NCBI GenBank assembly: GCA_022449765.1
Contig: JAKUPZ010000004.1
Coordinates: 1 to 64,000 of the forward strand
Length of the DNA stretch: 64,000 nt
Direction: 5' to 3'
Source of the DNA: Dehalococcoidia bacterium
Lineage (GTDB): Bacteria; Chloroflexota; Dehalococcoidia; Lucifugimonadales; Australimonadaceae
Every line of letters starts with the position of its first letter. Positions within the stretch are counted from its first letter, which is position 1. Positions 1 through 64,000 of the stretch are shown in pieces. Both the position numbers and the translations under genes were made by a program. Under the pieces are notes generated by a model that saw only the letters and a program-made list of their open reading frames with translations, had not been told where the DNA came from and did not search any database.

Positions 1-831
1 CCGGCGCATAGCACCTTCGATACATTTACCCGGAGGTACATACAAAGTGAGATGTTCCGCGTCGTAAGGGGCGCCATAGTACCGGGGCAAACGCGAGTGG
101 AGTCGTTCCAAGGCTCGCTCCTCCGAGTCATCCACGTCGATGTAACAGAATTTCGCTGGCTCCAAAGAAGCCGGATCCCGACCAAGGTCCACAGCATGGC
201 TGGTGACGATCTCCCAATTGCGCTTGAATATCTCAGGAGTAGTCGTGCTTGAAGCTAGCCAGCCGCTCCCGATTCGTGCAGCGCGTTTCAACGCGGCCTC
301 CACTCTGCCTCCGATCAAGATCGGAATCGGCCTGTCCTCAGGTCGAGGGGTCATCGACTCCGCCAGCGCATTGGGGATATTAGCCTCTCCACTATTACTC
401 TGACCCCAGAAAGAACGGAGAGTCTCAACCGTTTCCACAAATCTACTGACACGGGTACGTGTTGGAATTCCACTAGCTTCATATTCCAGTGGTCGTCCTC
501 CTAATGAAGCACCAACGACTAGCCGGCCGTCCGATAGATGATTGAGCGTCGAGAGCGACTTGGCAAGTGGAATCGGGTTGCGCAGGTTGAAAAGCAAAAC
601 GCTAGTACCGAGTTGCACCCGAGAAGTGCAAGAGGCTACAAAAGATAGTGTTGTCACCGCCTCGAGTATGTCGATACCTGGATGAAGAAGCCGATCTTCC
701 ACCCAGACGGAATCGAACCCAGAAGCCTCAGCATCAGCAGCAAAGGCCTTCATTTCTTCTGACGACGGGACATCTTCCCAGCCTACGTTGGGGAGATATA
801 TACCAAATTTAAGAGTAGGTCTCGGATTCAT
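1..831 (-). CDS. Luciferase-like (LLM) flavin-dependent monooxygenase, 3' end cut by window edge
   Basis: I translated this reading frame by hand; it is open from an ATG at 829-831 to base 1, giving 277 codons with no stop. The protein opens with a strand of the type LKFGIYLPN, followed by AEASGFDSVWVED and later LSDGRLVVG and RPIPILIGG. These are the usual landmarks of the F420/FMN-dependent bacterial luciferase-like TIM barrel. The family oxygenates or oxidises organic substrates using reduced flavin or F420; the substrate here cannot be read. An in-frame TTG at 835-837 has a better-spaced AAGGAA and could be the real start. My hand count gives 171 G+C in bases 1-300 (57%), far above the neighbouring genes. 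The C-terminus lies outside the window. Confidence 0.85.
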   Translation of the reverse strand, partial: MNPRPTLKFGIYLPNVGWEDVPSSEEMKAFAADAEASGFDSVWVEDRLLHPGIDILEAVTTLSFVASCTSRVQLGTSVLLFNLRNPIPLAKSLSTLNHLSDGRLVVGASLGGRPLEYEASGIPTRTRVSRFVETVETLRSFWGQSNSGEANIPNALAESMTPRPEDRPIPILIGGRVEAALKRAARIGSGWLASSTTTPEIFKRNWEIVTSHAVDLGRDPASLEPAKFCYIDVDDSEERALERLHSRLPRYYGAPYDAEHLTLYVPPGKCIEGAMRR

Positions 832-902
832 AGACAAAGCAAATTCCTTTTCCTATTTTAATGCCACGCTCGAATTTACATACTGAACCATTCTGAAGCC
901 TG

Positions 903-1655
903 CTACGGAAGCTTTGGTTCAAGACCAGGAAGGTTTTTGTCAAAATATAATATTCTATTAGGCATTGTTTTTATTATTGTTTCCCTCAGAGATTGGGGAA
1001 TACGAGTAGGCTTATACCTCAGGGCGTAGTACATAGGAAAGCTTTCGGCCACGTCTTCACGATTTGGATAATCTCTCGCATAAGTGGAAATAAAACTCCC
1101 ATCTGCTTTCTGGGCTGCTTTCCATTTATCATTGTAGTGGTATGCGTCTAGTGATGTATGTGACGCTTCGTGAATAAACGCTTCTTCTAAATTACCAAGC
1201 GCCATGAATTTCAAACCCTGCTCATGGTGGATTAGCAGGTTATTGTTACCTCCACCAAAATTAGCATATCCATTGTGAAGCCAAATCGTATCAACATCTT
1301 GTAAAAGAAGCGTAGGCAATCGACCAATTGGAACAAGATACATAAGAGCTACCTCTCTAGCGGTTTTCTTGCTTACAAACTCAGGATTGACCTGAACTTC
1401 TATGGTTTTACCATTAGTAAAAGTTGCTTCAAACAAAAATGGAGTAAGAGTAATCCATCCGCTTCTACGATCAAACATTTTCCTTGGATTATCAGGTACT
1501 TCCGTTAAAGTTTCGAAATGAGTAGGGTCAGTTTCGTTTATAATTTCAGAAGTATTTGGAGTCCAAAGAGTACCTCTGAAAGGCGGGGCTGGATTGCCTG
1601 AGCACGAAATAGTAATCAGTAGCATTGTTGTTAGCACAGCGGTGAAACGAACCAA
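903..1655 (-). CDS. Putative lipoprotein zinc metallopeptidase (HExxH)
   Basis: A protein of 250 residues starting at a TTG preceded by AAGGTG at good spacing. The N-terminus is a lipoprotein signal: a hydrophobic stretch ending LLITISC, with the lipidated Cys at residue 18. Residues 162-166 read HEASH, an HExxH zinc site, and Glu200/Glu204 in REDVAESF could be the third ligand, an arrangement typical of gluzincin-type proteases. The tail pattern of Asp, Tyr and a late Glu-rich helix recalls the catalytic domain of lethal-factor-like (ATLF) peptidases, but I do not recognise an exact family. It probably sits on the outer face of the membrane. It stands apart from its neighbours functionally; the downstream MFS gene points toward it from the other side. 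Confidence 0.6.
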   Translation of the reverse strand: MVRFTAVLTTMLLITISCSGNPAPPFRGTLWTPNTSEIINETDPTHFETLTEVPDNPRKMFDRRSGWITLTPFLFEATFTNGKTIEVQVNPEFVSKKTAREVALMYLVPIGRLPTLLLQDVDTIWLHNGYANFGGGNNNLLIHHEQGLKFMALGNLEEAFIHEASHTSLDAYHYNDKWKAAQKADGSFISTYARDYPNREDVAESFPMYYALRYKPTRIPQSLRETIIKTMPNRILYFDKNLPGLEPKLP

Positions 1656-1754
1656 GGAAACACCTTATTTAAGCAAAGGAATGGGCTGCCGTAGACTCAA
1701 TCGCTAAGCTACTCGCGCAGCATACGCAATGCTATAGCAAAAAATCGCATTTCG

Positions 1755-2996
1755 TCAGGTTCGCTTATATGTTTCTTTACCTAAAACCATGACCATCGCG
1801 GTACCGATAAGTAAAAGGACTACAACAGCTAAGAATGCGCTAGTGAAACTAACTGTGTCCGCAATCAGTCCTATAAATAATGGCCCCGCTGTTTGGCCCG
1901 CGCTTTGGGAAAAAGCCCAAACTCCAAGAAACGCACCTCTTTTATCCTCAGGAGCAAGATCCATGGCATAAGTTTGCACAGTACCTGTTCCGATCGCTTC
2001 AGCAAGCCCAAATATCAGAACAGCTGCTAACGCGCCTGTAAAACTCGATAGGTCTGACATAAGCCAGACCGAAAGCGCAGTAATTATTAATCCTATAATT
2101 AATGTTTTTTTTCGACCGTATCGATCGGCTGCAATACCAGATGGAATGGCCGCAAAGAGAGCTAATATTCCTGAAATTGCAATCAAATTGCCAACTTGAA
2201 TTTCATCCAATCCAGCTACATCAGTTCCCTGTACTGGGAAGAAAGTACGGAAAACTCCAGTACCTCCAACCACCATACTGACTGCAAAGGTACCGATAGC
2301 CAATGCTAGAAATGCGCGATTTCTGAACATATTTAGATCAAGATTAGGAATCCATTTTCTCTTTCTCTTAGTGATGGTCTCTCCAGAACCTGCAGGCGTA
2401 TGACGCTTTGTATGAGACTCGCGTATCCACCAAACAGTAACGATGATTACGGCCACTTTATTGATGGCAATGAAAAGGAAAACTGATGGCAACGATATTA
2501 CAGTGGCTACTATCCCTGCGACTGCAGGGCCAGCAAGCAAGCCAATGCGAGAGGAAGTCTGCCTCAATGCGACGGCCCTTCCTCTGGAAGCAATCTCTGT
2601 TTCATCAGCTAGTAATGCATTTGAAGAAGTCAGCCAAACAGCAATCCCTGTTCCTCCTAAAATTTCGAGTAAGAAGAAAGGAAGGTAGGTTTCAGAAAAA
2701 AATTGACCTGTTAATGAAGTGATGTGGATAGCCGCGCCAAGAATAATAAACGGCTTTCGCCCAAATTTATCTGTTAAATACCCTGTAAGAGCACCCACAA
2801 AAGTTCGAGGGGCAGCGCTTACGGATGACGCTAAGGCGACAAGAAGGAATGAGTCGCTTACGGAATATGCAAATAATGGCCTTACCAGCCATAACCCGCC
2901 AGTTCCAAATCCCCAAAAGAAGAACATTAAAAAAACAGGTAATGTTCTGGGATTTAGAAGGTCCAATATGCCTTCTTTTTTCGTTTCCACGCGCAT
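1755..2996 (-). CDS. Major facilitator superfamily transporter
   Basis: A 413-residue polytopic membrane protein with about twelve hydrophobic segments. The MFS signature between helices 2 and 3 is seen as GYLTDKFGRKP, with its echo in the second half as GIAADRYGRKKT. A basic loop (KRKRK) lies between the two six-helix halves. The ATG at 2996 has AGGA seven bases upstream. The family moves small solutes by proton coupling or facilitated diffusion; the half-motif pattern resembles drug/sugar efflux members, but the substrate cannot be read. It is divergent from biotin ligase across a 36-base gap. Confidence 0.9.
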   Translation of the reverse strand: MRVETKKEGILDLLNPRTLPVFLMFFFWGFGTGGLWLVRPLFAYSVSDSFLLVALASSVSAAPRTFVGALTGYLTDKFGRKPFIILGAAIHITSLTGQFFSETYLPFFLLEILGGTGIAVWLTSSNALLADETEIASRGRAVALRQTSSRIGLLAGPAVAGIVATVISLPSVFLFIAINKVAVIIVTVWWIRESHTKRHTPAGSGETITKRKRKWIPNLDLNMFRNRAFLALAIGTFAVSMVVGGTGVFRTFFPVQGTDVAGLDEIQVGNLIAISGILALFAAIPSGIAADRYGRKKTLIIGLIITALSVWLMSDLSSFTGALAAVLIFGLAEAIGTGTVQTYAMDLAPEDKRGAFLGVWAFSQSAGQTAGPLFIGLIADTVSFTSAFLAVVVLLLIGTAMVMVLGKETYKRT

Positions 2997-3020
2997 TTAG
3001 GCATCCTACACCTTCTAGAG

Positions 3021-3026
3021 TAAAAT
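3021..3026 (+). promoter_or_regulatory. Putative -10 box of birA, leaderless spacing
   Basis: TAAAAT lies exactly six bases before the birA ATG at 3033. No ribosome-binding site and no clear -35 box are visible between the two divergent genes. This spacing is that of leaderless transcripts, where transcription begins at or next to the start codon. Read from sequence only. Confidence 0.4.
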
Positions 3027-3032
3027 CGCAGA

Positions 3033-3782
3033 ATGAGTAAAGATTTACAGTTAATTGGAAATGAAATATTGAGCTTTGACAGCGTCATGTCAACCATGGA
3101 TATTGCCTGGGAACATTACGAACTAGGCAAAGAGCATGGCCTAGTTATATTGGCAAAGCGCCAAACCCAAGGTAGGGGCCGATTCTCGCGACGGTGGGTA
3201 ACTGGTTACGACGAAACATTATCAATGTCTGTTCTTCTTAACCCCCCCTTAGATCTACTGCCTTTCATACCGATTGCTGCCAATTTGGCTATATCTGACA
3301 CTCTAAACGATCTTGCAAACGTTGAATGTCTGTACAAATGGCCTAACGATGTCTTGGTTTCAACAAGAAAAATTTCTGGAGTATTACTCGAAAGTCGCGT
3401 ATCTACAGACGGGGTATGCGCGGCTGTTATTGGCATTGGAGCAAACATTAACTTGGATGTCAGTGCATATTCCGAACTGTCAGACTCAGCAACAAGTTTG
3501 TATGCCTTAACCAATCAAATTGTTGATATGCGAATGGTAGAGAAACGAGTTATCCAAAATTTGCAAAACAGGTATGCAGAGGCTAGTTCCAATCCAGCAT
3601 ACACCCTAGCAAAATGGTCTGCGAGCTTAGCTACTCTCGGTAAAGAAATAGTAGTGCATCAAAGGTCGGGTGCAATTTCAGGAATAGCAGAAGGAATTGA
3701 CAACCGAGGAAGGTTGATCCTCCGTCTGCCTTCAGGTAAGGCTGCTATCCTTGAAGAAGGAGATGTAACTCTGTCAGCGTAA
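3033..3782 (+). CDS. birA: Biotin--[acetyl-CoA-carboxylase] ligase (monofunctional BirA)
   Basis: At 249 residues this is the class I (short) form without the N-terminal DNA-binding winged helix, so it should act as an enzyme and not as the biotin repressor. It activates biotin to biotinyl-AMP and attaches it to the lysine of biotin carboxyl carrier domains. Visible motifs are QGRGR at residues 46-50 (adenylate-binding loop), KWPNDV at 102-107 and KISGVL at 113-118, followed by a small C-terminal SH3-like domain. The ATG has no ribosome-binding site but a TAAAAT box six bases upstream. It is followed by the histidine operon after 45 bases, probably with its own promoter there. Confidence 0.93.
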   Translation: MSKDLQLIGNEILSFDSVMSTMDIAWEHYELGKEHGLVILAKRQTQGRGRFSRRWVTGYDETLSMSVLLNPPLDLLPFIPIAANLAISDTLNDLANVECLYKWPNDVLVSTRKISGVLLESRVSTDGVCAAVIGIGANINLDVSAYSELSDSATSLYALTNQIVDMRMVEKRVIQNLQNRYAEASSNPAYTLAKWSASLATLGKEIVVHQRSGAISGIAEGIDNRGRLILRLPSGKAAILEEGDVTLSA

Positions 3783-3827
3783 CTCTATCAGGTACAATAG
3801 ACTAAAGAGCGATATCAAGAGAATTAA

Positions 3828-5225
3828 ATGAACCTCCCTCCTAATAGTTCCCAACAGCAACAACGATTAGTTTCAGACATAAATATTCGTCTCAGGAAAT
3901 TTTTTGAACGAAGAGGGTATGAACTTTTCTCTACATCAATGCTTGAGCGAACAGACTTGTATTTAAAAAAGTCAGGAGGAGAGCTTGCTTCACGCATGTA
4001 TTCATTTACTGATCCTAGTGGTGCTGAAGTAAGCATGAGGCCTGAATTTACATCCTCTGTGGTTAAAAATTATGTCAGCGGCCTCCTCAAAGGCCCATTA
4101 CCTCAAAGATGGACCTACTCTGGCTCTGTGTTTCGCTATGAACCGGGATTTTCCGGGGAATTTCAGCAAATTGGAGCAGAACTGCTTGGGGCAGGTAGCT
4201 CTGATGCAGATGCTGAAATTGTTGCCATGGCATCGCAAAGCCTCTCTACCATCGGTATTCGTGGGCATAAGATACGCATTGGTCACATGGGAGTGGTCTC
4301 TGAAATGCTTGAATGTTTAGGGCTTTCAAAACGAGCAGGCGTCTTCCTTTTACGTAACATTCCACAACTTCGAACTGGTGAGGCAGGATTAGCTCAAATA
4401 CGTGAAAGTGCTAGTCGTTTTGGACTATTAAGTTCTGGTAATAATTCAGATCTTGCACGAATCACGCGCGAAATGCCGCAACAAGATGTCATACAAATGA
4501 TAAAAGGTTTTATTGGAGATGGAATGCACGGCGCTTTGGGACAGCGAACTTCTGAAGAAATAATTTCCAGGTACTTGGAGAAATTGCGAGAAGAAGGTCA
4601 GGCTGAATTTTTTGATATAGCGATTGAGTTATGCAAGGAATTAATAGCACTTGCAGGGCCTCCACTTGTTGCTAGGAAGAAACTGACAAAGCTCGCAAAA
4701 GCATATTCAATTCCCGAAAATGTTTTCGATCCAATCGATTCATTCTTTGACTCACTGGGGCATTATGACATGAAAAATGTCCCTCTTATTTTAGACCTAG
4801 CCTCTGCGCGAGGGATTGCATATTACACTGGAATCATTTTCGATATTGAAAACCCGCGGATTAAGATCGGCCGTTCAATAGGTGGGGGAGGTCGATATGA
4901 TGGGTTGATTGAAGCATTGGGAGGGAAAAAATCATTACCAGCAATGGGTTTTGCATTAAATTTGGAGCAAGTAGCCAATTTGCTCCCCAAGGACTATGAC
5001 CTAGATTTAGAAGAAACTCCCGCAAAAATACTCGTCACCGCGCAAGAAACTGCAATGAGCGAAGCTGTCGCTACAGCAGAGAGATTGCGGGCACAAGGGT
5101 TTTTTGCTGAAATCGACCTTGAGTGCAAAGATGATGCTAGCGCTGCAAAATATGCAAAGCAGCGTGATATTCAAACTATTATGAGGGTAGGGCAGGATGG
5201 CCAAGTCAATGAGCAATTTATCTAG
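3828..5225 (+). CDS. hisZ: ATP phosphoribosyltransferase regulatory subunit HisZ, with anticodon-binding-type C-terminal domain
   Basis: A 465-residue class II aminoacyl-tRNA-synthetase paralogue. Motif 2 reads FRYEPGFSGEF and motif 3 GGGGRYDGL, while the histidine-binding box is RGIAYYTG in place of the synthetase's RGLDYYTG. The synthetase-specific RPQ-GR-R-F-Q stretch is absent. Together with a hisG of the short form directly downstream, this argues for HisZ, which activates HisG allosterically, and against a true histidyl-tRNA synthetase. The last ~90 residues look like an HGTP anticodon-binding fold, which most HisZ proteins lack. TACAAT at 3793-3798 is a possible -10 box. The 3' end overlaps hisG by 29 bases. 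Confidence 0.8.
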   Translation: MNLPPNSSQQQQRLVSDINIRLRKFFERRGYELFSTSMLERTDLYLKKSGGELASRMYSFTDPSGAEVSMRPEFTSSVVKNYVSGLLKGPLPQRWTYSGSVFRYEPGFSGEFQQIGAELLGAGSSDADAEIVAMASQSLSTIGIRGHKIRIGHMGVVSEMLECLGLSKRAGVFLLRNIPQLRTGEAGLAQIRESASRFGLLSSGNNSDLARITREMPQQDVIQMIKGFIGDGMHGALGQRTSEEIISRYLEKLREEGQAEFFDIAIELCKELIALAGPPLVARKKLTKLAKAYSIPENVFDPIDSFFDSLGHYDMKNVPLILDLASARGIAYYTGIIFDIENPRIKIGRSIGGGGRYDGLIEALGGKKSLPAMGFALNLEQVANLLPKDYDLDLEETPAKILVTAQETAMSEAVATAERLRAQGFFAEIDLECKDDASAAKYAKQRDIQTIMRVGQDGQVNEQFI

Positions 5226-5937
5226 CTCTGCATCTGAAATTTTACGTTTGGTAATACCGAGTGATGGAGCAATGTACCAAGAAACTTTAGATTTCTTAGC
5301 CGAATGCGACATGCACGTTCGCAGGCCAAGTGCTCGTGGCTACACTGGCAAGTTAACGTCGATATCTTCAGTGGAAATTGTCTTTCAACGGACCGCAGAT
5401 ATTTCGAGCAGGGTAGAAGCAGGTGACGCAGATATAGGAATTGTTGGGTATGACCGCTTTGCTGAAAGCCGTATTGATGATAGTGACGCAGCAGTGGTAA
5501 TTCCCAATTTAGGCTTTGGCAAATGCGCATTAGTTGTAGCGGTCCCTGAGAGTTGGGTCGATGTTGAATCCATGTCTGACTTAGCAGACTTAGCTGTGAT
5601 ATTCCAAGAAACCAATAGAGAATTGCGTGTGGCTACAAAGTATCCTTCATTGACACGTAAATTCCTCTACCGACATGACGTTAATTATTTTTTGCTATCA
5701 GTTTTATCAGGAACAGTAGAACCTGCTCCAAGTATGGGCTACGCAGATTTCATAGTTGATTTGACTGCTAGTGGTCAGACTTTGCGCGAAAATCATTTAA
5801 AGCAAGTCGCTGATGGAACTGTAGTTCAATCAGAGGGAGCTTTAATTGCAAATCGGCGATTATTAAGTCAATCAGATAAAAAAACAGAGCTTTTCCAAGA
5901 AATAATTAAACGTATTGAAGCACAGAGACTGGTATAG
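5197..5937 (+). CDS. hisG: ATP phosphoribosyltransferase, short form
   Basis: A 246-residue HisG catalysing the first step of histidine synthesis, ATP + PRPP to phosphoribosyl-ATP. Its length fits the short (HisG-S) form that lacks the C-terminal regulatory ACT-like domain and needs HisZ. The core shows LRLVIPSDGAMYQETL at the N-terminus, GDADIGIVGYD, and later GYADFIVDLTASGQTL. The start is ambiguous: ATG at 5197 or ATG at 5209, the latter preceded by AGGATGG; both overlap the end of hisZ, indicating translational coupling. The stop is followed after three bases by hisD. Confidence 0.93.
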   Translation: MAKSMSNLSSSASEILRLVIPSDGAMYQETLDFLAECDMHVRRPSARGYTGKLTSISSVEIVFQRTADISSRVEAGDADIGIVGYDRFAESRIDDSDAAVVIPNLGFGKCALVVAVPESWVDVESMSDLADLAVIFQETNRELRVATKYPSLTRKFLYRHDVNYFLLSVLSGTVEPAPSMGYADFIVDLTASGQTLRENHLKQVADGTVVQSEGALIANRRLLSQSDKKTELFQEIIKRIEAQRLV

Positions 5938-5940
5938 CTA

Positions 5941-7281
5941 ATGAGAATCGTTGAAAATTTCGCTACTAGCCTTCGAGAATTGGAGCGTTACCCAAGTCAG
6001 GAAGATCCTAATCTTCCGTCTCACGTACTTGATAGACTTGCGACAATATTTGGAGAAGCTATCTCTGCAACTGAAGCGGTATGGCGAATTATTGCAGATA
6101 TCCGACTCCATGGGGACCAAGCAATTCTTGACTACACTAAGCGTATTGATGGAACTGAGCTAGTTAATCTAGACATACCGAGTGACACATGGGCTAGCGC
6201 TTCAGTTAATTTGAATGAAACTTTACGCGAGGCCTTATCGCTTTCATCGTCACGGATTTTTGATTTCCACCAAGCATGCCTGCCAAAAGATTGGTTTGAT
6301 GGAAATTTGGGAGTAGGGCTCAAGCACGTTCCCATCGAAAGAGTTGGGATTTATATTCCTGGCGGCACTGCAACGTACCCATCTACAGTCCTGATGAGTG
6401 CAATACCGGCACGCGTAGCAGGGGTTAAAGAAATCATTCTATGTACCCCAAATCCGACCGATTCGGTTTTAACTGCTGCACTTAATGCAAAAGTAGATCA
6501 GGTATTTCAAATTGGAGGAGCGCAAGCTATCGCTGCAATGGCATTTGGCAGTGAAAGTATCCCACGGGTGGACAAGATTGTCGGGCCAGGGAATATTTTT
6601 GTCTCGATTGCAAAGCGGCTTGTATATGGGAGTGTAGACATTGATGGTCTCTATGGTCCTACAGAAACATTGATAATTGCCGATGATTCAGTGAATCCAC
6701 AAATAATTGCTTCCGATTTACTAGCACAGGCAGAGCATGACGATCTTGCTACTCCAATACTTATAACTTTTTCACGCGCTATAGCTAACCTCGTTAATGA
6801 TCACATTGAAGAACAGTCAGCAAATATGCCTAGGGAATCGATTATCAAAAATTCTTTGGCCAACCAAGGCGCTATTCATCTTGTTTCTGATGTATCTGAG
6901 GCTATTAAGCTATCCAATGTATTCGCGCCAGAGCACCTCAGTTTACTTATACGAGATGCAGAGAAATACATTCCGCAAATCGAAAATGCAGGTGGAATCT
7001 TCGTAGGGGAAAACAGCCCTGAAGTTTTAGGGGATTATGTGATTGGACCCAGTCATGTGATGCCAACTGGTGGTACTGCAAGATTTGCCTCTAACTTGGG
7101 AATTAATTCCTTTCTCAAGCAGATTCCTATAATGAATTTGTCATCTTCAACAATGCTGCAACTTGCACCCGCAGCTGTCGAAATAGCTGGCATAGAAGGT
7201 CTAAGTGCACATTCTGCCTCTGCTGCAATACGGATTGAAGGGATTGAAAGTACTTCCGACGAAAAGGGGCAATCGAGCTGA
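5941..7281 (+). CDS. hisD: Histidinol dehydrogenase
   Basis: A 446-residue enzyme that oxidises L-histidinol to L-histidine in two NAD-dependent steps and binds one zinc. Landmarks are [14 protein letters not shown], the signature segment beginning [15 protein letters not shown] with the Gln/His zinc ligands, and FAPEHLSL with the catalytic Glu-His pair. The C-terminus is slightly longer than usual and Ser-rich. Start ATG follows the hisG stop by three bases, and the TGA shares one base with the hisC ATG, so the genes are one transcription and translation unit. Confidence 0.96.
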
Positions 7282-8369
7282 TGTCAAATATCAATCCTTT
7301 AAATTATATTCACGATAGATGGCGTAGGCTTTCACCTTATGAAGCCGTAGATCCTCCGGAGAAATTGGCTGAAGCTGCAGGCATTCAAGAGAATGAAGTC
7401 ATAAAGCTCAATGCTAATGAAAACCCTTATGGTCCTTCACCTCTGGTGCTAGAGGCTCTACGAGATCTTCCTAATGTCCACATTTACCCCGACCCAGCGC
7501 AAGTAGCCATGCGTAAAGCCATAGGGGATTACATTAAGGTTGATCCACATAATGTCGTAGTTGGCAATGGTAGTGATGAAATAATTGATCTGGTGTTCCG
7601 TGCAGTTCTATCGGACGGCGATGCAATTATTAATGCAGTGCCCACTTTTGGGATGTACCCAGTAACGGCCCAGATTTGTGGGGCTAATACTATTTCTATA
7701 CCCAGGGGTTCTTCATTTGAAATACCTGTTCATGAAGTAATGGCATGTGCAAGCAAAGCCAAAATAATAGTAGTTGTATCCCCCAATAACCCAACAGGCA
7801 ATTTAACTCCCCTTGCAGATATCGAGGTTTTACTTGACTCCGGCTCATTACTTGTATTGGATGAGGCATATGCAGAATTTAGTAATCAAACTGCTATGGG
7901 ATTAATTAATAAGTATCCAAATTTAATTATCCTCCGAACATTGAGTAAATGGGGTGGGCTTGCTGGATTAAGGGTAGGGTATGGGGTAATGAATACTGCC
8001 CTGGCTGATGTTTTAATGAGAGGAAAGCCCCCTTATAACGTTTCACGTACTGCAGAAATTGCGCTATTGGCTTCATTAAAAGACCATGCGGTTTTGGATT
8101 CTAGGGCGCAAGTCATAATTGCGGAAAGAGATCGGTTGTACGAAACCTTGGAGAACTTACCCGGAGTAGACCCTCTCCCCTCACAAGCCAATTTCATCCT
8201 ATGTCATATTGCTGAAGGTCGCGCAAAAATGGTATACGAAGGGCTCGCTCAAAAAGGCATAGCAGTGAGATACTATTCGGAAGGGCGCTTAGAAAATTAC
8301 CTGCGCATTAGTGTAGGTACAACAGAGCAAACCAACAAGCTAATCGTAGCGCTGAAGACTTTAGTGTAG
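7281..8369 (+). CDS. hisC: Histidinol-phosphate aminotransferase
   Basis: A 362-residue fold-type I PLP aminotransferase that converts imidazole-acetol phosphate and glutamate to histidinol phosphate. Visible features are KLNANENPYGPSP near the N-terminus, VGNGSDEIIDL, SPNNPTGN, LDEAYAEF, and the PLP-lysine segment RTLSKWGGLAGLRVGY. A near-C-terminal LRISVGT carries the carboxylate-binding arginine. It overlaps hisD by one base and is followed by hisB after seven bases. Aromatic aminotransferases are close relatives, but the operon context supports histidine synthesis. Confidence 0.95.
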   Translation: MSNINPLNYIHDRWRRLSPYEAVDPPEKLAEAAGIQENEVIKLNANENPYGPSPLVLEALRDLPNVHIYPDPAQVAMRKAIGDYIKVDPHNVVVGNGSDEIIDLVFRAVLSDGDAIINAVPTFGMYPVTAQICGANTISIPRGSSFEIPVHEVMACASKAKIIVVVSPNNPTGNLTPLADIEVLLDSGSLLVLDEAYAEFSNQTAMGLINKYPNLIILRTLSKWGGLAGLRVGYGVMNTALADVLMRGKPPYNVSRTAEIALLASLKDHAVLDSRAQVIIAERDRLYETLENLPGVDPLPSQANFILCHIAEGRAKMVYEGLAQKGIAVRYYSEGRLENYLRISVGTTEQTNKLIVALKTLV

Positions 8370-8376
8370 GTGTTAT

Positions 8377-8976
8377 ATGGAAGCCCGAAAAGGTAATTAC
8401 AGTAGGACCACAGGCGAAACAGAGATTTCCGTTTCAATCAATTTAGATGGAACAGGAGAATCAAACATATCTTCTGGCAACGGCGTACTCGATCACATGA
8501 TTAACCAGCTTACACGCCATGGGTTAATTGACATTGAACTCCAAGCAAAAGGCGACAGTGCTTTAACAGGCTGGCATCATACGGTTGAGGATTGTGGCAT
8601 TGCATTAGGCAGGGCATTCTCCGACGCGCTATGCAACGGCGCAGGTATTAGACGAATGGGGCACGCATTGGTTCCTCTGGACGAAGCTCTCGCCCGGGTT
8701 GCCCTTGATTTAAGTGGACGCGGCTATGCTGCAGTTGACTTGGGTATAACAGGTACAAATATTGCTGATTTACCAGGCGATTTATTAAGGCATTTTCTTG
8801 AATCGTTTGCAGTAGAAGCACGCATGACATTACACATCAATGTATTAGAGGGAATCAACGCGCATCACCGAGCAGAAGCTGCATTCAAAGGATTGGCAAA
8901 AGCCTTACGTGATGCAACTGGGCGTGATGAAAGATCTGCAAATACGATACCAAGTACAAAAGGGTCGATCTCTTAA
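8377..8976 (+). CDS. hisB: Imidazoleglycerol-phosphate dehydratase
   Basis: A 199-residue monofunctional IGP dehydratase, without the histidinol-phosphatase domain of the enterobacterial HisB. It dehydrates imidazole glycerol phosphate to imidazole acetol phosphate. The two metal-binding repeats are plain: LDHM/HGLID with WHHTVEDCGIALG in the first half and GINAHHRAEAAFKGLAKAL in the second. It ends the visible operon, so histidinol phosphatase, hisH, A, F and I must lie elsewhere. The last four bases overlap the end of the convergent purS. Confidence 0.96.
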   Translation: MEARKGNYSRTTGETEISVSINLDGTGESNISSGNGVLDHMINQLTRHGLIDIELQAKGDSALTGWHHTVEDCGIALGRAFSDALCNGAGIRRMGHALVPLDEALARVALDLSGRGYAAVDLGITGTNIADLPGDLLRHFLESFAVEARMTLHINVLEGINAHHRAEAAFKGLAKALRDATGRDERSANTIPSTKGSIS

Positions 8977-9230
8977 GTCGTTATCTCATCCAGAACAAAA
9001 TCAAATGATTCTATGACCGTATTCGCAAGTAATTTTTCGCACATGTCAGTTACTTGAGACTCAGCAGATTGTTCATTAGAAGCTTGCAAATCGATAGCAA
9101 TAAATTTCCCAACTCGCACGTTTTCAACAGATTTAAAGCCCAATGAATTTAATCCAGTCAATACAGCATTACCCTGAGGATCGTTCACGCTTTGCTTAAG
9201 CATAATCTTGATCGTTGCCCTGAATAACAT
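8973..9230 (-). CDS. purS: Phosphoribosylformylglycinamidine synthase subunit PurS
   Basis: An 85-residue protein with the PurS pattern: FRATIKIMLKQSVNDPQGNAV at the start, then GFKSVENVRVGK and a short ferredoxin-like end. PurS bridges PurL and PurQ in the multi-subunit FGAM synthase of Gram-positive-type bacteria. purL and purQ are not in the window. It is the last gene of the purine operon, two bases after the DUF3105 stop, and its 3' end meets hisB tail to tail with a four-base overlap. Confidence 0.88.
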   Translation of the reverse strand: MLFRATIKIMLKQSVNDPQGNAVLTGLNSLGFKSVENVRVGKFIAIDLQASNEQSAESQVTDMCEKLLANTVIESFDFVLDEITT

Positions 9231-9232
9231 TG

Positions 9233-9967
9233 TTACCCACTAGCCCCGCAGGTACTGCCCATGAATAAAGGTCCTTTATTAAGATGGTCATCCACAAATG
9301 CTTGCATACTTTCTTGGTCATCAACTTTCGTTTCCTGCAGCCAACCCCAAGAAGTCATCACGACCTCTCCTGAATCCAGTCCGTTATGAGGGTTTACAAG
9401 TAAACACCCCGGATACCCTGGCTGCTGTCGTGCAAAGTCTGCCAGTTTAACCGCATCTGCATCTGACAAACCATGATTAAAAATTACAGCTCCGTATTCA
9501 AGATTTCTAACGGCTTGCCCGTCAGAAATCTGTTTGTCATGTACACCCCAATCTGCTGCTAATTCCAATCTTGGTCCGGAGGTTGGAGGAGTCGTAGAAT
9601 ATGAAATAGATGATGTGTCAGATACAACACCGCCAGGCTGAATGGCAATTTGCGTACCTACTAGCTCTTTAACTACTACGTCTTGATTATCAGAGCCAGA
9701 TCTAACTCCGCCACCTATAGATGGCAAAACAAGTCCTGCTATTAAAGCAATAGCAATAAGGCTACCACCTGCGGTATAGAGCCTACGTTTGCGAGTCTTT
9801 TTTGCCTCAGATCTAAGCCGTCGTTCATGTCTCGCTACAGTATTCCGAGACGGAAGTTTTGCTTTTTTAGGAACTCCTCGAGCAGTGGCGCCTTGATCAG
9901 TAGGTTCTTCTTCATGCTCTAGGCTCTCAATATTTTCTTCAAAATTATTTGTATCTTCAGCAGTCAC
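9233..9967 (-). CDS. DUF3105 single-pass membrane protein
   Basis: A 244-residue protein beginning at GTG with AGGAG six bases upstream. Residues 1-62 are acidic and then strongly basic (cytoplasmic side), a transmembrane helix spans about 64-85, and the rest should be outside. The outer domain carries the DUF3105 pattern: YSTTPPTSGP, then VRNLEYGAVIFNH, and paired Cys late in the protein (PGCLL and STCGA). The family's usual His in LEHG is Tyr here. Function is not known. It is wedged between purC and purS in the purine operon, which says it is co-transcribed but gives no clear role. Confidence 0.8.
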   Translation of the reverse strand: MTAEDTNNFEENIESLEHEEEPTDQGATARGVPKKAKLPSRNTVARHERRLRSEAKKTRKRRLYTAGGSLIAIALIAGLVLPSIGGGVRSGSDNQDVVVKELVGTQIAIQPGGVVSDTSSISYSTTPPTSGPRLELAADWGVHDKQISDGQAVRNLEYGAVIFNHGLSDADAVKLADFARQQPGYPGCLLVNPHNGLDSGEVVMTSWGWLQETKVDDQESMQAFVDDHLNKGPLFMGSTCGASG

Positions 9968-9982
9968 GCAATGCTCCTAGGG

Positions 9983-10900
9983 CTAAAGGTCTAGCGGTGT
10001 ACCTACAAGCCTCAAATAAGCTTCTAGATAGCGCTCTCGGGTTTTTTCTATTATTTCTGCAGGCAATGAAGGGGCAGGTGGTGTTCTATCCCAGTCTTTT
10101 TGTGTCAAAAGCCAGTCTCTGACGAATTGCTTATCAAAATTTGGTTGCGATTTCCCGGGATTATGCCCGGATGCGTCCCAAAATCGACTCGAATCTGGAG
10201 TTAATACTTCATCAATCAGGATAATTTGACCATCATGCATGCCAAATTCAAATTTAGTATCAGCAAGCATTATTCCCCGATCCAGTGCAATATCATGTGC
10301 TCGTTGGAACACCGCAAATGATAGCTCCTGTAATCTACTAGCAAGCTCAATTCCAACCATTTCACCTAACTCAGCAATTGTGACTGGCTCATCATGCCCT
10401 ACTTCAGCTTTTGTAGTAGGAGTAAACATTAAATCTGGTAGCTTGCTTCCATCCTGCAACCCTGAAGGCATCTCAACCCCAAAAATAGTCCCGGTTGAAT
10501 CATAATCAACTAACGCAGAGCCTGTTAGGTAAGCCCTTACAACGCATTCAGCGTCAATTCTCTCTGCTCTCTTCACAATTGTCGCCTGACGCGCGACTTC
10601 AACAGGAAGGTTTTTAATTAATTCATTATCTTTAAATCTATCTTGTACCTCCGGATCGTCAGCTAAGCCAATGAAATGGTTTGGAACAATATCCTCAGTT
10701 TGCTCAAACCAAAATTGTGACATCCGAGAAAGCACCCGTCCTTTGTCAGGAATGCCGTCCGGCAGAACAACATCAAAAGCAGATATCCTGTCAGTAGCCA
10801 CCATAAGCAGCAATCCATCACCCAAGTCATAGGTGTCACGAACTTTCCCTCTATAAAGTCTGTCAGGTAACGGTGTTTCTAATAAAGGTTTCATATACAT
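9983..10900 (-). CDS. purC: Phosphoribosylaminoimidazole-succinocarboxamide (SAICAR) synthase
   Basis: A 305-residue PurC, the longer, yeast-like form. It joins CAIR and aspartate with ATP in step 8 of purine synthesis. Motifs: LYRGKVRDTYDLGDG (phosphate-binding start), DRISAFDVVLPDGIPDKG, VVRAYLTGSALVDYDSTG, LADTKFEFG and LIDEVLTPDSSRFW. Start could be the first ATG or the ATG two codons later (10894), which has GGGA five bases before it. It follows purB after eleven bases, matching the order of the pathway (PurC product is the PurB substrate). Confidence 0.96.
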   Translation of the reverse strand: MYMKPLLETPLPDRLYRGKVRDTYDLGDGLLLMVATDRISAFDVVLPDGIPDKGRVLSRMSQFWFEQTEDIVPNHFIGLADDPEVQDRFKDNELIKNLPVEVARQATIVKRAERIDAECVVRAYLTGSALVDYDSTGTIFGVEMPSGLQDGSKLPDLMFTPTTKAEVGHDEPVTIAELGEMVGIELASRLQELSFAVFQRAHDIALDRGIMLADTKFEFGMHDGQIILIDEVLTPDSSRFWDASGHNPGKSQPNFDKQFVRDWLLTQKDWDRTPPAPSLPAEIIEKTRERYLEAYLRLVGTPLDL

Positions 10901-10911
10901 CCCATAATAAA

Positions 10912-12207
10912 TTATTTATCTAAACCGACTCGTTCGTACAAAGCATCGACACATTGCGTATAAAAAGTATAGTCAAAAAGCTCCTCAAGTGAGGAAGGCT
11001 CAATGAGCTCTTTCACCTTAGTATCATTTTTAATTAATTCCCGAAAGTCAGCACCTTCGTCCCAAGTTTTTGCTGCATACGATTGCGCTAGTTTATAAGC
11101 TTCATCGCGCGACATACCAGCGTTTACCAGTGAAAGCATTACTCTCTGCGAAAAAAGTAAGCCGCGAGTCGATTCTATATTGGCAATCATACGATCGGGG
11201 AAAACCGTCATCCCCTGAACAATTCCAGTGAAGATGTTCAAAATATAATCTAAGGCCATGCAAGAATCAGGCAATATAATTCGCTCAGCTGAGGAGTGTG
11301 AAATATCGCGTTCATGCCATAAAGCGACATTTTCAAGCCCTGTAATTGAATTGCCTCGTATTAGCCTGGCAAGTCCGCAAACTCTTTCAGATAAATCTGG
11401 ATTACGCTTATGTGGCATAGCTGACGATCCAGTTTGTCCTTCGCCAAATGGCTCTTCCACTTCGTGCACCTCAGTTCGCTGCAGGCCCCTTATCTCTGTA
11501 GCAAATTTCTCTAGTGAAGCCGCGATTACTGCTAGCGTCGTAAGAAAATAAGCATGACGATCTCTTTGTACAATTTGGTTCGATAATGGAGCGTAATCAA
11601 TACCTAATGCATCACATGCAAACGACTCTATCTCTAGAGGTACTGTAGCATGCGTTCCAACTGCGCCTGAAATTTTACCTACGCTAATTTGTTTTGTCGC
11701 ATGGATAAGCCGATCTCGATTGCGACGCATTTCATCCCACCACAAAGCTAATTTGAGGCCAAAGGTGGTAGGTTCAGCATGGACGCCATGTGTACGGCCC
11801 ATCATTAGCGTGTATTTATGCTCTTTGGCCTGAATTTGAATGGCATCAATCAAAGCATCGACCCCGTCAAGCAGGATTTTCGCGGAATCTTTAAGTTGAA
11901 GTCCAGTGGCAGTGTCCCACACATCGTTTGAGGTAAGCCCTAAATGAACCCATCTTCCTTCAGGGCCTAAATTAGAGGTTATTGAATAGAGAAATGCAGT
12001 AACGTCGTGCTTAGTTTCAGCGAATTTTTCTTCCAGTTTCTTAGAATCCCAAGAGGCATTGCGTATTTTTTCTATATCCTGTTGGGGGATTGTTCCAAGC
12101 TTTGCCCAAGCCTCGCATACAGCTAGTTCTACAGCGAGCCATCGATCATATTTGCCATCGTCCGACCAAATACTTTTCATCGGTTCAAGTGCATAACGAT
12201 CAATCAT
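10912..12207 (-). CDS. purB: Adenylosuccinate lyase
   Basis: A 431-residue fumarase/aspartase superfamily member that cleaves SAICAR and adenylosuccinate, releasing fumarate. The superfamily signature is present as GSSAMPHKRNPD, with catalytic His segments MMGRTHGVHAEPT and LTSNDVWDTAT. Start ATG has GGAG seven bases upstream and overlaps the TGA of the HAD gene as ATGA, so the two are translationally coupled. Confidence 0.96.
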   Translation of the reverse strand: MIDRYALEPMKSIWSDDGKYDRWLAVELAVCEAWAKLGTIPQQDIEKIRNASWDSKKLEEKFAETKHDVTAFLYSITSNLGPEGRWVHLGLTSNDVWDTATGLQLKDSAKILLDGVDALIDAIQIQAKEHKYTLMMGRTHGVHAEPTTFGLKLALWWDEMRRNRDRLIHATKQISVGKISGAVGTHATVPLEIESFACDALGIDYAPLSNQIVQRDRHAYFLTTLAVIAASLEKFATEIRGLQRTEVHEVEEPFGEGQTGSSAMPHKRNPDLSERVCGLARLIRGNSITGLENVALWHERDISHSSAERIILPDSCMALDYILNIFTGIVQGMTVFPDRMIANIESTRGLLFSQRVMLSLVNAGMSRDEAYKLAQSYAAKTWDEGADFRELIKNDTKVKELIEPSSLEELFDYTFYTQCVDALYERVGLDK

Positions 12208-12875
12208 TTGTAATCTCCAATCGTTTTCTTTGCATAATCAATAATATCGTAGAAACTACCAAGTTTCTGATAGTTGATGGCATTGTCTGTACAAAATGTA
12301 ACAAGCCAATCTCTTGCAAAGACATAGTCCGCACGCAGAGCAGGGCACGCATCTGAAGTACTATCGCCTGCATAGATTATCGTATCGCCTGAACCTTGGT
12401 ATTGTTCTAACATTTTGCATTTACAATTGCCTGGCCACGCGAAACAGGATTTGTCTGCGTACGGGTACTTAAATGTCATTTCTGACTTTTCGAAATAGGT
12501 TTCTACCGAATGAATAGGAATATTAATGTCCTCAGAATCTAAAGCGGCAGTAATGTAAAAATCTAATCCATGGCTGGTTATTGCAATAGCAATATCATTG
12601 TTATTACAAAATTCGACCAACTCTTTAAATCCTGATCGAAGAGGCCTACTCTCTCGTACAAAGTTTTCAATAATGGTCTTACTTTGATCCAGTTGCAAAA
12701 ATGCTAATTCTTGGTATTTCGCCAAGGATATTTCCCGGTCGGAATACCTATTACGAATTTCTTCCCATGGCACTACGCCTGGGAGCATTACATCAGGCTG
12801 AAAACGTTTGAATATCGATTGGCCAACATTTGCAGCAGCCACTGTATCGTCAAAGTCGCATAGGATAGTCAACAA
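12204..12875 (-). CDS. HAD-superfamily phosphatase (MtnX / phosphoserine-phosphatase-like)
   Basis: A 223-residue HAD hydrolase starting at TTG after AAAGGA. Motif I is CDFDDTVA (nucleophile Asp and acid Asp), motif II is the Ser in AITSHG, and motif IV is YAGDSTSDACPA. A Cys-rich insert (CFAWPGNCKCK) is unusual. Its closest look-alikes are HAD-IB phosphatases such as MtnX, the hydroxyketo-phosphate phosphatase of methionine salvage, or PSP-like enzymes. In an operon that also holds adenine phosphoribosyltransferase and an MTA/SAH-nucleosidase-like gene, a salvage phosphatase is plausible, but the substrate is inference. Confidence 0.75.
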   Translation of the reverse strand: MLTILCDFDDTVAAANVGQSIFKRFQPDVMLPGVVPWEEIRNRYSDREISLAKYQELAFLQLDQSKTIIENFVRESRPLRSGFKELVEFCNNNDIAIAITSHGLDFYITAALDSEDINIPIHSVETYFEKSEMTFKYPYADKSCFAWPGNCKCKMLEQYQGSGDTIIYAGDSTSDACPALRADYVFARDWLVTFCTDNAINYQKLGSFYDIIDYAKKTIGDYK

Positions 12876-12889
12876 GAGAATTAATTCCT

Positions 12890-13351
12890 TTAGCGCTGCC
12901 TAAGTCGCTCGCGATACTGTTCCACTTCTTCTCGAATTTCAGGGTATTTTATTCCTAAAATTTCAGCAGCAAGCAATGCGGCATTACGTGCACCCCAAGA
13001 CCCTATCGCTACAGTTGCAACTGGGATGCCAGGAGGCATCTGCACAATAGAATAAAGCGCATCGACTCCCCCTCCCATTTCGCTTGAGGCAATAGGTACT
13101 CCGATAACGGGTAGCGTTGTATGAGAAGCAACCACACCAGGAAGTGCAGCTGCACCTCCTGCTGCGGCGACAAATACTTCAACCCCTTCTTTTTGAGCCG
13201 TCATAATATACTCTTCAACTTTTTTCGGGTTTCGATGTGCAGAGGCGACTATCAGATCTGCGTCAATTCCCAAATCGCCTAGTGTTTTTTTGGTATCTTC
13301 CATCACTGGTTGATCTGTAGCGCTCCCTACAATTATTCCTACTTTTGGCAC
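12890..13351 (-). CDS. purE: N5-carboxyaminoimidazole ribonucleotide mutase
   Basis: A 153-residue class I PurE that moves the carboxyl group from N5-CAIR to C4, giving CAIR. Motifs are VGIIVGSATDQPVM, SAHRNPKKVEEY, and AAAGGAAALPGVVASHTTLPVIGVP-type glycine-rich loops. I chose the GTG at 13349-13351 because AGGAG lies six bases upstream; a longer frame from a TTG at 13366 would swallow that ribosome-binding site. No purK is visible in the window. Confidence 0.95.
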   Translation of the reverse strand: MPKVGIIVGSATDQPVMEDTKKTLGDLGIDADLIVASAHRNPKKVEEYIMTAQKEGVEVFVAAAGGAAALPGVVASHTTLPVIGVPIASSEMGGGVDALYSIVQMPPGIPVATVAIGSWGARNAALLAAEILGIKYPEIREEVEQYRERLRQR

Positions 13352-13388
13352 GGGTACTCCTCTCAATTATTTAATAATTTTGTATTAA

Positions 13389-14642
13389 TTAGAATTGTGC
13401 AATATCTGTGCGAAATTCTTTGCCGGTAAATTTAACAGAGCGCACTAATTTGTATGCACTAGCACGAGCTCCTTCCATTGTAGCTGCTTTTCCTATAGCA
13501 GTCAGGACTCTTCCTCCTGCGGTAGAGATCACTCCATCACGTAATTGAGTACCTGCATGGAAGATCATACCGTCATCGGATTTTTCATTAGAACCTTCAA
13601 TTATATAACCTGTTTGATAAGTCCCCGGATAGCCACCTGATGCAATGACAACTCCTACTACGAAGTCATTTTCCCACCGTAATTGCAGATTTTCTAAGTT
13701 GCCGTCAAGAACAGCGTCGATTACGTCAATCAAGTCATTTTCAAGGCGAGGCAAGATAAATTCTGCCTCTGGGTCACCCAATCGCGCATTAAACTCAATA
13801 ATTGAGGGACCTTGCTCTGTTAGCATCAAGCCTCCATATAAAACGCCAATATAAGGCGAACCGTCCAGAGCCAATTGGTCAATCACAGGCTGAATGCAAG
13901 TTTCTTTAATTTCCTGTTCAAGGTTATGACTCCACCAAGGTGGCGGGCTGTAGCCACCCATTCCACCAGTGTTTGGCCCTTCGTTACCGTCGTAAGCTCT
14001 TTTATAATCGCATGCGGCAACAAGTGAAGATGTATTTTTACCATCGCTAAAACAAAACACGCTTACTTCAGGCCCAGACAAACAATCTTCAATGACTACG
14101 CAATGCCCCGAGGACCCAAATATATTTTCAATCATCATATTGTGTAATGCCTCAAGAGCATCATCAATAGACTGAGCGACTACAACACCTTTGCCTGCTG
14201 CTAACCCATCTGCTTTTATTACTATAGGCGCGCCATGCTCGAGAACATATTCTCTAGCATCTGAATAGTTATCAAAAACCATAAATGGAGCAGTAGGAGC
14301 ATTCGCTGCTCTCATTATCTCTTTAGAAAATGACTTGCTGCCTTCGATTCGAGCTGCTTTTTGAGAAGGACCAAAAATACGTAATCCTTCATCTTGAAAG
14401 CGATCAACTATCCCGTTAACCAATGGAATTTCCGGTCCTACTACGGTTAGATCTATATCGTTTTCTTTCGCGAATAAAATTAATTTATCGATATCATCGA
14501 GTGCAATTGGCACATTTATTGCTAATGCGCCCGTACCAGCATTACCAGGTGCTACAAAAATTTCTGGTTTTTTGGGGCTAATAGAAAGCTTCCAAACAAT
14601 TGCATGCTCCCTCGCACCACTACCTACTACTAGCAAGCGCAT
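13389..14642 (-). CDS. purD: Phosphoribosylamine--glycine ligase (GAR synthetase)
   Basis: A 417-residue ATP-grasp enzyme that couples phosphoribosylamine and glycine in step 2 of purine synthesis. It opens with LLVVGSGAREHAIVWKL, shows the PurD signature in the stretch GPNTGGMGGYSPPP, and has FNARLGDPEAEF in the metal/ATP site. Length is normal and it is not fused to PurM or PurN. It lies 15 bases after the Gfo/Idh stop and 37 bases before purE. Confidence 0.96.
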   Translation of the reverse strand: MRLLVVGSGAREHAIVWKLSISPKKPEIFVAPGNAGTGALAINVPIALDDIDKLILFAKENDIDLTVVGPEIPLVNGIVDRFQDEGLRIFGPSQKAARIEGSKSFSKEIMRAANAPTAPFMVFDNYSDAREYVLEHGAPIVIKADGLAAGKGVVVAQSIDDALEALHNMMIENIFGSSGHCVVIEDCLSGPEVSVFCFSDGKNTSSLVAACDYKRAYDGNEGPNTGGMGGYSPPPWWSHNLEQEIKETCIQPVIDQLALDGSPYIGVLYGGLMLTEQGPSIIEFNARLGDPEAEFILPRLENDLIDVIDAVLDGNLENLQLRWENDFVVGVVIASGGYPGTYQTGYIIEGSNEKSDDGMIFHAGTQLRDGVISTAGGRVLTAIGKAATMEGARASAYKLVRSVKFTGKEFRTDIAQF

Positions 14643-14657
14643 CGATATGATCTTCTC

Positions 14658-15644
14658 TTAGTTCGTATGAATTTTATTTTCAAAAATTGGCTCCATAGTA
14701 GATAAGGCTATGTTCAAAGACTCTAAATTCAAAGGCTCCTGACTAATCGTGCTTTTTAGAAATTCGGTGATTGAGTTTTCGAGGCCAATATCCCAATTAT
14801 CTCTGTAGGATATGGAATTTTCGTAAGTTTTAGGCGGTGAAATAAATCTACCGTCTTCGTCATAATAATTCCTTGGCTCATGAATGTGCTCTGCTACTCC
14901 ATCGTAACGGTATAGACCGTCTGTGCAAGTCAAAAGCAAATCAAATTGGTACGGCACTGAATAGCTCACGAATATATTTACACGCGCTTTGTTCGCCATA
15001 TCAAGGGTTATCATAGAGGTATCTGGGACGTCACCATTTCCTGAGAAATTTTCAGATTTAATGTTCCCATTTACGATTCCACCAAAAAGATGAATAGCCG
15101 CATTTATAAAATGTACTCCGGTTTGTTCAGCAACCCCATTCGTACTGAGCGTTGATCTCCAGTTCTTTATATATTTATCGGAGTATGCGAATCCATGCCC
15201 CATGCGAATAGCCATTTCTATAGGAGCCCCTAATCGGTTTTTTGTAACAATTTCTTTTATTTTCCTGAAAACTGGCGAATCAATAAATGAGTAATTTACT
15301 TTAATCCTCTGCTTTGCTTCTAGATTGAGATTTAACAAATACTTTGAGTTTTCGATGTTCGTAACAAGCGGCTTTTCAACCAAAATATATCCTGTGAATT
15401 TGGTTAATTTCTGTATGTATTCAACGTGCGATGGTGTAGGGCTTGCAATAATAATAGCGTTGCAAGAAAAGAGTGTTTGTAAATCATTGGTAACTCTAGG
15501 GTCTATGCCTTTGTAATCACGGTGATAGTAGATTTTTATATCTTCCACTAAATCGGATTTTTCCAAGATTTTTATGAGCCGAAGCGCGTGATTATCTTTA
15601 CCAATAACGCCTACAGATAAGTTGTTATTTTTATGACGATTCAT
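14658..15644 (-). CDS. Gfo/Idh/MocA-family oxidoreductase
   Basis: A 328-residue NAD(P)-dependent dehydrogenase. The N-terminal Rossmann fold opens LSVGVIGKDNHALRLIK, and the family's EKP motif is seen as LVEKPLV near residue 94, where the Lys is catalytic in related sugar dehydrogenases. The C-terminal alpha/beta sheet domain includes GVAEQTGVHFINAAIHLFGG, a usual substrate-site helix with His. Family members oxidise sugars, inositols or dihydrodiols; the substrate here is unknown. Its place between purD and a nucleosidase in a purine operon is unusual. Confidence 0.85.
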   Translation of the reverse strand: MNRHKNNNLSVGVIGKDNHALRLIKILEKSDLVEDIKIYYHRDYKGIDPRVTNDLQTLFSCNAIIIASPTPSHVEYIQKLTKFTGYILVEKPLVTNIENSKYLLNLNLEAKQRIKVNYSFIDSPVFRKIKEIVTKNRLGAPIEMAIRMGHGFAYSDKYIKNWRSTLSTNGVAEQTGVHFINAAIHLFGGIVNGNIKSENFSGNGDVPDTSMITLDMANKARVNIFVSYSVPYQFDLLLTCTDGLYRYDGVAEHIHEPRNYYDEDGRFISPPKTYENSISYRDNWDIGLENSITEFLKSTISQEPLNLESLNIALSTMEPIFENKIHTN

Positions 15645-15664
15645 GAACAGCTCGTATTATTCGA

Positions 15665-16246
15665 TTAAATATTCGTTTCTTCAAGCACATTTTGAATGAA
15701 TAAGTTCGCGCCTGCAAAAAACATTTGACTTAGCCATTCTGGGTCACTCCAACGATCTACTGCATTTTCATCTGCTTGATCAGAAACATATTTGTAGCAA
15801 AAAAAATCTAGTTCATTAGCAAGGCTATATTTAGCTAGAGCATAAGCCTCCATATCTACCAAATCTGTATACAAAATATCTCCGTCAGTAACAAAGTTAT
15901 CGCCGCTACCGCAGCTTAGTCCTGCCCTGCCCAGTTCTATAGTATCGATAGGATCAAATGGTGTTTGCCCTATTTTAAAGCCTAAGCTCCTTGCGTCCAT
16001 GTCCCGTTGCTCTAATACCGTCACTTCATGCAGTCCAGAAATATTTTTATTGACCGCTCCTGCGGTCCCATAATTTATTAATGTTCTAGGAGAATGAATT
16101 TTTACTGCTTTCTGAACTCCAATCATTGCGTTCACTTTTCCCACACCTGTATAGCAAACATTCCAATCAGGAACGAGAGATTTAGGTAACTCTTGTTCTA
16201 GCGCAACCACTATAAGAGTATGTTCTTTAGTGAATTTAGTCGTCAT
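15665..16246 (-). CDS. MTA/SAH nucleosidase-like protein (PNP/UDP family)
   Basis: A compact 193-residue nucleoside phosphorylase/nucleosidase-family protein. Three landmarks of methylthioadenosine/S-adenosylhomocysteine nucleosidase are kept: the first Glu in VVALEQELP, the Met-Glu in VDMEAYALAK that binds ribose, and the catalytic Asp in VSDQAD. It is about 35-40 residues shorter than MtnN. The family releases a free base from a nucleoside; adenine would be used by the overlapping apt gene. The ATG is inside the last codons of apt (11-base overlap). Confidence 0.75.
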   Translation of the reverse strand: MTTKFTKEHTLIVVALEQELPKSLVPDWNVCYTGVGKVNAMIGVQKAVKIHSPRTLINYGTAGAVNKNISGLHEVTVLEQRDMDARSLGFKIGQTPFDPIDTIELGRAGLSCGSGDNFVTDGDILYTDLVDMEAYALAKYSLANELDFFCYKYVSDQADENAVDRWSDPEWLSQMFFAGANLFIQNVLEETNI

Positions 16247-16763
16247 ATTGGGTTAAGGAAAAAATTGGGCAGTTGAGTGTGTCTTTGCCTTTCAAGTTTA
16301 AGAGCTCTACTACAACCGCGCAGCCGACGACTTGCGCGCCTTGTGACTCAATCAATTCCTTTGCGCAGCTTAATGTGCCGCCAGTGGCAAGTAAGTCATC
16401 CATCAAAACAACACGCGCGTCCTTCAAATCAGCATCTTGCTTGATGGAAAGCCCATCTATCCCGTATTCCAAGCTATATTTTCTAGATTCTAGTTGCCCG
16501 GGCAACTTACCAATCTTTCTAACCATGATTGAGCCTATATTCAATACGTCCGCGACAAGCGCAGAAAACAAAAACCCTCTCGCATCAATTCCGGCGATAT
16601 AGTCAGGAGACCAATGTTCAATGGCAGTAGCTAGATTAGTTTTGGACCAAGACATCGCTTCGGGTGACTTTAACAATGGACTTATATCTCTGAATAATAT
16701 TCCCGCTTCAGGAAAATCGGGGTAGCTAGCTACAAATTTATCAATGTCCACGTTCATTCCCAT
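16236..16763 (-). CDS. apt: Adenine phosphoribosyltransferase
   Basis: A 175-residue type I phosphoribosyltransferase that turns adenine and PRPP into AMP. The PRPP-binding motif reads [14 protein letters not shown] and the flexible loop/hood region includes [15 protein letters not shown] and VRKIGKLPG, as in Apt. The start overlaps the guaA stop by ten bases and its own stop overlaps the nucleosidase start, so guaA, apt and the nucleosidase form a tightly coupled trio. Either of two ATG codons (16763, 16757) may serve. Confidence 0.93.
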
Positions 16764-18496
16764 TCAATCGTACCAGGAGGTTTGCTAGTAATGTCGTACA
16801 CCACACGGTTAACGCTTGGTACCTCATTCACAATACGATTAGAAATTCGTGCAAGCGTATCGTATGGAAGCCGTGCCCAATCAGCAGTCATGGCATCGTC
16901 ACTTGTTACAGCACGTAGTGCTACCACATGCTGATACGTCCTTTGGTCTCCCATAACTCCTACTGTCCTAGTGTCTGTTAAGACTGCAAAACTTTGCCAC
17001 AAATTTTCGTAGAGCCTGTCATTTTTTATTTCGTCCATAACGATCCAATCTGCCGCCCGGAGCGCCTCCAGTTTTGCAAAAGTGACATCACCAATCACGC
17101 GTATTGCTAACCCAGGTCCTGGAAAGGGCTGCCGGTTCAAAATAGTTGAAGGCAGGCCCAACTCGGCGCCGGCAAGCCTGACTTCGTCTTTGAACAAATA
17201 TCGTAACGGCTCTACCAATTTCAGCTTCATTCGTTCAGGCAAACCGCCTACATTATGATGGGTTTTTATCTTATGGGCAGCAGTACTTTCAGATGTTTGG
17301 CTTTCGATAACATCCGGGTAAAGAGTTCCTTGTGCTAAGAAGTCTACTGAGCCCAAGGCTCCAGCTTGTTCCTCAAATATATTTATGAATTCAGCTCCAA
17401 TAGTTTTTCGTTTTTCTTCAGGGTCCGCGATACCTGCTAACGCGGTTAAGAATCTTTCTTCTGCGTCTACATATATCAAATTCAACCCTAAACTATCTTG
17501 GAAAACTTGACGTACCCGCTCAGGCTCCTCACGCCGGAGCAGCCCGTTATTTACAAAAATACAAGTTAATTGATCTCCAATTGCCTCATGTACAAGCTTT
17601 GCAGTAACTGCAGAGTCCACTCCGCCTGATAGCGCACAAATTACTTTGCCACTACCTACTTGTTTTTTTATTCTTTCGATGGTTTCTGAGACGAAATTAC
17701 CTGGTGTCCAATCGCCTGCAATATTACAGATCTTGTAGGCGAAGTTCCTTAAAACTTCAGTCCCTTGCGGAGTGTGAACAACTTCAGGGTGAAATTGAAT
17801 GCCAAATATATTCGAATCATTGGCCATTGCTGCAACAGGTGAATTCTCGCTATACGCTATGGAATTAAATCCAGGAGGTAAATTGCTGATCCTGTCACCA
17901 TGGCTCATCCAAACTGCTAGCTCTTCGTCCAAGTTTTCAAACAATGTACTAGGGTTATTTTTGTGTATGACTGCAAATCCGTATTCACGTTCAGTAGCAG
18001 GCGCCACCTCGCCACCTAATTGATGAGCAATGAGCTGCATCCCGTAGCAAATACCTAGTACTGGTACACCCATGTCAAATACCCAAGGTTGTGCCATAGG
18101 CGCATTGTCTTCGTATACCGAAGACGGCCCCCCTGAAAGAATAATGCCTTTTAAATTGAGATTGCTGATAGCCTCACGCGAAGCTTTAGGTGAAATCAGT
18201 TCACAGTAGACATTCTGTTCTCGAATCCTACGCGCAATTAAACGGCTGTATTGGGATCCAAAATCTACTACCGCTATAGCCTCCGGCATACGTATTGGTT
18301 CAGGAAATACAGGAGCACTACTAGACGTGCCTTCTCTCTCTTGAGCAATTTCAAGATAAGTCGAAACCTCAAGATCGCCAGTAGTTGCGACTCTATGAGT
18401 ATCGCTAGATTCGTTTCTGGAGTTTTCTTTGTCGGGCATTTTGTTCTCGCTGAGCAACCTAAAAGTAGCATCGTCTAACATGTTGGTCAATTTCAA
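16754..18496 (-). CDS. guaA: GMP synthase (glutamine-hydrolysing) with N-terminal extension
   Basis: A two-domain GMP synthase converting XMP to GMP. The class I glutamine amidotransferase starts near residue 70 ([18 protein letters not shown]) and has the nucleophile in GICYGMQL and the His-Glu pair in [13 protein letters not shown]. The ATP pyrophosphatase domain shows LSGGVDSAV, and the dimerisation domain ends PPGTIEWE. As called, from a TTG with AAAGG ten bases upstream, it has 580 residues, about 65-70 more than usual. The extension is polar and Ser-rich. A later ATG at 18289 would give the ordinary length but has no good ribosome-binding site. Confidence 0.95.
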
Positions 18497-18526
18497 GTGA
18501 TTAAGCCTTTATAATTGTTTGAGTGA

Positions 18527-18532
18527 TATACT
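18527..18532 (+). promoter_or_regulatory. Extended -10 promoter element of tsaC
   Basis: TATACT preceded by TGA gives an extended -10 box (TGN-TATACT) in the short divergent region between guaA and tsaC. Transcription would begin near 18539, leaving a leader of about 18 bases that holds AAGAAGG before the tsaC ATG. No good -35 box is seen, as is common for extended -10 promoters. Confidence 0.45.
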
Positions 18533-18556
18533 CGCTGCAACTTAAGAAGGCTTGAT

Positions 18557-19201
18557 ATGCCCCTTGTAGCTGACAACCCAAACAATCGGTCAATTGCTTC
18601 AATTTTATTACGCGAAGGTGGTGTAATAGCATACCCAACAGACACCGTCTACGGACTGGGTGCTTCGGTATTCAACTACTCTTCAATTTCGACAATGTTT
18701 GTAATAAAAGCTAGAAGTAGGGATCAGGCAGTTCCTGTCCTCATTGCTTCAGAAACGCAATTAGGCGAAGTTGCTATTGATATATCAAATGATGCATTGA
18801 AACTTGCCAAAGCTTTTTGGCCAGGCAAACTTACTCTCGTAATGAAGCGGCACCCAGATCTCCCGTCATTGATTACTGGAGGAGGAGATACTGTAGGTGT
18901 TAGATTACCGGACCATCCATGCCCGCAAGCATTAATTCAGGCCCTAGGCTCGCCTATTACTGGCACTAGTGCTAACCGCCACAACGGGCAGGAGCCTACT
19001 TCAGCCCAAGAGGTACAAAAGCAATTAGGCAATCGCCTAAGCTTGATACTTGACGGAGGGCCAAGCCCTAGCAATTTACCATCAACCATTATTGATACAA
19101 CACAGACACCGCCAAAAGTGTTGCGAGCCGGGGTGCTCTCGATCGCAGAGATCCGGAAAGTGTGCGATGTCACGCAGTCTCATGCAGGTGGAGACGAGTA
19201 A
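18557..19201 (+). CDS. tsaC: L-threonylcarbamoyladenylate synthase (Sua5/YciO/YrdC)
   Basis: A 214-residue YrdC-domain protein that makes threonylcarbamoyl-AMP from threonine, bicarbonate and ATP for the t6A37 modification of tRNAs reading ANN codons. Motifs: GGVIAYPTDTVYGLGA, the KARSRDQAVPVL lysine/arginine segment, FWPGKLTLV, and SPITGTSANRHNG. There is no C-terminal Sua5 domain, so it is the short TsaC type. Ribosome-binding site AAGAAGG lies seven bases before the ATG. The prenyl-synthase-like gene begins one base after its stop. Confidence 0.93.
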   Translation: MPLVADNPNNRSIASILLREGGVIAYPTDTVYGLGASVFNYSSISTMFVIKARSRDQAVPVLIASETQLGEVAIDISNDALKLAKAFWPGKLTLVMKRHPDLPSLITGGGDTVGVRLPDHPCPQALIQALGSPITGTSANRHNGQEPTSAQEVQKQLGNRLSLILDGGPSPSNLPSTIIDTTQTPPKVLRAGVLSIAEIRKVCDVTQSHAGGDE

Positions 19202-19202
19202 C

Positions 19203-20222
19203 ATGAATCGTGATCGCTTATCTGAACTTTTATCATCTCACAGACCCCTAGTTGAACAAGCCCTCAAGGATAGCTTCGAAATTCCATCAGATCGAACTCT
19301 TGCGCTTTATCGAATGATGCATTTTCAACTTGGGTGGATCGACGAAAGCGGTGAACCTCAAATCAGTGACAATGAGCGTCTCTACGGATGCTTATGCCTA
19401 GAATCTGCTTATTTATTTGATTCGGATTTAGTGAAGAAAGCGCCTATAGCTGCAGCTATAGAATTGTTAAAGGAATCCATCCAAACCCACGAAGATATGC
19501 AAACAGCAAACCAATATAGGTATGGCCGAAGCGCAGTTTGGTGGCTTTGGGGCCCCGCGCAATCCATTAATGTCGGTGATGGTTTGCATGCACTCGCAAG
19601 ACTAAGTTTGTTCACTGCTGAAAAGAGTTTACAAACTGAATCATTATTGGCAGCAGTGGGTTCGTTAGATTCGTCAGCACTCTCATATTATGAGGGTCAA
19701 TATATTGATTTGGAACTACAAGAACGCATTGATGTCAGTGTAAAAGAGTATATGAAAATGGCGAAGGCGAAATACGGTTCTCTCTTGGGAGGTGCATTAT
19801 CCTTAGGGGCAATTGCGTCAGGTGCCAAACAGGCTGAAGTCCAAATAATGCAAAAACTTGGAGAGGCAATAGGCGTAGCGTCTCTAGTATCTGAAGAAAT
19901 TGAGGCCATTTGGAATCCTTCGCGACAATCAGGGCGAGCACTAAATAAGAGCAAGTTGTACCCCATTGTGGTAGGGCTAGAAGACGCTCCCTTGCCTCAA
20001 AAAAGAGAACTCGGGGGCTATTACTTCAAGCGGGTGATGGACATTGATGATTTAGCAGCAATTAAGGCGATCTTAGAGAGCCTTGGAGCTAAAGAAAAAA
20101 CAGAGCTTTTTGTTGAAGAGCAAAAAATATATGCTAAAACCTTACTCCAGTCCTTAAATTTAAATTCAACAGCCACTGATCGTTGGAATGAACTTATAGA
20201 AAATCTGGTGGGGCAAAAGTGA
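19203..20222 (+). CDS. Polyprenyl-synthase-fold protein lacking both Asp-rich motifs
   Basis: Starting at the ATG 19203 (GGAGACGAG upstream, right after the tsaC stop), this encodes 339 residues. The frame stays open 153 bases further upstream but that part lies inside tsaC. The middle matches trans-isoprenyl diphosphate synthases: WLWGPAQSINVGDGLHALA follows the site of the first Asp-rich motif, and a helix KYGSLLGGALSLGAIASG matches the family's KT-G segment. The catalytic motifs are decayed: HEDMQTA stands where HDDxxD is expected, and SEEIEAIW where DDxxxxxG is expected. It is therefore probably not an ordinary prenyltransferase. It is coupled to pgk by a GTGA overlap. Confidence 0.7.
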   Translation: MNRDRLSELLSSHRPLVEQALKDSFEIPSDRTLALYRMMHFQLGWIDESGEPQISDNERLYGCLCLESAYLFDSDLVKKAPIAAAIELLKESIQTHEDMQTANQYRYGRSAVWWLWGPAQSINVGDGLHALARLSLFTAEKSLQTESLLAAVGSLDSSALSYYEGQYIDLELQERIDVSVKEYMKMAKAKYGSLLGGALSLGAIASGAKQAEVQIMQKLGEAIGVASLVSEEIEAIWNPSRQSGRALNKSKLYPIVVGLEDAPLPQKRELGGYYFKRVMDIDDLAAIKAILESLGAKEKTELFVEEQKIYAKTLLQSLNLNSTATDRWNELIENLVGQK

Positions 20223-21400
20223 GCAAAAAAACTATTCGGGACATTGATTGGCATGGGAAATGTGCATTTGTCAGAGCCGATTTTAATGTTCCTTTTGTGC
20301 ATGGCTCAGGCGTAATTTCGGATGATACGCGAATACAAGAAGCAATTCCCACCATAGAGTATTTGCTCGAAAATGGAGCGTCTATAATTCTATGCTCACA
20401 TCTTGGACGCCCAAACGGAAGAATAGACGAAGACCTACGGCTTAAGCCAATTGCTGAAAGGCTTGCCACACTGCTGGACAAAGAGATCAGGTACACATCT
20501 GATGAAGAGAATCAAACGTTAAATATCTCATCTATACGCCAGGGTGAAGTAGTGTTACTCGAAAACATTAGGTTTTCCCCACAAGAAGAAACGAATGATG
20601 GGCCGTTTGCAATGTCTTTAGCCAAAATGGCAGACGTTTTCGTCAATGATGCCTTTGGTACGGCCCACAGAGCACATGCTTCAACTGAAGGGATCGCGCA
20701 TCATGTAACCGCAGTAGCAGGCCTCTTGATGGAGAAGGAATTGTCTTTTCTTGGCGCGGTTTTGAATGATCCTAAAAGACCATTAGCAGCTCTGTTTGGT
20801 GGTGCAAAAGTCAGTGACAAAATACAAATATTGGATAGGCTGCTTGGGCATGCCGATAACATATTAGTAGGTGGTGGCATGGCTGCGACTTTTCTTCATG
20901 CGCAGGGGTACAATGTTGGGGCATCTCTTTTAGAGAATGAGATGGTTGATTTTTGCGTGAACCTTTTAAATAAAGCGCATGAAGTTGGAACCCATATACA
21001 TTTGCCTGTTGATGTTTTAACCGCAGATAAAATTGAAGCCAATGTAGAAACTACAATTGCTAATGTGACCGATATTCCTGCCAGCTCAATGATCCTAGAC
21101 ATCGGGCCGGCAACTGCAAACAATTATGTAAGAATTCTAAGCTCAATGAACACTGTTGTATGGAATGGGCCTATGGGTGTTTTTGAAGTCCCACCGTTCG
21201 ATACTGGCACAAAAGAAATCGCTAATCACCTTTCCATGTCACATGCCGTTACAGTCATTGGAGGAGGTTCAACATCTGAGGCTGTTACTCATTTAGGGTT
21301 AGAAACTTGCATGTCTCATGTTTCAACTGGTGGAGGAGCGTCTCTTGAGTTTTTGGAAGGGAAAGTACTTCCTGGCGTGGCAGCGTTAGATGATATTTAG
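20219..21400 (+). CDS. pgk: Phosphoglycerate kinase
   Basis: A 393-residue PGK transferring phosphate between 1,3-bisphosphoglycerate and ADP. N-terminal substrate domain: CAFVRADFNVPF and CSHLGRPNG; ENIRFSPQEETND follows. C-terminal nucleotide domain: LFGGAKVSDK, VWNGPMGVFE and VIGGGSTSEAVTHLG. The start is GTG, overlapping the previous stop as GTGA, with TGGTGGGG just upstream. tpiA follows after nine bases, a common lower-glycolysis pair; no gapdh gene is present. Confidence 0.97.
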   Translation: MSKKTIRDIDWHGKCAFVRADFNVPFVHGSGVISDDTRIQEAIPTIEYLLENGASIILCSHLGRPNGRIDEDLRLKPIAERLATLLDKEIRYTSDEENQTLNISSIRQGEVVLLENIRFSPQEETNDGPFAMSLAKMADVFVNDAFGTAHRAHASTEGIAHHVTAVAGLLMEKELSFLGAVLNDPKRPLAALFGGAKVSDKIQILDRLLGHADNILVGGGMAATFLHAQGYNVGASLLENEMVDFCVNLLNKAHEVGTHIHLPVDVLTADKIEANVETTIANVTDIPASSMILDIGPATANNYVRILSSMNTVVWNGPMGVFEVPPFDTGTKEIANHLSMSHAVTVIGGGSTSEAVTHLGLETCMSHVSTGGGASLEFLEGKVLPGVAALDDI

Positions 21401-21409
21401 GAGAAAGAT

Positions 21410-22171
21410 ATGCGCGTTCCTATAGTAGCAGGTAATTGGAAAATGAATCCGAGTACACTTGATGAATCTTATGCGTTAGCACATGAAATAGTCTCTCAGG
21501 ATACTGGCAATAGTAATACCATAAGCGTTATTTGCCCTCCATTTCCAACGCTAAAAACCGTCAAGGAATTATGCCAAAATTCATATGTCAAAATAGGTGC
21601 GCAGAATTTACATGCCGAATCGTCAGGAGCGTTTACTGGCGAAACCCCACCAGAAATGATTGCAGAACTCTGTGATTATGTAATTCTCGGGCACTCTGAA
21701 AGGCGTCAGTTATTTGCGGAGGATGACAAATTTATTGGCGCCAAAGTTAGTAAATCACTTGAACTTGGGATTTCACCAATTTTTTGCGTTGGTGAGACCC
21801 TTGAACAAAGAGATTCGGACTTAGCTTATAGCGTTATCGAAGCTCAAATTAAATCTTCTCTTAGCGCAATACCAACAAATAAGATGCAGCAAATAACGGT
21901 TGCTTACGAGCCCGTTTGGGCAATTGGTACCGGCAAAGCTGCCACGCCAGAAATTGCCCAGCAAATGATTGCCCATATCCGCGATTGCTTAAAGTCCATT
22001 TCAAATGATTTCACCGCTTCACAAATCCGAATTCTTTATGGAGGCAGTGTCAATGCTGCTAATGCAGAATCAATCGCATCTCAAGAAGATATAGACGGTG
22101 CTTTAGTTGGGGGTGCAAGCCTAAAGGCTGAAGAGTTTTTGAATATAATTAAGGCTTTTTCTTCGATTTAA
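21410..22171 (+). CDS. tpiA: Triosephosphate isomerase
   Basis: A 253-residue TIM barrel interconverting dihydroxyacetone phosphate and glyceraldehyde 3-phosphate. All catalytic landmarks are present: GNWKMN (Lys), ILGHSERR (His), AYEPVWAIGTG (catalytic Glu and flexible loop), and ILYGGSV for phosphate binding. AGGAGA precedes the ATG. The stop TAA is one base before the miaA ATG. Confidence 0.97.
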   Translation: MRVPIVAGNWKMNPSTLDESYALAHEIVSQDTGNSNTISVICPPFPTLKTVKELCQNSYVKIGAQNLHAESSGAFTGETPPEMIAELCDYVILGHSERRQLFAEDDKFIGAKVSKSLELGISPIFCVGETLEQRDSDLAYSVIEAQIKSSLSAIPTNKMQQITVAYEPVWAIGTGKAATPEIAQQMIAHIRDCLKSISNDFTASQIRILYGGSVNAANAESIASQEDIDGALVGGASLKAEEFLNIIKAFSSI

Positions 22172-22172
22172 G

Positions 22173-23078
22173 ATGGACTCTCCTGATGTCGTTTTTATCG
22201 TTGGCCCCACTGGTACAGGCAAAACTGAGGCTGCGCTAAATTTAAGGCATTCATCTTCAATAGAAATCATTAACGCAGATAGTAGGCAAGTATACAAATG
22301 GCTTTCCATCGGTACAGCAAAGCCAACATTGCAACAGCAGTCGTTAGTTCCGCATCATCTTTTTGACATAATAGAGCCAGATGGCTCGTTCAGTATCGCG
22401 CAATTTCTTGAAATCGCCAGAGAGAAAATCACAGAAATTCTTTCACGGAACATAACACCTGTCGTTGTTGGCGGAACAGGGCAGTATTTATGGGGCTTAA
22501 TTGAAGGATGGCAAATACCAGCTATACCGCCCAATAAAACCCTTCGAAAAAACTATGAATCCTTTGTCAATGAAAATGGTAGCGAGGCGTTGTATAAAAA
22601 GCTATTAAGTATAGATCCGGGCGCGCGCGCAATTATAGATTCATCAAACACCAGGCGAATAATTAGAGCGCTAGAGGTTTGGGAGCATACCGGTGTACCC
22701 TTTTCAACGCTTCGGAAACAAGCCCCTCCATCATACCGATTTCAAATTTCTGGAATCAATATCAACAGATTAGATCTTTACAAGAGGATCAACGATCGAC
22801 TTATCAGCATGGTTGAAAATGGTTGGGTAGCAGAAATCGAATCGCTACTGTCATATGGCTATACGACTAAATTACCTTCGTTTTCAAGCGCGGGCTACAG
22901 GGAAATAGCATCATATATACAAGGGATAACAACTTATGAAGAAGCCTTGGAAAAAACTAAAGCCGCTACTCACCGCCTTGTTCGGGCGCAGGATAATTGG
23001 TTTAAAAAAAGTGATAGCCGAATAGCATGGAGCGAAAATATAGAAGAGTTATGCAAAAGGGTTAATTTGAAGAAGTAA
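22173..23078 (+). CDS. miaA: tRNA dimethylallyltransferase
   Basis: A 301-residue MiaA, which prenylates N6 of A37 in tRNAs that read UNN codons. It has the P-loop GPTGTGKT, then NADSRQVYKWLSIGTAKP, FDIIEPDGSFSIAQF, and GGTGQYLWGLIEGW. The C-terminal half contains TRRIIRALEVWEHTG and FSSAGYREI. It uses dimethylallyl diphosphate, which is a loose thematic link to the prenyl-synthase-like gene three positions upstream. It ends the run of plus-strand genes starting at tsaC. Confidence 0.95.
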   Translation: MDSPDVVFIVGPTGTGKTEAALNLRHSSSIEIINADSRQVYKWLSIGTAKPTLQQQSLVPHHLFDIIEPDGSFSIAQFLEIAREKITEILSRNITPVVVGGTGQYLWGLIEGWQIPAIPPNKTLRKNYESFVNENGSEALYKKLLSIDPGARAIIDSSNTRRIIRALEVWEHTGVPFSTLRKQAPPSYRFQISGININRLDLYKRINDRLISMVENGWVAEIESLLSYGYTTKLPSFSSAGYREIASYIQGITTYEEALEKTKAATHRLVRAQDNWFKKSDSRIAWSENIEELCKRVNLKK

Positions 23079-23159
23079 GCTTGACTGACGACTCCGCATA
23101 ATGCACTCTTTCCTAGCCAGGATAATACTGAGTAAAAATTAATTAAGAGAGCAGGTGAC

Positions 23160-23834
23160 ATGGCAGGTTATATTGATCCTAATGATCCGGTAGTACAGGC
23201 ATTCGCACAGTTGGGTACAACCCCGGTAAGTGATGCATTGGATAGGCTTGGGTTAGGTGGCCAAGTATTTGGCATTCGCCCCATTGATCGTGAGTTTACT
23301 CTTTGTGGTCGTGCACACACGGTTCGCAACGAGCCAATGACTGCTGGGCACAAAGGTGAGAGTGTAGGTGATTACATTGATGAAGTGGCCCCTGGAGGTA
23401 TTGTGGTCATTGATAATGGAGGACGATTAGACGCTACAGTATGGGGCGACATTCTCACTACAATGGCTAATCGAAATAATTTAGGTGGTACTGTAATTCA
23501 TGGTGTTTGCCGTGATTCAAACAGAGCATTAAAAGTTAATTACCCAATTTTTTCAAGAGGTACCTATATGCGGACCGGCAAAGATAGAGTACGTGCCGAT
23601 GCTTACCAAGAACCAGTTTCATTGGGAGAAGTTCGGGTAGAACCAGGAGATTTGCTGCTTGGCGACGGAGATGGGGTTTTGGTAATTGCCAAAGAACATG
23701 AGCAGGCAGTATTACAAGCTGCAAAAGAGATTGAAGAAGCCGAAGAAAGAATACGTAATGAAATTGGCAAAGGTGGGAGATTGGATGATGCACGCGCAAA
23801 ATTCAAATACCATTCTTTACAAAGCCGTACCTAA
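23160..23834 (+). CDS. RraA-family aldolase, LigK-type (4-carboxy-4-hydroxy-2-oxoadipate aldolase)
   Basis: A 224-residue RraA-fold protein. It carries Asp97, then exactly twenty residues, then Arg118-Asp119 (GVCRDSN). This is the D-X20-R-D signature of class II HMG/CHA aldolases, so it is more likely an enzyme than an RNase E regulator. CHA aldolase (LigK) splits 4-carboxy-4-hydroxy-2-oxoadipate to pyruvate and oxaloacetate. AGGTG precedes the ATG. The next two genes match LigU and LigI, at spacings of 21 and 13 bases, which supports the protocatechuate 4,5-cleavage role. Other RraA aldolase substrates remain possible. Confidence 0.8.
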   Translation: MAGYIDPNDPVVQAFAQLGTTPVSDALDRLGLGGQVFGIRPIDREFTLCGRAHTVRNEPMTAGHKGESVGDYIDEVAPGGIVVIDNGGRLDATVWGDILTTMANRNNLGGTVIHGVCRDSNRALKVNYPIFSRGTYMRTGKDRVRADAYQEPVSLGEVRVEPGDLLLGDGDGVLVIAKEHEQAVLQAAKEIEEAEERIRNEIGKGGRLDDARAKFKYHSLQSRT

Positions 23835-23855
23835 AATCAGATATTGAGGAATTAA

Positions 23856-24944
23856 ATGCAAACATCGATTCCGTGTGTCTTCATGCGAGGCGGGACTTCA
23901 AGAGGGCCATTTTTTCTAGCGTCGGACCTCCCCCAAGAGCAAAATCTTCGAGATCAGGTATTACTGTCTGTTATGGGTTCACCCGACAACCGTCAAATTG
24001 ATGGCCTTGGTGGTGCGGACCCTCTAACCAGTAAAGTTGCAATTGTCAGCCCTTCAACTAGGGATGATTGTGATGTTGATTATTTATTTGCACAGGTGGT
24101 AGTCAACGAGGCGGTTGTAGACGTAAGCCCAAATTGCGGCAACATGCTTGCAGGCATCGGTCCATTTGCCTTAGAGCAGGGATTTCTCGCTGCCAACGAA
24201 GGAGAGACAGAAGTTCGTATCCATATGGTTAATTCTGGTGATCGTGCTATTGCACGTGTAATGACACCAAACAAAACTGTCAGTTATAACGGTGATGCAC
24301 GGATCGATGGTGTCCCAGGTACTTCTGCTCCAATAATGATAGACGTTGAAGATACAGCAGGTTCATTTTGTGGTGCATTATTTCCAACTGGTAATTATAT
24401 CGACAAGATAAATGGAGTGGACTGCTCTTTAATGGACAATGGAATGCCAGTTGTAGCTATGCGAGCAACCGACTTAGGTCGAACCGGTTATGAGACGCGT
24501 GACGAACTTAACAATGATACGGACTTAAAAGAGCGCTTAGAAGCAATACGCTTGCAAGCTGGGCATCTTATGAATTTAGGGGATGTCACAGACAACGTTG
24601 TACCTAAAATGTTTTTGTTAGCACCCCCAGTCGCAGGCGGAGCTATATGCACTAGATCCTTCATTCCAAAGGTTGCACACGCGTCGATTGGCGTTCTAGC
24701 TGCAGTTACTGTAGCCACAGCTGCCGTTTTGCCTGGGACAACAGCATATGAATATGCTGTACTTCCAGATGGGGGCAGGAAAATGCTTGAACTCGAGCAC
24801 CCTACTGGGTATTTCTCAGTTGAGCTCCAAGTAGAGACAGAGAAGGGCGTCCCAAATGTACGGCGTGCAGCGTTACTCCGTACCGCACGAAAAATCATGG
24901 AAGGTAATGTTTATATACCATCTGATGTCTGGGATGGAAAATAA
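23856..24944 (+). CDS. PrpF-family tautomerase, LigU/GalD-type (4-oxalomesaconate tautomerase)
   Basis: A 362-residue PrpF-fold protein opening CVFMRGGTSRGPFF, the family's N-terminal signature. Lys60 and Cys94 (in SPNCGNM) are spaced 34 residues apart, which as I recall equals the spacing of the LigU catalytic Lys66 and Cys100. LigU and GalD isomerise 4-oxalomesaconate in protocatechuate or gallate breakdown. PrpF itself works on 2-methylaconitate, but no AcnD or methylcitrate genes are nearby, while LigK-like and LigI-like genes flank it. The leader TTGAGGAATT is shared with the next gene. Confidence 0.8.
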   Translation: MQTSIPCVFMRGGTSRGPFFLASDLPQEQNLRDQVLLSVMGSPDNRQIDGLGGADPLTSKVAIVSPSTRDDCDVDYLFAQVVVNEAVVDVSPNCGNMLAGIGPFALEQGFLAANEGETEVRIHMVNSGDRAIARVMTPNKTVSYNGDARIDGVPGTSAPIMIDVEDTAGSFCGALFPTGNYIDKINGVDCSLMDNGMPVVAMRATDLGRTGYETRDELNNDTDLKERLEAIRLQAGHLMNLGDVTDNVVPKMFLLAPPVAGGAICTRSFIPKVAHASIGVLAAVTVATAAVLPGTTAYEYAVLPDGGRKMLELEHPTGYFSVELQVETEKGVPNVRRAALLRTARKIMEGNVYIPSDVWDGK

Positions 24945-24957
24945 TTGAGGAATTCCG

Positions 24958-25833
24958 ATGGATAAACCAATAAATCTTATAGCAGGACCCGACCCAAATC
25001 CTATAAAACCAAATTTAATGCTTCCAGAAGGTTCCTGTGACGCACATTGCCATATATTTGGCCCTGCAGAGAAATTCCCTTATCATCCAAATCGATCGTA
25101 TACGCCTCCAGATGCTTCCAAAGACGACCTCAAAAAGCTGCATGATCATATCGGGATTGATCGTGCGGTCATTGTTCATGCCAGCTGCCATGGAACATAC
25201 ATGGACGCGACATTGGATGCGATAGCTTCATCCAATGGCAAGTACAGAGGAACATCTATAGTTGAACCTTCTATATCTGATTCAGAGCTGCAGCGTTACC
25301 ATGATGGTGGAATCAGGGCTGTCCGCTTCAATTTCGTGAAGCATTTGGAAAGCGTTCCTGAAGAAGCAACCGTAAAGCGAATGGCTGATAGGATAGCTGC
25401 TATGGGTTGGCATCTTGTTGTTCATCTTGATGCACAAGATATTGTCGAGCTATCCCCATTATTGTTATCCCTACCAGTGCCATTTGTAATCGACCATATG
25501 GCACGGGTAAAAGCTAATGAAGGTTTAGCGCAAGAGCCTTTTGTTCAATTGATAGATTTGATGCGACATGAGAATGCTTGGGTGAAAATATGTGGAGGGG
25601 AAAGAATTTCTGCAGACGGACCTCCATTTTATGATGCAATTCCATTTGCGCAAAAGCTTATCTCAACTGCGCCTGATCGAGTTTTATGGGGTACTGATTT
25701 CCCCCATCCTAATGTAAAGAATATGCCCAATGATGGACACCTTGTAGATTTATTAGGCATGTACACAGACGAGGAAGCGTTATTGAAGAAAATTCTTGTG
25801 TCCAATCCAGACCGACTGTATTTCTCTAATTAG
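24958..25833 (+). CDS. 2-pyrone-4,6-dicarboxylate lactonase-like amidohydrolase (LigI family)
   Basis: A 291-residue amidohydrolase-superfamily protein. His30 and His32 (CDAHCHIFGP), His180 (VIDHMARV) and Asp247 (WGTDFPHPN) occupy the places of the LigI metal/catalytic residues, and Arg123 (VRFNFVKH) that of a substrate-binding arginine. The run FPYHPNRSYTPPDAS after the HxH is a LigI hallmark. LigI opens 2-pyrone-4,6-dicarboxylate to 4-oxalomesaconate, the substrate of the LigU-type neighbour. Relatives act on sulfomuconolactone or sugar lactones, so the substrate is likely but not proven. Confidence 0.82.
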   Translation: MDKPINLIAGPDPNPIKPNLMLPEGSCDAHCHIFGPAEKFPYHPNRSYTPPDASKDDLKKLHDHIGIDRAVIVHASCHGTYMDATLDAIASSNGKYRGTSIVEPSISDSELQRYHDGGIRAVRFNFVKHLESVPEEATVKRMADRIAAMGWHLVVHLDAQDIVELSPLLLSLPVPFVIDHMARVKANEGLAQEPFVQLIDLMRHENAWVKICGGERISADGPPFYDAIPFAQKLISTAPDRVLWGTDFPHPNVKNMPNDGHLVDLLGMYTDEEALLKKILVSNPDRLYFSN

Positions 25834-25873
25834 TTTTATGTTTGTTTAGCTTATATGAAGTAGTCTATTATGA

Positions 25874-27514
25874 TTAAAATAGATTACTTGCGAGTAAGCG
25901 CAAAACACCGGCTTCAGGGTCAGAACCCAAATTAATGCATACTACTTTTCGCTCTAATTTTTGCAGGGCTGATAAATCTCCACGCATTTGAGCCAACAAC
26001 AAGTCATGAAAACCATAATCTTCAGTAGGGATGGGAAGAGCATCAATTGGATCTGAAACTAGTAACAGAAATACTCCGCTATTTGGGCCGCCTTTATGCA
26101 GTTGACCGGTAGAATGCAAGTACCGAGGCCCATATGCAAGAGTAGTTGTAAGCTTCTTGTTTATCGCTATCCGCTCTCGCAGTATTTGCAGTGAAGTTTT
26201 CACTCCTTCTGTTTCGCTGACATAGGCTAGTATTGAGAAATAATTCCCTGCTCGAGCATCTTCGAGTAGGGAAGCTAAATCAGAAGGCTTATCATAAATA
26301 GGCTTCGTAACCTCACTACCCAACTTCAAAATCTCATTTACTGTCGCATCTTTCGCTGATTGTACATCTGGCTGATCAAAAGGATTGACCCCAAGCATAT
26401 GCCCTAATACAGCTGTCGCCATTTGCCATCTGAAAAATTCAGCACCAATATCGTAATTGTCTTCTAGCTGAATAGTTATCACAGGATGGCCATATCCATT
26501 AATACGCTCGATTGCAACATCCTTCACGGCGTTCTCATCACCATGCATCCTTATATATACAAAGACCCGGTCGTCGCCATAAATATTAGGCTCGAGCAAA
26601 GGTTCGTCGACTACTGGAATCACACCCTTATTAGACTTGCCAATACTTTCGGCAAGTAGTTGTTCAATCCATAAAGGAAAAGGCGCAACGCTATCGGACG
26701 CAATTAGTGTAATTTTATCTCTACCTTCACTATACAATGCTGCGAGCGCGGCCCCCAACCAACCACCAGGGTTATTTCGAATTCCAACACTAGGCTCACA
26801 ACGCTTGGACATATGAGCAATTCTTGCATGTAGTTCGTTGCAGTTGAGCCCTGTAAGAACAGCGGGAACAAACCCAAAGTATGAAGTCACTGAGAACCGG
26901 CCTCCAATATTTGAATCATTTTCAAACAAGCGAAGGAATTTTCGATCAATAGCCAATCTAGCAAGCGGAGTTCCCTGATCAGTTATAGCAACAAAATGTT
27001 GACCAGCATTTTCGAAACCTACGGCGTCACATGTTTTTTTCCAAAAGAATTTATAAAGAGCCATTGATTCCGAAGTGTCTCCAGATTTAGAAGAAACGAG
27101 AAAAAGAGAATGAGCGATTTCAATATCATCTAAAGTTCTTTTAATGGCATCAGGTGCCGTAGAGTCTAGAACGTTAAATGATTGGCCTTTAGAAAGGGAC
27201 GGTATAATTTTACTGATCACATATGGGCCTAAGCTGCTACCTCCCATCCCAATCAAAACAATATTCTTTAAACCCAACAATTTCACTTTTTTTGCAAAAT
27301 CATTAAGGGCCAGAATATTTTCACCCATGTAGTTAGCTGCATTGAGCCATCCTAAGCGACCGGTAATATCCTCAGCTTCCCCTTGCCAAACTGAAGCGTC
27401 TTTCTCCCAAATTCGAGAGATTAAATTAGATGAAGCTAACTCATTTAATGTGCTATTTATGAGTGGTGAATAAGAACCAAGTTGTGCGCCTTGAGGTTGT
27501 TTGCTCTGAGTCAT
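25874..27514 (-). CDS. pgi: Glucose-6-phosphate isomerase, TAL-PGI-fusion type standing alone
   Basis: A 546-residue sugar-isomerase protein. SIS-type core features: IGMGGSSLGPYVI, FLVSSKSGDTSES, and a C-terminal block LHKGGPNSGVFLLLVSD. The sequence type matches the isomerase half of transaldolase/phosphoglucose isomerase fusion proteins rather than the E. coli enzyme, but no transaldolase domain is attached. It interconverts glucose 6-phosphate and fructose 6-phosphate. Its ATG overlaps the transketolase stop (TAATG), so glycolysis and the pentose phosphate pathway are coupled here. It converges on the LigI gene. Confidence 0.88.
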   Translation of the reverse strand: MTQSKQPQGAQLGSYSPLINSTLNELASSNLISRIWEKDASVWQGEAEDITGRLGWLNAANYMGENILALNDFAKKVKLLGLKNIVLIGMGGSSLGPYVISKIIPSLSKGQSFNVLDSTAPDAIKRTLDDIEIAHSLFLVSSKSGDTSESMALYKFFWKKTCDAVGFENAGQHFVAITDQGTPLARLAIDRKFLRLFENDSNIGGRFSVTSYFGFVPAVLTGLNCNELHARIAHMSKRCEPSVGIRNNPGGWLGAALAALYSEGRDKITLIASDSVAPFPLWIEQLLAESIGKSNKGVIPVVDEPLLEPNIYGDDRVFVYIRMHGDENAVKDVAIERINGYGHPVITIQLEDNYDIGAEFFRWQMATAVLGHMLGVNPFDQPDVQSAKDATVNEILKLGSEVTKPIYDKPSDLASLLEDARAGNYFSILAYVSETEGVKTSLQILRERIAINKKLTTTLAYGPRYLHSTGQLHKGGPNSGVFLLLVSDPIDALPIPTEDYGFHDLLLAQMRGDLSALQKLERKVVCINLGSDPEAGVLRLLASNLF

Positions 27515-29532
27515 TACTTCCGTCCAAGTAGGTGCTCAATCTTTTGAATAATATTTTCTACAGTTAGCCCATACTTTTCATAGAGGGTTTTGAACGGAGC
27601 AGATGCGCCGAAGGTATCTACTCCAATCGAATAGCCATTTGGTCCAATATACTTGGACCAGCCCAAGGTACATGCTGCTTCAATAGATATACGTGCAGTT
27701 ACTGAAGTGGGTAAAACAGACTCTTGGTAGTCTTTACCCTGCTGTTCAAAAAGTTCCCATGAAGGCATCGATACCACACGAGCTGAAAAACCCTGCTCCG
27801 AAACTGTCATTGCAGCTGTAAGTGCTAATTGCACTTCAGAGCCTGTGGCAATTAATATCACATCAGGGTTAGCTGACTTTTCCCAGAGCGTATAGGCGCC
27901 CTTAAGTACAGCTTCTGCTGATGGCATCTTGTGCCGGTCAATGATCGGGACACCTTGCCGTGTCAATACAATAGAAGTTGGGCCAGTTCTATTAAGCAAT
28001 GCTGCTTTCCAAGCATAAGATGTTTCAGTGGCATCTGCTGGGCGTAAAACCGTCATATTAGGAATTGCTCTTAATCCTATGAGCTGCTCAACAGGTTGAT
28101 GGGTAGGGCCATCTTCACCTAAAGCAATTGAGTCATGCGTAAACACATATATAACCCTTTGGCCCATTAGTGCGGCAAGTCTCATAGGTGGTCGCATGTA
28201 ATCTGAAAAGATAAGAAACGTGGCAGTATAAGGAATCATTCCACCGTGTAATGCCATTCCACCTGCGATTGAACCCATTGCGTGTTCTCGAACGCCAAAA
28301 TGCATGTTGTGAGGCTCGATTGCCGCTCCAATTTCAACATGCTTACTGAGCAAAGTATTAGTAGATGGAGCCAGGTCAGCTGAACCGCCTACCAATGAAT
28401 GCAATTTTTGGGAGATATGATTCATAATTCTCCCTCCAGCTTCTCTCGTCGCTAAGGGCTTTTCTTCTTCATTAAATAACTGATCCAATTTTTCAAAGCA
28501 TGCTTCTTCAACATTACCTTCTATATCTAATCGTAAGCTTCCTGCTTCACTTGGATATAAAGCCTCATACCTTACTAAAAGTTCATTCCATTCTGAGGTA
28601 GCGTTCTGCCCTCTTGCCACGGCTTCAAGCATATGTGCTGATACTTCATCGGGTACCACAAACGGAAGATGCTCCCAGTCTAAGTTTTGCCTTGTAAGAG
28701 CAACTTCTTCCTCGCCTAAAGGAGCTCCATGTACTCCGCCAGTATTTGCTTTGTTAGGGCTGCCATAGCCGATAGTTGTTGTCGCTATTATCAAACTTGG
28801 ACGGCTATCTTCCTTGCGAGCCTGGCTAATAGCATTGTCCACTTCCTCAATATTCATTCCGTTGATCGGGCCGACAACATGCCAATTATAGGACTGAAAT
28901 CGTTTGCTCACGTCTTCAGTGAAGGTGATATCTGTATTTCCTTCTATCGATATATCATTATCATCGTAGAGGTAAATTAATTTCCCTAAACCAAGCGTAC
29001 CCGCTAGAGATGCTGCCTCAGAAGCAACTCCTTCCATCAAATCCCCATCAGAAACAATTCCATACGTGTAGTGATCAATGACACGACAGTCAGGGCGGTT
29101 ATAATGCTCTGCCAAAATTTTCTCGGCAATAGCCATCCCAATTCCGTGCGCAAAGCCTTGCCCAAGCGGCCCTGTAGTCATTTCTGCTCCTGGGGTAAGG
29201 CCGTATTCGGGGTGCCCGGGTGTTTTACTCCCCCATTGGCGGAAATCTTTAATATCGTCGATGGATAAGTCATACCCTGTTAAGTGGAGCAATGAATACA
29301 GCAACATCGACGCATGGCCTGCTGACAGTACGAATCTATCTCGGTTGAACCAGTTAGGGTCAGTGGGGTTATGCTTCAAATAGCGATCCCATAGCGTATA
29401 GGCCATAGGAGCCGCTCCCATAGGGGCTCCTGGATGGCCGCTGTTTGCTTTTTGCACAGCGTCTATAGATAAAAATCTGATTGCATTAACCGAAAGGTTA
29501 TCTATAGTCGTAGTTTTAGACTGAGGGGCCAT
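27514..29532 (-). CDS. tkt: Transketolase
   Basis: A 672-residue thiamine-diphosphate enzyme of the non-oxidative pentose phosphate pathway. N-terminal landmarks: [40 protein letters not shown], and the TPP motif from GDLMEG to DDNDISIEG. Middle domain: [13 protein letters not shown] and [15 protein letters not shown]. The C-terminal domain includes [16 protein letters not shown] lies five bases before the ATG. It is the first gene of a two-gene unit with pgi and is divergent from the aldo/keto reductase. Confidence 0.97.
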
Positions 29533-29658
29533 GGTGCCTCCTGTGTTTTGCTTAGCTAATTCTATTTACGAATAGCATGTCCGGTCTATATGTTTTTATT
29601 GAATTTAAGGAATACACTTAAAATCTGCGCTATAGGAATTGGCTCATCAGGAGAAAAT

Positions 29659-30669
29659 ATGAAATACAGACAGCTCGGTAACACTGATATCCAAATTTCA
29701 GAGATTGGTTTTGGATGCGGTAATACCGCAGGTTTAATGATCTGGGGCTCAAAAGCAGAGCGAATTAAATCCGCTGAGCACGCTATGGATCTCGGCATAA
29801 ATTATTTTGATACCGCTGCGACTTATGGGCAGGGTAGGTCAGAAGAAAATTTAGGGCCGGTACTTTCAGAATTATCTAGCCGGCCATTAGTTGGATCCAA
29901 AGTCGCCCTTCAAGAAGAGGAATTAGCCGACATACCTAAGTTTGTTAGAGCGTCGGTAGAACGGAGTCTATCCCGATTGGGATTGGACTATCTTGACATA
30001 GTTCATTTGCATAACAGAGTCACAGTTCGCCGTGATCCAGGAAAAACTTTGGCTATAGGCGCCTTACTAGACGCAGAGCAAATGCTTGGTGATTCCGGGA
30101 TCCAAGAAACTTTTGAAGAACTCAAAAAGGAAGGGAAGCTGCGTTATTACGGCTTTTGTGCATTTGGAGGTGATCCTGCTGCATACCATGAGATCGCAGA
30201 TCGAGGAAGGTTTGATTCCCTTCTAGTTTTTTACAATATCTTGAACCCTTCATCTGATCGTTTCATGCCTGATAATTTTACACAACATGACTATGGGCAA
30301 ATCTTAAGTAAAGCGTCTGAGAAAGGAATAGGAACAGTAATCTTAAGAGTGCTTGAGGCAGGTGCGCTATCGGGTGACGCTACTCCTCATGAATTGAATC
30401 AAGGCGGGCCAAGCTCTGACCCTTCCTACGCGCAAAATGCGTTAAGAGCAAATGCACTGCATTTCCTAAAGAAAGACGACTCCGAAACTCTGGCACAGGT
30501 TGCCATCAGGTTTGCCCTGATGAACCCTAAAGTCTCAACTGTGCTTGTTGGGTTTTCGGAGTTGACCCAAATAAACGAGGCTGTATCCTGCGTAGGGCAC
30601 GAGCCGTTCACTCAAACTCAGCTAGAACAGCTGGAAAATCTTTATACGACCGATTTTGGATTGGCTTAA
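29659..30669 (+). CDS. Aldo/keto reductase
   Basis: A 336-residue NADPH-dependent AKR. I start it at the ATG 29659 (CAGGAGAAAAT upstream, protein MKYRQLGNTD); the frame is open 69 bases earlier but that part has no ribosome-binding site. Catalytic tetrad residues are seen in FDTAATYGQG (Asp, Tyr), LVGSKVAL (Lys) and IVHLHNR (His). The C-terminal VLVGFSELTQINEAV is the usual cofactor-binding end. Substrate unknown. Its last 14 bases run close to the OCD gene, whose ribosome-binding site lies just past the stop. Confidence 0.88.
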   Translation: MKYRQLGNTDIQISEIGFGCGNTAGLMIWGSKAERIKSAEHAMDLGINYFDTAATYGQGRSEENLGPVLSELSSRPLVGSKVALQEEELADIPKFVRASVERSLSRLGLDYLDIVHLHNRVTVRRDPGKTLAIGALLDAEQMLGDSGIQETFEELKKEGKLRYYGFCAFGGDPAAYHEIADRGRFDSLLVFYNILNPSSDRFMPDNFTQHDYGQILSKASEKGIGTVILRVLEAGALSGDATPHELNQGGPSSDPSYAQNALRANALHFLKKDDSETLAQVAIRFALMNPKVSTVLVGFSELTQINEAVSCVGHEPFTQTQLEQLENLYTTDFGLA

Positions 30670-30682
30670 ATGGAGGGAAATT

Positions 30683-31795
30683 ATGTTATTTATCGACAAC
30701 GAAGTTGTAAGACGAGTCCTTTCGATTGATGAAGCAATTAACTCGCAGGACGATGCATTTAGAGGATTAATAGATGGAGCAGCAATTCATCGCCCTCGAA
30801 TTGACATGTACGTACCAACAGGAAGAACCGAAGATTATTACCGATGGGGCACCATGGAAGGCGCTAGCAAAGACTTAGGGGTGTTTGCCATTAGGATGAA
30901 ATCCGACATTGTTTCTTGGCCAGAAGATGAAAATGGCAATTGGACTGAGGACAAACATTGCGTAGAGCCTGGTACCTACTGTGGATTGATAATGCTTTTC
31001 AGTACACAAAATGGAGAGCCCTTAGCCATTATTAACGACGGGGAATTACAGCACGCCAGGGTAGGGGCAGGAGGCGGGCTTGGAGTAAGATATTTAGCCC
31101 GGGAAGATTCCAAGGTTGTAGGGATGCTTGGTTCAGGAGGAATGGCGAGGACATACCTCAAAGCTTTCTGTAACGAACGACCAATCGAAAAAGTAAGAGT
31201 TTATAGTCCTACAAAAAAGAACAGAGAAGCCTATGCAGCTGAAATGATGGACTCATTAAACATTGAAGTTGAGCCCGTAGACGACCCTGAAGCAGCGGTA
31301 CGAGGAGCAGACATCGTGTCCACTTGTACAGATTCAATGAGGCCTGTCCTTAAAGGAGAATGGTTAGAACCAGGCATGCATATTACTAACTTAGGTGGGT
31401 ATGAGTTGGATGAAACTACCTTTAATCGAGCTAAAGTTGTAATTCGCCAAGGAATTGGAGGTGCCAAACTAGCTGAAGATCCCCGTATTCAGTATGGACG
31501 AGGGCATAGTCCCGTCGCATTTGTCGCAGGAAACGAAGAGGAAATGAATCGCTTACCTTCATCTCAGTTGAGGATGGAACAAATTGCTTCTTCCACATAT
31601 CCGACTTTTACTGATCTAGTTTCACAAACAGTAGAGGGAAGGACATCCAGTGAGGATATTACCCTTTACTTGAATGCAGGCAATCAAGGTCTGCAATTTG
31701 CGGCAGTTGGGAAAGTAGTTTACGACAAAGCGAAAAACCTAAAACTTGGCCATGAGATCCCGACATCCTTATTTTTACAAGATATAAGGGACTAG
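30683..31795 (+). CDS. Ornithine cyclodeaminase / mu-crystallin family oxidoreductase (copy 1)
   Basis: A 370-residue protein with the NAD-binding glycine motif VGMLGSGGMARTYL and the family active-site stretch GLGVRYLAR upstream of it. The ATG at 30683 has TGGAGGG eight bases before it, so I reject the longer frame from 30656. The family includes ornithine cyclodeaminase, alanine dehydrogenase and imine (ketimine) reductases; no residue here fixes the substrate. A close paralogue lies at 57011-58123. An amidohydrolase follows after eleven bases and a bicupin lies just beyond; the same three families recur around the second copy. Confidence 0.85.
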   Translation: MLFIDNEVVRRVLSIDEAINSQDDAFRGLIDGAAIHRPRIDMYVPTGRTEDYYRWGTMEGASKDLGVFAIRMKSDIVSWPEDENGNWTEDKHCVEPGTYCGLIMLFSTQNGEPLAIINDGELQHARVGAGGGLGVRYLAREDSKVVGMLGSGGMARTYLKAFCNERPIEKVRVYSPTKKNREAYAAEMMDSLNIEVEPVDDPEAAVRGADIVSTCTDSMRPVLKGEWLEPGMHITNLGGYELDETTFNRAKVVIRQGIGGAKLAEDPRIQYGRGHSPVAFVAGNEEEMNRLPSSQLRMEQIASSTYPTFTDLVSQTVEGRTSSEDITLYLNAGNQGLQFAAVGKVVYDKAKNLKLGHEIPTSLFLQDIRD

Positions 31796-31806
31796 GAGAA
31801 GCGAAT

Positions 31807-33042
31807 ATGAAAGACGGGTTGCGATTTGTAGATAGTGATATGCACGTTCAAGAGCCAGGTGACTTATTTGAACAATATTTAGACCCTTCTTTCAAATCTA
31901 GAGTCACGGCCCCTGTCAATGCCAAGGGAAATTTTCAAAGATATTGGACTATCGACGGAATACCATCCTCAATGGACGGGGAGTTACAGCAGTACCGTAA
32001 GCGTGGTTCTAAAAACGTACCTCAAGCAAGCGGCTCAACAGTTACCTCGGTAGGCCAACAATTGTCTGCATCAAGGTCTTTTGGAACAGGTAGATTGCAG
32101 TTCGCGATAGATAGGAAGTACGACAACGAAGCTCAGCTTATGGCCTTTCCTATGGAAGGTATTGATATCGCAGTATTGTTCCCTACGGGCTGCTTAAGCA
32201 TTATGGGAAGAAACAACATGGATCCATCGCTCTCATTAGCGTTATCACAAGCATATAACAATTGGATGTATGACTTTTCCCAGCGCAGCCCTAACCAAAT
32301 GAAATGGGTTGCAATGCTGCCGATCCACGATGTTTCCCTTGCATGCCAAGAATTAAAACGATGCGTAAATGAGCTAGGCGCAGTTGGCTCTTTTATTAGG
32401 CCAAACCTTATAAATGGGCATTATTGGCATTCAAATTATTGGGACCCGCTTTACTCACTACACGAAGAATTGAATGTAGCCTGGTGTTTTCATGAAGGCA
32501 CAGGAGCTTGGAATTCTTATTTCAACACCTTGTACGGAGAAAATCGATTCTACCGGCATGTAGCCAGTCACTGGATAGAAATGCAGCAAGCTATGGTGGC
32601 CCAGATAATAGGGGGAGTATTTGAATTCTTCCCCAATTTACGAGTTGGATATTTAGAGGCTAATAACTCTTGGGCGCCAGGCCTCCTCTCTCGAATTGAG
32701 TGGGATTACGTAAATTACCGGGACTCACATGCTCCGTATTTATCTTTAACTCCTAAGGAATATTTCCAAAGGAATTGCTGGGCTAGTGTAGAAGGGTCCG
32801 AGCCAGAAATTGAGGCAACTGCATCATTAATTGGTGCTGAAAATATGGCTATTAGTACTGATTACCCTCATTTCGACTCAAGTTTTCCGTTTGTAACTAC
32901 AAATTTACTGAGCAACGTATCAAGGAAAACTGCACAAGACATTTTACTTGGAGGTGCAGGGCTCTATGGCTTCAATGATGACGACTTCAAGAAGGCAGAT
33001 GCGTCTGCAGCAGAAATTAAATTGCCATCAGCAGCCAATTAA
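31807..33042 (+). CDS. Amidohydrolase-2 family protein (copy A)
   Basis: A 411-residue TIM-barrel metal-dependent hydrolase of the ACMSD-like group (PF04909 type). The strand-1 metal site reads DSDMHVQEP, a D-x-H form instead of H-x-H, with Asp11/His13 and a Glu three residues on. Later motifs are WCFHEGTG and AISTDYPHFDS, the last carrying the catalytic-type Asp. Group members decarboxylate or hydrolyse (hetero)aromatic and other acids. It is longer than its three relatives in the window, with an insert after residue 50. AGGAGA precedes the ATG; a strong terminator follows. Confidence 0.85.
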   Translation: MKDGLRFVDSDMHVQEPGDLFEQYLDPSFKSRVTAPVNAKGNFQRYWTIDGIPSSMDGELQQYRKRGSKNVPQASGSTVTSVGQQLSASRSFGTGRLQFAIDRKYDNEAQLMAFPMEGIDIAVLFPTGCLSIMGRNNMDPSLSLALSQAYNNWMYDFSQRSPNQMKWVAMLPIHDVSLACQELKRCVNELGAVGSFIRPNLINGHYWHSNYWDPLYSLHEELNVAWCFHEGTGAWNSYFNTLYGENRFYRHVASHWIEMQQAMVAQIIGGVFEFFPNLRVGYLEANNSWAPGLLSRIEWDYVNYRDSHAPYLSLTPKEYFQRNCWASVEGSEPEIEATASLIGAENMAISTDYPHFDSSFPFVTTNLLSNVSRKTAQDILLGGAGLYGFNDDDFKKADASAAEIKLPSAAN

Positions 33043-33052
33043 AACAGCATAG

Positions 33053-33081
33053 AAAAAAGAGGCACTTAGTGCCTCTTTTTT
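33053..33081. terminator. Bidirectional Rho-independent terminator
   Basis: A perfect 13-base-pair hairpin with a TTA loop at 33066-33068. The stem core is GAGGCAC/GTGCCTC, flanked by six A on the left and six T on the right, so it gives a U-tract in both directions. It sits between the convergent amidohydrolase and bicupin genes. Confidence 0.92.
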
Positions 33082-33099
33082 CTATTTGCTTTATTGCCA

Positions 33100-34215
33100 T
33101 CAACTCTTTTCGTTTTCAAACTGGTAATCAGGGTTGGTGTAGCATTCAGGTGGCATTTCGCTTTCAAGCCCGCGCTTAGCTAGTTCAGCGGCAAATCTTT
33201 CTCTGATTTCCGGTGCCTCCTGGTGGTATTCAAATTGATCTCCCGAGCGATCAACATTCTCGCCCATAAACCCAGTAAATTGTGGTAGTGGGTGAAATGC
33301 AAGGTATCGCCCAGGCTCTTCACCAACATTAAAATGTTGGTGAAACCATCGATTTGGTGGTACGAAAATACTACCCTCGTGCCAAGGGATATAAACCTTG
33401 TCTTTACCTTCAGGCCACATGACCGAAAATCCTTCACCAGCAGGAATAACAATTACGTATGCTGGGCCATGCCTGTGTCCTTTTTTATAAGTTTTTGCAG
33501 GGAAAACTGACATATGTGCAGTAAGCTCTGAACCTGGGTATTGCACAAAGACCGTAGTACCACCAGCACCGCGGCCTTTAAATGGAACCAATCGGTCCCA
33601 TGCACGCATGTCAGGGAAAAAGTTTCCTACCCAATATTGACGAACTTGCCCCCGGCCCGAAGGGTCGTTATCGACCGCTAGGGCATCAGAATAAAATTCG
33701 TCAGAAGAAACAAGTTCTTCCTGTGGCTGTAGGGGAGTATTGAAAAAAATGCTTGCATCTTTGGCAGCTGACATCGCAATAGGCATATTGTTGTAATGCA
33801 GTAATCGCGCAGGTTCGCCGCCAGACATGCTCGCATATTCGACCCAATAATTTCCGGGTATGCGAAACATCGCATGATCCGTCCATTCAAAGCTGTGCTT
33901 CTCGCCACCGTCTTTCCAAACTGTGGCAACGCCTCTACCGCTCAAAACATAAACAATGTCCTCTAAAGTCATTTTAAATGGCTTTATCGTGCCACCAGCA
34001 GGCACTTCAGTAATACGAGCTTCAGATACGCCTTCCTGTCCGGCTAATTGTAAAAAAGCACCGTTGTGGCCACGTTCTTTCCAATAACCAAGTTCAATCG
34101 TACGTCCATCTTCAATGTAATAATCTCGGTAAATTGGAATACCCTGAGCTTCCATCCAATTATCATAAAACTGTGGTGTTCTAATATAGCTAGCTTGTGA
34201 CTGTCCTGTAGTCAT
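33100..34215 (-). CDS. Bicupin protein (copy 1)
   Basis: A 371-residue protein with two cupin beta-barrels. The second barrel has the metal-site cluster KKGHRHGPAYVIVIPAGEG and a late FHQHFN; the first barrel keeps only parts of the motif (IVYVLSGRGVATVW). Similar proteins are often annotated as ethanolamine-ammonia-lyase-activating-like or gentisate-dioxygenase-like, without proof. A related protein is at 55725-56960. It has its own sigma70-like promoter and GGAGG. Nearby OCD and amidohydrolase genes recur beside the second copy, suggesting one pathway. Function unknown. Confidence 0.78.
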   Translation of the reverse strand: MTTGQSQASYIRTPQFYDNWMEAQGIPIYRDYYIEDGRTIELGYWKERGHNGAFLQLAGQEGVSEARITEVPAGGTIKPFKMTLEDIVYVLSGRGVATVWKDGGEKHSFEWTDHAMFRIPGNYWVEYASMSGGEPARLLHYNNMPIAMSAAKDASIFFNTPLQPQEELVSSDEFYSDALAVDNDPSGRGQVRQYWVGNFFPDMRAWDRLVPFKGRGAGGTTVFVQYPGSELTAHMSVFPAKTYKKGHRHGPAYVIVIPAGEGFSVMWPEGKDKVYIPWHEGSIFVPPNRWFHQHFNVGEEPGRYLAFHPLPQFTGFMGENVDRSGDQFEYHQEAPEIRERFAAELAKRGLESEMPPECYTNPDYQFENEKS

Positions 34216-34241
34216 GTAAACCTCCGTACATAAGCGATAAG

Positions 34242-34270
34242 ACCTTACGAAAGGGCAACGAAGCTGTCAA
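34242..34270 (-). promoter_or_regulatory. Sigma70-type promoter of the bicupin gene
   Basis: Reading the minus strand, a perfect -35 TTGACA (34270-34265), a 17-base spacer, and TAAGGT as -10 (34247-34242) lie about 27 bases before the bicupin ATG. The predicted leader holds GGAGG. This is the clearest sigma70-like promoter I found in the window. Confidence 0.6.
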
Positions 34271-34314
34271 ACTGTTATATATATCTAAAATAATTAATCA
34301 GGGGAAGTATCGCT

Positions 34315-35172
34315 ATGAAAATTGGATTTATTGGGCTTGGGAGAATGGGCAAGCCGATGTCAATCAACCTAGTAAAAGCGGGTTACGAAGTTATTGTTAT
34401 GTCACGCTCACGATTACCTATCGATGAATTACTTAGCCATGGTGCAACTGAAGCATCGAATATCTCCGACTTAACCAATAATGCAAAAATTATATGTACG
34501 TGCCTTCCTGATGAGCCGGCCTCTGAAGAAATTTATTTTGGAGCTAATGGGCTATTGAAACACGCGACACATGGGCAAATTCTTGTAGAGAACAGCACAA
34601 TAGGCCCTGCACTCGCAAGGCGAATTGGAACTATCGCTCAGAAAAATCAAATAGGGTTTTTAGACGCACCTATCAGCGGAGGGGTTCCAAGGGCGACAGA
34701 TGGGACATTAACTATTATGGCGGGTGGTGCCAAAGATTCTTTCGAGCAAGCCTTACCTATACTTAATTCTATGGGGTCGACCATCCACCATGTGGGAGCA
34801 ATAGGCCAAGGCAGCGTAACTAAGTTAACAAATCAACTATTAGTGGGGATCCATACTTTGGCTGCTTGCGAAGCGTACCTATTTGGTAAATCGGCAGGCG
34901 CCGATCCTCAGCAATTATTTGAAGTCCTTGGAAGTTCATGGGGCGCTAGCAATATGCTCAACAGAAATGCACCTATGATGATATCGCGAAACTTCGGTAC
35001 ATTAACTCCTACTAGGCTTCTAATTAAAGACCTAAGTCTCATTGAGGAAGTCGCTACTGAACTAGGCATTTCTTTGCCAATCGGAGCGAAAACCAGAGCC
35101 CTTTTCAATGCAGCGCATGAAAAAGGATTGGGGGATATGGATCTTTCATCTTTGATCCAATTATTTGATTAA
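34315..35172 (+). CDS. 3-hydroxyisobutyrate dehydrogenase family (beta-hydroxyacid dehydrogenase)
   Basis: A 285-residue NAD(P)-dependent beta-hydroxyacid dehydrogenase. The Rossmann motif is GFIGLGRMGKPM, the substrate loop DAPISGGVPRATDGTL, and the catalytic Lys lies in VTKLTNQLLVG. Family members oxidise 3-hydroxyisobutyrate or reduce tartronate semialdehyde (GlxR); the sequence alone does not separate these. AGGGGAAG precedes the ATG. It is divergent from the bicupin and overlaps the quinone reductase tail by four bases. Confidence 0.88.
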   Translation: MKIGFIGLGRMGKPMSINLVKAGYEVIVMSRSRLPIDELLSHGATEASNISDLTNNAKIICTCLPDEPASEEIYFGANGLLKHATHGQILVENSTIGPALARRIGTIAQKNQIGFLDAPISGGVPRATDGTLTIMAGGAKDSFEQALPILNSMGSTIHHVGAIGQGSVTKLTNQLLVGIHTLAACEAYLFGKSAGADPQQLFEVLGSSWGASNMLNRNAPMMISRNFGTLTPTRLLIKDLSLIEEVATELGISLPIGAKTRALFNAAHEKGLGDMDLSSLIQLFD

Positions 35173-36137
35173 GGAGTAAGAACAACTTTCCCAGTCGTCT
35201 TTCGACCTTCTAATCTTGTGTGTGCTTCGCCCGCTTCTGAAAGATGGAAAACTCCATCAATGTGGATTTTCATTTTGCCTGACTCAACCCAGGAAAACAG
35301 ATCATTCGCTCTCCACTCAATCTCTTCTCTTGAAAGGGCGTAGCTATTAAGCGAAGGCCTCGTGAGAAACAATGATCCCTTGGCGTTAAGAATTTGAGGG
35401 TCTACCGGGTCTACTCGCCCACTCGATTGGCCATACAAAACCATATATCCGCGATGACCAAGGCAATTTAAACTACCCTCAAAAGTAGTTTTGCCCACTG
35501 AATCGAATACGACAGGAAGGCCTTCTCCGCCTGTTATTCGTTTGACTTCAGATGTGAAATCTTTTTCTGTATAAAGAATAATTTCATCTGCCCCGACGCT
35601 CCTTGCTAATTCTGCTTTCTCTTCAGTCGAAACTGTGCCAATGACTTGAGCACCAAGCATCTTTGCTATCTGTACTAGAAGCAAGCCAACGCCGCCGGCG
35701 GCAGCATGGATAAGGCATGTCTGCCCTTTTTGTAATGGGTAAGTAGAATTTGCAAGATAATGTGCAGTCATACCCTGAAGAAGGATAGCGGCCCCTTCCT
35801 GGTCTGAAACTCCAGGTGGTAATTTTACTGCTTTTTCTGCAGGAACTTTCATATATTCTGCATAAGCAAAAGGAGTTCCTGTGAAGGCAACATGATCACC
35901 TACATCAAATCCATTAACATCATCCGATACTCCGATGACTTCACCTGCGGCCTCCTGCCCTGCAATATGGGGTAATTCAACCTTATACGCCCCTGTACGT
36001 TGGTACGTATCGATAAAATTCACTCCACTAGCCCCAACTTTTACCAGGAGTTCGCCATTCAAAATCACAGGGGTTTCCGTTTCTTCGTATTTTAGAACTT
36101 CAGGCCCCCCAAATTCATGAAACCTAACAGCCTTCAT
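35169..36137 (-). CDS. Zeta-crystallin-like NADPH:quinone oxidoreductase
   Basis: A 322-residue medium-chain dehydrogenase without zinc ligands. Quinone-reductase landmarks: GASGVNFIDTYQRTGAY, PHIAGQEAAGEV, and the nucleotide loop HAAAGGVGLLLVQIAKMLGA. It likely transfers a hydride from NADPH to quinones or alpha,beta-unsaturated carbonyls, in the cytoplasm. GGGAGGGG lies before the ATG. It is convergent with the hydroxyacid dehydrogenase and divergent from the lipoprotein hydrolase. Confidence 0.9.
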   Translation of the reverse strand: MKAVRFHEFGGPEVLKYEETETPVILNGELLVKVGASGVNFIDTYQRTGAYKVELPHIAGQEAAGEVIGVSDDVNGFDVGDHVAFTGTPFAYAEYMKVPAEKAVKLPPGVSDQEGAAILLQGMTAHYLANSTYPLQKGQTCLIHAAAGGVGLLLVQIAKMLGAQVIGTVSTEEKAELARSVGADEIILYTEKDFTSEVKRITGGEGLPVVFDSVGKTTFEGSLNCLGHRGYMVLYGQSSGRVDPVDPQILNAKGSLFLTRPSLNSYALSREEIEWRANDLFSWVESGKMKIHIDGVFHLSEAGEAHTRLEGRKTTGKVVLTP

Positions 36138-36199
36138 GGTGCCCCTCCCAATATAAGTTGATGAAGCAAAGCTTTCGACTCGGTATACTAACAGACAAT

Positions 36200-38209
36200 A
36201 TGCGAATTCTTTTTTTGATTCTTATACTAATGTCCATTGGCCTAGTAGCGTGTTCCCAAGAAAACGCATCCGAAGTGGCTCCAGTTCAAATTGAAATCAC
36301 CCCTACGCCAATATCTACTCCTACTCCAGCAAGTATTTTTGAGGAAAATTTCACCCTTAAGGATTGTAATTTTTCAATACAAACGCGCCGAAAATACCAA
36401 TGCGGGTACCTCCAGGTCCCTCTCGATTACGGTGAGCCTGACGGCCTTAAAATTGATATCTCCATAGCTATTTTCTACGCAGAAAATCCTACTTCAAAGG
36501 AGAACCCGCTTGCCTATTTGCATGGAGGACCAGGTTCACATTCATTAGAAACCATACCTTTCATCTTTAACTCAGTATTCTCTTCACTTGCTTCTACGAG
36601 AGATTTGGTGTTTTTTGACCAACGAGGAGTAGGTACTTCAAAACCATCATTAAATTGCCCTGAAGTAATAGATGACACCATTTCCTCGCTGAATATCAAG
36701 CAATCTATAGAAGATCAACAAGCTTCATTCATGAGCGCGTTGCGCAAATGCCACGATAGATTAGTTGAAGAAGGTATAAATTTTTCTCATTTCAATACTC
36801 TTTCGAGTGCACGTGATGCAAATAGCATAAGGAACGCATTGGGGTACGAAGTATGGGATCTATTAGGAGTTTCATACGGAACTAGGCTCGCACAGACAAT
36901 AATGCGGGAGTTCCCTGAAAGTATCGGTAAAGTTGTATTAGATTCATCGTATGGTTTAGAGCAAGATATCTATGCGTCCGTTCCGCAGCATGCAGATAGG
37001 GCATTCAGACTACTGATAGACCGATGTATTTCTGATACGGAATGTCATGAAAATTACCCACACTTAGAAACGAAGCTGTATCGAGCAGTATCTCAGCTCG
37101 ATGAATATCCCATGCCAGGCAATGCTGTGATGATTAAAGCTGATGCAACATCAAATAATGGGTTTGCTGCGGAGAACATACCCACCCTCATGACCGGGAA
37201 TCGATTCGTATCGGTTCTATTTCAGAGCATGTATCAATCTGAGTTAATCCCCTGGCTTCCAGAGGTAATATCTAATGTTTCCGCTGGGAACGTTGAGGCT
37301 GCAAATATATTGCTCTCAAACGACCTTTCAACTATGCAATATACAAGTCTGGGACAATATTATTCTGTACAATGCCCTGATGAAATAAGCTTTACAAATT
37401 TAGCATTTTTAAGAGAAAGCTCGCGGGAAAGTGAATTTTTTAGGAAACTTTTTGACAGCCAAGACCTTTACGCCAAAGAGCACATAAGTATCTGTGAATT
37501 TTGGGATGCTTCTTCTTCCGCCTGGAAGGAAAACCAACCCGTAGTAAGCAGTATTCCTTCTTTAATCCTTACAGGAGAATTCGACCCAATTACACCGCCC
37601 TCTGACGGTGAAACAGTTGCTGGTAATTTGAGTAATTCGTCTTTTGTAATCATCCCAGGAGCAAGCCACGGGGTCCTTTTCTCCAGTGCCTGTGCCCTAT
37701 TCATAGCTACAGAATTCTTAAAGAGTCCTGTTAGACCCGACAGGTTGGATACTGAATGTGCGAATGGCATCGGCAATATTGATTGGGTTACACCTCTGAA
37801 AAAAACAGGCTTTCAAGCATATAGTGACCCCATTTCAGGAATCGAAAGTATTAAGCCTGAAGGATGGGATAATCAAGCGCCAGGGTTTTTCTCTAGAACA
37901 TCCTTAGGGCTTGTTGGCCTGGCTCAACAAATAGTACCGGGTACGACGGCAGAAGACTTGCTTCCTACGCTTGTTGAGTCCTTTGGGGTTGCAGCAAGTA
38001 ACACTGATCTTGGGGAAATAAAAACAGATTTATATTCATGGGGTATTACTGAAATTTCCTCCAATGGGCAAATCACTATTCTTGCTACTACAACTATAGG
38101 TTCGAGCGCAGCCGTTGTGCTTGCATCAGGTCTTCCAAGCCAGCGAAATGACCTAATTGAAAGCATTTTAAGGCCAGTGACAAAATATTTTAGAGTTCAG
38201 TATAAATAG
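36200..38209 (+). CDS. Lipoprotein alpha/beta hydrolase (TAP-like peptidase family)
   Basis: A 669-residue exported protein. From the ATG 36200 the protein starts MRILFLILILMSIGLVAC, a lipoprotein signal with a lipobox; the frame is open 42 bases upstream, but a TATACT box at 36184-36189 lies inside that part. A Thr/Pro linker follows. The hydrolase fold has AYLHGGPG (oxyanion loop), FFDQRGVG, nucleophile elbow LGVSYGTRL, and a C-terminal TAP-like segment GEFDPITPPSDG with GASHGVLF (Asp, His). About 120 residues of unrecognised sequence follow. The family includes prolyl/tripeptidyl aminopeptidases, suggesting surface peptide breakdown. Confidence 0.82.
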   Translation: MRILFLILILMSIGLVACSQENASEVAPVQIEITPTPISTPTPASIFEENFTLKDCNFSIQTRRKYQCGYLQVPLDYGEPDGLKIDISIAIFYAENPTSKENPLAYLHGGPGSHSLETIPFIFNSVFSSLASTRDLVFFDQRGVGTSKPSLNCPEVIDDTISSLNIKQSIEDQQASFMSALRKCHDRLVEEGINFSHFNTLSSARDANSIRNALGYEVWDLLGVSYGTRLAQTIMREFPESIGKVVLDSSYGLEQDIYASVPQHADRAFRLLIDRCISDTECHENYPHLETKLYRAVSQLDEYPMPGNAVMIKADATSNNGFAAENIPTLMTGNRFVSVLFQSMYQSELIPWLPEVISNVSAGNVEAANILLSNDLSTMQYTSLGQYYSVQCPDEISFTNLAFLRESSRESEFFRKLFDSQDLYAKEHISICEFWDASSSAWKENQPVVSSIPSLILTGEFDPITPPSDGETVAGNLSNSSFVIIPGASHGVLFSSACALFIATEFLKSPVRPDRLDTECANGIGNIDWVTPLKKTGFQAYSDPISGIESIKPEGWDNQAPGFFSRTSLGLVGLAQQIVPGTTAEDLLPTLVESFGVAASNTDLGEIKTDLYSWGITEISSNGQITILATTTIGSSAAVVLASGLPSQRNDLIESILRPVTKYFRVQYK

Positions 38210-38251
38210 TCTATAGACTTATTGATAAGAGCTAACATTACATAAAATATA

Positions 38252-38746
38252 TTATTTTATTAAGTTGAATATTGGTGGCGATAAAAACCCCGCGACAAAA
38301 GGAAATGGCAAGTTAACAATCATTCGACTCCATGTAAAAGCTCCGCCAAGAAAGGGCCATTCCCACATTACAGTTCTTGTAATTGGAATTGTATTCCAAG
38401 CCGTAATAAAAGCCGCTACTGGACCAACTCCTGCACCGGACAAAAAAACTGATCCTGCCAACGGGATCACCACGTAGGGACCGCCTGGTATCAATACGCC
38501 GACAACCGTCCCGATTAATATCCCTGTAAGTCCCGATTCGTTCCCCATCCATTTCGTAATTATTTCTTCAGGAAGGATTACCTGGGTCATTGCAGAAAGC
38601 GCCATACCAAGGATCAGCATTTTGCCAACTGTCTTAAGCAGTAATGCGCTTGTTATAACGCCTTCTCGAATCCCAGAAAATCCATGCCTTTGCAATACAA
38701 ATACTGAAGCTAAAAGAACTAAAACAGCAAGTAAATAGGTACTCAT
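38252..38746 (-). CDS. Half-size ArsP/YraQ-type permease (second half)
   Basis: A 164-residue membrane protein with about four to five hydrophobic segments. It contains LIGTVVGVLIPGGPYVVIPLAG followed by a Gly/Ala-rich helix, the pattern of the ArsP_1 (DUF318) permease repeat, where a P-x-C-S-C-type loop is here PGGPYV. Full-length members are ~300-350 residues with two such repeats. This gene encodes one repeat and the overlapping upstream gene encodes the other. Known members export methylarsenicals or are linked to metal homeostasis; the substrate here is unknown. Confidence 0.7.
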   Translation of the reverse strand: MSTYLLAVLVLLASVFVLQRHGFSGIREGVITSALLLKTVGKMLILGMALSAMTQVILPEEIITKWMGNESGLTGILIGTVVGVLIPGGPYVVIPLAGSVFLSGAGVGPVAAFITAWNTIPITRTVMWEWPFLGGAFTWSRMIVNLPFPFVAGFLSPPIFNLIK

Positions 38747-39330
38747 GAGTCAGACGTCTCAGATTTACCGATTTTTGCTCTTGCTGACTCCTGTGCACTC
38801 CGTGGCATCATTCTAAAAACAATTGGAACTAACACCACAGACACTAAGACTAACCAAATGGTGGCAAATGTCCTTGCGAGTGCAAGTGGTATTCCAAGAA
38901 ATGGAACTTCATATACCAAAAATCGATTTACCGTAAACATATTCCTTGCAGCTGTGAAGGCAGCTATAGAACCGATTCCAGCTCCTCCGTGCATCAACGC
39001 TGCAGCTATAGGGTACATAACGTAAGGACCTCCCGGGGAAAGTGCTCCAGCAGCAGCACCAATGAGAAAGCCTTTGACCGAAGCTTCATCTCCCATCCAT
39101 CGACCAACAGTCGCTGGAGGGAACAAAATCGTAAGTAGTCCGGCCAGAATAAAACCCAATGTTAGTGCCGGAGCAGCAGTTCCAAATAATTCAAAGGTAG
39201 TGATACCGCCTTCAATCACCCCAGAAATACCGTGTACTAGTAGTACCAAGCTTGTAACTAGCGTCAGTAAGAAAACCATCGTCAAAAATGAAGGGTCTTT
39301 CCACCAAGGTTTTTTAGAATTCTGGCGCAT
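38743..39330 (-). CDS. Half-size ArsP/YraQ-type permease (first half)
   Basis: A 195-residue membrane protein with an N-terminal basic stretch (KKPWWKDP), about five hydrophobic segments and a charged tail. The core AAAGALSPGGPYVMYPIAAAL is the same repeat as in the next gene, seen with FLIGAA before and IAAFTAARN after. The stop overlaps the start of the second half by four bases, so the pair is made together and probably forms a heterodimeric permease equivalent to one ArsP protein. It is not a frameshifted single gene: both halves have their own start and complete ends. Confidence 0.72.
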   Translation of the reverse strand: MRQNSKKPWWKDPSFLTMVFLLTLVTSLVLLVHGISGVIEGGITTFELFGTAAPALTLGFILAGLLTILFPPATVGRWMGDEASVKGFLIGAAAGALSPGGPYVMYPIAAALMHGGAGIGSIAAFTAARNMFTVNRFLVYEVPFLGIPLALARTFATIWLVLVSVVLVPIVFRMMPRSAQESARAKIGKSETSDS

Positions 39331-39360
39331 AAATCCTATTCTCCCAGCAACTGGTACAGC

Positions 39361-40308
39361 TTAGTTGAATATGTATTCTATCTCCAATACAGGAGCGGAA
39401 GGTCCGGTCCTACTAGAAAACCGTTTAGCCGTAATGGATTCAGATTCATCACCAATTAAGATCCAACCATAATTGCGATGTGTACCATTTATCCAATTCT
39501 GCACATCTTCATTCAACCTAGGCCCTGACCAAGTATATGAACCCGGGCCCTTCACCATAGAGACTGCAGAGGGCTCAATTTCAAAATCACCCCCGCGTTT
39601 AATCCAAGCATGCCCAGGGTGGATACGATTCTTCCATGTTGCATCCAGCCCTTGAATTGTTCCTCCAGCTCCTTCTCCCTGTGCGCCTTGTGAACTGCCC
39701 TCAGACCATTCATTAGTTAATTTATATAGAGCTACTTGAAAAGCGCCTTCACGGGCTCTGTCCATTTCCAATGATAGTTCGACATTCACCACCTGTGACT
39801 TGGAATTAATGCTGCTTGGTATATCGAACATGATTAACGCTCTACGTGAGTCACTTTGATTATTATTACCTGCGAAAATAAATTGACCACCTCCGTTAGA
39901 GACTTTTGAGCTCTCCGAGTAAATAGTAGTGTCTTTCAATGGCTTCAATTCAGTTTTTATCGAATTCGAAAGCGCAGGAGTGGGGGTTGGCAAAGCTGTA
40001 GGAGTGGGGGTTGGCAAAGCTGTAGCAGTAGGTGTTGGCAAAGCTGTAGCAGTAGGTTTTGGCAAAGCTGTGGGCGTAGGTGCTGGCAACGCCGTGGGAC
40101 TAGCTGTGGGCGTGATGTTCAAGGGCGAGGTAATGGGAGGAGTCAAAGTCGGCAGAGTAGGAGAAATTGTAATTGAATCCGTGCCTGAATTATTCGCACA
40201 GCTTAGGCCAAAAATTCCCAACAACAAGAGAAGGACAATCAGAATACTCAAAGGCCTTTTCAATTTTATGGGGATTCGAATTGATTCCGTTCTCATAGAG
40301 CATCTCAT
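39361..40308 (-). CDS. Lipoprotein with Pro/Thr repeat linker and DNRLRE/CBM96-like domain
   Basis: A 315-residue exported protein. The signal ends LGIFGLSC, with Cys37 as the lipid site. Residues ~45-115 are a Pro/Thr/Ala linker containing five copies of an eight-residue repeat. The C-terminal ~190 residues resemble the DNRLRE domain (also called CBM96-like): LKPLKDTTIYSES at the start, RALIMFDIPSSI, LSLEMDRAREGAFQVALYKL, WSGPRLNEDVQNWING and a closing VLEIEYIFN. Such domains bind polysaccharide or extend surface proteins. Only 22 bases separate it from the divergent mutase gene. Confidence 0.72.
   Translation of the reverse strand: MRCSMRTESIRIPIKLKRPLSILIVLLLLLGIFGLSCANNSGTDSITISPTLPTLTPPITSPLNITPTASPTALPAPTPTALPKPTATALPTPTATALPTPTPTALPTPTPALSNSIKTELKPLKDTTIYSESSKVSNGGGQFIFAGNNNQSDSRRALIMFDIPSSINSKSQVVNVELSLEMDRAREGAFQVALYKLTNEWSEGSSQGAQGEGAGGTIQGLDATWKNRIHPGHAWIKRGGDFEIEPSAVSMVKGPGSYTWSGPRLNEDVQNWINGTHRNYGWILIGDESESITAKRFSSRTGPSAPVLEIEYIFN
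39973..40092 (-). repeat. Five-copy 24-base tandem repeat coding for Pro/Thr octapeptides
   Basis: 120 bases made of five adjacent 24-base units inside the lipoprotein gene, coding octapeptides of the form ALPTPTPT with small changes (ALPAPTPT, ALPKPTAT, ALPTPTAT, ALPTPTPT, ALPTPTPA). The units differ by few bases, so they arose by recent slippage or unequal exchange. Unit length is a whole number of codons, so copy-number change would keep the frame. Confidence 0.9.
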
Positions 40309-40318
40309 TACTTAGGGC

Positions 40319-40324
40319 TATAAT
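40319..40324 (+). promoter_or_regulatory. Consensus -10 box of the mutase gene, leaderless spacing
   Basis: A perfect TATAAT six bases before the ATG at 40331. No ribosome-binding site lies in the 22-base gap between the divergent genes. The same six-base spacing is found before birA. Transcription would start at or next to the A of the ATG. Confidence 0.5.
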
Positions 40325-40330
40325 CATGGC

Positions 40331-43252
40331 ATGAATAGACCTCTCCGTTTCATTATAGCTACACCCATATGCGATGGGCACGATGTTGCTGCTGCTGCAA
40401 TTACCAGGATTCTTCGGTTGGAGGGAGCACAAGCCGTTTATATTGGCTTCAACAAAACTCCTTATCAAATAGCAAAAGCTGCTTCTGAAGAAGACGCTAC
40501 AGCTATCGCCATCAGCACTTATAACGGCGGTCATGTGGCTTTCTTGAAAGAACTTGTTCAAGAGCTCAAAAGACAAGGAATCAACGATATTCCTATTTTT
40601 GTGGGGGGAGGAGGCACTATCCTTGAAAAAGAAATTGAGCCTCTCAAGAAAATTGGTATTACTAAGGTCTATCGCCCTCCATTAGATTTGACAGATGCAA
40701 TTCGAGACATGATCTCCATTGCTTCCACTCATTCCTATAAGGAACCATCACCCAATGGATCACCATCTCGAATACTGGCACAAACCCTTACATTAATTGA
40801 AGCCGAGGAATTGAGTACCACTTACCCAAAGAATGCGTCCATACCTCCGTTGGTATGGGGTATTGGTGGTAGAGGCGGTGCGGGCAAGAGTACACTTATC
40901 GACGAGCTTATTTTAAGGTTCCTAATTTCTACTGAGGGATCCATCGCAATATTAACTGCGGACCCTACTCTCGGCGATCGATTGAGAATGATTCACTGCT
41001 ATAATCCAAGGGTGTTTATGCGGTCCGTTTCAGTACGACCTGGGGAAAGCACTAGTGGAAAACTAGCACCGCTGATCACCAAAATACGAGAAAATGGATA
41101 CCAATTAATACTCGTCGAATCTGTGGGTCTTGGTCAAAACGAGTTAGGCGTTGCACCTATTGTAGATTCTTCTATCTTTTGTATGACGCCAGAGTACGGA
41201 ACTGATATCCAGCTTGAAAAAGAAGCTCTCCTATCTTCAAGTGAAATCGTAGTGATGAATAAAAGGGATTACCCTCAATCCGAAGCCCGTGCAAGGCGCG
41301 TACAGCAGTTCATTACGTCGGGTCAAAAATTCTTCTTAACTGAAGCAAAGCACTTTGGTGATCCAGGAGTAAATGAGCTTTTTACAGAAATCGCGCAACG
41401 GTCGGAATTAGGTTCTAATCCTATAGAATTACCTGCATCTCAATTCGTCGAGCAAATTCCATTTAACCGTCGTTCCTACTTGGGTTCAATCGTTGATACT
41501 CATCGCAAGTACTATGAAGATTATGAAAATCTTGGTCAATCTGAGCTTGATGGAATTCAAGCGCAATTCGATCAAATTTGGGACAAATATGGATTTAATG
41601 GAGATTTGTCTGGCTGCAGAATTGAGAATGGTATTGCATATAGAGAAGTCGACAATGGTGAGATCCCAGTCGCCAGAAAGACTACTACTGGCATATGGGT
41701 GCCCGTAATTGGAATACCTCATAAGAATTCGAGTCTCAATGAAATTGTTCGATATGTAAGTCGGCAAAATGTTCCAGGTTCTTTCCCTTACACAGAAGGA
41801 GCTTATCAATTCAGAAGAAAAGATGAAGACCCTATAAGAATGTTTGCAGGTTTAGGGTTACCTGAAACGACGAATCAAAGATTCCATTTACTCGCAAAAG
41901 GGCATGGTTCTCCACGCCTCTCTACCGCATTTGATTCTTTGACTCTATACGGCCTCGATTCTGATGAACCCGGAGCCGCTGCAAAAGTTGGAGAAGGTGG
42001 AGTCGCTGTCGATACTATAGACGATATGCTCCGCCTCTACGACGGGTTTGACCTAGAGAGCACTTCTGTATCTCTCACAATGAATGGACCAGCGCCGACG
42101 ATAATGGCTATGTACCTCGCTGCGGCAAAGCGCCGTGGTTTTGATTGGTCAAAATTAAGAGGGACTATTCAAACAGATATATTTAAAGAGCTACAAGCCC
42201 AAAATGAAGCTCAATTCCCTCTTGAACCGTCCTTACGCCTTATTGGCGACATGGTGGAATTCATGATGCCTAATGTACCTTCGTGGTATCCAATTTCGAT
42301 ATCGGGCTACCATATAGGTGAAGCTGGTGCAAATCCAATTCAAGAATTGGCATTCACTCTAGCTAATGGATTAACTTACATTGAGGTATTTAAATCTAGA
42401 GGATTGTCAGTCGAAGAGTTTACCAAGAAGTTCTCATTCTTCTTTACCTCTGGTTCAGAGCTAGAATTCAATGTTCTTGGCAGGGTGGCCAGGCGTATTT
42501 GGGCTGTAGCTCTCAAAAAATATTATGGAGTTGAAGGAAATGGGGCTGCTCTAAAATTTCACAGCCAAACATCGGGGCGTTCATTACAAGATACCGAACC
42601 TCTTCACAATCTGACTCGAGTCGCACTGCAAGCTGAACATGCACTTCACAACAACACTAATTCATTGCACACAAATTCTTACAAAGAAACTTACACCACA
42701 CCTGAAGAAGATGATGCTTTACTGGCAATGGGAAGCCAGCAGATACCTTTGGTTGAAAGTGGCGATTTTGGTTATATTGAAAATCTGAATCAAGGATCCT
42801 ATGGACTATCATATTTGGAAGATGCGGTTGAGAGCGCGGTTCATCAAATTTTCACTGAAATAAATATGCAGGGCGGAGTAATACCCGCTATCGAAAATGA
42901 ATATTTCCGAACCGCTATTCAAGAAGAAGTCCAAAGAGAGCGCAAAGCGATGCGAGAGGGAGAGCGCAAAATCATTGGCGTGAATTACCTTTCCAACTCA
43001 TCCTCACTGAGACCGCGTGGGCAGCTTGTTAATATTCCAATGAAACAAAAACGACATCAAATAAAACGTACCAAAAATTTCAAAGCCGACAATCAAACTA
43101 ATGCAGCGGTTTCATTGAGAAATTTACAAAAAGTTGCTATGTCGGACGGTAATGTATTTGAGTCACTTTTAGGTGCGGTTGAATACGCAACCGTTGGTCA
43201 AATCACCAATGCACTTTCTGAAGTGTGGGGTAAATTCCGCCCAAGTATGTAG
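40331..43252 (+). CDS. icmF: Fused adenosylcobalamin acyl-CoA mutase with G-protein chaperone (IcmF type)
   Basis: A 973-residue fusion. Residues 1-130 form a B12-binding domain (DGH at 15-17; the usual last Gly of D-x-H-x-x-G is Ala20). Residues ~170-420 are a MeaB-like GTPase with P-loop GGRGGAGKST at 179-188 and NKRD. From about 490 comes the mutase TIM barrel, including GTIQTDIFKE, ISISGYHIGEAGANP, TSGRSLQ and NNTNSLHTNSY. Phe505 (DPIRMFAG) stands where methylmalonyl-CoA mutase has Tyr89, which favours an isobutyryl-type substrate. It rearranges acyl-CoA carbon skeletons by radical chemistry. A class II aldolase follows after nine bases. Confidence 0.9.
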   Translation: MNRPLRFIIATPICDGHDVAAAAITRILRLEGAQAVYIGFNKTPYQIAKAASEEDATAIAISTYNGGHVAFLKELVQELKRQGINDIPIFVGGGGTILEKEIEPLKKIGITKVYRPPLDLTDAIRDMISIASTHSYKEPSPNGSPSRILAQTLTLIEAEELSTTYPKNASIPPLVWGIGGRGGAGKSTLIDELILRFLISTEGSIAILTADPTLGDRLRMIHCYNPRVFMRSVSVRPGESTSGKLAPLITKIRENGYQLILVESVGLGQNELGVAPIVDSSIFCMTPEYGTDIQLEKEALLSSSEIVVMNKRDYPQSEARARRVQQFITSGQKFFLTEAKHFGDPGVNELFTEIAQRSELGSNPIELPASQFVEQIPFNRRSYLGSIVDTHRKYYEDYENLGQSELDGIQAQFDQIWDKYGFNGDLSGCRIENGIAYREVDNGEIPVARKTTTGIWVPVIGIPHKNSSLNEIVRYVSRQNVPGSFPYTEGAYQFRRKDEDPIRMFAGLGLPETTNQRFHLLAKGHGSPRLSTAFDSLTLYGLDSDEPGAAAKVGEGGVAVDTIDDMLRLYDGFDLESTSVSLTMNGPAPTIMAMYLAAAKRRGFDWSKLRGTIQTDIFKELQAQNEAQFPLEPSLRLIGDMVEFMMPNVPSWYPISISGYHIGEAGANPIQELAFTLANGLTYIEVFKSRGLSVEEFTKKFSFFFTSGSELEFNVLGRVARRIWAVALKKYYGVEGNGAALKFHSQTSGRSLQDTEPLHNLTRVALQAEHALHNNTNSLHTNSYKETYTTPEEDDALLAMGSQQIPLVESGDFGYIENLNQGSYGLSYLEDAVESAVHQIFTEINMQGGVIPAIENEYFRTAIQEEVQRERKAMREGERKIIGVNYLSNSSSLRPRGQLVNIPMKQKRHQIKRTKNFKADNQTNAAVSLRNLQKVAMSDGNVFESLLGAVEYATVGQITNALSEVWGKFRPSM

Positions 43253-43261
43253 AAAGGTTTT

Positions 43262-43954
43262 ATGTCTAACTTAAATGAACTACGTAATCAAATAGTAAAA
43301 GCATCTTTAGGCTTAGTAAATTCGGGCATTTTAACGAAAAGTAATCATGGGAACATGTCAGTTAGAGTCCCAGGCACCGACACTTTCTTGCTCACTTCGG
43401 TTAGCAATTTATCCCAAATTTCGGAAGAGCAAATTGGCCTATTCGATTTTAATAATCAATTAATTGATGGTTCTGTCGCGCCGACTAGCGCGGAGATAAT
43501 TCCAATGCATGGCATTATCTATCAATCTCGCCCCTCTACAGGCAGTGTCTTGCATACACACTCACGCTTTGCGACTGCTTTCGCAGTAGCTAGTAAAGTT
43601 ATTCCAGTAGCTTATGAGGCCATGGTTCGTTTTGGGTTTGATAGCAGTATCCCAGTCGCGCAGTATGGGCCCAGGGGCTCGCAAGAATCGATTGACAGTA
43701 TCTCCACAATTCTTGATGACCCGATGGTTACTAAAGGTCTCCTTCTTGCAAATCATGGTGTCTTAACATTTGGAAAGACAATTAATGACGCGGTCTCAGC
43801 CAATAACGTAATGGAGGAATCTGCAGAGATAATATTTTATGCAGAGTCACTTGGCGGAGCAAAAGAAATCGATTTTGAGTTAAGGAAAGCTGCCCAGCTG
43901 CGAATGCAAGAATTTGCAGCCCCAAGTATACAAAAAGGAGAGACTTCTTCTTGA
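43262..43954 (+). CDS. Class II aldolase/adducin-domain protein
   Basis: A 230-residue zinc aldolase-fold protein of the FucA/AraD type. Metal-site motifs are GNMSVRV, PMHGIIY, VLHTHSRFA (H-x-H) and LANHGVLTFG (third His). Family members split or epimerise sugar phosphates or decarboxylate keto acids; the substrate is unknown. It sits nine bases after icmF, and its TGA overlaps the TTG start of the next gene. Confidence 0.87.
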   Translation: MSNLNELRNQIVKASLGLVNSGILTKSNHGNMSVRVPGTDTFLLTSVSNLSQISEEQIGLFDFNNQLIDGSVAPTSAEIIPMHGIIYQSRPSTGSVLHTHSRFATAFAVASKVIPVAYEAMVRFGFDSSIPVAQYGPRGSQESIDSISTILDDPMVTKGLLLANHGVLTFGKTINDAVSANNVMEESAEIIFYAESLGGAKEIDFELRKAAQLRMQEFAAPSIQKGETSS

Positions 43955-44802
43955 ATACAGTAAAAATTGGAATCATAAACCGCACGATTAATATGCTAGA
44001 TTTTCTTCTAGGAGACCAAATCAAAATTTATGAATCCCACGGAATCAAAGCTGAGTTTGACCTTGTAGCGGGAAATGAGAGTATTGAATTACTTCTAGAC
44101 GAGAAGCTAGATTTTGTGGTTTCAATTGGAGCTGCAACCCGGGCAATCATGACGAAAAATTCCCCTGTTAGGGTAGCTTTATTGGTACACCAAAATGCTC
44201 CTCACTGGTTTATGGCCCGCTCGGATATAAAATCTGTCAAAAATTTGCGTGGGAAAAAAATTCAAGCAGCGCAACCCGGAAGTGAGCCAGACGTAATGGT
44301 CAGAAAATATATTAGTGAAAACGGGCTAAACCCAGAAGTAGATGTTGAGTTAGTCTATGAAAGAGCCCATCAGGGCTGGAAAAAAAATGGACCAGCCCCA
44401 ATAGAGGATGCGGTTATAGCCCGTACCTTAGAACAAGAAGTTTTAGAGGAAATGGGATATCACACTTTAGTGGAATTGTGCGAGCAGTACCCAAATACTT
44501 TGATTCATGGCCTAGTTACTACAGAGAAAATATTGAAGGAAAAATTCAGTACAGTAGAGGCAATGATCGCCTCTCACAAAATGATAAGTGAATGGATTGA
44601 TGAAGGCCGTGAAGAAGTTCTTGAATTCGTTGAATCTACTTTTAATGTTTCAGAAGAGCGCGCTCGCCGTGCACTTTCTTCAATGAAAGGAAAATTTGTA
44701 GCACGAATGGAGCCATCTGATTTCGGTTCCGTAATCGAATCATCAGCTAAGGCCTTAGGCTCTGTGCCTATCCCAGTTAACCGTCTGATAGCACAGATTT
44801 AA
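43951..44802 (+). CDS. Cytosolic periplasmic-binding-fold protein (NMT1/SsuA-like)
   Basis: A 283-residue protein starting at TTG (TTGA overlap with the aldolase stop; AAAGGAGAG upstream). It has the type II periplasmic binding fold of NMT1/THI5/SsuA proteins: KIGIINRTINMLDFLL, LDFVVSIGAATRAI, SVKNLRGKKIQAAQPGS. There is no signal peptide or lipobox, and no ABC permease or ATPase gene is near. A cytosolic enzyme or sensor is therefore more likely than a transporter component, as with the Pht5-like proteins further on. Function unknown. Confidence 0.7.
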   Translation: MNTVKIGIINRTINMLDFLLGDQIKIYESHGIKAEFDLVAGNESIELLLDEKLDFVVSIGAATRAIMTKNSPVRVALLVHQNAPHWFMARSDIKSVKNLRGKKIQAAQPGSEPDVMVRKYISENGLNPEVDVELVYERAHQGWKKNGPAPIEDAVIARTLEQEVLEEMGYHTLVELCEQYPNTLIHGLVTTEKILKEKFSTVEAMIASHKMISEWIDEGREEVLEFVESTFNVSEERARRALSSMKGKFVARMEPSDFGSVIESSAKALGSVPIPVNRLIAQI

Positions 44803-45890
44803 CTAAGAGAGTGATTCACTACTGGAACCATGGCGGATAGATCAACATGAGATTGCAACGCCTCATTTACGCTTGCTAATGGATATTGATGCGTAATCAT
44901 TTTTTCAATAGGTACGTCAATACGTGATTGCATAAGCCTCATTGAGCGAATTATATTTTCAACTTTAGACCCAACCACTCCAGCTACAATAAGATCCTTT
45001 GATGCAATTGCAGATGGATCCATTTCTACACTTAATGGCAATATCAGCCCAATAACTAGGTATTTACCCCCGTAACGAACCATTTGCAAGCCCTCATGTA
45101 CCGAGGTTTTAGCTCCTGAAGCTTCAATTACCATATCTGGACCACGCCCAGTAATTTTTTTTATTTTCTCTATCCTTGAGTCAGGAGTTGGGTAATCTGC
45201 CAAATCAATGGTCTCGTCCGCGCCAAGTTCTTTAGCCAAATCTAGTCGATGTGAAGGACTACCAATCATAATTACATGGGCAGCACCTCTAATTCTAGAC
45301 TGGATAAGTGCGCCCATTCCGATGGGGCCAGATCCTTGTATTACGACTGTGTCTCCTGGGTCAGGTCCGTTGATTTTTCTTAGACCACTCATCGTTGTGT
45401 GATTACCTATGACTGACATCAACGCGCGCTCTGTCGTCATTTCATCAGGTACCCTGATCACGGCAGGATTTGGATCCAAAAGCAAATATTGCCCGAAACC
45501 GCCTCTAAGCATAGTGCCCGATGAAGGATCCACATGTGAGTTTCCATAGTGGATATTATTTGTGCATCTCAACCCCATAAGACAATTGAAGCAATGACCG
45601 CATGGAGCTGAATGGAAAAGGATTCGATCTCCTTCGTGAAGCTTCTCTCCCAAAATATCTGTTACTACATCGGATCCCATTGCTGCTACTTCGCCTATAT
45701 TTTCGTGACCCCAAATAATTGGGTTAGGGGCTTTCGGGTTGTACCAGTTATGCGCATCTGTCCCGCAGACCGCCGCCATATTCATTTTGACTAAAATATT
45801 CTGTGATCCCACTTCTGGAAGTGAGAATTCTTGAATTTCTAAAGGCAACTCTGCGCCCACAAAAACCGCAGCTAAGCATTTTTCAGTCAT
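44799..45890 (-). CDS. Zinc-dependent alcohol dehydrogenase (MDR)
   Basis: A 363-residue medium-chain dehydrogenase. Catalytic-zinc motif AAVCGTDAH with IIWGHENIGEV, structural-zinc cluster CGHCFNCLMGLRC, and nucleotide loop VVIQGSGPIGMGALIQ. Close relatives include sorbitol/threonine-type dehydrogenases; substrate unknown. The tail overlaps the binding-fold gene by four bases (convergent). AAAGGAG lies before the ATG. Confidence 0.92.
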   Translation of the reverse strand: MTEKCLAAVFVGAELPLEIQEFSLPEVGSQNILVKMNMAAVCGTDAHNWYNPKAPNPIIWGHENIGEVAAMGSDVVTDILGEKLHEGDRILFHSAPCGHCFNCLMGLRCTNNIHYGNSHVDPSSGTMLRGGFGQYLLLDPNPAVIRVPDEMTTERALMSVIGNHTTMSGLRKINGPDPGDTVVIQGSGPIGMGALIQSRIRGAAHVIMIGSPSHRLDLAKELGADETIDLADYPTPDSRIEKIKKITGRGPDMVIEASGAKTSVHEGLQMVRYGGKYLVIGLILPLSVEMDPSAIASKDLIVAGVVGSKVENIIRSMRLMQSRIDVPIEKMITHQYPLASVNEALQSHVDLSAMVPVVNHSLS

Positions 45891-45945
45891 TGAATACTCC
45901 TTTACGAAAAGTGAGTCTAGACAGATCCATCATGGTCGTCAAACG

Positions 45946-45974
45946 TTGCGGTAAACACTTTACGCGCATAACAT
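45946..45974 (+). promoter_or_regulatory. Possible sigma70 promoter of the amidohydrolase-acyl-CoA synthetase unit
   Basis: TTGCGG (45946-45951), a 17-base spacer, and TAACAT (45969-45974) lie in the divergent gap between the alcohol dehydrogenase and the amidohydrolase. The ATG 45992 follows with GGAGG in the leader. Confidence 0.4.
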
Positions 45975-45991
45975 CCGGTTTGGAGGACAAT

Positions 45992-47074
45992 ATGGAATTC
46001 AAAGACATAGATCTCGTAGATTCTGATGGGCATATAATCGAATCCATTGCAGAGCTTGCTGAATTTGGTGACGCATCCGTGAAAAATGTTGCTCTCGACA
46101 GGAAATCGATCAGGGCGACTGTATGGCCATCTCTTGATGGAGTACATGTCCACAACAACACACGACTCGAAGCCAATAATAAAAAAAACAGGCAACACGC
46201 CAGTGAAGCCCGCCCCGGTTCGGCTGAAGATTGGCAAGGGCTACTAAACAAAAGCGGAATGAACCACACTGTTCTATACCCATCGCTGGGGCTTTCGCAT
46301 GGGGTTATTCGAGATATTGAGTACGTAACGTCCCTCTCAAGAGCCTTCAACGATTATGTTGCAGAAAAATATGCCAAGGTTGACTCAAGGCTCCATCCGG
46401 TGGCACTAATTCCTATGCAAGAACCTGAAGCAGGAGCAGCTGAGCTGCGAAGAGCAGTGAAAGAATTAGGACTTATCGGGAGTATGATTCCCGCAGCCGG
46501 GCTTCCTATGAAATCCGACTTGGGCCACCCTCTGCATTGGCCCATATATAAGGCAGCTGAAGAGTTAGATTGTGTTTTAGCGTTCCACGGTGCTTCGAAT
46601 TCTGGACTTGGTCTCGACACCTTTATGGTTCCTGGATCTTCCCAAACCTTGCATCATCCTCTCGCGCTCATAATTGCTTGCACCTCAATGATCTACAATG
46701 GTGTATTCGAGCAATTCCCTAACCTAAGAGTAGCGTTCTTGGAGGGCGGGTGCGCCTGGCTCGTTCTGTTACTTGATCGTATGGAACGAAACCAAGAAGC
46801 ATTCGGTGTTTTCCATGATTGGCCAATACTTCGTTATCTTCAAGAAGGTCGCATAATGATAGGCTGCGAAGGTAATGACCCAAGCTTGCCTTATCTAGTA
46901 GAGCGCGTCGGGGCAATCCCTTTTGCCTATTCATCAGACTACCCACATGAAGTTGATTACCCAAGTGCCATGCATGAAGTTGAGGAAACATTACAAAGTA
47001 ACTTGCTAGATGATGAGGCCAAGCGTGCAATTCTTGGTGACAATGCACGGCGTTTTTATAAATTGCCTAAGTAG
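45992..47074 (+). CDS. Amidohydrolase-2 family protein (copy B)
   Basis: A 360-residue ACMSD-like amidohydrolase. I start it at the ATG 45992 (TGGAGGACAAT upstream; protein MEFKDIDLVDSDGHIIES); the frame is open 189 bases further but that part lacks a ribosome-binding site and overlaps the divergent gene. Metal-site motifs: DSDGHI (Asp12, His14), LAFHGAS and SSDYPHEVDYP. It lies 11 bases before an acyl-CoA synthetase. Closer to copies C and D than to A. Confidence 0.85.
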   Translation: MEFKDIDLVDSDGHIIESIAELAEFGDASVKNVALDRKSIRATVWPSLDGVHVHNNTRLEANNKKNRQHASEARPGSAEDWQGLLNKSGMNHTVLYPSLGLSHGVIRDIEYVTSLSRAFNDYVAEKYAKVDSRLHPVALIPMQEPEAGAAELRRAVKELGLIGSMIPAAGLPMKSDLGHPLHWPIYKAAEELDCVLAFHGASNSGLGLDTFMVPGSSQTLHHPLALIIACTSMIYNGVFEQFPNLRVAFLEGGCAWLVLLLDRMERNQEAFGVFHDWPILRYLQEGRIMIGCEGNDPSLPYLVERVGAIPFAYSSDYPHEVDYPSAMHEVEETLQSNLLDDEAKRAILGDNARRFYKLPK

Positions 47075-47085
47075 AAAGGATAAAG

Positions 47086-48987
47086 ATGGAAGTAATCAAT
47101 CCTGTAATAAAAAATAAATTAAAAGAAGGAACCGAGAACCCTGAATCTTTCTGGGATCAAGCTGCTAGAGAATTGCCTTGGCTCAAGACTTGGGATCAAG
47201 TATTCGAGTACGACTACCCAACGTTCAATTGGTTTATAGGCGCAAAAACAAATCTTTCCTATATGTGCATTGATCACCATATTAATCAAGGACGGGGTGG
47301 TCACACGGCTTTTATTTACGCAAATGAACTAGGCCAGAGAGAGCAAATCACTTATGCCCAATTAAAGCGTGCCGTTGAAAAAGCTGCAGCTGCGCTTAGA
47401 GGCCTTGGTATTGGCAAAGGCGATAGGCTTACTATATACATGCCAAATACTCTTGAGACAGTGATACTCATGCTGGCTACAGTTCGGATTGGAGCTATTC
47501 ATTCGGTAGTTTTTGCAGGTTTTGGTGCACCAGCTCTTGCTGATCGAATTAAAGCAAGCGGGTCAAAAGCCGTATTCAGTGCAGATATTGCTTACCGCAA
47601 GGGATCTGAAGTACAACTAAAAAGCATTGTCGACGATGCAATTGACTTGGGATGCGATTCCGTTGAACGCCAAGTAGTACTTAAACGGCATGCAGAAACA
47701 CCCATGCGTGAAGGTATAGATATCTCGTGGCAAGACTTTCTCCTTCTAGGGGAGGGGCATAGCGGTAATTACGAACCAATGGAAGCCAACGATCCTGCGT
47801 ATATCCTCGCTACTTCAGGAACGACTGCAACTCCTAAATTAGCAGTACATACACACGGAGGCTACCCTGTAGGAGTTTATAGCCAAGGCAAATGGTGCTT
47901 CGGGCTAAATCATGATGATATCTGGTGGGCAACGTCGGATTTGGGATGGGCCGTTGGGCATAGTTACATAGTTTATGGCCCGCTATTATTCGGTGCTACA
48001 TCCATTGTATATGAGGGGGCATTGGATCACCCGGGGCCAGATGTTTTCTGGAAGTTATCAGAGGAATTCAGCCTCACGGGAATCTTTACATCCCCAACTG
48101 CAGTCCGATTATTAATGAAATTTGGTGAAGAGCCTGCAAAAGGTTTCGATATATCTGCGTTAAAGAGAATTGTCTGTGCTGGGGAAGTATTAAATCCTCC
48201 CGCATGGGAATGGCTGCAAAAAAGAGTACTCGAGGATCGCATACCTGTTATTGATAACTGGTGGCAAACTGAAACTGGGGCACCAGTTATCGGAAATCCT
48301 TACGGTATAAGTATGCTCCCTCAAAAGCCAGGATCAGCCGGCATTCCACTCCCGGGAATGGACCTTGCGGTAATGACACCAGAAGGGCAATTATGTGAGC
48401 CTGGAGAGAAAGGGATTCTTGTTTTAAAGCACCCGTTCCCTAATTTGACTCCTACTCTTTGGGGCGAACCAGCCAGGTACGGGACTGACTATTGGGAGCG
48501 AATTCATGGAGTGTATTTTACTGGAGACTTGGCCGAATTAGATGAAGATGGTTACGTCTGGTTTTCCGGGCGCGCCGACGAAGTCATTAAAATAGCAGCG
48601 CATAGGATAGGGACTATCGAAGTAGAATCAGCTTTCCTGAGGCACGATGACGTTGCCGAAGCAGGAGTAACTGGGCGTCCTGATGATCTACGTGGTGAGG
48701 TCATATCCAGCTTTATCGTACTCAAAGAAGGGCGCAAAGCCAGTGACAACCTTCGAAAAGCCCTTATTGAAACGGTAAGAACAGAATTAGGGCCTTTTGC
48801 TGTCATAGGAGAGGTGAATTTTGTCAAAATGCTCCCAAAAACTAGGTCTGGGAAAATAATGCGTCGAGTACTAAAAGCTGTAACGTTAAATACAGATCCA
48901 GGCGACATCACAACAATTGAAGATGAAGGCAGTGTCGATGAAGCTCGATTAGCTTGGCAGGAAATAAAAGGCGAGATTGAGCGCTGA
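47086..48987 (+). CDS. Acyl-CoA synthetase (acetyl-/propionyl-CoA synthetase family)
   Basis: A 633-residue AMP-forming ligase. Motifs: ATSGTTATPKLAVHTHGG (phosphate loop), WWQTETGAPV, FTGDLAELDEDGYVWFSGRADEVIK and the C-terminal catalytic-Lys segment KTRSGKIMRR. The overall pattern is AcsA-like, meaning a short-chain acid such as acetate or propionate, or a related acid supplied by the neighbouring enzymes, is joined to CoA. The mutase upstream also acts on acyl-CoA esters. GAAAGG precedes the ATG; the SDR gene follows 11 bases after the stop. Confidence 0.9.
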   Translation: MEVINPVIKNKLKEGTENPESFWDQAARELPWLKTWDQVFEYDYPTFNWFIGAKTNLSYMCIDHHINQGRGGHTAFIYANELGQREQITYAQLKRAVEKAAAALRGLGIGKGDRLTIYMPNTLETVILMLATVRIGAIHSVVFAGFGAPALADRIKASGSKAVFSADIAYRKGSEVQLKSIVDDAIDLGCDSVERQVVLKRHAETPMREGIDISWQDFLLLGEGHSGNYEPMEANDPAYILATSGTTATPKLAVHTHGGYPVGVYSQGKWCFGLNHDDIWWATSDLGWAVGHSYIVYGPLLFGATSIVYEGALDHPGPDVFWKLSEEFSLTGIFTSPTAVRLLMKFGEEPAKGFDISALKRIVCAGEVLNPPAWEWLQKRVLEDRIPVIDNWWQTETGAPVIGNPYGISMLPQKPGSAGIPLPGMDLAVMTPEGQLCEPGEKGILVLKHPFPNLTPTLWGEPARYGTDYWERIHGVYFTGDLAELDEDGYVWFSGRADEVIKIAAHRIGTIEVESAFLRHDDVAEAGVTGRPDDLRGEVISSFIVLKEGRKASDNLRKALIETVRTELGPFAVIGEVNFVKMLPKTRSGKIMRRVLKAVTLNTDPGDITTIEDEGSVDEARLAWQEIKGEIER

Positions 48988-48997
48988 GGAGGATGGA

Positions 48998-49777
48998 ATG
49001 CTGGAAGGCAAAGTAGCTGTAGTCACTGGAAGCGGGCCCAACATCGGAGGAGAAATTGCGCGGACCTTAGCACAGCATGGAGCTAAAGTCGTCTGCGTAG
49101 ATTTTCTAGATGATCGAGCTGCAGTAGCTGCGGCCTCTATTAAGGAAGCTGGAGGGGAAGCTATTAGCATTAGTGCAGATATCTCTACACCCGTAGGAGT
49201 AGGCGACGTCTTCCTCGCTGCCGATAAAGCATTCGGCAGAGTAGATATTCTAGTAAATAATGCTGCAGTAAATAATGAGGCAGGAATCCTAGACGTGGAA
49301 TATGAAAAATGGAAATGGGTACAATCCGTAATTATGGACGGTACTATGCTCTGCAGTCAGCAAGCAGCACGAAGAATGGTTGATCAAGGCGAAGGAGGTG
49401 CAATAGTGAACACAGCCTCGACCACAGGGCATCGGGGTAAAGCAGGATTTATTAGTTACTCAGCGTCAAAGGGTGCCGTTTTGCAAATGACTCGGACCAT
49501 GGCTGTCCAGCTTGCGCCTTATGGTATTAGGGTCAACTCAATCACACCTACTCAGACAGGCGACTCACGTGGTACAACCCCTGGGGGATCAACTGCTCCG
49601 AGAGCTGCAAAACCTAAAAATATACCACTGGGAAGGTGGGGCGATCCTTCAGACCAAGCTCAAGCAGTACTTTACCTAGCCTCTCCAATGTCTGCATACG
49701 TAACTGGTGAAAACATTAATGTAGATGGCGGATTATTGGCTCTATTCCCATCGGAGCGAGATCCCGGGCAAACTTAA
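48998..49777 (+). CDS. Short-chain dehydrogenase/reductase
   Basis: A 259-residue classical SDR. Cofactor loop VTGSGPNIGGEIA, NNAAVNNEAG, and catalytic Ser/Tyr-Lys in TASTTGHRG and SYSASKGA. The C-terminus YVTGENINVDGGLL is typical. The ATG 48998 follows TGAGGAGG; I reject the slightly longer frame from 48977, which would overlap the synthetase. Substrate unknown. It converges on the Pht5-like gene with three bases between the stops. Confidence 0.92.
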   Translation: MLEGKVAVVTGSGPNIGGEIARTLAQHGAKVVCVDFLDDRAAVAAASIKEAGGEAISISADISTPVGVGDVFLAADKAFGRVDILVNNAAVNNEAGILDVEYEKWKWVQSVIMDGTMLCSQQAARRMVDQGEGGAIVNTASTTGHRGKAGFISYSASKGAVLQMTRTMAVQLAPYGIRVNSITPTQTGDSRGTTPGGSTAPRAAKPKNIPLGRWGDPSDQAQAVLYLASPMSAYVTGENINVDGGLLALFPSERDPGQT

Positions 49778-49780
49778 AAT

Positions 49781-50695
49781 TTAGACAAAAAGATCTTCTA
49801 GAGCCCAATTCTTATGAATCGAACCCGTCCTATATAAAGAATCTACGAGTTCTTGGACTGAAGAACCGTGAATATCTAAGCCTTGATTCCTTGGGAATAG
49901 TCCTAATTTTCTGAGTATTCCTACTTCAAGTCCCTGGTGAATAGCCTCATCAGGCTCTTCAGTCATATATATCTCAGTTGCGCTATCCATGGCACGACAA
50001 ACAGCTTCAGCTAATCCGGGATTCAATTGGTGAGATTCTTCCTTTATCACTATCAGTGTATTTATAGGAAATCTATTCTTTTTTGCATTGTATTGCTTGA
50101 TCAAAGGGTAAGGGTCTTCCACCAAAAATTTTACTGAGTCATCAAGAGTCGCATTGCCCCCTGCTACAACTAAGGCATCAATTTTCCCTTCAATTAGCTT
50201 CTGCTCTAAATCAATGGTTTTTTCGCGAAGGAACGCAGGTGGCTTTAAATAGGAAACCCCTGCTAGGGAATCATTTTCACCTTCGACCCAAGTTATTTTT
50301 TCCAAGTTTACGTCATACTCAGAAGCAAGTACTGACCTTAGCCAGACTGCAGGATTTGAAGAAAAGCCTAAAGGAACTCCTATTCTTTTACCTTCGAGGT
50401 CTTTAGGTGTCTCGATACCAGATTTTTTATTTACCGTTACACCTGTCAAAGGGAAAAAAAGATTAGGGAAAATGGGAAGCCCAAATAGCTTTACTCCACT
50501 ATCTTTTGCAATGATGAAATTCCCTAGTGTCAATTCGCCCACATCATACGGGCGGGTCGTAACCATTGCAGGGAAAATCGGGGCAGGTGCGGGGCCAGCG
50601 TCAATTATTTCTACATCAAAATTTTCAACCTGAACTTTACCACTAATTAAGTGTCTAGTTTCTAATCGGTTACCTACTGCTACTGTAATCGCCAT
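49781..50695 (-). CDS. 4,5-dihydroxyphthalate decarboxylase-like protein (Pht5-like, copy 2)
   Basis: A 304-residue cytosolic protein of the periplasmic-binding fold, no signal peptide. Its layout matches Pht5-like proteins: a short N-terminal strand, DVGELTLGNFIIAKDSGV, IPIFPNLFFPLT-type segment, ETPKDLEGKRIGVP, and a C-terminal ALEDLFV. Pht5 decarboxylates 4,5-dihydroxyphthalate to protocatechuate, but the family is broad and often over-annotated. It is the last gene of a six-gene operon; its ATG overlaps the cupin stop by one base. Confidence 0.7.
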   Translation of the reverse strand: MAITVAVGNRLETRHLISGKVQVENFDVEIIDAGPAPAPIFPAMVTTRPYDVGELTLGNFIIAKDSGVKLFGLPIFPNLFFPLTGVTVNKKSGIETPKDLEGKRIGVPLGFSSNPAVWLRSVLASEYDVNLEKITWVEGENDSLAGVSYLKPPAFLREKTIDLEQKLIEGKIDALVVAGGNATLDDSVKFLVEDPYPLIKQYNAKKNRFPINTLIVIKEESHQLNPGLAEAVCRAMDSATEIYMTEEPDEAIHQGLEVGILRKLGLFPRNQGLDIHGSSVQELVDSLYRTGSIHKNWALEDLFV

Positions 50696-51282
50696 TATTT
50701 CCTCGTAGTTCGCGCATCATGAGCAGAAAAAGATCTACTACGTCCACTTTTAACGTCATACCGATGTCGAATAATATTAGTTAAATCCATGCTTGTAATC
50801 CGCACATAGATGGTCTCAGTTTCGCTTGAGCCCTGTGTACTGTGTATTTCGCCGGGTAGGAAATAGTGGGCATTACCAGGAAGCTGTTCAATTGTTTGAG
50901 TAGTTTGCAAGGAAGGCATTTCACTACGGTCATCTGAGTAGCGGTAAGCGTAGCGGGTCTGTGTATTTGAGCCTTGCTGTACTCCATATACCACAAAGCA
51001 GGCTCCATGGTCATGAGGCGACGGCACAGTCTTTTTTGCTGCTGGTTGCCGATATGCAAGTATCATGAATCCTGCATCAGGATGGCCTAATTCTTCGTCC
51101 TTATATATTTCATACGTCCCGTTTTCCTCACCGAACTTGTCGCTATTAAGTGGCCAGCCTGCATCAAAGCCTTTCTCAACAATCTGCGCAATCAAGTGAG
51201 CTTGCTCGCGAGGATCTAAAGAGTTTTGAAATACCGACCGAATTTCTTCAATTAGTTGTTCTTCAGTGTACGTTATGCTCAT
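50695..51282 (-). CDS. Cysteine-dioxygenase-like cupin
   Basis: A 195-residue single-cupin protein. The metal triad looks complete: SPHDHGACFVVYGVQQG (H-x-H) and GEIHSTQGSSE (third His). This is the pattern of thiol dioxygenase-like cupins and of related iron proteins. N-terminal ~60 residues are helical and unusual. It is sandwiched between two Pht5-like genes with one-base or few-base junctions (start 51282, AAAGGTTC upstream). Probably an iron-dependent oxygenase; substrate unknown. Confidence 0.75.
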   Translation of the reverse strand: MSITYTEEQLIEEIRSVFQNSLDPREQAHLIAQIVEKGFDAGWPLNSDKFGEENGTYEIYKDEELGHPDAGFMILAYRQPAAKKTVPSPHDHGACFVVYGVQQGSNTQTRYAYRYSDDRSEMPSLQTTQTIEQLPGNAHYFLPGEIHSTQGSSETETIYVRITSMDLTNIIRHRYDVKSGRSRSFSAHDARTTRK

Positions 51283-51288
51283 GAACCT

Positions 51289-52257
51289 TTAGCTTTTCAA
51301 AGTCGTTTCAAAAAATAAATCATCAACACTCATTTTATTAGGGATCAGGCCTTGTTCGTATTCATATGAAATAAATCGCTCTAAGTTCGGCCGATTAGCC
51401 TCAACTCCAATAGCCCAAGGATCCCCTCCAAACACATTACGCTCCTCTTCTAGGTAATGACGACCCCATGTCAATCTACTCCAATTTGGATCATCCATGT
51501 ACCTAGTCCATATTTTCTGAGCATTTTGGAATCCTTCCATTACGCTTAACGCAATCCAAGGATGTCTATCTAATACTTCCGTTTTAAGCGCAATTATATG
51601 CATAATTGGATAAAACCCGTTTCGCTTGTAATAATTGATTTCTTCTTTTCGGGGGTCCGAAAATAATCGTCCAACTTCCTGCGCTTGCTCTAAATATGGC
51701 TTGGGCGGCCTAGGTGATAAGTACGCAGATACTTCCCCTTGTACCAATTCTTCGCCTAATGTTTTACCTCTCTCCATCCGTTCCACTGTCACATTAGCGG
51801 GGGGCTCAAAATCGACCGGTTCATCAGCAGTAGTCACCCAATGAACCTGATCTAACGGCACTCCGTATTCGGTTGCAAGATCACCTTTTGCGAGTACTGA
51901 TAATGTAGTTTGAAAAGAACGTAGTGCAACTTTTTTCCCGATCAAATCTTTTGGTTCTTTGATTCCAAGCTGCGTATTGATATACATCTGAGACTGACTG
52001 AATAATCTACGAGGGAATATGGGGATTGCAGTAAGGGAAACTCCTCGAGCTTTAGCCATAACATATGATCCTAGGGACAATTCGCAAATATCAAATTCTT
52101 GATTTGCGAGCATTCTTTCATGCCTCCTACCGCCGATACCTTCTTGCCCAATAATGAGTAAGTTGAGATCAATACCTTTCATTCCCGCAGTTCCTTCAAT
52201 CCATGGTATGTGGCGCTCGTAATGATCGAGAGCCATGCTTAAGCTAAGGTTACTCAT
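51289..52257 (-). CDS. 4,5-dihydroxyphthalate decarboxylase-like protein (Pht5-like, copy 1)
   Basis: A 322-residue member of the same family. Key features: LSMALDHYERHIPW at the start, FDICELSLGSYVMAKARG, IPIFPRRLFSQSQMYIN, GIKEPKDLIGKKVALRSFQ, and MSVDDLFFETTL at the end. These agree closely with proteins annotated as 4,5-dihydroxyphthalate decarboxylase. No export signal. The ATG overlaps the M29-like stop by one base (TAATG). Whether the substrate is the phthalate diol or another aromatic or heteroaromatic acid is inference. Confidence 0.78.
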   Translation of the reverse strand: MSNLSLSMALDHYERHIPWIEGTAGMKGIDLNLLIIGQEGIGGRRHERMLANQEFDICELSLGSYVMAKARGVSLTAIPIFPRRLFSQSQMYINTQLGIKEPKDLIGKKVALRSFQTTLSVLAKGDLATEYGVPLDQVHWVTTADEPVDFEPPANVTVERMERGKTLGEELVQGEVSAYLSPRPPKPYLEQAQEVGRLFSDPRKEEINYYKRNGFYPIMHIIALKTEVLDRHPWIALSVMEGFQNAQKIWTRYMDDPNWSRLTWGRHYLEEERNVFGGDPWAIGVEANRPNLERFISYEYEQGLIPNKMSVDDLFFETTLKS

Positions 52258-53321
52258 TAAAGATTTTCTCCGTATTCTTTTGCCATTAGTTTTATATCTG
52301 GCTCTTCAAGCAAACATGCAGTGCCGTCTTCCCAGAAAGGGACTCCATCAAGTGCAATTGATTGATTTGAAATGTAGGCTGATAAAGAGGACGGAATCCT
52401 GCCTATATGGAAATGCATAACATCAGAATTGCTCTGCTGGCCAGGTTTTTTTTCGGCCTTCGGATGGAACCCTCCATGAAATGAGTCAATTTGGTACGAA
52501 TTCTCAAAACCATATTGATCTACATTTCGATTTAGCAATGATTGAAGTTGTTTTTTAGTCCATATCGTATTACCAGAAGGATCGTCGCGTTGGTTAGATC
52601 TAGTGCTTTCTTCATCCCAATCTATTCGCTGTAGCCGATTGTCCATAACTGATAAAAACATCGGGCTTTGGAAGGCATTCCTATCAGCCATTCCAGGATG
52701 GTCAAAGGCAATTACTCCCGCTGCATCGGCGCTTCCTACTGGTGCATATACTTCTCCGGGAAACACACGCTCAGTTCTACTAAGTTCAGCATCTTGAACA
52801 AAAAACGCGTCAGCAACTTCGCTTGCAGAAGCAACGCGACCAGCAATATCTGTGCCTTGCGGAGTTGTTATTCTATAAGTTTGTGCAGTTTGCGTAATTT
52901 CTTCTATCTTCCCTGCCAATGCCATAACAAGGCGCCAATCAAAAAGTGAATGCGCTGTTGCAATTGCTTCAGGAGTGCGAATTCGATTGTTTACGCGTGT
53001 CAAAGATGCATGATTATTATCTGTTAAATAATTAAGTAGTAATACTCGATTGAAAGCACCATTAAGTATTAATTTGTCGGCTGCTAAAATTTCAGAAAAC
53101 TCCCTAGATTGTAGTTGCTTTTCTGAATTAATAGGCTCTGTCCATAAGGAGATTGGCTTTCCTCCTGCATTTGTAATTGCTTCTTCAATTAAATCAATGA
53201 GCGAGGAATCCATAGTCCCTCGCTCATTGATTAATAGAACATTTTCGCCTTTTTGGACTGAAACACAGTGATTAACGAGATTGGAAACTCCGTTTAAAAT
53301 CCTTGTCGTTTCATCTGCCAT
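52257..53321 (-). CDS. M29-aminopeptidase-fold metalloenzyme, possibly NicX-like dioxygenase
   Basis: A 354-residue protein with the N-terminal shape of M29 (AmpS/aminopeptidase T) proteins: NCVSVQKGENVLLI-type start, then LIEEAITNAGGKPISL. Later RVFPGEVYAPVGSADAAG matches the FP-GE metal-site region, and SFHGGFHPKA and MHFHIGRIPSS carry further His. The same fold serves 2,5-dihydroxypyridine 5,6-dioxygenase (NicX). Its place between amidohydrolases and Pht5-like genes favours a catabolic (hetero)aromatic role over peptide cleavage, but this is inference. Confidence 0.65.
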   Translation of the reverse strand: MADETTRILNGVSNLVNHCVSVQKGENVLLINERGTMDSSLIDLIEEAITNAGGKPISLWTEPINSEKQLQSREFSEILAADKLILNGAFNRVLLLNYLTDNNHASLTRVNNRIRTPEAIATAHSLFDWRLVMALAGKIEEITQTAQTYRITTPQGTDIAGRVASASEVADAFFVQDAELSRTERVFPGEVYAPVGSADAAGVIAFDHPGMADRNAFQSPMFLSVMDNRLQRIDWDEESTRSNQRDDPSGNTIWTKKQLQSLLNRNVDQYGFENSYQIDSFHGGFHPKAEKKPGQQSNSDVMHFHIGRIPSSLSAYISNQSIALDGVPFWEDGTACLLEEPDIKLMAKEYGENL

Positions 53322-53327
53322 AATTCC

Positions 53328-54422
53328 CTAACCTAGTCGATAGAAACGCTCGGCGTTTCTATACAAAATCGCGGCCTTATCAGAAGAAGTAAGGTCAGGA
53401 TTATCTCGAAGCTCACTAATTTCTTCTTTGCATGTTTGATGATTCACTTCATGCGGAAAGTCAGAAGAAAATAAAAATGGTTTATTCCCTGCTACTTTTA
53501 CAGCAAAAGGAAGCGTCAGTTCATCACCTTCCACTCCTACAAAAATCCTGTCTTCGTCTACATTCCGTAAAATGTAATCGGTAACAGATTCGCCTTTATT
53601 CATTTGCAGAAATCGGCGCTCAGGGTCATATTGAATATGGCTGTCCCATGAACGCTGAAACCTTTCTAGGCAACCAACAAACCATGCTGCACCTGCCTCA
53701 AGGAAACCAAATCTGGCATTCGGATACTTATCCAATACTCCATTGAAGACAATACCGGCAAAGTTCACCATTTGCCCGAAGGGATGACCCAATGCGTTTA
53801 CCGCAGCATACGGGCTCATATCATCAAGACCCATGTGGTCATGAACGCCGCCATGAATTCCTATTGCGCAACCTAACCTGTCAGCCTCTTCGTAGATAGG
53901 CCAGTATTTGGGGTCACCAAGATGGTTTTGCAATTGCAATGCACCGGTACCTGGCAACATGGCTCCAGTGAAACCCAATTCTTCAACGATCCTTCTAAGT
54001 TCAATGACAGCCTCTGCAGGTTCTTGCAATGGAATAAGCCCCGCAGCTTGGAACCTTGAATCTTTACTTACGTATTCATCGTAGACCCAATTGTTGTACG
54101 CACGTGCAAGTTCTATGGCCCAATCCCGACTTACAACCCTACCAAAAGCCAGTCCATTCGATGTGTAAAGAACAGTTTTATCAACTCCGACATCTTGTAA
54201 AAAATCGACCCATCCTTCTCTACCAACCTGGGCAAATGCTCCTTCAGGTAAGAAATGCTTATTGGCTGCATGTAAATGGTCGTTTGGAGGAAAAGGACCT
54301 CTGGTCGTTACAAAACTTCTGTCTTTGTATTCATCAGGCATTCGATCCCAAATAGCCTGATGGTCTTCAACCAAATGACCATCCCCATCAATAACTCTTT
54401 CAATATTCTCGGTAGTCATCAT
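53328..54422 (-). CDS. Amidohydrolase-2 family protein (copy C)
   Basis: A 364-residue ACMSD-like amidohydrolase. Motifs VIDGDGHLVED (D-x-H), AIGIHGGVHD, and SSDFPHEVNHQ. It is closely related to the next gene upstream, with most motifs and the spacing the same, so the two are a tandem duplication. Group members perform non-oxidative decarboxylation, hydration (LigJ) or hydrolysis. AAGGAG precedes two adjacent ATG codons. The M29-like gene follows after six bases. Confidence 0.85.
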   Translation of the reverse strand: MMTTENIERVIDGDGHLVEDHQAIWDRMPDEYKDRSFVTTRGPFPPNDHLHAANKHFLPEGAFAQVGREGWVDFLQDVGVDKTVLYTSNGLAFGRVVSRDWAIELARAYNNWVYDEYVSKDSRFQAAGLIPLQEPAEAVIELRRIVEELGFTGAMLPGTGALQLQNHLGDPKYWPIYEEADRLGCAIGIHGGVHDHMGLDDMSPYAAVNALGHPFGQMVNFAGIVFNGVLDKYPNARFGFLEAGAAWFVGCLERFQRSWDSHIQYDPERRFLQMNKGESVTDYILRNVDEDRIFVGVEGDELTLPFAVKVAGNKPFLFSSDFPHEVNHQTCKEEISELRDNPDLTSSDKAAILYRNAERFYRLG

Positions 54423-54430
54423 TTAGCTCC

Positions 54431-55537
54431 TTAATTCGTTGCTAGCTGGTAAAACCGCCCAGCGTTGCGATACATAATGGCTTCTTTATCTTCAGCTGAA
54501 AGCTCTGTGTTTTCACGTAATTCATTTATTTCTGCCTTGCAAGTATCTGCGTCTACTTCATGGGGATAATCAGAAGAAAATAAATAAGGTTTGTTGCCAG
54601 TGATCCTAACTGTTTCTGGAAGTGCTAGCTCATCACCTTCAACGCCAATAAATATCCTGTCTTCGTCTATATGCCTACAGATATAGTCAGAAACCTGTTC
54701 GCCTTTGCGAATATTTAAAAATCTACCTCGAGGATCATATTGAATATGGGACGCCCATGAACCATTAAAGCGCTCCATGCAAGTAAGAAGCCAAGCTGCG
54801 CCTGCTTCCATAAAGCCAATTTTTACACCTGGGTATTTATCAAATACTCCGTTAAAAATGATCCCTGCGAACGCCACCATTTGGCTCATTGGATGCCCAA
54901 GAGCATTAATGGGTGCATATGGGCTCATATCGTCCATCAATAAGCCTTCGTGCGCGCCCCCATGAATACCTAATGCGCAGCCTAATTTTTCTGCTTCTTC
55001 ATAGAGAGGCCAGAATTTACTGTCTCCTAAGTGGGGTTGCTGTGCTCCTGTAGAAGGAAGCATTGCTCCCACGAAGCCAAGATCTTTGACCATACGTCGA
55101 AGTTCTTCTACTGCTGCTGCAGGCTCTTGTAGAGGGAGTAAGCCCATAGCTTGAAACCTATCACCTCTGGATACATACGTGTCGTATACCCAATTGTTAT
55201 ATGCCCGTGCAAGTTCAGTGGCCCAGTCCCTGCTGACAATTTTTCCAAATCCTAAACCGCCAGTTGTGTATAAAACGGTAGAATCAACTCCGACTTCATC
55301 CAGAAATTCTATCCAGCCATCAGGGCCGACATTAGCAAACGCCCCTGGCGGCGTAATATGACGGTTAGCTGAGTGCAAATGATCTATAGGAGGAAACGGA
55401 TTGCGAGCACCTCTATCGCCAAAGCTTTTCCCTTTGTACTCTTCCGGCATGTAAGCAACAATGGCATCGATATCCTCCATAATATGCCCATCACCGTCAA
55501 TTATTCTCTCTAAGTCTATAGACTGCTTCGTAGTCAT
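54431..55537 (-). CDS. Amidohydrolase-2 family protein (copy D)
   Basis: A 368-residue paralogue of the previous gene and first gene of the six-gene minus operon. Metal-site motifs: IIDGDGHIMED (Asp16, His18), ALGIHGGAHEG, and FSSDYPHEVDADTC. A GGGGGG stretch lies before the ATG. LigJ, the oxalomesaconate hydratase missing from the LigK-LigU-LigI cassette, belongs to this amidohydrolase group, so copies C and D are candidates; I cannot decide from sequence alone. Confidence 0.86.
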   Translation of the reverse strand: MTTKQSIDLERIIDGDGHIMEDIDAIVAYMPEEYKGKSFGDRGARNPFPPIDHLHSANRHITPPGAFANVGPDGWIEFLDEVGVDSTVLYTTGGLGFGKIVSRDWATELARAYNNWVYDTYVSRGDRFQAMGLLPLQEPAAAVEELRRMVKDLGFVGAMLPSTGAQQPHLGDSKFWPLYEEAEKLGCALGIHGGAHEGLLMDDMSPYAPINALGHPMSQMVAFAGIIFNGVFDKYPGVKIGFMEAGAAWLLTCMERFNGSWASHIQYDPRGRFLNIRKGEQVSDYICRHIDEDRIFIGVEGDELALPETVRITGNKPYLFSSDYPHEVDADTCKAEINELRENTELSAEDKEAIMYRNAGRFYQLATN

Positions 55538-55581
55538 TTAGCCCCCCCTATGTGTACTAATTTATGTACTCTTTTTGGTTG

Positions 55582-55619
55582 TGTGGAGCAATGTCGTTGT
55601 CCACATCATCCGTTATAAT
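55582..55619 (+). promoter_or_regulatory. Inverted repeat plus consensus -10 box before the second bicupin
   Basis: The 187-base divergent gap between copy D and the second bicupin holds TGTGGA (55582-55587) and TCCACA (55600-55605), a dyad with a 12-base spacer, just ahead of a perfect TATAAT at 55614-55619. The dyad covers the -35 position, which itself is poor, so a repressor or activator site is plausible. Transcription would start near 55626. Confidence 0.4.
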
Positions 55620-55724
55620 GCGATTGTATGTCGCTGCTGAAGTGCTCGCAACATTTTCAGCAATTGACCCAAGTAAGAATCATCTTCTAGACTCTGATCA
55701 AAGAAATAGCCCATAGGAGGGCAA

Positions 55725-56960
55725 ATGGTAACGAGAAATGCTGATTTAGCAAACTGGCAAGAGCCAGAAGGTATGAATAAAGCAGGTTTTGGCTTTTGGA
55801 AAACGCCAAAATCTCCTTATGATTTATTTATGGAAGCCCAAGGATTTGAAATACATCGTGATATCGGAGTTAGAAGAATCCAAGATTTACCTCTCAAGCC
55901 GGTGAAAAGGCTTGGAGGGAATGGCGTAGCTATACAGTTACTGGGTACTGAGCATCTATGGGGAATGTATGTTATAGAAGTTCCTGCAGGAGGCGCTCTT
56001 CATCCTGAGAAGCATATGTATGACAAGATTGTATACGTTGCAGAGGGTAGGGGTTCAACAGAAGTTTGGCACGAAAGTAGCACTAAAAAGCAAACATTTG
56101 AATGGAGCGCAGGCTCTCTTTTTGGCATTCCTTTGAATGCTACTCACCGTATAGTGAACGCTACTTCCAGTCCAGCATTACTACTATGTGGTACCACTGC
56201 ACCTAACATAGTAAATCTTATTCGAGATCCTGAGTTCATATTCAATAATCCTTATGAATTCAAAAATTTATTTGATGCAGAAGATGACTACTTCAAACCT
56301 GTAGATGATGTTTTCGCTGACCCTGTCAGAGGTCTTGCGATGCGCAGAACTAACGTAATACCTGATATCGTCAATTGTCATTTACCTCGTGATAACAGAA
56401 GGTCATTCAGTTATCGACGTGTAGAGCCTCATATGGCTGGCGCAAACATGTATATGAAAATTGGGCAGTATGAAACTGGTCAGTATTCAAAAGCACACAA
56501 ACATTCTTCAGGTGCGATACTTGTATGCATTAAAGGAAAAGGTTATAGCGTGACATGGCCTAGTCAGCTTGGTGAGCACCCATTCGAAAGTGGACATGGT
56601 GACGAAGTTAGAAGGCAAGACTACGAACCTGTAGGTATGATTAGTGCAGCACCGATGACAGGCGACTGGTTTCATCAGCACTTTGGGACATCACCAGGAG
56701 GAATCCGTTTCCTTATTTTTGATGGGCCTTACGGACCTGGAATAAAGCCAGGAAAAGCCCCGGGCTCTGATGCCAGAGATGGTGGAGCGCAAGATACTCG
56801 AGATGGAGGTAATGCCATTGCCTTCCCAGACCAAGATCCTGCTATCAGAACAGAGTTTGAAAGAATGATTGGCCTAGAAGGATTGGAAAGCACTATGCCT
56901 GAATGGGCCTACACTGATTACGCACCCCCTCCAGGCGCTGCGGACGTTGGTGGCTTCTAG
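55725..56960 (+). CDS. Bicupin protein (copy 2)
   Basis: A 411-residue two-cupin protein. The first barrel has HPEKHMYDKIVYVAEGRGSTEVW and the second KAHKHSSGAILVCIKGKGYSV with a late WFHQHFG, so both barrels keep His-rich metal sites, unlike copy 1 where the first is worn. The C-terminus is Gly/Asp-rich. Similar proteins are sometimes named ethanolamine-ammonia-lyase-activating. TAGGAGGG lies before the ATG. A strong terminator follows and an OCD-like gene faces it. Confidence 0.8.
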   Translation: MVTRNADLANWQEPEGMNKAGFGFWKTPKSPYDLFMEAQGFEIHRDIGVRRIQDLPLKPVKRLGGNGVAIQLLGTEHLWGMYVIEVPAGGALHPEKHMYDKIVYVAEGRGSTEVWHESSTKKQTFEWSAGSLFGIPLNATHRIVNATSSPALLLCGTTAPNIVNLIRDPEFIFNNPYEFKNLFDAEDDYFKPVDDVFADPVRGLAMRRTNVIPDIVNCHLPRDNRRSFSYRRVEPHMAGANMYMKIGQYETGQYSKAHKHSSGAILVCIKGKGYSVTWPSQLGEHPFESGHGDEVRRQDYEPVGMISAAPMTGDWFHQHFGTSPGGIRFLIFDGPYGPGIKPGKAPGSDARDGGAQDTRDGGNAIAFPDQDPAIRTEFERMIGLEGLESTMPEWAYTDYAPPPGAADVGGF

Positions 56961-56964
56961 AATG

Positions 56965-57004
56965 AATAATAAGAAGGGGCGCTTGTGCGCCCCTTCTTAT
57001 TATT
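56965..57004. terminator. Bidirectional Rho-independent terminator
   Basis: A perfect 18-base-pair hairpin with a four-base TTGT loop at 56983-56986. The core GAAGGGGCGC pairs with GCGCCCCTTC and is flanked by A/T-rich arms. It lies between the convergent bicupin and OCD genes and should stop transcription from both sides. Confidence 0.9.
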
Positions 57005-57010
57005 ATCGTA

Positions 57011-58123
57011 TTAATCTCGTATATCTTGTAGAAACCACTCAGTAGGTAATTCTCGTCCGAGTCCTTGCTGCCGAGCTTTTTCGTATACCATTCCACCAAC
57101 AGCAGCAAATTGTAATCCCTGATTTCCACTGTTGAGGTACAGAGTTATATCTTCAGGTGAAGTTCTTTGAATATTTCCACTAGCTAGATCATTGAAGGTA
57201 GGGGTGCTATCGTCACCACCTGCTCCCACTCGTGAACCAGCATGGCGTTGAGGTAATCGTTTTTTTTCTTCTTCAGTACCCCCAATATAATCCCCGTTGT
57301 TGTAACCTTCTCCCATATGTCTTGGGTCTTCATTACGAGGGCGGGAATGAGCAACGCCTTGCTTTACGATAATGTCCGCGCGCGAAAAAACTTCTTCATC
57401 TAATTCGCCTCTAACATCAGTAACATGCTGCCCTGACTGCAGCCATGCGCCCTTTAACGCAGGTTCCATAGCGTTTGTGCAAGCCGCCACAATATCAACT
57501 CCCTCTACTGCAGCTTCGGGGGTATCGACAGCTCTTACTTCTAGCTCTAATTTCGCAGACATCTCTTCAGCGTAAAGCTCACGGTTCGCCTCCGTTGGAC
57601 TGAATACTTTCACCTGCCTTATATCCCGTACTGCGGCAAAAGCCTCAAGGTAAGTACGTGCCATACCACCTGATCCCAACATTCCAACTGTTTGAGAATC
57701 TGGTCGGGAAAGGTACCTCACTCCCAATCCAGCTCCACCGCCAACACGCATATGCTGCAAAATGCCGTCGTTAATTATCGCCAATGGCTCTCCATTTTTT
57801 GTACTAAATAAGAATATCAAACCACAATATAATCCAGGCTCTACAGAGTATTTATCTTCTTTCCAGTATCCATGTTCATCGGTAGGCCAAAAGAGGATGT
57901 CTGATTTCATTCGGATTGCAAAGACACCAAGTTCTTTACTTGCCCCTTCCATTGTGCCCCATCGGTAATAACCGTCTGTTCGTTCCGCAGGCATGTACAA
58001 ATCAATCCTCGGCCTATGAACTGAGTCCCCAGTTGGTAATCCGCGAAATGCTCTATCCTGAGCATCTATACAATCAATCATAGGTAAAAGTTTTTCTACT
58101 TCAGCATTATTAATAAGTAACAT
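57011..58123 (-). CDS. Ornithine cyclodeaminase / mu-crystallin family oxidoreductase (copy 2)
   Basis: A 370-residue protein closely similar to the copy at 30683-31795: shared HRPRID, YRWGTMEGASK, IRMKSDI, YCGLI, FSTKNGEPLAIINDG, VGMLGSGGMARTYL and the end FLQDIRD. AAAGGAG precedes the ATG. It is the last gene of a minus operon after the Pht4-like dehydrogenase (11 bases). Imine/ketimine reductase or cyclodeaminase chemistry is likely; substrate unknown. Confidence 0.86.
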   Translation of the reverse strand: MLLINNAEVEKLLPMIDCIDAQDRAFRGLPTGDSVHRPRIDLYMPAERTDGYYRWGTMEGASKELGVFAIRMKSDILFWPTDEHGYWKEDKYSVEPGLYCGLIFLFSTKNGEPLAIINDGILQHMRVGGGAGLGVRYLSRPDSQTVGMLGSGGMARTYLEAFAAVRDIRQVKVFSPTEANRELYAEEMSAKLELEVRAVDTPEAAVEGVDIVAACTNAMEPALKGAWLQSGQHVTDVRGELDEEVFSRADIIVKQGVAHSRPRNEDPRHMGEGYNNGDYIGGTEEEKKRLPQRHAGSRVGAGGDDSTPTFNDLASGNIQRTSPEDITLYLNSGNQGLQFAAVGGMVYEKARQQGLGRELPTEWFLQDIRD

Positions 58124-58134
58124 TCTCTACTCCT

Positions 58135-59343
58135 TTAATCTACCGTGGCAGTTTGGTGTTCTAGGAAAATTTCTTTACGTTGAATACCTGAGTTTTCTAC
58201 TGCCAGTAATAATTCTAATGTCGCATTACCCCAAGAACCATCTGCAGGTAGAGGTCTGTCTGTCGTTATTGCGTCATAGAAAGTATTTATCCTGCCATCT
58301 CTACCGTCTTCGTACGTAATCAGAGGTATTTCAACTCTTTCTTTATCTCCATACACTACTAGACCTTCAGGAGTCATTCTCACGTCACCATGGTCAAAAC
58401 TGGCAACAAATGGGCCGCCCAAAATCCAGCCCGCTGATGAAGGACCGGGTTCTTCAAACATATCGCCTGAGCGATCAAGTCCATACCGTTCTGCTCGTGC
58501 AGCCAATTCTTCCCAATCGGCTCCATTTGATGATGCAAGCTCCTTACGTGCAGCTGCATGCTTTTCTGGGTTTGGGAAAATACCTTCTTTGCCAACACCA
58601 TGAACCAATTCACGTGAGTCCCAATGGTCGTAACCACTATAAACAGCTGTCGCAAAAACTCCGTTCTCAAAATCCACATATGCTGCGTGCGCACCGGGTA
58701 CCCGCCTTTCAGGGTCCCAAGTCGCTGCCGTACCTCGCACGCTACGAACTAATCCGCCCCCAATGGTTCTGATTATGTCGAATTGGTGCGGTCCCTGCCT
58801 CCAGAGAATACCTCCGCCAGGACCAGGCGTTAATTCTTCACCAGAGCGAGGTCTGTATAACCAATCTTGGTATCTCCAGTGATTGATCATTCGCAATTGG
58901 CCTAATTCTCCAGTGCAAACCATTTCTCGAATTCTAAGAATTCTTGGTTCAAAGCTATGCTTTACGTTCACTCCTAAAAGTACTCCGTGCTTTTCGGCAG
59001 AAGCTACTAGGGATAGTCCTTCTTCAACATCTACTGTCATTGGCTTCTCAATAAGAACATGCTTTCCAAATGACATCGCAAGCTCACAATGAGTTGTATG
59101 CAGGTGATTTGGCGTGGCAATATACACTAAATTAATGCCGGGCTGGCTACATAATTTTTCAGCATCGGTAGTTACCATTGCGTTTGGAAAATCTTCTTGA
59201 AAACGACTTAATATCTCAGGGTCTAAGTCTGCAGCGCCTCGTATTTCGAATTTCGGATTTATTGCAAATCTTGGGATCATAGCAACTGCAGCACCGCCCA
59301 AGCCAATGATTCCTACGCCAATTACTGTCTGATCAATTGTCAC
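58135..59343 (-). CDS. Gfo/Idh/MocA oxidoreductase, phthalate 4,5-cis-dihydrodiol dehydrogenase (Pht4)-like
   Basis: A 402-residue dehydrogenase starting at GTG with GGAG six bases upstream. Rossmann motif GIIGLGGAAVAM, then LIEKPMTVD with the EKP lysine. The C-terminal domain has WRYQDWLYRPRSGEEL, GGGILWRQGPHQFDIIR, GTAATWDPERRVPGA and TAVYSGYDHWDS, a pattern I associate with phthalate dihydrodiol dehydrogenases. Pht4 makes 4,5-dihydroxyphthalate, the substrate of Pht5, and Pht5-like genes lie in the neighbouring operon. The ring dioxygenase that would supply the dihydrodiol is not seen here. Confidence 0.75.
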   Translation of the reverse strand: MTIDQTVIGVGIIGLGGAAVAMIPRFAINPKFEIRGAADLDPEILSRFQEDFPNAMVTTDAEKLCSQPGINLVYIATPNHLHTTHCELAMSFGKHVLIEKPMTVDVEEGLSLVASAEKHGVLLGVNVKHSFEPRILRIREMVCTGELGQLRMINHWRYQDWLYRPRSGEELTPGPGGGILWRQGPHQFDIIRTIGGGLVRSVRGTAATWDPERRVPGAHAAYVDFENGVFATAVYSGYDHWDSRELVHGVGKEGIFPNPEKHAAARKELASSNGADWEELAARAERYGLDRSGDMFEEPGPSSAGWILGGPFVASFDHGDVRMTPEGLVVYGDKERVEIPLITYEDGRDGRINTFYDAITTDRPLPADGSWGNATLELLLAVENSGIQRKEIFLEHQTATVD

Positions 59344-59365
59344 TCTATTCTCCAGTTATACAGGT

Positions 59366-59863
59366 TTATTTATTGTTTTTCGAAGTTACGTCTTGGATTT
59401 GTTTAAGAATCTGGGCATCATTTTGTTTGATGTCCAATGCGACTCGGAATGGTTGAGGCCATGACACTGGATTCCCGGTCGCATCTTTAAGGCTATAGTA
59501 AATTTCAAGTCTATTTAATTCAGGGTCACGAAAATAAATACTTGCGGTGTTTCCGTGAGTAACAATTGAATCAATTGTTACTTCATCCGCAATAAATCTT
59601 TCATGAAACTGCCTCACTTCCTCTAAGCTATCAACATGGAATGAAATTTGCTGGATAATTTTCGCTTCTGCATCAGTATTTCGCCCTGCAGTTAAGAAAA
59701 GCTCGTGGTGTTCTAACTCTGGATTAGACGACAAAAAGACCATCTGCCTTTCATTACTATAATCAGTAACAGTCATTCCAAGTGTATTTTCATAAAAATC
59801 ACGCATTACTCCGATATCATTACAAAACAACCCGACGTGTCCTAGTGAAGTTACTTTTGGCAT
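59366..59863 (-). CDS. VOC-superfamily protein (glyoxalase / extradiol dioxygenase fold)
   Basis: A 165-residue single-domain vicinal-oxygen-chelate protein. The metal triad is visible: His in LGHVGLFCND, His in QISFHVDSLEE, and Glu in RDPELNRLEIYYS. One-domain members include glyoxalases and simple extradiol dioxygenases; the H-H-E triad fits either. AAGGAG lies before the ATG. It follows the unknown 178-residue gene and precedes the Pht4-like gene, so a ring-cleavage role is a possibility and no more. Confidence 0.82.
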   Translation of the reverse strand: MPKVTSLGHVGLFCNDIGVMRDFYENTLGMTVTDYSNERQMVFLSSNPELEHHELFLTAGRNTDAEAKIIQQISFHVDSLEEVRQFHERFIADEVTIDSIVTHGNTASIYFRDPELNRLEIYYSLKDATGNPVSWPQPFRVALDIKQNDAQILKQIQDVTSKNNK

Positions 59864-59892
59864 AGCTACTCCTTACACTTTTTCAGTTACTT

Positions 59893-60429
59893 TTAGTCCA
59901 AACTAGCCATTACATCTCTAGAGTCGAATCCCCCCTCCAAAATCCCAAATATCAAATCCCATTGGCCTTGTCGGTAAGTGAGGCAAGGCACTTGATGATT
60001 TCCGTCGGGACTTTTCCAGACGGTTCCAGGAAATACTAACGAAAATCTTTGGAATTCATCAGACAATTGATCTTGATGTTCTAAAGCGTATTCAGCTTGC
60101 CATTGGCCTAATAGTCCGTTCATTTCTAAAATCAGATTAACCATAGGGTCGCCAATAATATCTTCTGTCCCTTCTGCAAATGCATTAATCTGGAGTTCCT
60201 GAACAGAGAAATTAGTTGGCTCAAGCACATCTTTTATTAGTTCCCAACCGTCATTAGTTTTGTCGTTCTTCAAGGTTCCTGGAATTGTGGGATTCGACAA
60301 TTCGTTAAGGATTTTTTTTAATCCTTCCGGGTTCTCTATCCATTTTTTTGCAGTGTCCTCATCCAGGTTCTCTGGAATTGACATGATCAATGAAGAAACA
60401 AAATTTGAGTACCAACCAGGGAAAGACAT
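59893..60429 (-). CDS. Hypothetical protein, first gene of the Pht4-like operon
   Basis: A 178-residue soluble acidic protein that I do not recognise. I start it at the ATG 60429, which has GGAG six bases upstream, and reject a TTG four codons earlier. There are no transmembrane segments and no signal peptide. The C-terminal part is the most structured-looking: FPGTVWKSPDG, VPCLTYRQGQWDL, then LEGGFDSRDV. It precedes the VOC gene by 29 bases, in the same direction as Pht4-like and OCD genes. Divergent from the GMC pair across a 77-90-base gap. Confidence 0.6.
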   Translation of the reverse strand: MSFPGWYSNFVSSLIMSIPENLDEDTAKKWIENPEGLKKILNELSNPTIPGTLKNDKTNDGWELIKDVLEPTNFSVQELQINAFAEGTEDIIGDPMVNLILEMNGLLGQWQAEYALEHQDQLSDEFQRFSLVFPGTVWKSPDGNHQVPCLTYRQGQWDLIFGILEGGFDSRDVMASLD

Positions 60430-60518
60430 TCTATGCTCCAATAAATTACTTATTTTTAATCAACAAGAGTATGCTTCAGCAAGATGAGAAATGCACGCTA
60501 TTTATTGAGGTGTGAGTA

Positions 60519-62039
60519 ATGACTGAAAATAATTATTACGACGTAATTGTAATTGGTGGAGGATCAGCAGGATGCGTTGCAGCAACGAGGCTCTCTGAGG
60601 ATCCATCAAGAAAAGTTTTACTTTTAGAGGCTGGCCCAGACCCTGACCCAATCCCTCATATTATCGCAGACGGTACCTCAAGTAATCGCCCCATACTTGA
60701 ATCACCTTTTGTCATTATGTACCCAACCGAAAGAAAAATTGATGGAAGTGAATATTACCCAATTAGCGGCCGGGTACTTGGTGGAGGCTCGTCAGTGAAT
60801 ATGATGGGGGTAGTGAGGCCGACTCAGCATGATTTAGAAAAATGGGAGTCTCTAGGAAACCCTGGTTGGTCATATGAAGACTGTTTACCTTTCCTTAAAC
60901 GAATAGAAAGTGATCAAGATTACCCAAACGCCCCGCACCATGGGAACAAGGGCCCATTGACAGTAAAGCGCCGTCTTTCATTTGACAATCCACTTGATGC
61001 GCCGCAAGAAGCATTCAAGCAGCGAGCTTTAAACCTAGGATACCCATTGCTACCTGATCGAAACGTCCCCAATCCTTTTGGGATTTCAATGGGTGCATCC
61101 AATGTCAAAGATGGAATCCGGCAATCCACTGCCGTAGCATATTTGAACCCTGCTCGAGAAAGACAAAACTTAACAATCATTGCAGATGCTCCAGTCTTAT
61201 CCTTAGATTTGGTTAATAACCAAATCCGATCCGTTAAATACAAGCATGGATCTCAAATCAAAGAAGCATCTGCTGATACTTATGTCCTTAGTTCGGGTGT
61301 ATACCACAGCCCTCAAATACTTATGCTTTCGGGTATAGGCTCAAAGGAAGACCTTGAACCATTGGGCATAAATATTGTCCACGAATTACCTGGGGTAGGG
61401 CATAACTACCAAGATCACGCGGCAGTTAACATGGTCTTTGAAAGCACTGAAGGGTTTGCTGCTGACTGGGTTGTATCAGGTTTACAACTTATCTATAAGA
61501 GTGATCCTCAATTACCCAATGGGGATTTCCATCTGTATATGCGGGCACCTATGGTAATTGAAGGCTTGAAACCTCTTATGCCTTTTGCTGCTAATTTAAT
61601 TGAGCAAAAATCGAGAGGTCATGTATACATCACCAGCACTGACCCTGATCAATTACCTATCATAGACGATGGGCTCTTGCAGCATCCCGATGATACAAAA
61701 GCCATGCAAAGGGCTATGGAATTTATACAAAATTTCGTGGATGACGATACTATGCGTCCATATTTTGGAAGATTAACGCAACCTGGGCCCAGTGACGATT
61801 GGATTGAATACGCCCAATCAACTTATGATTGCTACCATCATGGAGTTGGGACCTGCATGATGGGACCGTCTTCAAATAACATGTCTGTAGTAAATAATCG
61901 ACTAAAAATGCATGGAATTGAAAATTTATACGTAGCAGATGCATCCATAATGCCTACGGTAACCCATGCAAATACCAATATTACTTCAATAATGATTGGT
62001 GAAAGAGTTTCAGATTTCATTAACGAAGATTCTGCATAA
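60519..62039 (+). CDS. GMC-family flavoprotein oxidoreductase (copy 1)
   Basis: A 506-residue FAD alcohol oxidase/dehydrogenase of the glucose-methanol-choline family. FAD loop VIGGGSAGCVAATRL, GMC signature 1 GRVLGGGSSVNMMG, signature 2 region SGVYHSPQILMLSGIG. The C-terminal catalytic pair is His in YHHGVGTCMMG and Asn in HANTNITSIM. It probably oxidises a primary alcohol; substrate unknown. GAGGTGTGAG precedes the ATG. A close paralogue follows after 14 bases. Confidence 0.9.
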   Translation: MTENNYYDVIVIGGGSAGCVAATRLSEDPSRKVLLLEAGPDPDPIPHIIADGTSSNRPILESPFVIMYPTERKIDGSEYYPISGRVLGGGSSVNMMGVVRPTQHDLEKWESLGNPGWSYEDCLPFLKRIESDQDYPNAPHHGNKGPLTVKRRLSFDNPLDAPQEAFKQRALNLGYPLLPDRNVPNPFGISMGASNVKDGIRQSTAVAYLNPARERQNLTIIADAPVLSLDLVNNQIRSVKYKHGSQIKEASADTYVLSSGVYHSPQILMLSGIGSKEDLEPLGINIVHELPGVGHNYQDHAAVNMVFESTEGFAADWVVSGLQLIYKSDPQLPNGDFHLYMRAPMVIEGLKPLMPFAANLIEQKSRGHVYITSTDPDQLPIIDDGLLQHPDDTKAMQRAMEFIQNFVDDDTMRPYFGRLTQPGPSDDWIEYAQSTYDCYHHGVGTCMMGPSSNNMSVVNNRLKMHGIENLYVADASIMPTVTHANTNITSIMIGERVSDFINEDSA

Positions 62040-62053
62040 TTTAAGGAGTATTC

Positions 62054-63577
62054 ATGGAAAATAATCAATTTTACGATGTCATAATTATTGGAGGAGGTTC
62101 TGCAGGTTGTGTTGCTGCTACACGCCTATCAGAAGATCCTCGTCGTAACGTCTTATTGCTTGAAGCTGGACCTGATCCGCAGCCTATCCCTGAAATGATC
62201 GCAGATGGAAAAGGGAATAACCGACCAATTCTTGAATCTGAGTATGTCGTAATGTACCCCACAAAGCGAAAGATTGACGGGAGCGAATATTTTCCTCTAA
62301 GTGGACGCGTGCTTGGAGGTGGCTCGTCAGTGAACATGATGGGCGTCTCTAGGCCTACACAGTATGACTTAGATCGATGGGAATCTTTAGGAAACCAGGG
62401 GTGGTCCTATGAGGACTGCCTGCCGGTTCTGAAAAGAATTGAAACTGATGAGGATTTTGGTCATTTACCGTATCACGGCAATCAAGGACCTCTAACGGTA
62501 CAGAGAAAATTATCATTTGATGATGGTGAGCTAGCTCCACCAATGCAAGCATTTGTGGACCGGGCAACTAACTTAGGTTTCCCTATAATGCCTGATAGCA
62601 ATGTGCCGACCAGGTTCGGACTTTCTCCTTCAGCATCTAATGTTAAGGATGGTAAGCGTCAATCTACCGCAGTAGCTTACATAGGGCTGGCAAGAGACCG
62701 AGCGAATTTGACAATTATTGATAATGCGCCGGTTGTAGGCATAAAAACTGATGGCTCGCGCGTGACGGAAGTACAATACGAACAGGGAAATGAAATTCAT
62801 ACAGCGGGCGCAGACACTTTTATTTTAAGTGCAGGAACATACCATAGTCCTCAAATATTAATGCTTTCAGGCTTTGGCCCAATATCTGAGCTTGAAAAGC
62901 ATGGAATTAAAGTCGTCCACAACCTAGAAGGAATTGGCTCCAATTATCAAGATCATGCGGCAGTAAATATGACTTTTGAAGGGGCAGGGGAGTTTTCTCC
63001 CGACTGGGTCGTTGCAGGGTTTCAATTAGTTTATAAAACACACCCAGACCTACCTGTAGGGAATTTCCATATCTATATGAGAGCTCCTATTGGCGTAGAA
63101 GGACTTAAGCCAATGATGCCGGTCGCTATGAACCTTGTGGAACAAAAATCTAGAGGACGTATTTCCTTAAACTCTACTAACCCCCATGAACTTCCAATAG
63201 TAGATGATGGAATGTTGCAGCATCCAGACGATATCGCAGACATGCTAAACGTAATGGAATTCATACGAAACTTCATGGATGATTCAGTTATGAAACCATA
63301 TTACGGCAAATTAATGCTTCCATCTGAAGACGAAGATTGGACAGAATACGCCCAGTCAACTTATGACAGCCATCATCATGGTTCTGGTACTTGTATGATG
63401 GGATTAGCTTCTAATCCCATGGCAGTAGTAGATAACCGGTTACGCATGCATGGTATGGATAACCTATTCGTAGCAGACGCATCCATATTTCCGACTGTCC
63501 CGCACAGTGCTACAAACGTCTCAGCCATTATGGTTGGCGAAAGAGTTTCAGATTTTGTTAAAGAGGCTGGCCATTAG
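62054..63577 (+). CDS. GMC-family flavoprotein oxidoreductase (copy 2)
   Basis: A 507-residue tandem paralogue of the preceding gene with the same FAD loop and signatures (GRVLGGGSSVNMMG, AGTYHSPQILMLSGFG). The catalytic His remains in HHHGSGTCMMG, but the C-terminal segment reads HSATNVSAIM, putting Ala where copy 1 and most relatives have the second catalytic Asn or His. It may have altered activity or another substrate. AAGGAG precedes the ATG. Confidence 0.9.
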   Translation: MENNQFYDVIIIGGGSAGCVAATRLSEDPRRNVLLLEAGPDPQPIPEMIADGKGNNRPILESEYVVMYPTKRKIDGSEYFPLSGRVLGGGSSVNMMGVSRPTQYDLDRWESLGNQGWSYEDCLPVLKRIETDEDFGHLPYHGNQGPLTVQRKLSFDDGELAPPMQAFVDRATNLGFPIMPDSNVPTRFGLSPSASNVKDGKRQSTAVAYIGLARDRANLTIIDNAPVVGIKTDGSRVTEVQYEQGNEIHTAGADTFILSAGTYHSPQILMLSGFGPISELEKHGIKVVHNLEGIGSNYQDHAAVNMTFEGAGEFSPDWVVAGFQLVYKTHPDLPVGNFHIYMRAPIGVEGLKPMMPVAMNLVEQKSRGRISLNSTNPHELPIVDDGMLQHPDDIADMLNVMEFIRNFMDDSVMKPYYGKLMLPSEDEDWTEYAQSTYDSHHHGSGTCMMGLASNPMAVVDNRLRMHGMDNLFVADASIFPTVPHSATNVSAIMVGERVSDFVKEAGH

Positions 63578-63603
63578 AGTAACGTTACCAGCCCTCTGAA
63601 AGA

Positions 63604-63831
63604 TTAATCTATATCAAAGTCTTCAGCGCTTTTTCCTCGCTTCGGACTATTATTAAAGCCAACATTTTCTTCAAAAGGCTTAAATTCTCTCGAGGCTTGG
63701 CAATATTTACAAATACCAGCCATCGACGCACTGGGCATACCCAGAACCCAATGGTGAGCATTTGTGGGTGAGTTCGGGCACAAAACATCGCGCTTAGAAT
63801 TACTCTCTGAAATCTTCGTTGTCACTTGCAT
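63604..63831 (-). CDS. Small zinc-ribbon-like protein downstream of tmRNA
   Basis: A 75-residue protein from the ATG at 63831; an in-frame TTG at 63852 with a weak TAGGT would add seven residues. It shows CPNSPTNAHHW and GICKYCQASREFKPF, i.e. three Cys and paired His in a zinc-ribbon-like layout, then an acidic/basic tail. Function unknown. It lies about 20-40 bases after the 3' end of tmRNA on the same strand and could be expressed from the same transcript. Confidence 0.55.
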   Translation of the reverse strand: MQVTTKISESNSKRDVLCPNSPTNAHHWVLGMPSASMAGICKYCQASREFKPFEENVGFNNSPKRGKSAEDFDID

Positions 63832-63871
63832 TTCTCCGTATCTGCAACCCAAGGATTACCTAAGTTGGTTT

Positions 63872-64000
63872 TGGTGGAGATGGGGGAGGGTCGAACTCCC
63901 CGTCCAAGAGACGTTTAGTACAGATATACTACAGGTTTATCCGGTGTTTATATGGTACATCAGGCGAACCCACCGGCGGGTTGCCTAAATACCTGCCGCC
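63872..64000 (-). ncRNA. ssrA: tmRNA (ssrA), 3' part only
   Basis: Read on the minus strand, the RNA ends GGGAGTTCGACCCTCCC (T arm), then CATCTCC and ACCA. The CATCTCC end would pair with the GGGGATG start usual for tmRNA, which lies beyond the window. Upstream is a long helix-rich stretch including CTAAACGTCTCTTGGACGG, typical of the tmRNA 3' region, and ACCCGCCGGTGGGT that can form a pseudoknot stem. tmRNA rescues stalled ribosomes with SmpB. The tag-coding part and 5' end are outside, so the tag peptide cannot be read. Confidence 0.88.

Follow-up and report, generated by a model that had tools for sequence, protein, structure and literature searches.

Six closely packed genes on the minus strand of the window (positions 49781-55537), the window being the whole stretch of 64,000 nucleotides that was analysed, raise the question of what chemistry their products carry out together. 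The host is an uncultured ocean bacterium whose family belongs to SAR202, includes the sponge symbiont MPMJ01, and is group VII in PMC6946804. All six open reading frames were confirmed in the ORF listing, and they probably represent an undescribed set of breakdown enzymes. In transcription order, they are:

54431..55537, minus strand: AhA, PF04909 protein, 368 aa, first in transcription order
53328..54422, minus strand: AhB, tandem paralogue of AhA, 364 aa
52257..53321, minus strand: M29/NicX-fold metalloprotein (M29-like protein), 354 aa
51289..52257, minus strand: Pht5A, 4,5-dihydroxyphthalate-decarboxylase-like, 322 aa
50695..51282, minus strand: cupin with a thiol-dioxygenase fold, 195 aa
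49781..50695, minus strand: Pht5B, diverged Pht5/NMT1-fold paralogue, 304 aa, last in transcription order

The spacings from AhA to Pht5B are 8 bases, 6 bases, a one-base overlap, 6 bases, and a second one-base overlap. The tight, one-strand set of six genes described in the first-pass annotation is thus confirmed, although the one-base overlaps, there called "several", number two. A neighbourhood search found the identical set, with order and strand kept, in six further SAR202 species, one in the window's own genus and five in a second genus, contrary to the possibility that it is not conserved elsewhere. Since seven species, spread over two genera, share these genes in unchanged order, the operon is real and conserved, and not a product of chance. 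Between the second genus and the window, identity is 56-60% for the cupin, 58-61% for the M29-like protein, 66% for Pht5B, 70-72% for Pht5A, and 86-89% for AhA and AhB. A scan of the operon for consensus promoters and terminators gave no clear excess over shuffles, so that no promoter is claimed, and a scan of viral contigs found no relative. Pfam assigns AhA and AhB to Amidohydro_2 and both Pht5-like proteins to NMT1, whereas the cupin and the M29-like protein have no match at 0.001.

AhA and AhB are 66% identical, and the candidate metal ligands of AhA (D16, H18, H192, E244, D323, and H326) are invariant in the AhA family alignment as well as in AhB. They comprise counterparts of all six ligands of AibH2 (D25, H27, H211, E265, D337, and H340) and fit the pattern Asp-x-His, His, Glu, Asp-x-x-His of the amidohydrolase-related dinuclear oxygenases (AROs), which include AibH2, PtmU3, and SfbO. 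Among solved structures, the AhA/AhB profile matches dinuclear oxygenases best, namely 8sm9, 8sm7, 8sm8, 8sm6 (SfbO), and PtmU3, with E values of 1e-29 to 2e-22; the decarboxylases follow behind them, ACMSD at 4.5e-22, a modest lead for the oxygenases, and resorcylate decarboxylase at 8e-19. In a PF04909 tree that took in LigY/LigJ homologues and oxygenases and left out the decarboxylases themselves, AhA and AhB stand apart from the LigY/LigJ-type homologues (support 99/98) and group with SfbO, 8sm7, and 8sm8 (support 89/88). Glu244 of AhA occupies the β6 position, at which the genome's LigY/LigJ-type homologues carry a His; this His, presumably shared by ACMSD/resorcylate-type decarboxylases, is absent from AhA and AhB. 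To judge from their sequences, AhA and AhB look more like O2-using metal enzymes than like decarboxylases, and their initial placement in a decarboxylase group is not supported by their ligands, best solved matches, and position in the tree.

The region that follows the last ligand, H326, is less uniform. Known dinuclear AROs carry an acid two residues past the last His (Asp342 in AibH2, Glu313 in PtmU3). In both AhA and AhB, Glu327 is located at +1 and Val328 at +2, while +3 is Asp329 in AhA (PHEVD) and Asn in AhB (PHEVN) in all orthologues examined; HMMER aligns Asp329 of AhA with the ARO acid, only via a one-residue gap. AibH1, which lacks the acid present in AibH2 as D342, has the six ligands complete, yet binds one metal and is termed non-catalytic (PMC7782822, PMC10401708), and six ligands therefore do not prove a dinuclear site. 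AhA and AhB could accordingly have the Glu-type ligand set in common with the oxygenases and yet be mononuclear hydrolases or hydratases, which would make their step non-oxidative and the operon hydrolytic. The example of AibH1, the occurrence of Val328 where an acid is said to characterise dinuclear members, and the size of PF04909 (over 100,000 proteins, mostly of untested function) favour such an assignment, but in the literature examined, those catalytic members with these ligands that have been characterised are oxygenases, and the D/N contrast within the AhA/AhB pair is similar to that between AibH2 and AibH1; we consider it somewhat unlikely. No Rieske ferredoxin or reductase is encoded in the operon or its annotated neighbourhood, unlike in the aib cluster. 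Such neighbours served as a criterion in searching for some of the AROs and do not define the family (PMC10811679); PtmU3-type enzymes are known, as are distant redox partners.

For the M29-like protein, similarity became apparent mainly at the level of the fold. None of 13 members of its family had a Pfam match at E up to 10, NCBIfam gave none at 0.001, and searches of solved structures with the single sequence and a close-family profile returned nothing useful, whereas a deeper profile of 21 sequences reached NicX, a 2,5-dihydroxypyridine 5,6-dioxygenase. The model (pLDDT 82) has NicX as its top structural match (Z 23.7, 297 residues, rmsd 3.2), followed by the M29 aminopeptidases AmpT, PepS, and AmpS (Z 16.5-17.8); matches below these, with Z under 12, were put down to common α/β arrangements, and a family missing from the VIA-align structure lists was not counted as excluded. 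In two alignments, the NicX ligands H265, S302, H318, and D320 face S280, H305, S312, and S314, so that all four iron ligands are lost, as are the three substrate residues H105, E177, and H189. Instead, the protein has conserved histidines of its own (H282, H286, H303, and H305). The M29/NicX-like label given earlier is therefore justified for the fold, nearer to NicX than to M29, but not for the site, and with all of these ligands and substrate residues lost, ring cleavage of the NicX type is not supported. A plasmid search yielded remote relatives (19-23%) on Roseobacter-group plasmids, located beside sarcosine-oxidase-like and Rieske genes, too distant for a transfer of function.

These results bear on two further interpretations. 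That the protein is an M29 metalloaminopeptidase and the operon is concerned with peptides, the outcome that would have counted against the first-pass hypothesis, is very improbable: the fold is common to AmpT, PepS, and AmpS, but NicX scores clearly higher, no M29 family match was found in Pfam, the chain has 354 residues against about 400-413, and the His-x-Asp pair that we take to be typical of M29 is replaced by Ser-x-Ser. The second interpretation, in which the amidohydrolases and the Pht5-like proteins decarboxylate and a (hetero)aromatic ring is opened by the NicX-like protein and the cupin, on the model of PicC, which supplies the 2,5-dihydroxypyridine dioxygenase PicD, agrees with the nearest fold of the M29-like protein, with the Pht5 family match, and with picolinate degradation, where an amidohydrolase decarboxylase and a NicX-type dioxygenase share one cluster. 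The Glu and separate grouping of AhA and AhB, as well as the missing NicX residues, speak against it and leave it improbable. Amdase-family (maleate isomerase) genes are present in the genome, far from the operon, and do not decide a picolinate/nicotinate route.

The thiol-dioxygenase-like character of the cupin, proposed from the sequence, is upheld at the level of the fold by its model (pLDDT 91), for which thiol dioxygenases (3-mercaptopropionate/cysteine dioxygenase) are the best structural matches, with Z 17.7. H90, H92, and H147 are invariant in all ten sequences; a sequence match to mercaptosuccinate dioxygenase reached only E 0.22, and inspection by eye revealed no counterpart of Cys93 of cysteine dioxygenase. 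Membership of both remaining proteins in the Pht5 family, likewise claimed at first pass, is supported by the match of a joint profile with 4,5-dihydroxyphthalate decarboxylase (9jp7, E 5e-62). Pht5A, the tblastn matches of which are annotated as this enzyme, contains the RPP and PIMH motifs found in Pht5 proteins from phthalate-type clusters, while Pht5B lacks both and is 27% identical to Pht5A over 273 aa. A role of the two proteins in periplasmic transport was set aside because no signal peptide is obvious by eye in either of them and the operon includes no ABC permease or ATPase.

Three genes located next to the operon probably belong to the same route:

55725..56960, plus strand: bicupin protein with a weak gentisate 1,2-dioxygenase profile match, divergent, beside the operon in most species
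57011..58123, minus strand: ornithine cyclodeaminase/mu-crystallin family protein, neighbourhood position conserved
58135..59343, minus strand: Gfo/Idh/MocA oxidoreductase, neighbourhood position conserved

From the operon, its conservation, the folds, the sequence family memberships, and the conserved ligand positions, all of which are observed, we infer the enzyme activities, the order of the steps, the substrate, and the assembly of AhA with AhB. Our preferred reading, to which we give a probability of about 40%, is that the operon is catabolic and that AhA and AhB are the two subunits of an AibH1H2-type oxygenase. Using a dinuclear site (Fe/Fe or Mn/Fe) for O2 activation, this enzyme would hydroxylate a small substrate that carries a carboxyl group and is perhaps aromatic. 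Pht5A would then remove one carboxyl group from the product of hydroxylation, the NicX-fold metalloprotein and the iron-type cupin may act in subsequent cleavages or oxidations, and Pht5B may be a diverged partner or a second decarboxylase. A (hetero)aromatic acid is a possible substrate. Alternatively, the substrate could be a small amino-, sulfur-, or branched aliphatic carboxylate, hydroxylated by AhA/AhB in the way that AibH1H2 hydroxylates 2-aminoisobutyrate, with the cupin handling the sulfur and the cyclodeaminase-family neighbour the amino group. The substrates of known relatives are 2-aminoisobutyrate and, as surrogates, aminoethylsulfonates, and both the cupin fold and the retained cyclodeaminase-family gene fit such a compound; on the other hand, Pht5A is nearest to an aromatic acid decarboxylase, its relatives and those of the bicupin in Sinorhizobium adjoin class II aldolases and genes for Rieske oxygenases, and the cupin has no Cys93 counterpart by eye, making a non-aromatic substrate rather unlikely.

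The genome, of 1.6 Mb, encodes about 33 oxygenase-type amidohydrolases like AhA/AhB. A relative of AhA (53% identical) is also present in it, next to genes for a Rieske oxygenase, a class II aldolase, and a Pht5-like protein. The accepted role of SAR202 bacteria is the oxidation of organic matter that other microbes leave untouched because of its resistance, and their genomes have so far been read mainly through expansions of Rieske, flavin, and enolase proteins, with no mention of amidohydrolases in the main texts (PMC5395668, PMC6946804). We can speculate, with considerable doubt, that the operon represents a new oxidative pathway, opened by a heteromeric AibH1H2-type oxygenase with AhA as the catalytic and AhB as the diverged subunit and including a NicX-fold enzyme whose metal site is new, and that SAR202 of this family have expanded their amidohydrolase-type oxygenases to some thirty per genome to gain access to resistant dissolved organic matter, beside the reported Rieske enzymes. 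If these proteins are O2-using oxygenases that depend on Mn or Fe, much of the oxidative chemistry of these genomes is misnamed in the annotation, and estimates of how much metal deep-ocean carbon turnover requires would have to be reconsidered; the operon offers a compact, conserved set for testing the oxygenase assignment with purified proteins.

Comparison with known systems reveals partial likeness to each of them. The pic cluster of picolinate degradation (PMC10142695) also unites amidohydrolase-family and NicX-fold genes, but PicC is a decarboxylase, whereas AhA/AhB have oxygenase-type ligands and the M29-like protein, with the overall fold and length of NicX (PMC7910607), lacks its ligands and has a conserved His set of its own. 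The cupin shares the full-length fold and three-His motif of thiol dioxygenases, differing in the missing Pfam match and Cys93 counterpart. Pht5A resembles Pht5 (9jp7 and the Massilia plasmid cluster) over its full length and in both motifs, which Pht5B lacks, although it is ~33% identical to the plasmid proteins. Relatives adjoin Rieske and Gfo/Idh genes; the SAR202 operon has no Rieske gene. PtmU3 and SfbO (PMC10811679), which the AhA/AhB profile matches best among solved structures, have an equal ligand set but other genomic settings, and the +2 acid after their last His is Val in AhA/AhB. In the 2-aminoisobutyrate monooxygenase AibH1H2 of Rhodococcus wratislaviensis (PMC7782822, PMC10401708), the partners are 28% rather than 66% identical, ferredoxin and reductase genes lie alongside in place of the other neighbours found here, and the acid is located one residue earlier than in AhA, for which, with AhB, oxygenase activity is predicted. 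Nevertheless, both systems consist of two tandem PF04909 proteins with the same six ligand positions and an acid near the last ligand that is present in one partner and lost in the other.

The six minus-strand ORFs reported at 49781–55537 in the first-pass annotation are present in the ORF reading of the window, and they are transcribed in the order AhA, AhB, M29/NicX-like protein, Pht5A, cupin, and Pht5B, with successive intergenic spacings of 8, 6, -1, 6, and -1 bases. The Pfam domains found in the operon are Amidohydro_2 and NMT1; the cupin and M29-like proteins have no Pfam match, and the NCBIfam search returned no confident name for any of the six. The operon is real, conserved, and undescribed, is built from known enzyme families, and includes AhA and AhB, which are best read as candidate oxygenases; we infer the activities of all its proteins. 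The tandem pair is listed below with the neighboring genes, which are kept close by in other species as well:

54431–55537, minus strand, AhA (Amidohydro_2, PF04909)
53328–54422, minus strand, AhB (Amidohydro_2, PF04909)
55725–56960, bicupin
57011–58123, cyclodeaminase-family protein
58135–59343, Gfo/Idh protein

The search for the same set elsewhere found the six genes in one order in the window's genome, in G001 of the same genus, and in G004, G009, G012, G013, and G014 of a second genus. Of the 294 genomes sampled from the class, the M29-like protein was found in the 6/6 that belong to the window's family and in none of the rest. Genera g2 and g5 retain it with fewer operon partners; genome G002 keeps it together with the cupin, Pht5A, and a cyclodeaminase-family gene, and G010 with the cupin. 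Two genomes of another Chloroflexota class encode, near one another, proteins related to the cupin, to Pht5A/B, to the M29-like protein, and to the cyclodeaminase family member, with UbiD and Rieske oxygenase genes also present on one of these contigs. An internal TGA in the AhB ortholog of G009, and the splitting of the OSU_TB62 bicupin gene (L009:6018-7255) into two ORFs, reflect assembly error or decay.

The window's genome (1.6 Mb, 97% complete) has SAR202 cluster bacterium OSU_TB62 as its sister species; MAGs assigned to SAR202 or Dehalococcoidia make up the remaining relatives, including the sponge symbiont contig MPMJ01000002.1. Since MPMJ01 was assigned to SAR202 group VII (PMC6946804), the window's genome probably belongs there as well. 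Counted at E 1e-20 or better, PF04909 matches number 10–34 in the better-assembled genomes of this family and none to two in most other families of the order, with G022 (32) and G029 (19) among the exceptions. The window's genome also carries 34 Rieske domains; Rieske expansion in group VII is already published (PMC6946804), and the main texts of PMC6946804 and PMC5395668 make no mention of amidohydrolases.

When a profile combining AhA and AhB with their relatives was run against solved structures, the best matches were 8sm9, 8sm7, 8sm8, 8sm6, and PtmU3, followed by ACMSD (4.5e-22) and then resorcylate decarboxylases (8e-19). The proteins of 8sm6-9 have been named amidohydrolase-related dinuclear oxygenases (PMC10811679). 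In AibH2, of the same group, D25, H27, H211, E265, D337, and H340 hold two metals, and its partner AibH1, which retains the ligand equivalents but has no counterpart of the acid D342, holds a single metal (PMC7782822). Residues D16, H18, H192, E244, D323, and H326 of AhA, all invariant, align with the AibH2 ligand sites. Three residues beyond the last His, AhA has Asp329 and AhB has Asn in every readable ortholog, a difference resembling that of the acid in AibH2 and AibH1. Because the +2 position is Val in both proteins, a dinuclear metal site is put forward only as a hypothesis.

In the window's genome, 39 PF04909 proteins were found, and these serve as a good local control for the Glu/His split on the side of the fifth strand: the position, readable in 36, is Glu in 33 and His in 3. 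One His-type protein that was searched further is LigY/LigJ-like (E 1e-85 to LigY). A maximum-likelihood tree, calculated without ACMSD and the resorcylate decarboxylases, splits at 99/98 into a His-type side that holds LigY and LigJ and a Glu-type side. The latter includes PtmU3, SfbO, 8sm7, 8sm8, AhA, and AhB, the last two clustering with SfbO, 8sm7, and 8sm8 at 89/88.

The AlphaFold2 model of the M29-like protein, built from 13 sequences (mean pLDDT 82), matches NicX with Z 23.7 across 297 residues and M29 aminopeptidases with Z 16.5–17.8, and a profile of 21 M29-like sequences reaches NicX at E 6.7e-11. In NicX, the iron ligands are H265, S302, H318, and D320, and H105, E177, and H189 are substrate residues (PMC7910607). 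In two alignments, the former correspond to S280, H305, S312, and S314, and the latter to N91, D171, and V186. The proposed likeness to NicX thus holds for the fold but not for the known active site, whose residues are replaced. Conservation of H282, H303, and H305 extends through the near family to most of the remote relatives, and that of H286 through the near family; together these residues could form a different, putative site.

The cupin model (pLDDT 91) aligns over its full length with 3-mercaptopropionate, mercaptosuccinate, and cysteine dioxygenases (Z 16–17.7), and H90, H92, and H147 are invariant. Pht5A and Pht5B jointly match 4,5-dihydroxyphthalate decarboxylase 9jp7 (E 5e-62). The RPP and PIMH motifs of Pht5A also occur in Pht5 proteins of Massilia and Thalassospira clusters, which additionally contain Rieske and Gfo/Idh genes. 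Pht5B lacks both motifs, and its role may therefore differ from that of Pht5A.

Several other gene sets were observed. At 29590–34215, genes for an aldo/keto reductase, a cyclodeaminase-family protein (60% to that at 57011–58123), a PF04909 protein, and a bicupin (28% to that at 55725–56960) look as if the operon neighborhood had been duplicated. A predicted lower protocatechuate 4,5-cleavage-type set at 23160–25833 comprises an RraA/LigK-like protein, a 4-oxalomesaconate tautomerase (NF033377 match above cut-off), and a sulfomuconolactone-hydrolase-like amidohydrolase. At 40331–43252, an IcmF-like fusion of B12-binding, MeaB, and methylmalonyl-CoA mutase domains comes first, then a class II aldolase and an NMT1-fold protein, and two GMC oxidoreductases lie in tandem at 60519–63577. 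On contig C12 of the same genome (~35627–39106), a Rieske oxygenase, a LigB-type dioxygenase, and a LigY-like hydrolase (L101:741-1763, E 1e-85) lie near each other, resembling the lignin biphenyl (DDVA) route. On a Phyllobacterium zundukense plasmid (L064), a bicupin relative adjoins genes for EutA, NikR, and a nickel/cobalt transporter, which may point to a nickel- or cobalt-dependent step.

In the window's genome, an AhA relative at a second locus adjoins a Rieske oxygenase, a class II aldolase, and a Pht5-like gene, and on contig C18 (L125) a Pht5B relative is clustered with two EutA-family proteins and a cyclodeaminase-family protein. A single cluster on a Sinorhizobium plasmid combines relatives of the bicupin (55%) and Pht5A (40%) with Rieske oxygenase genes, class II aldolases, and EutA. 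A modular catabolic role for the operon genes is supported by such recurrence of related combinations on this plasmid and at other loci of the window's genome. A Rieske gene is missing from the window's operon, where AhA and AhB could fill the place of the Rieske oxygenase.
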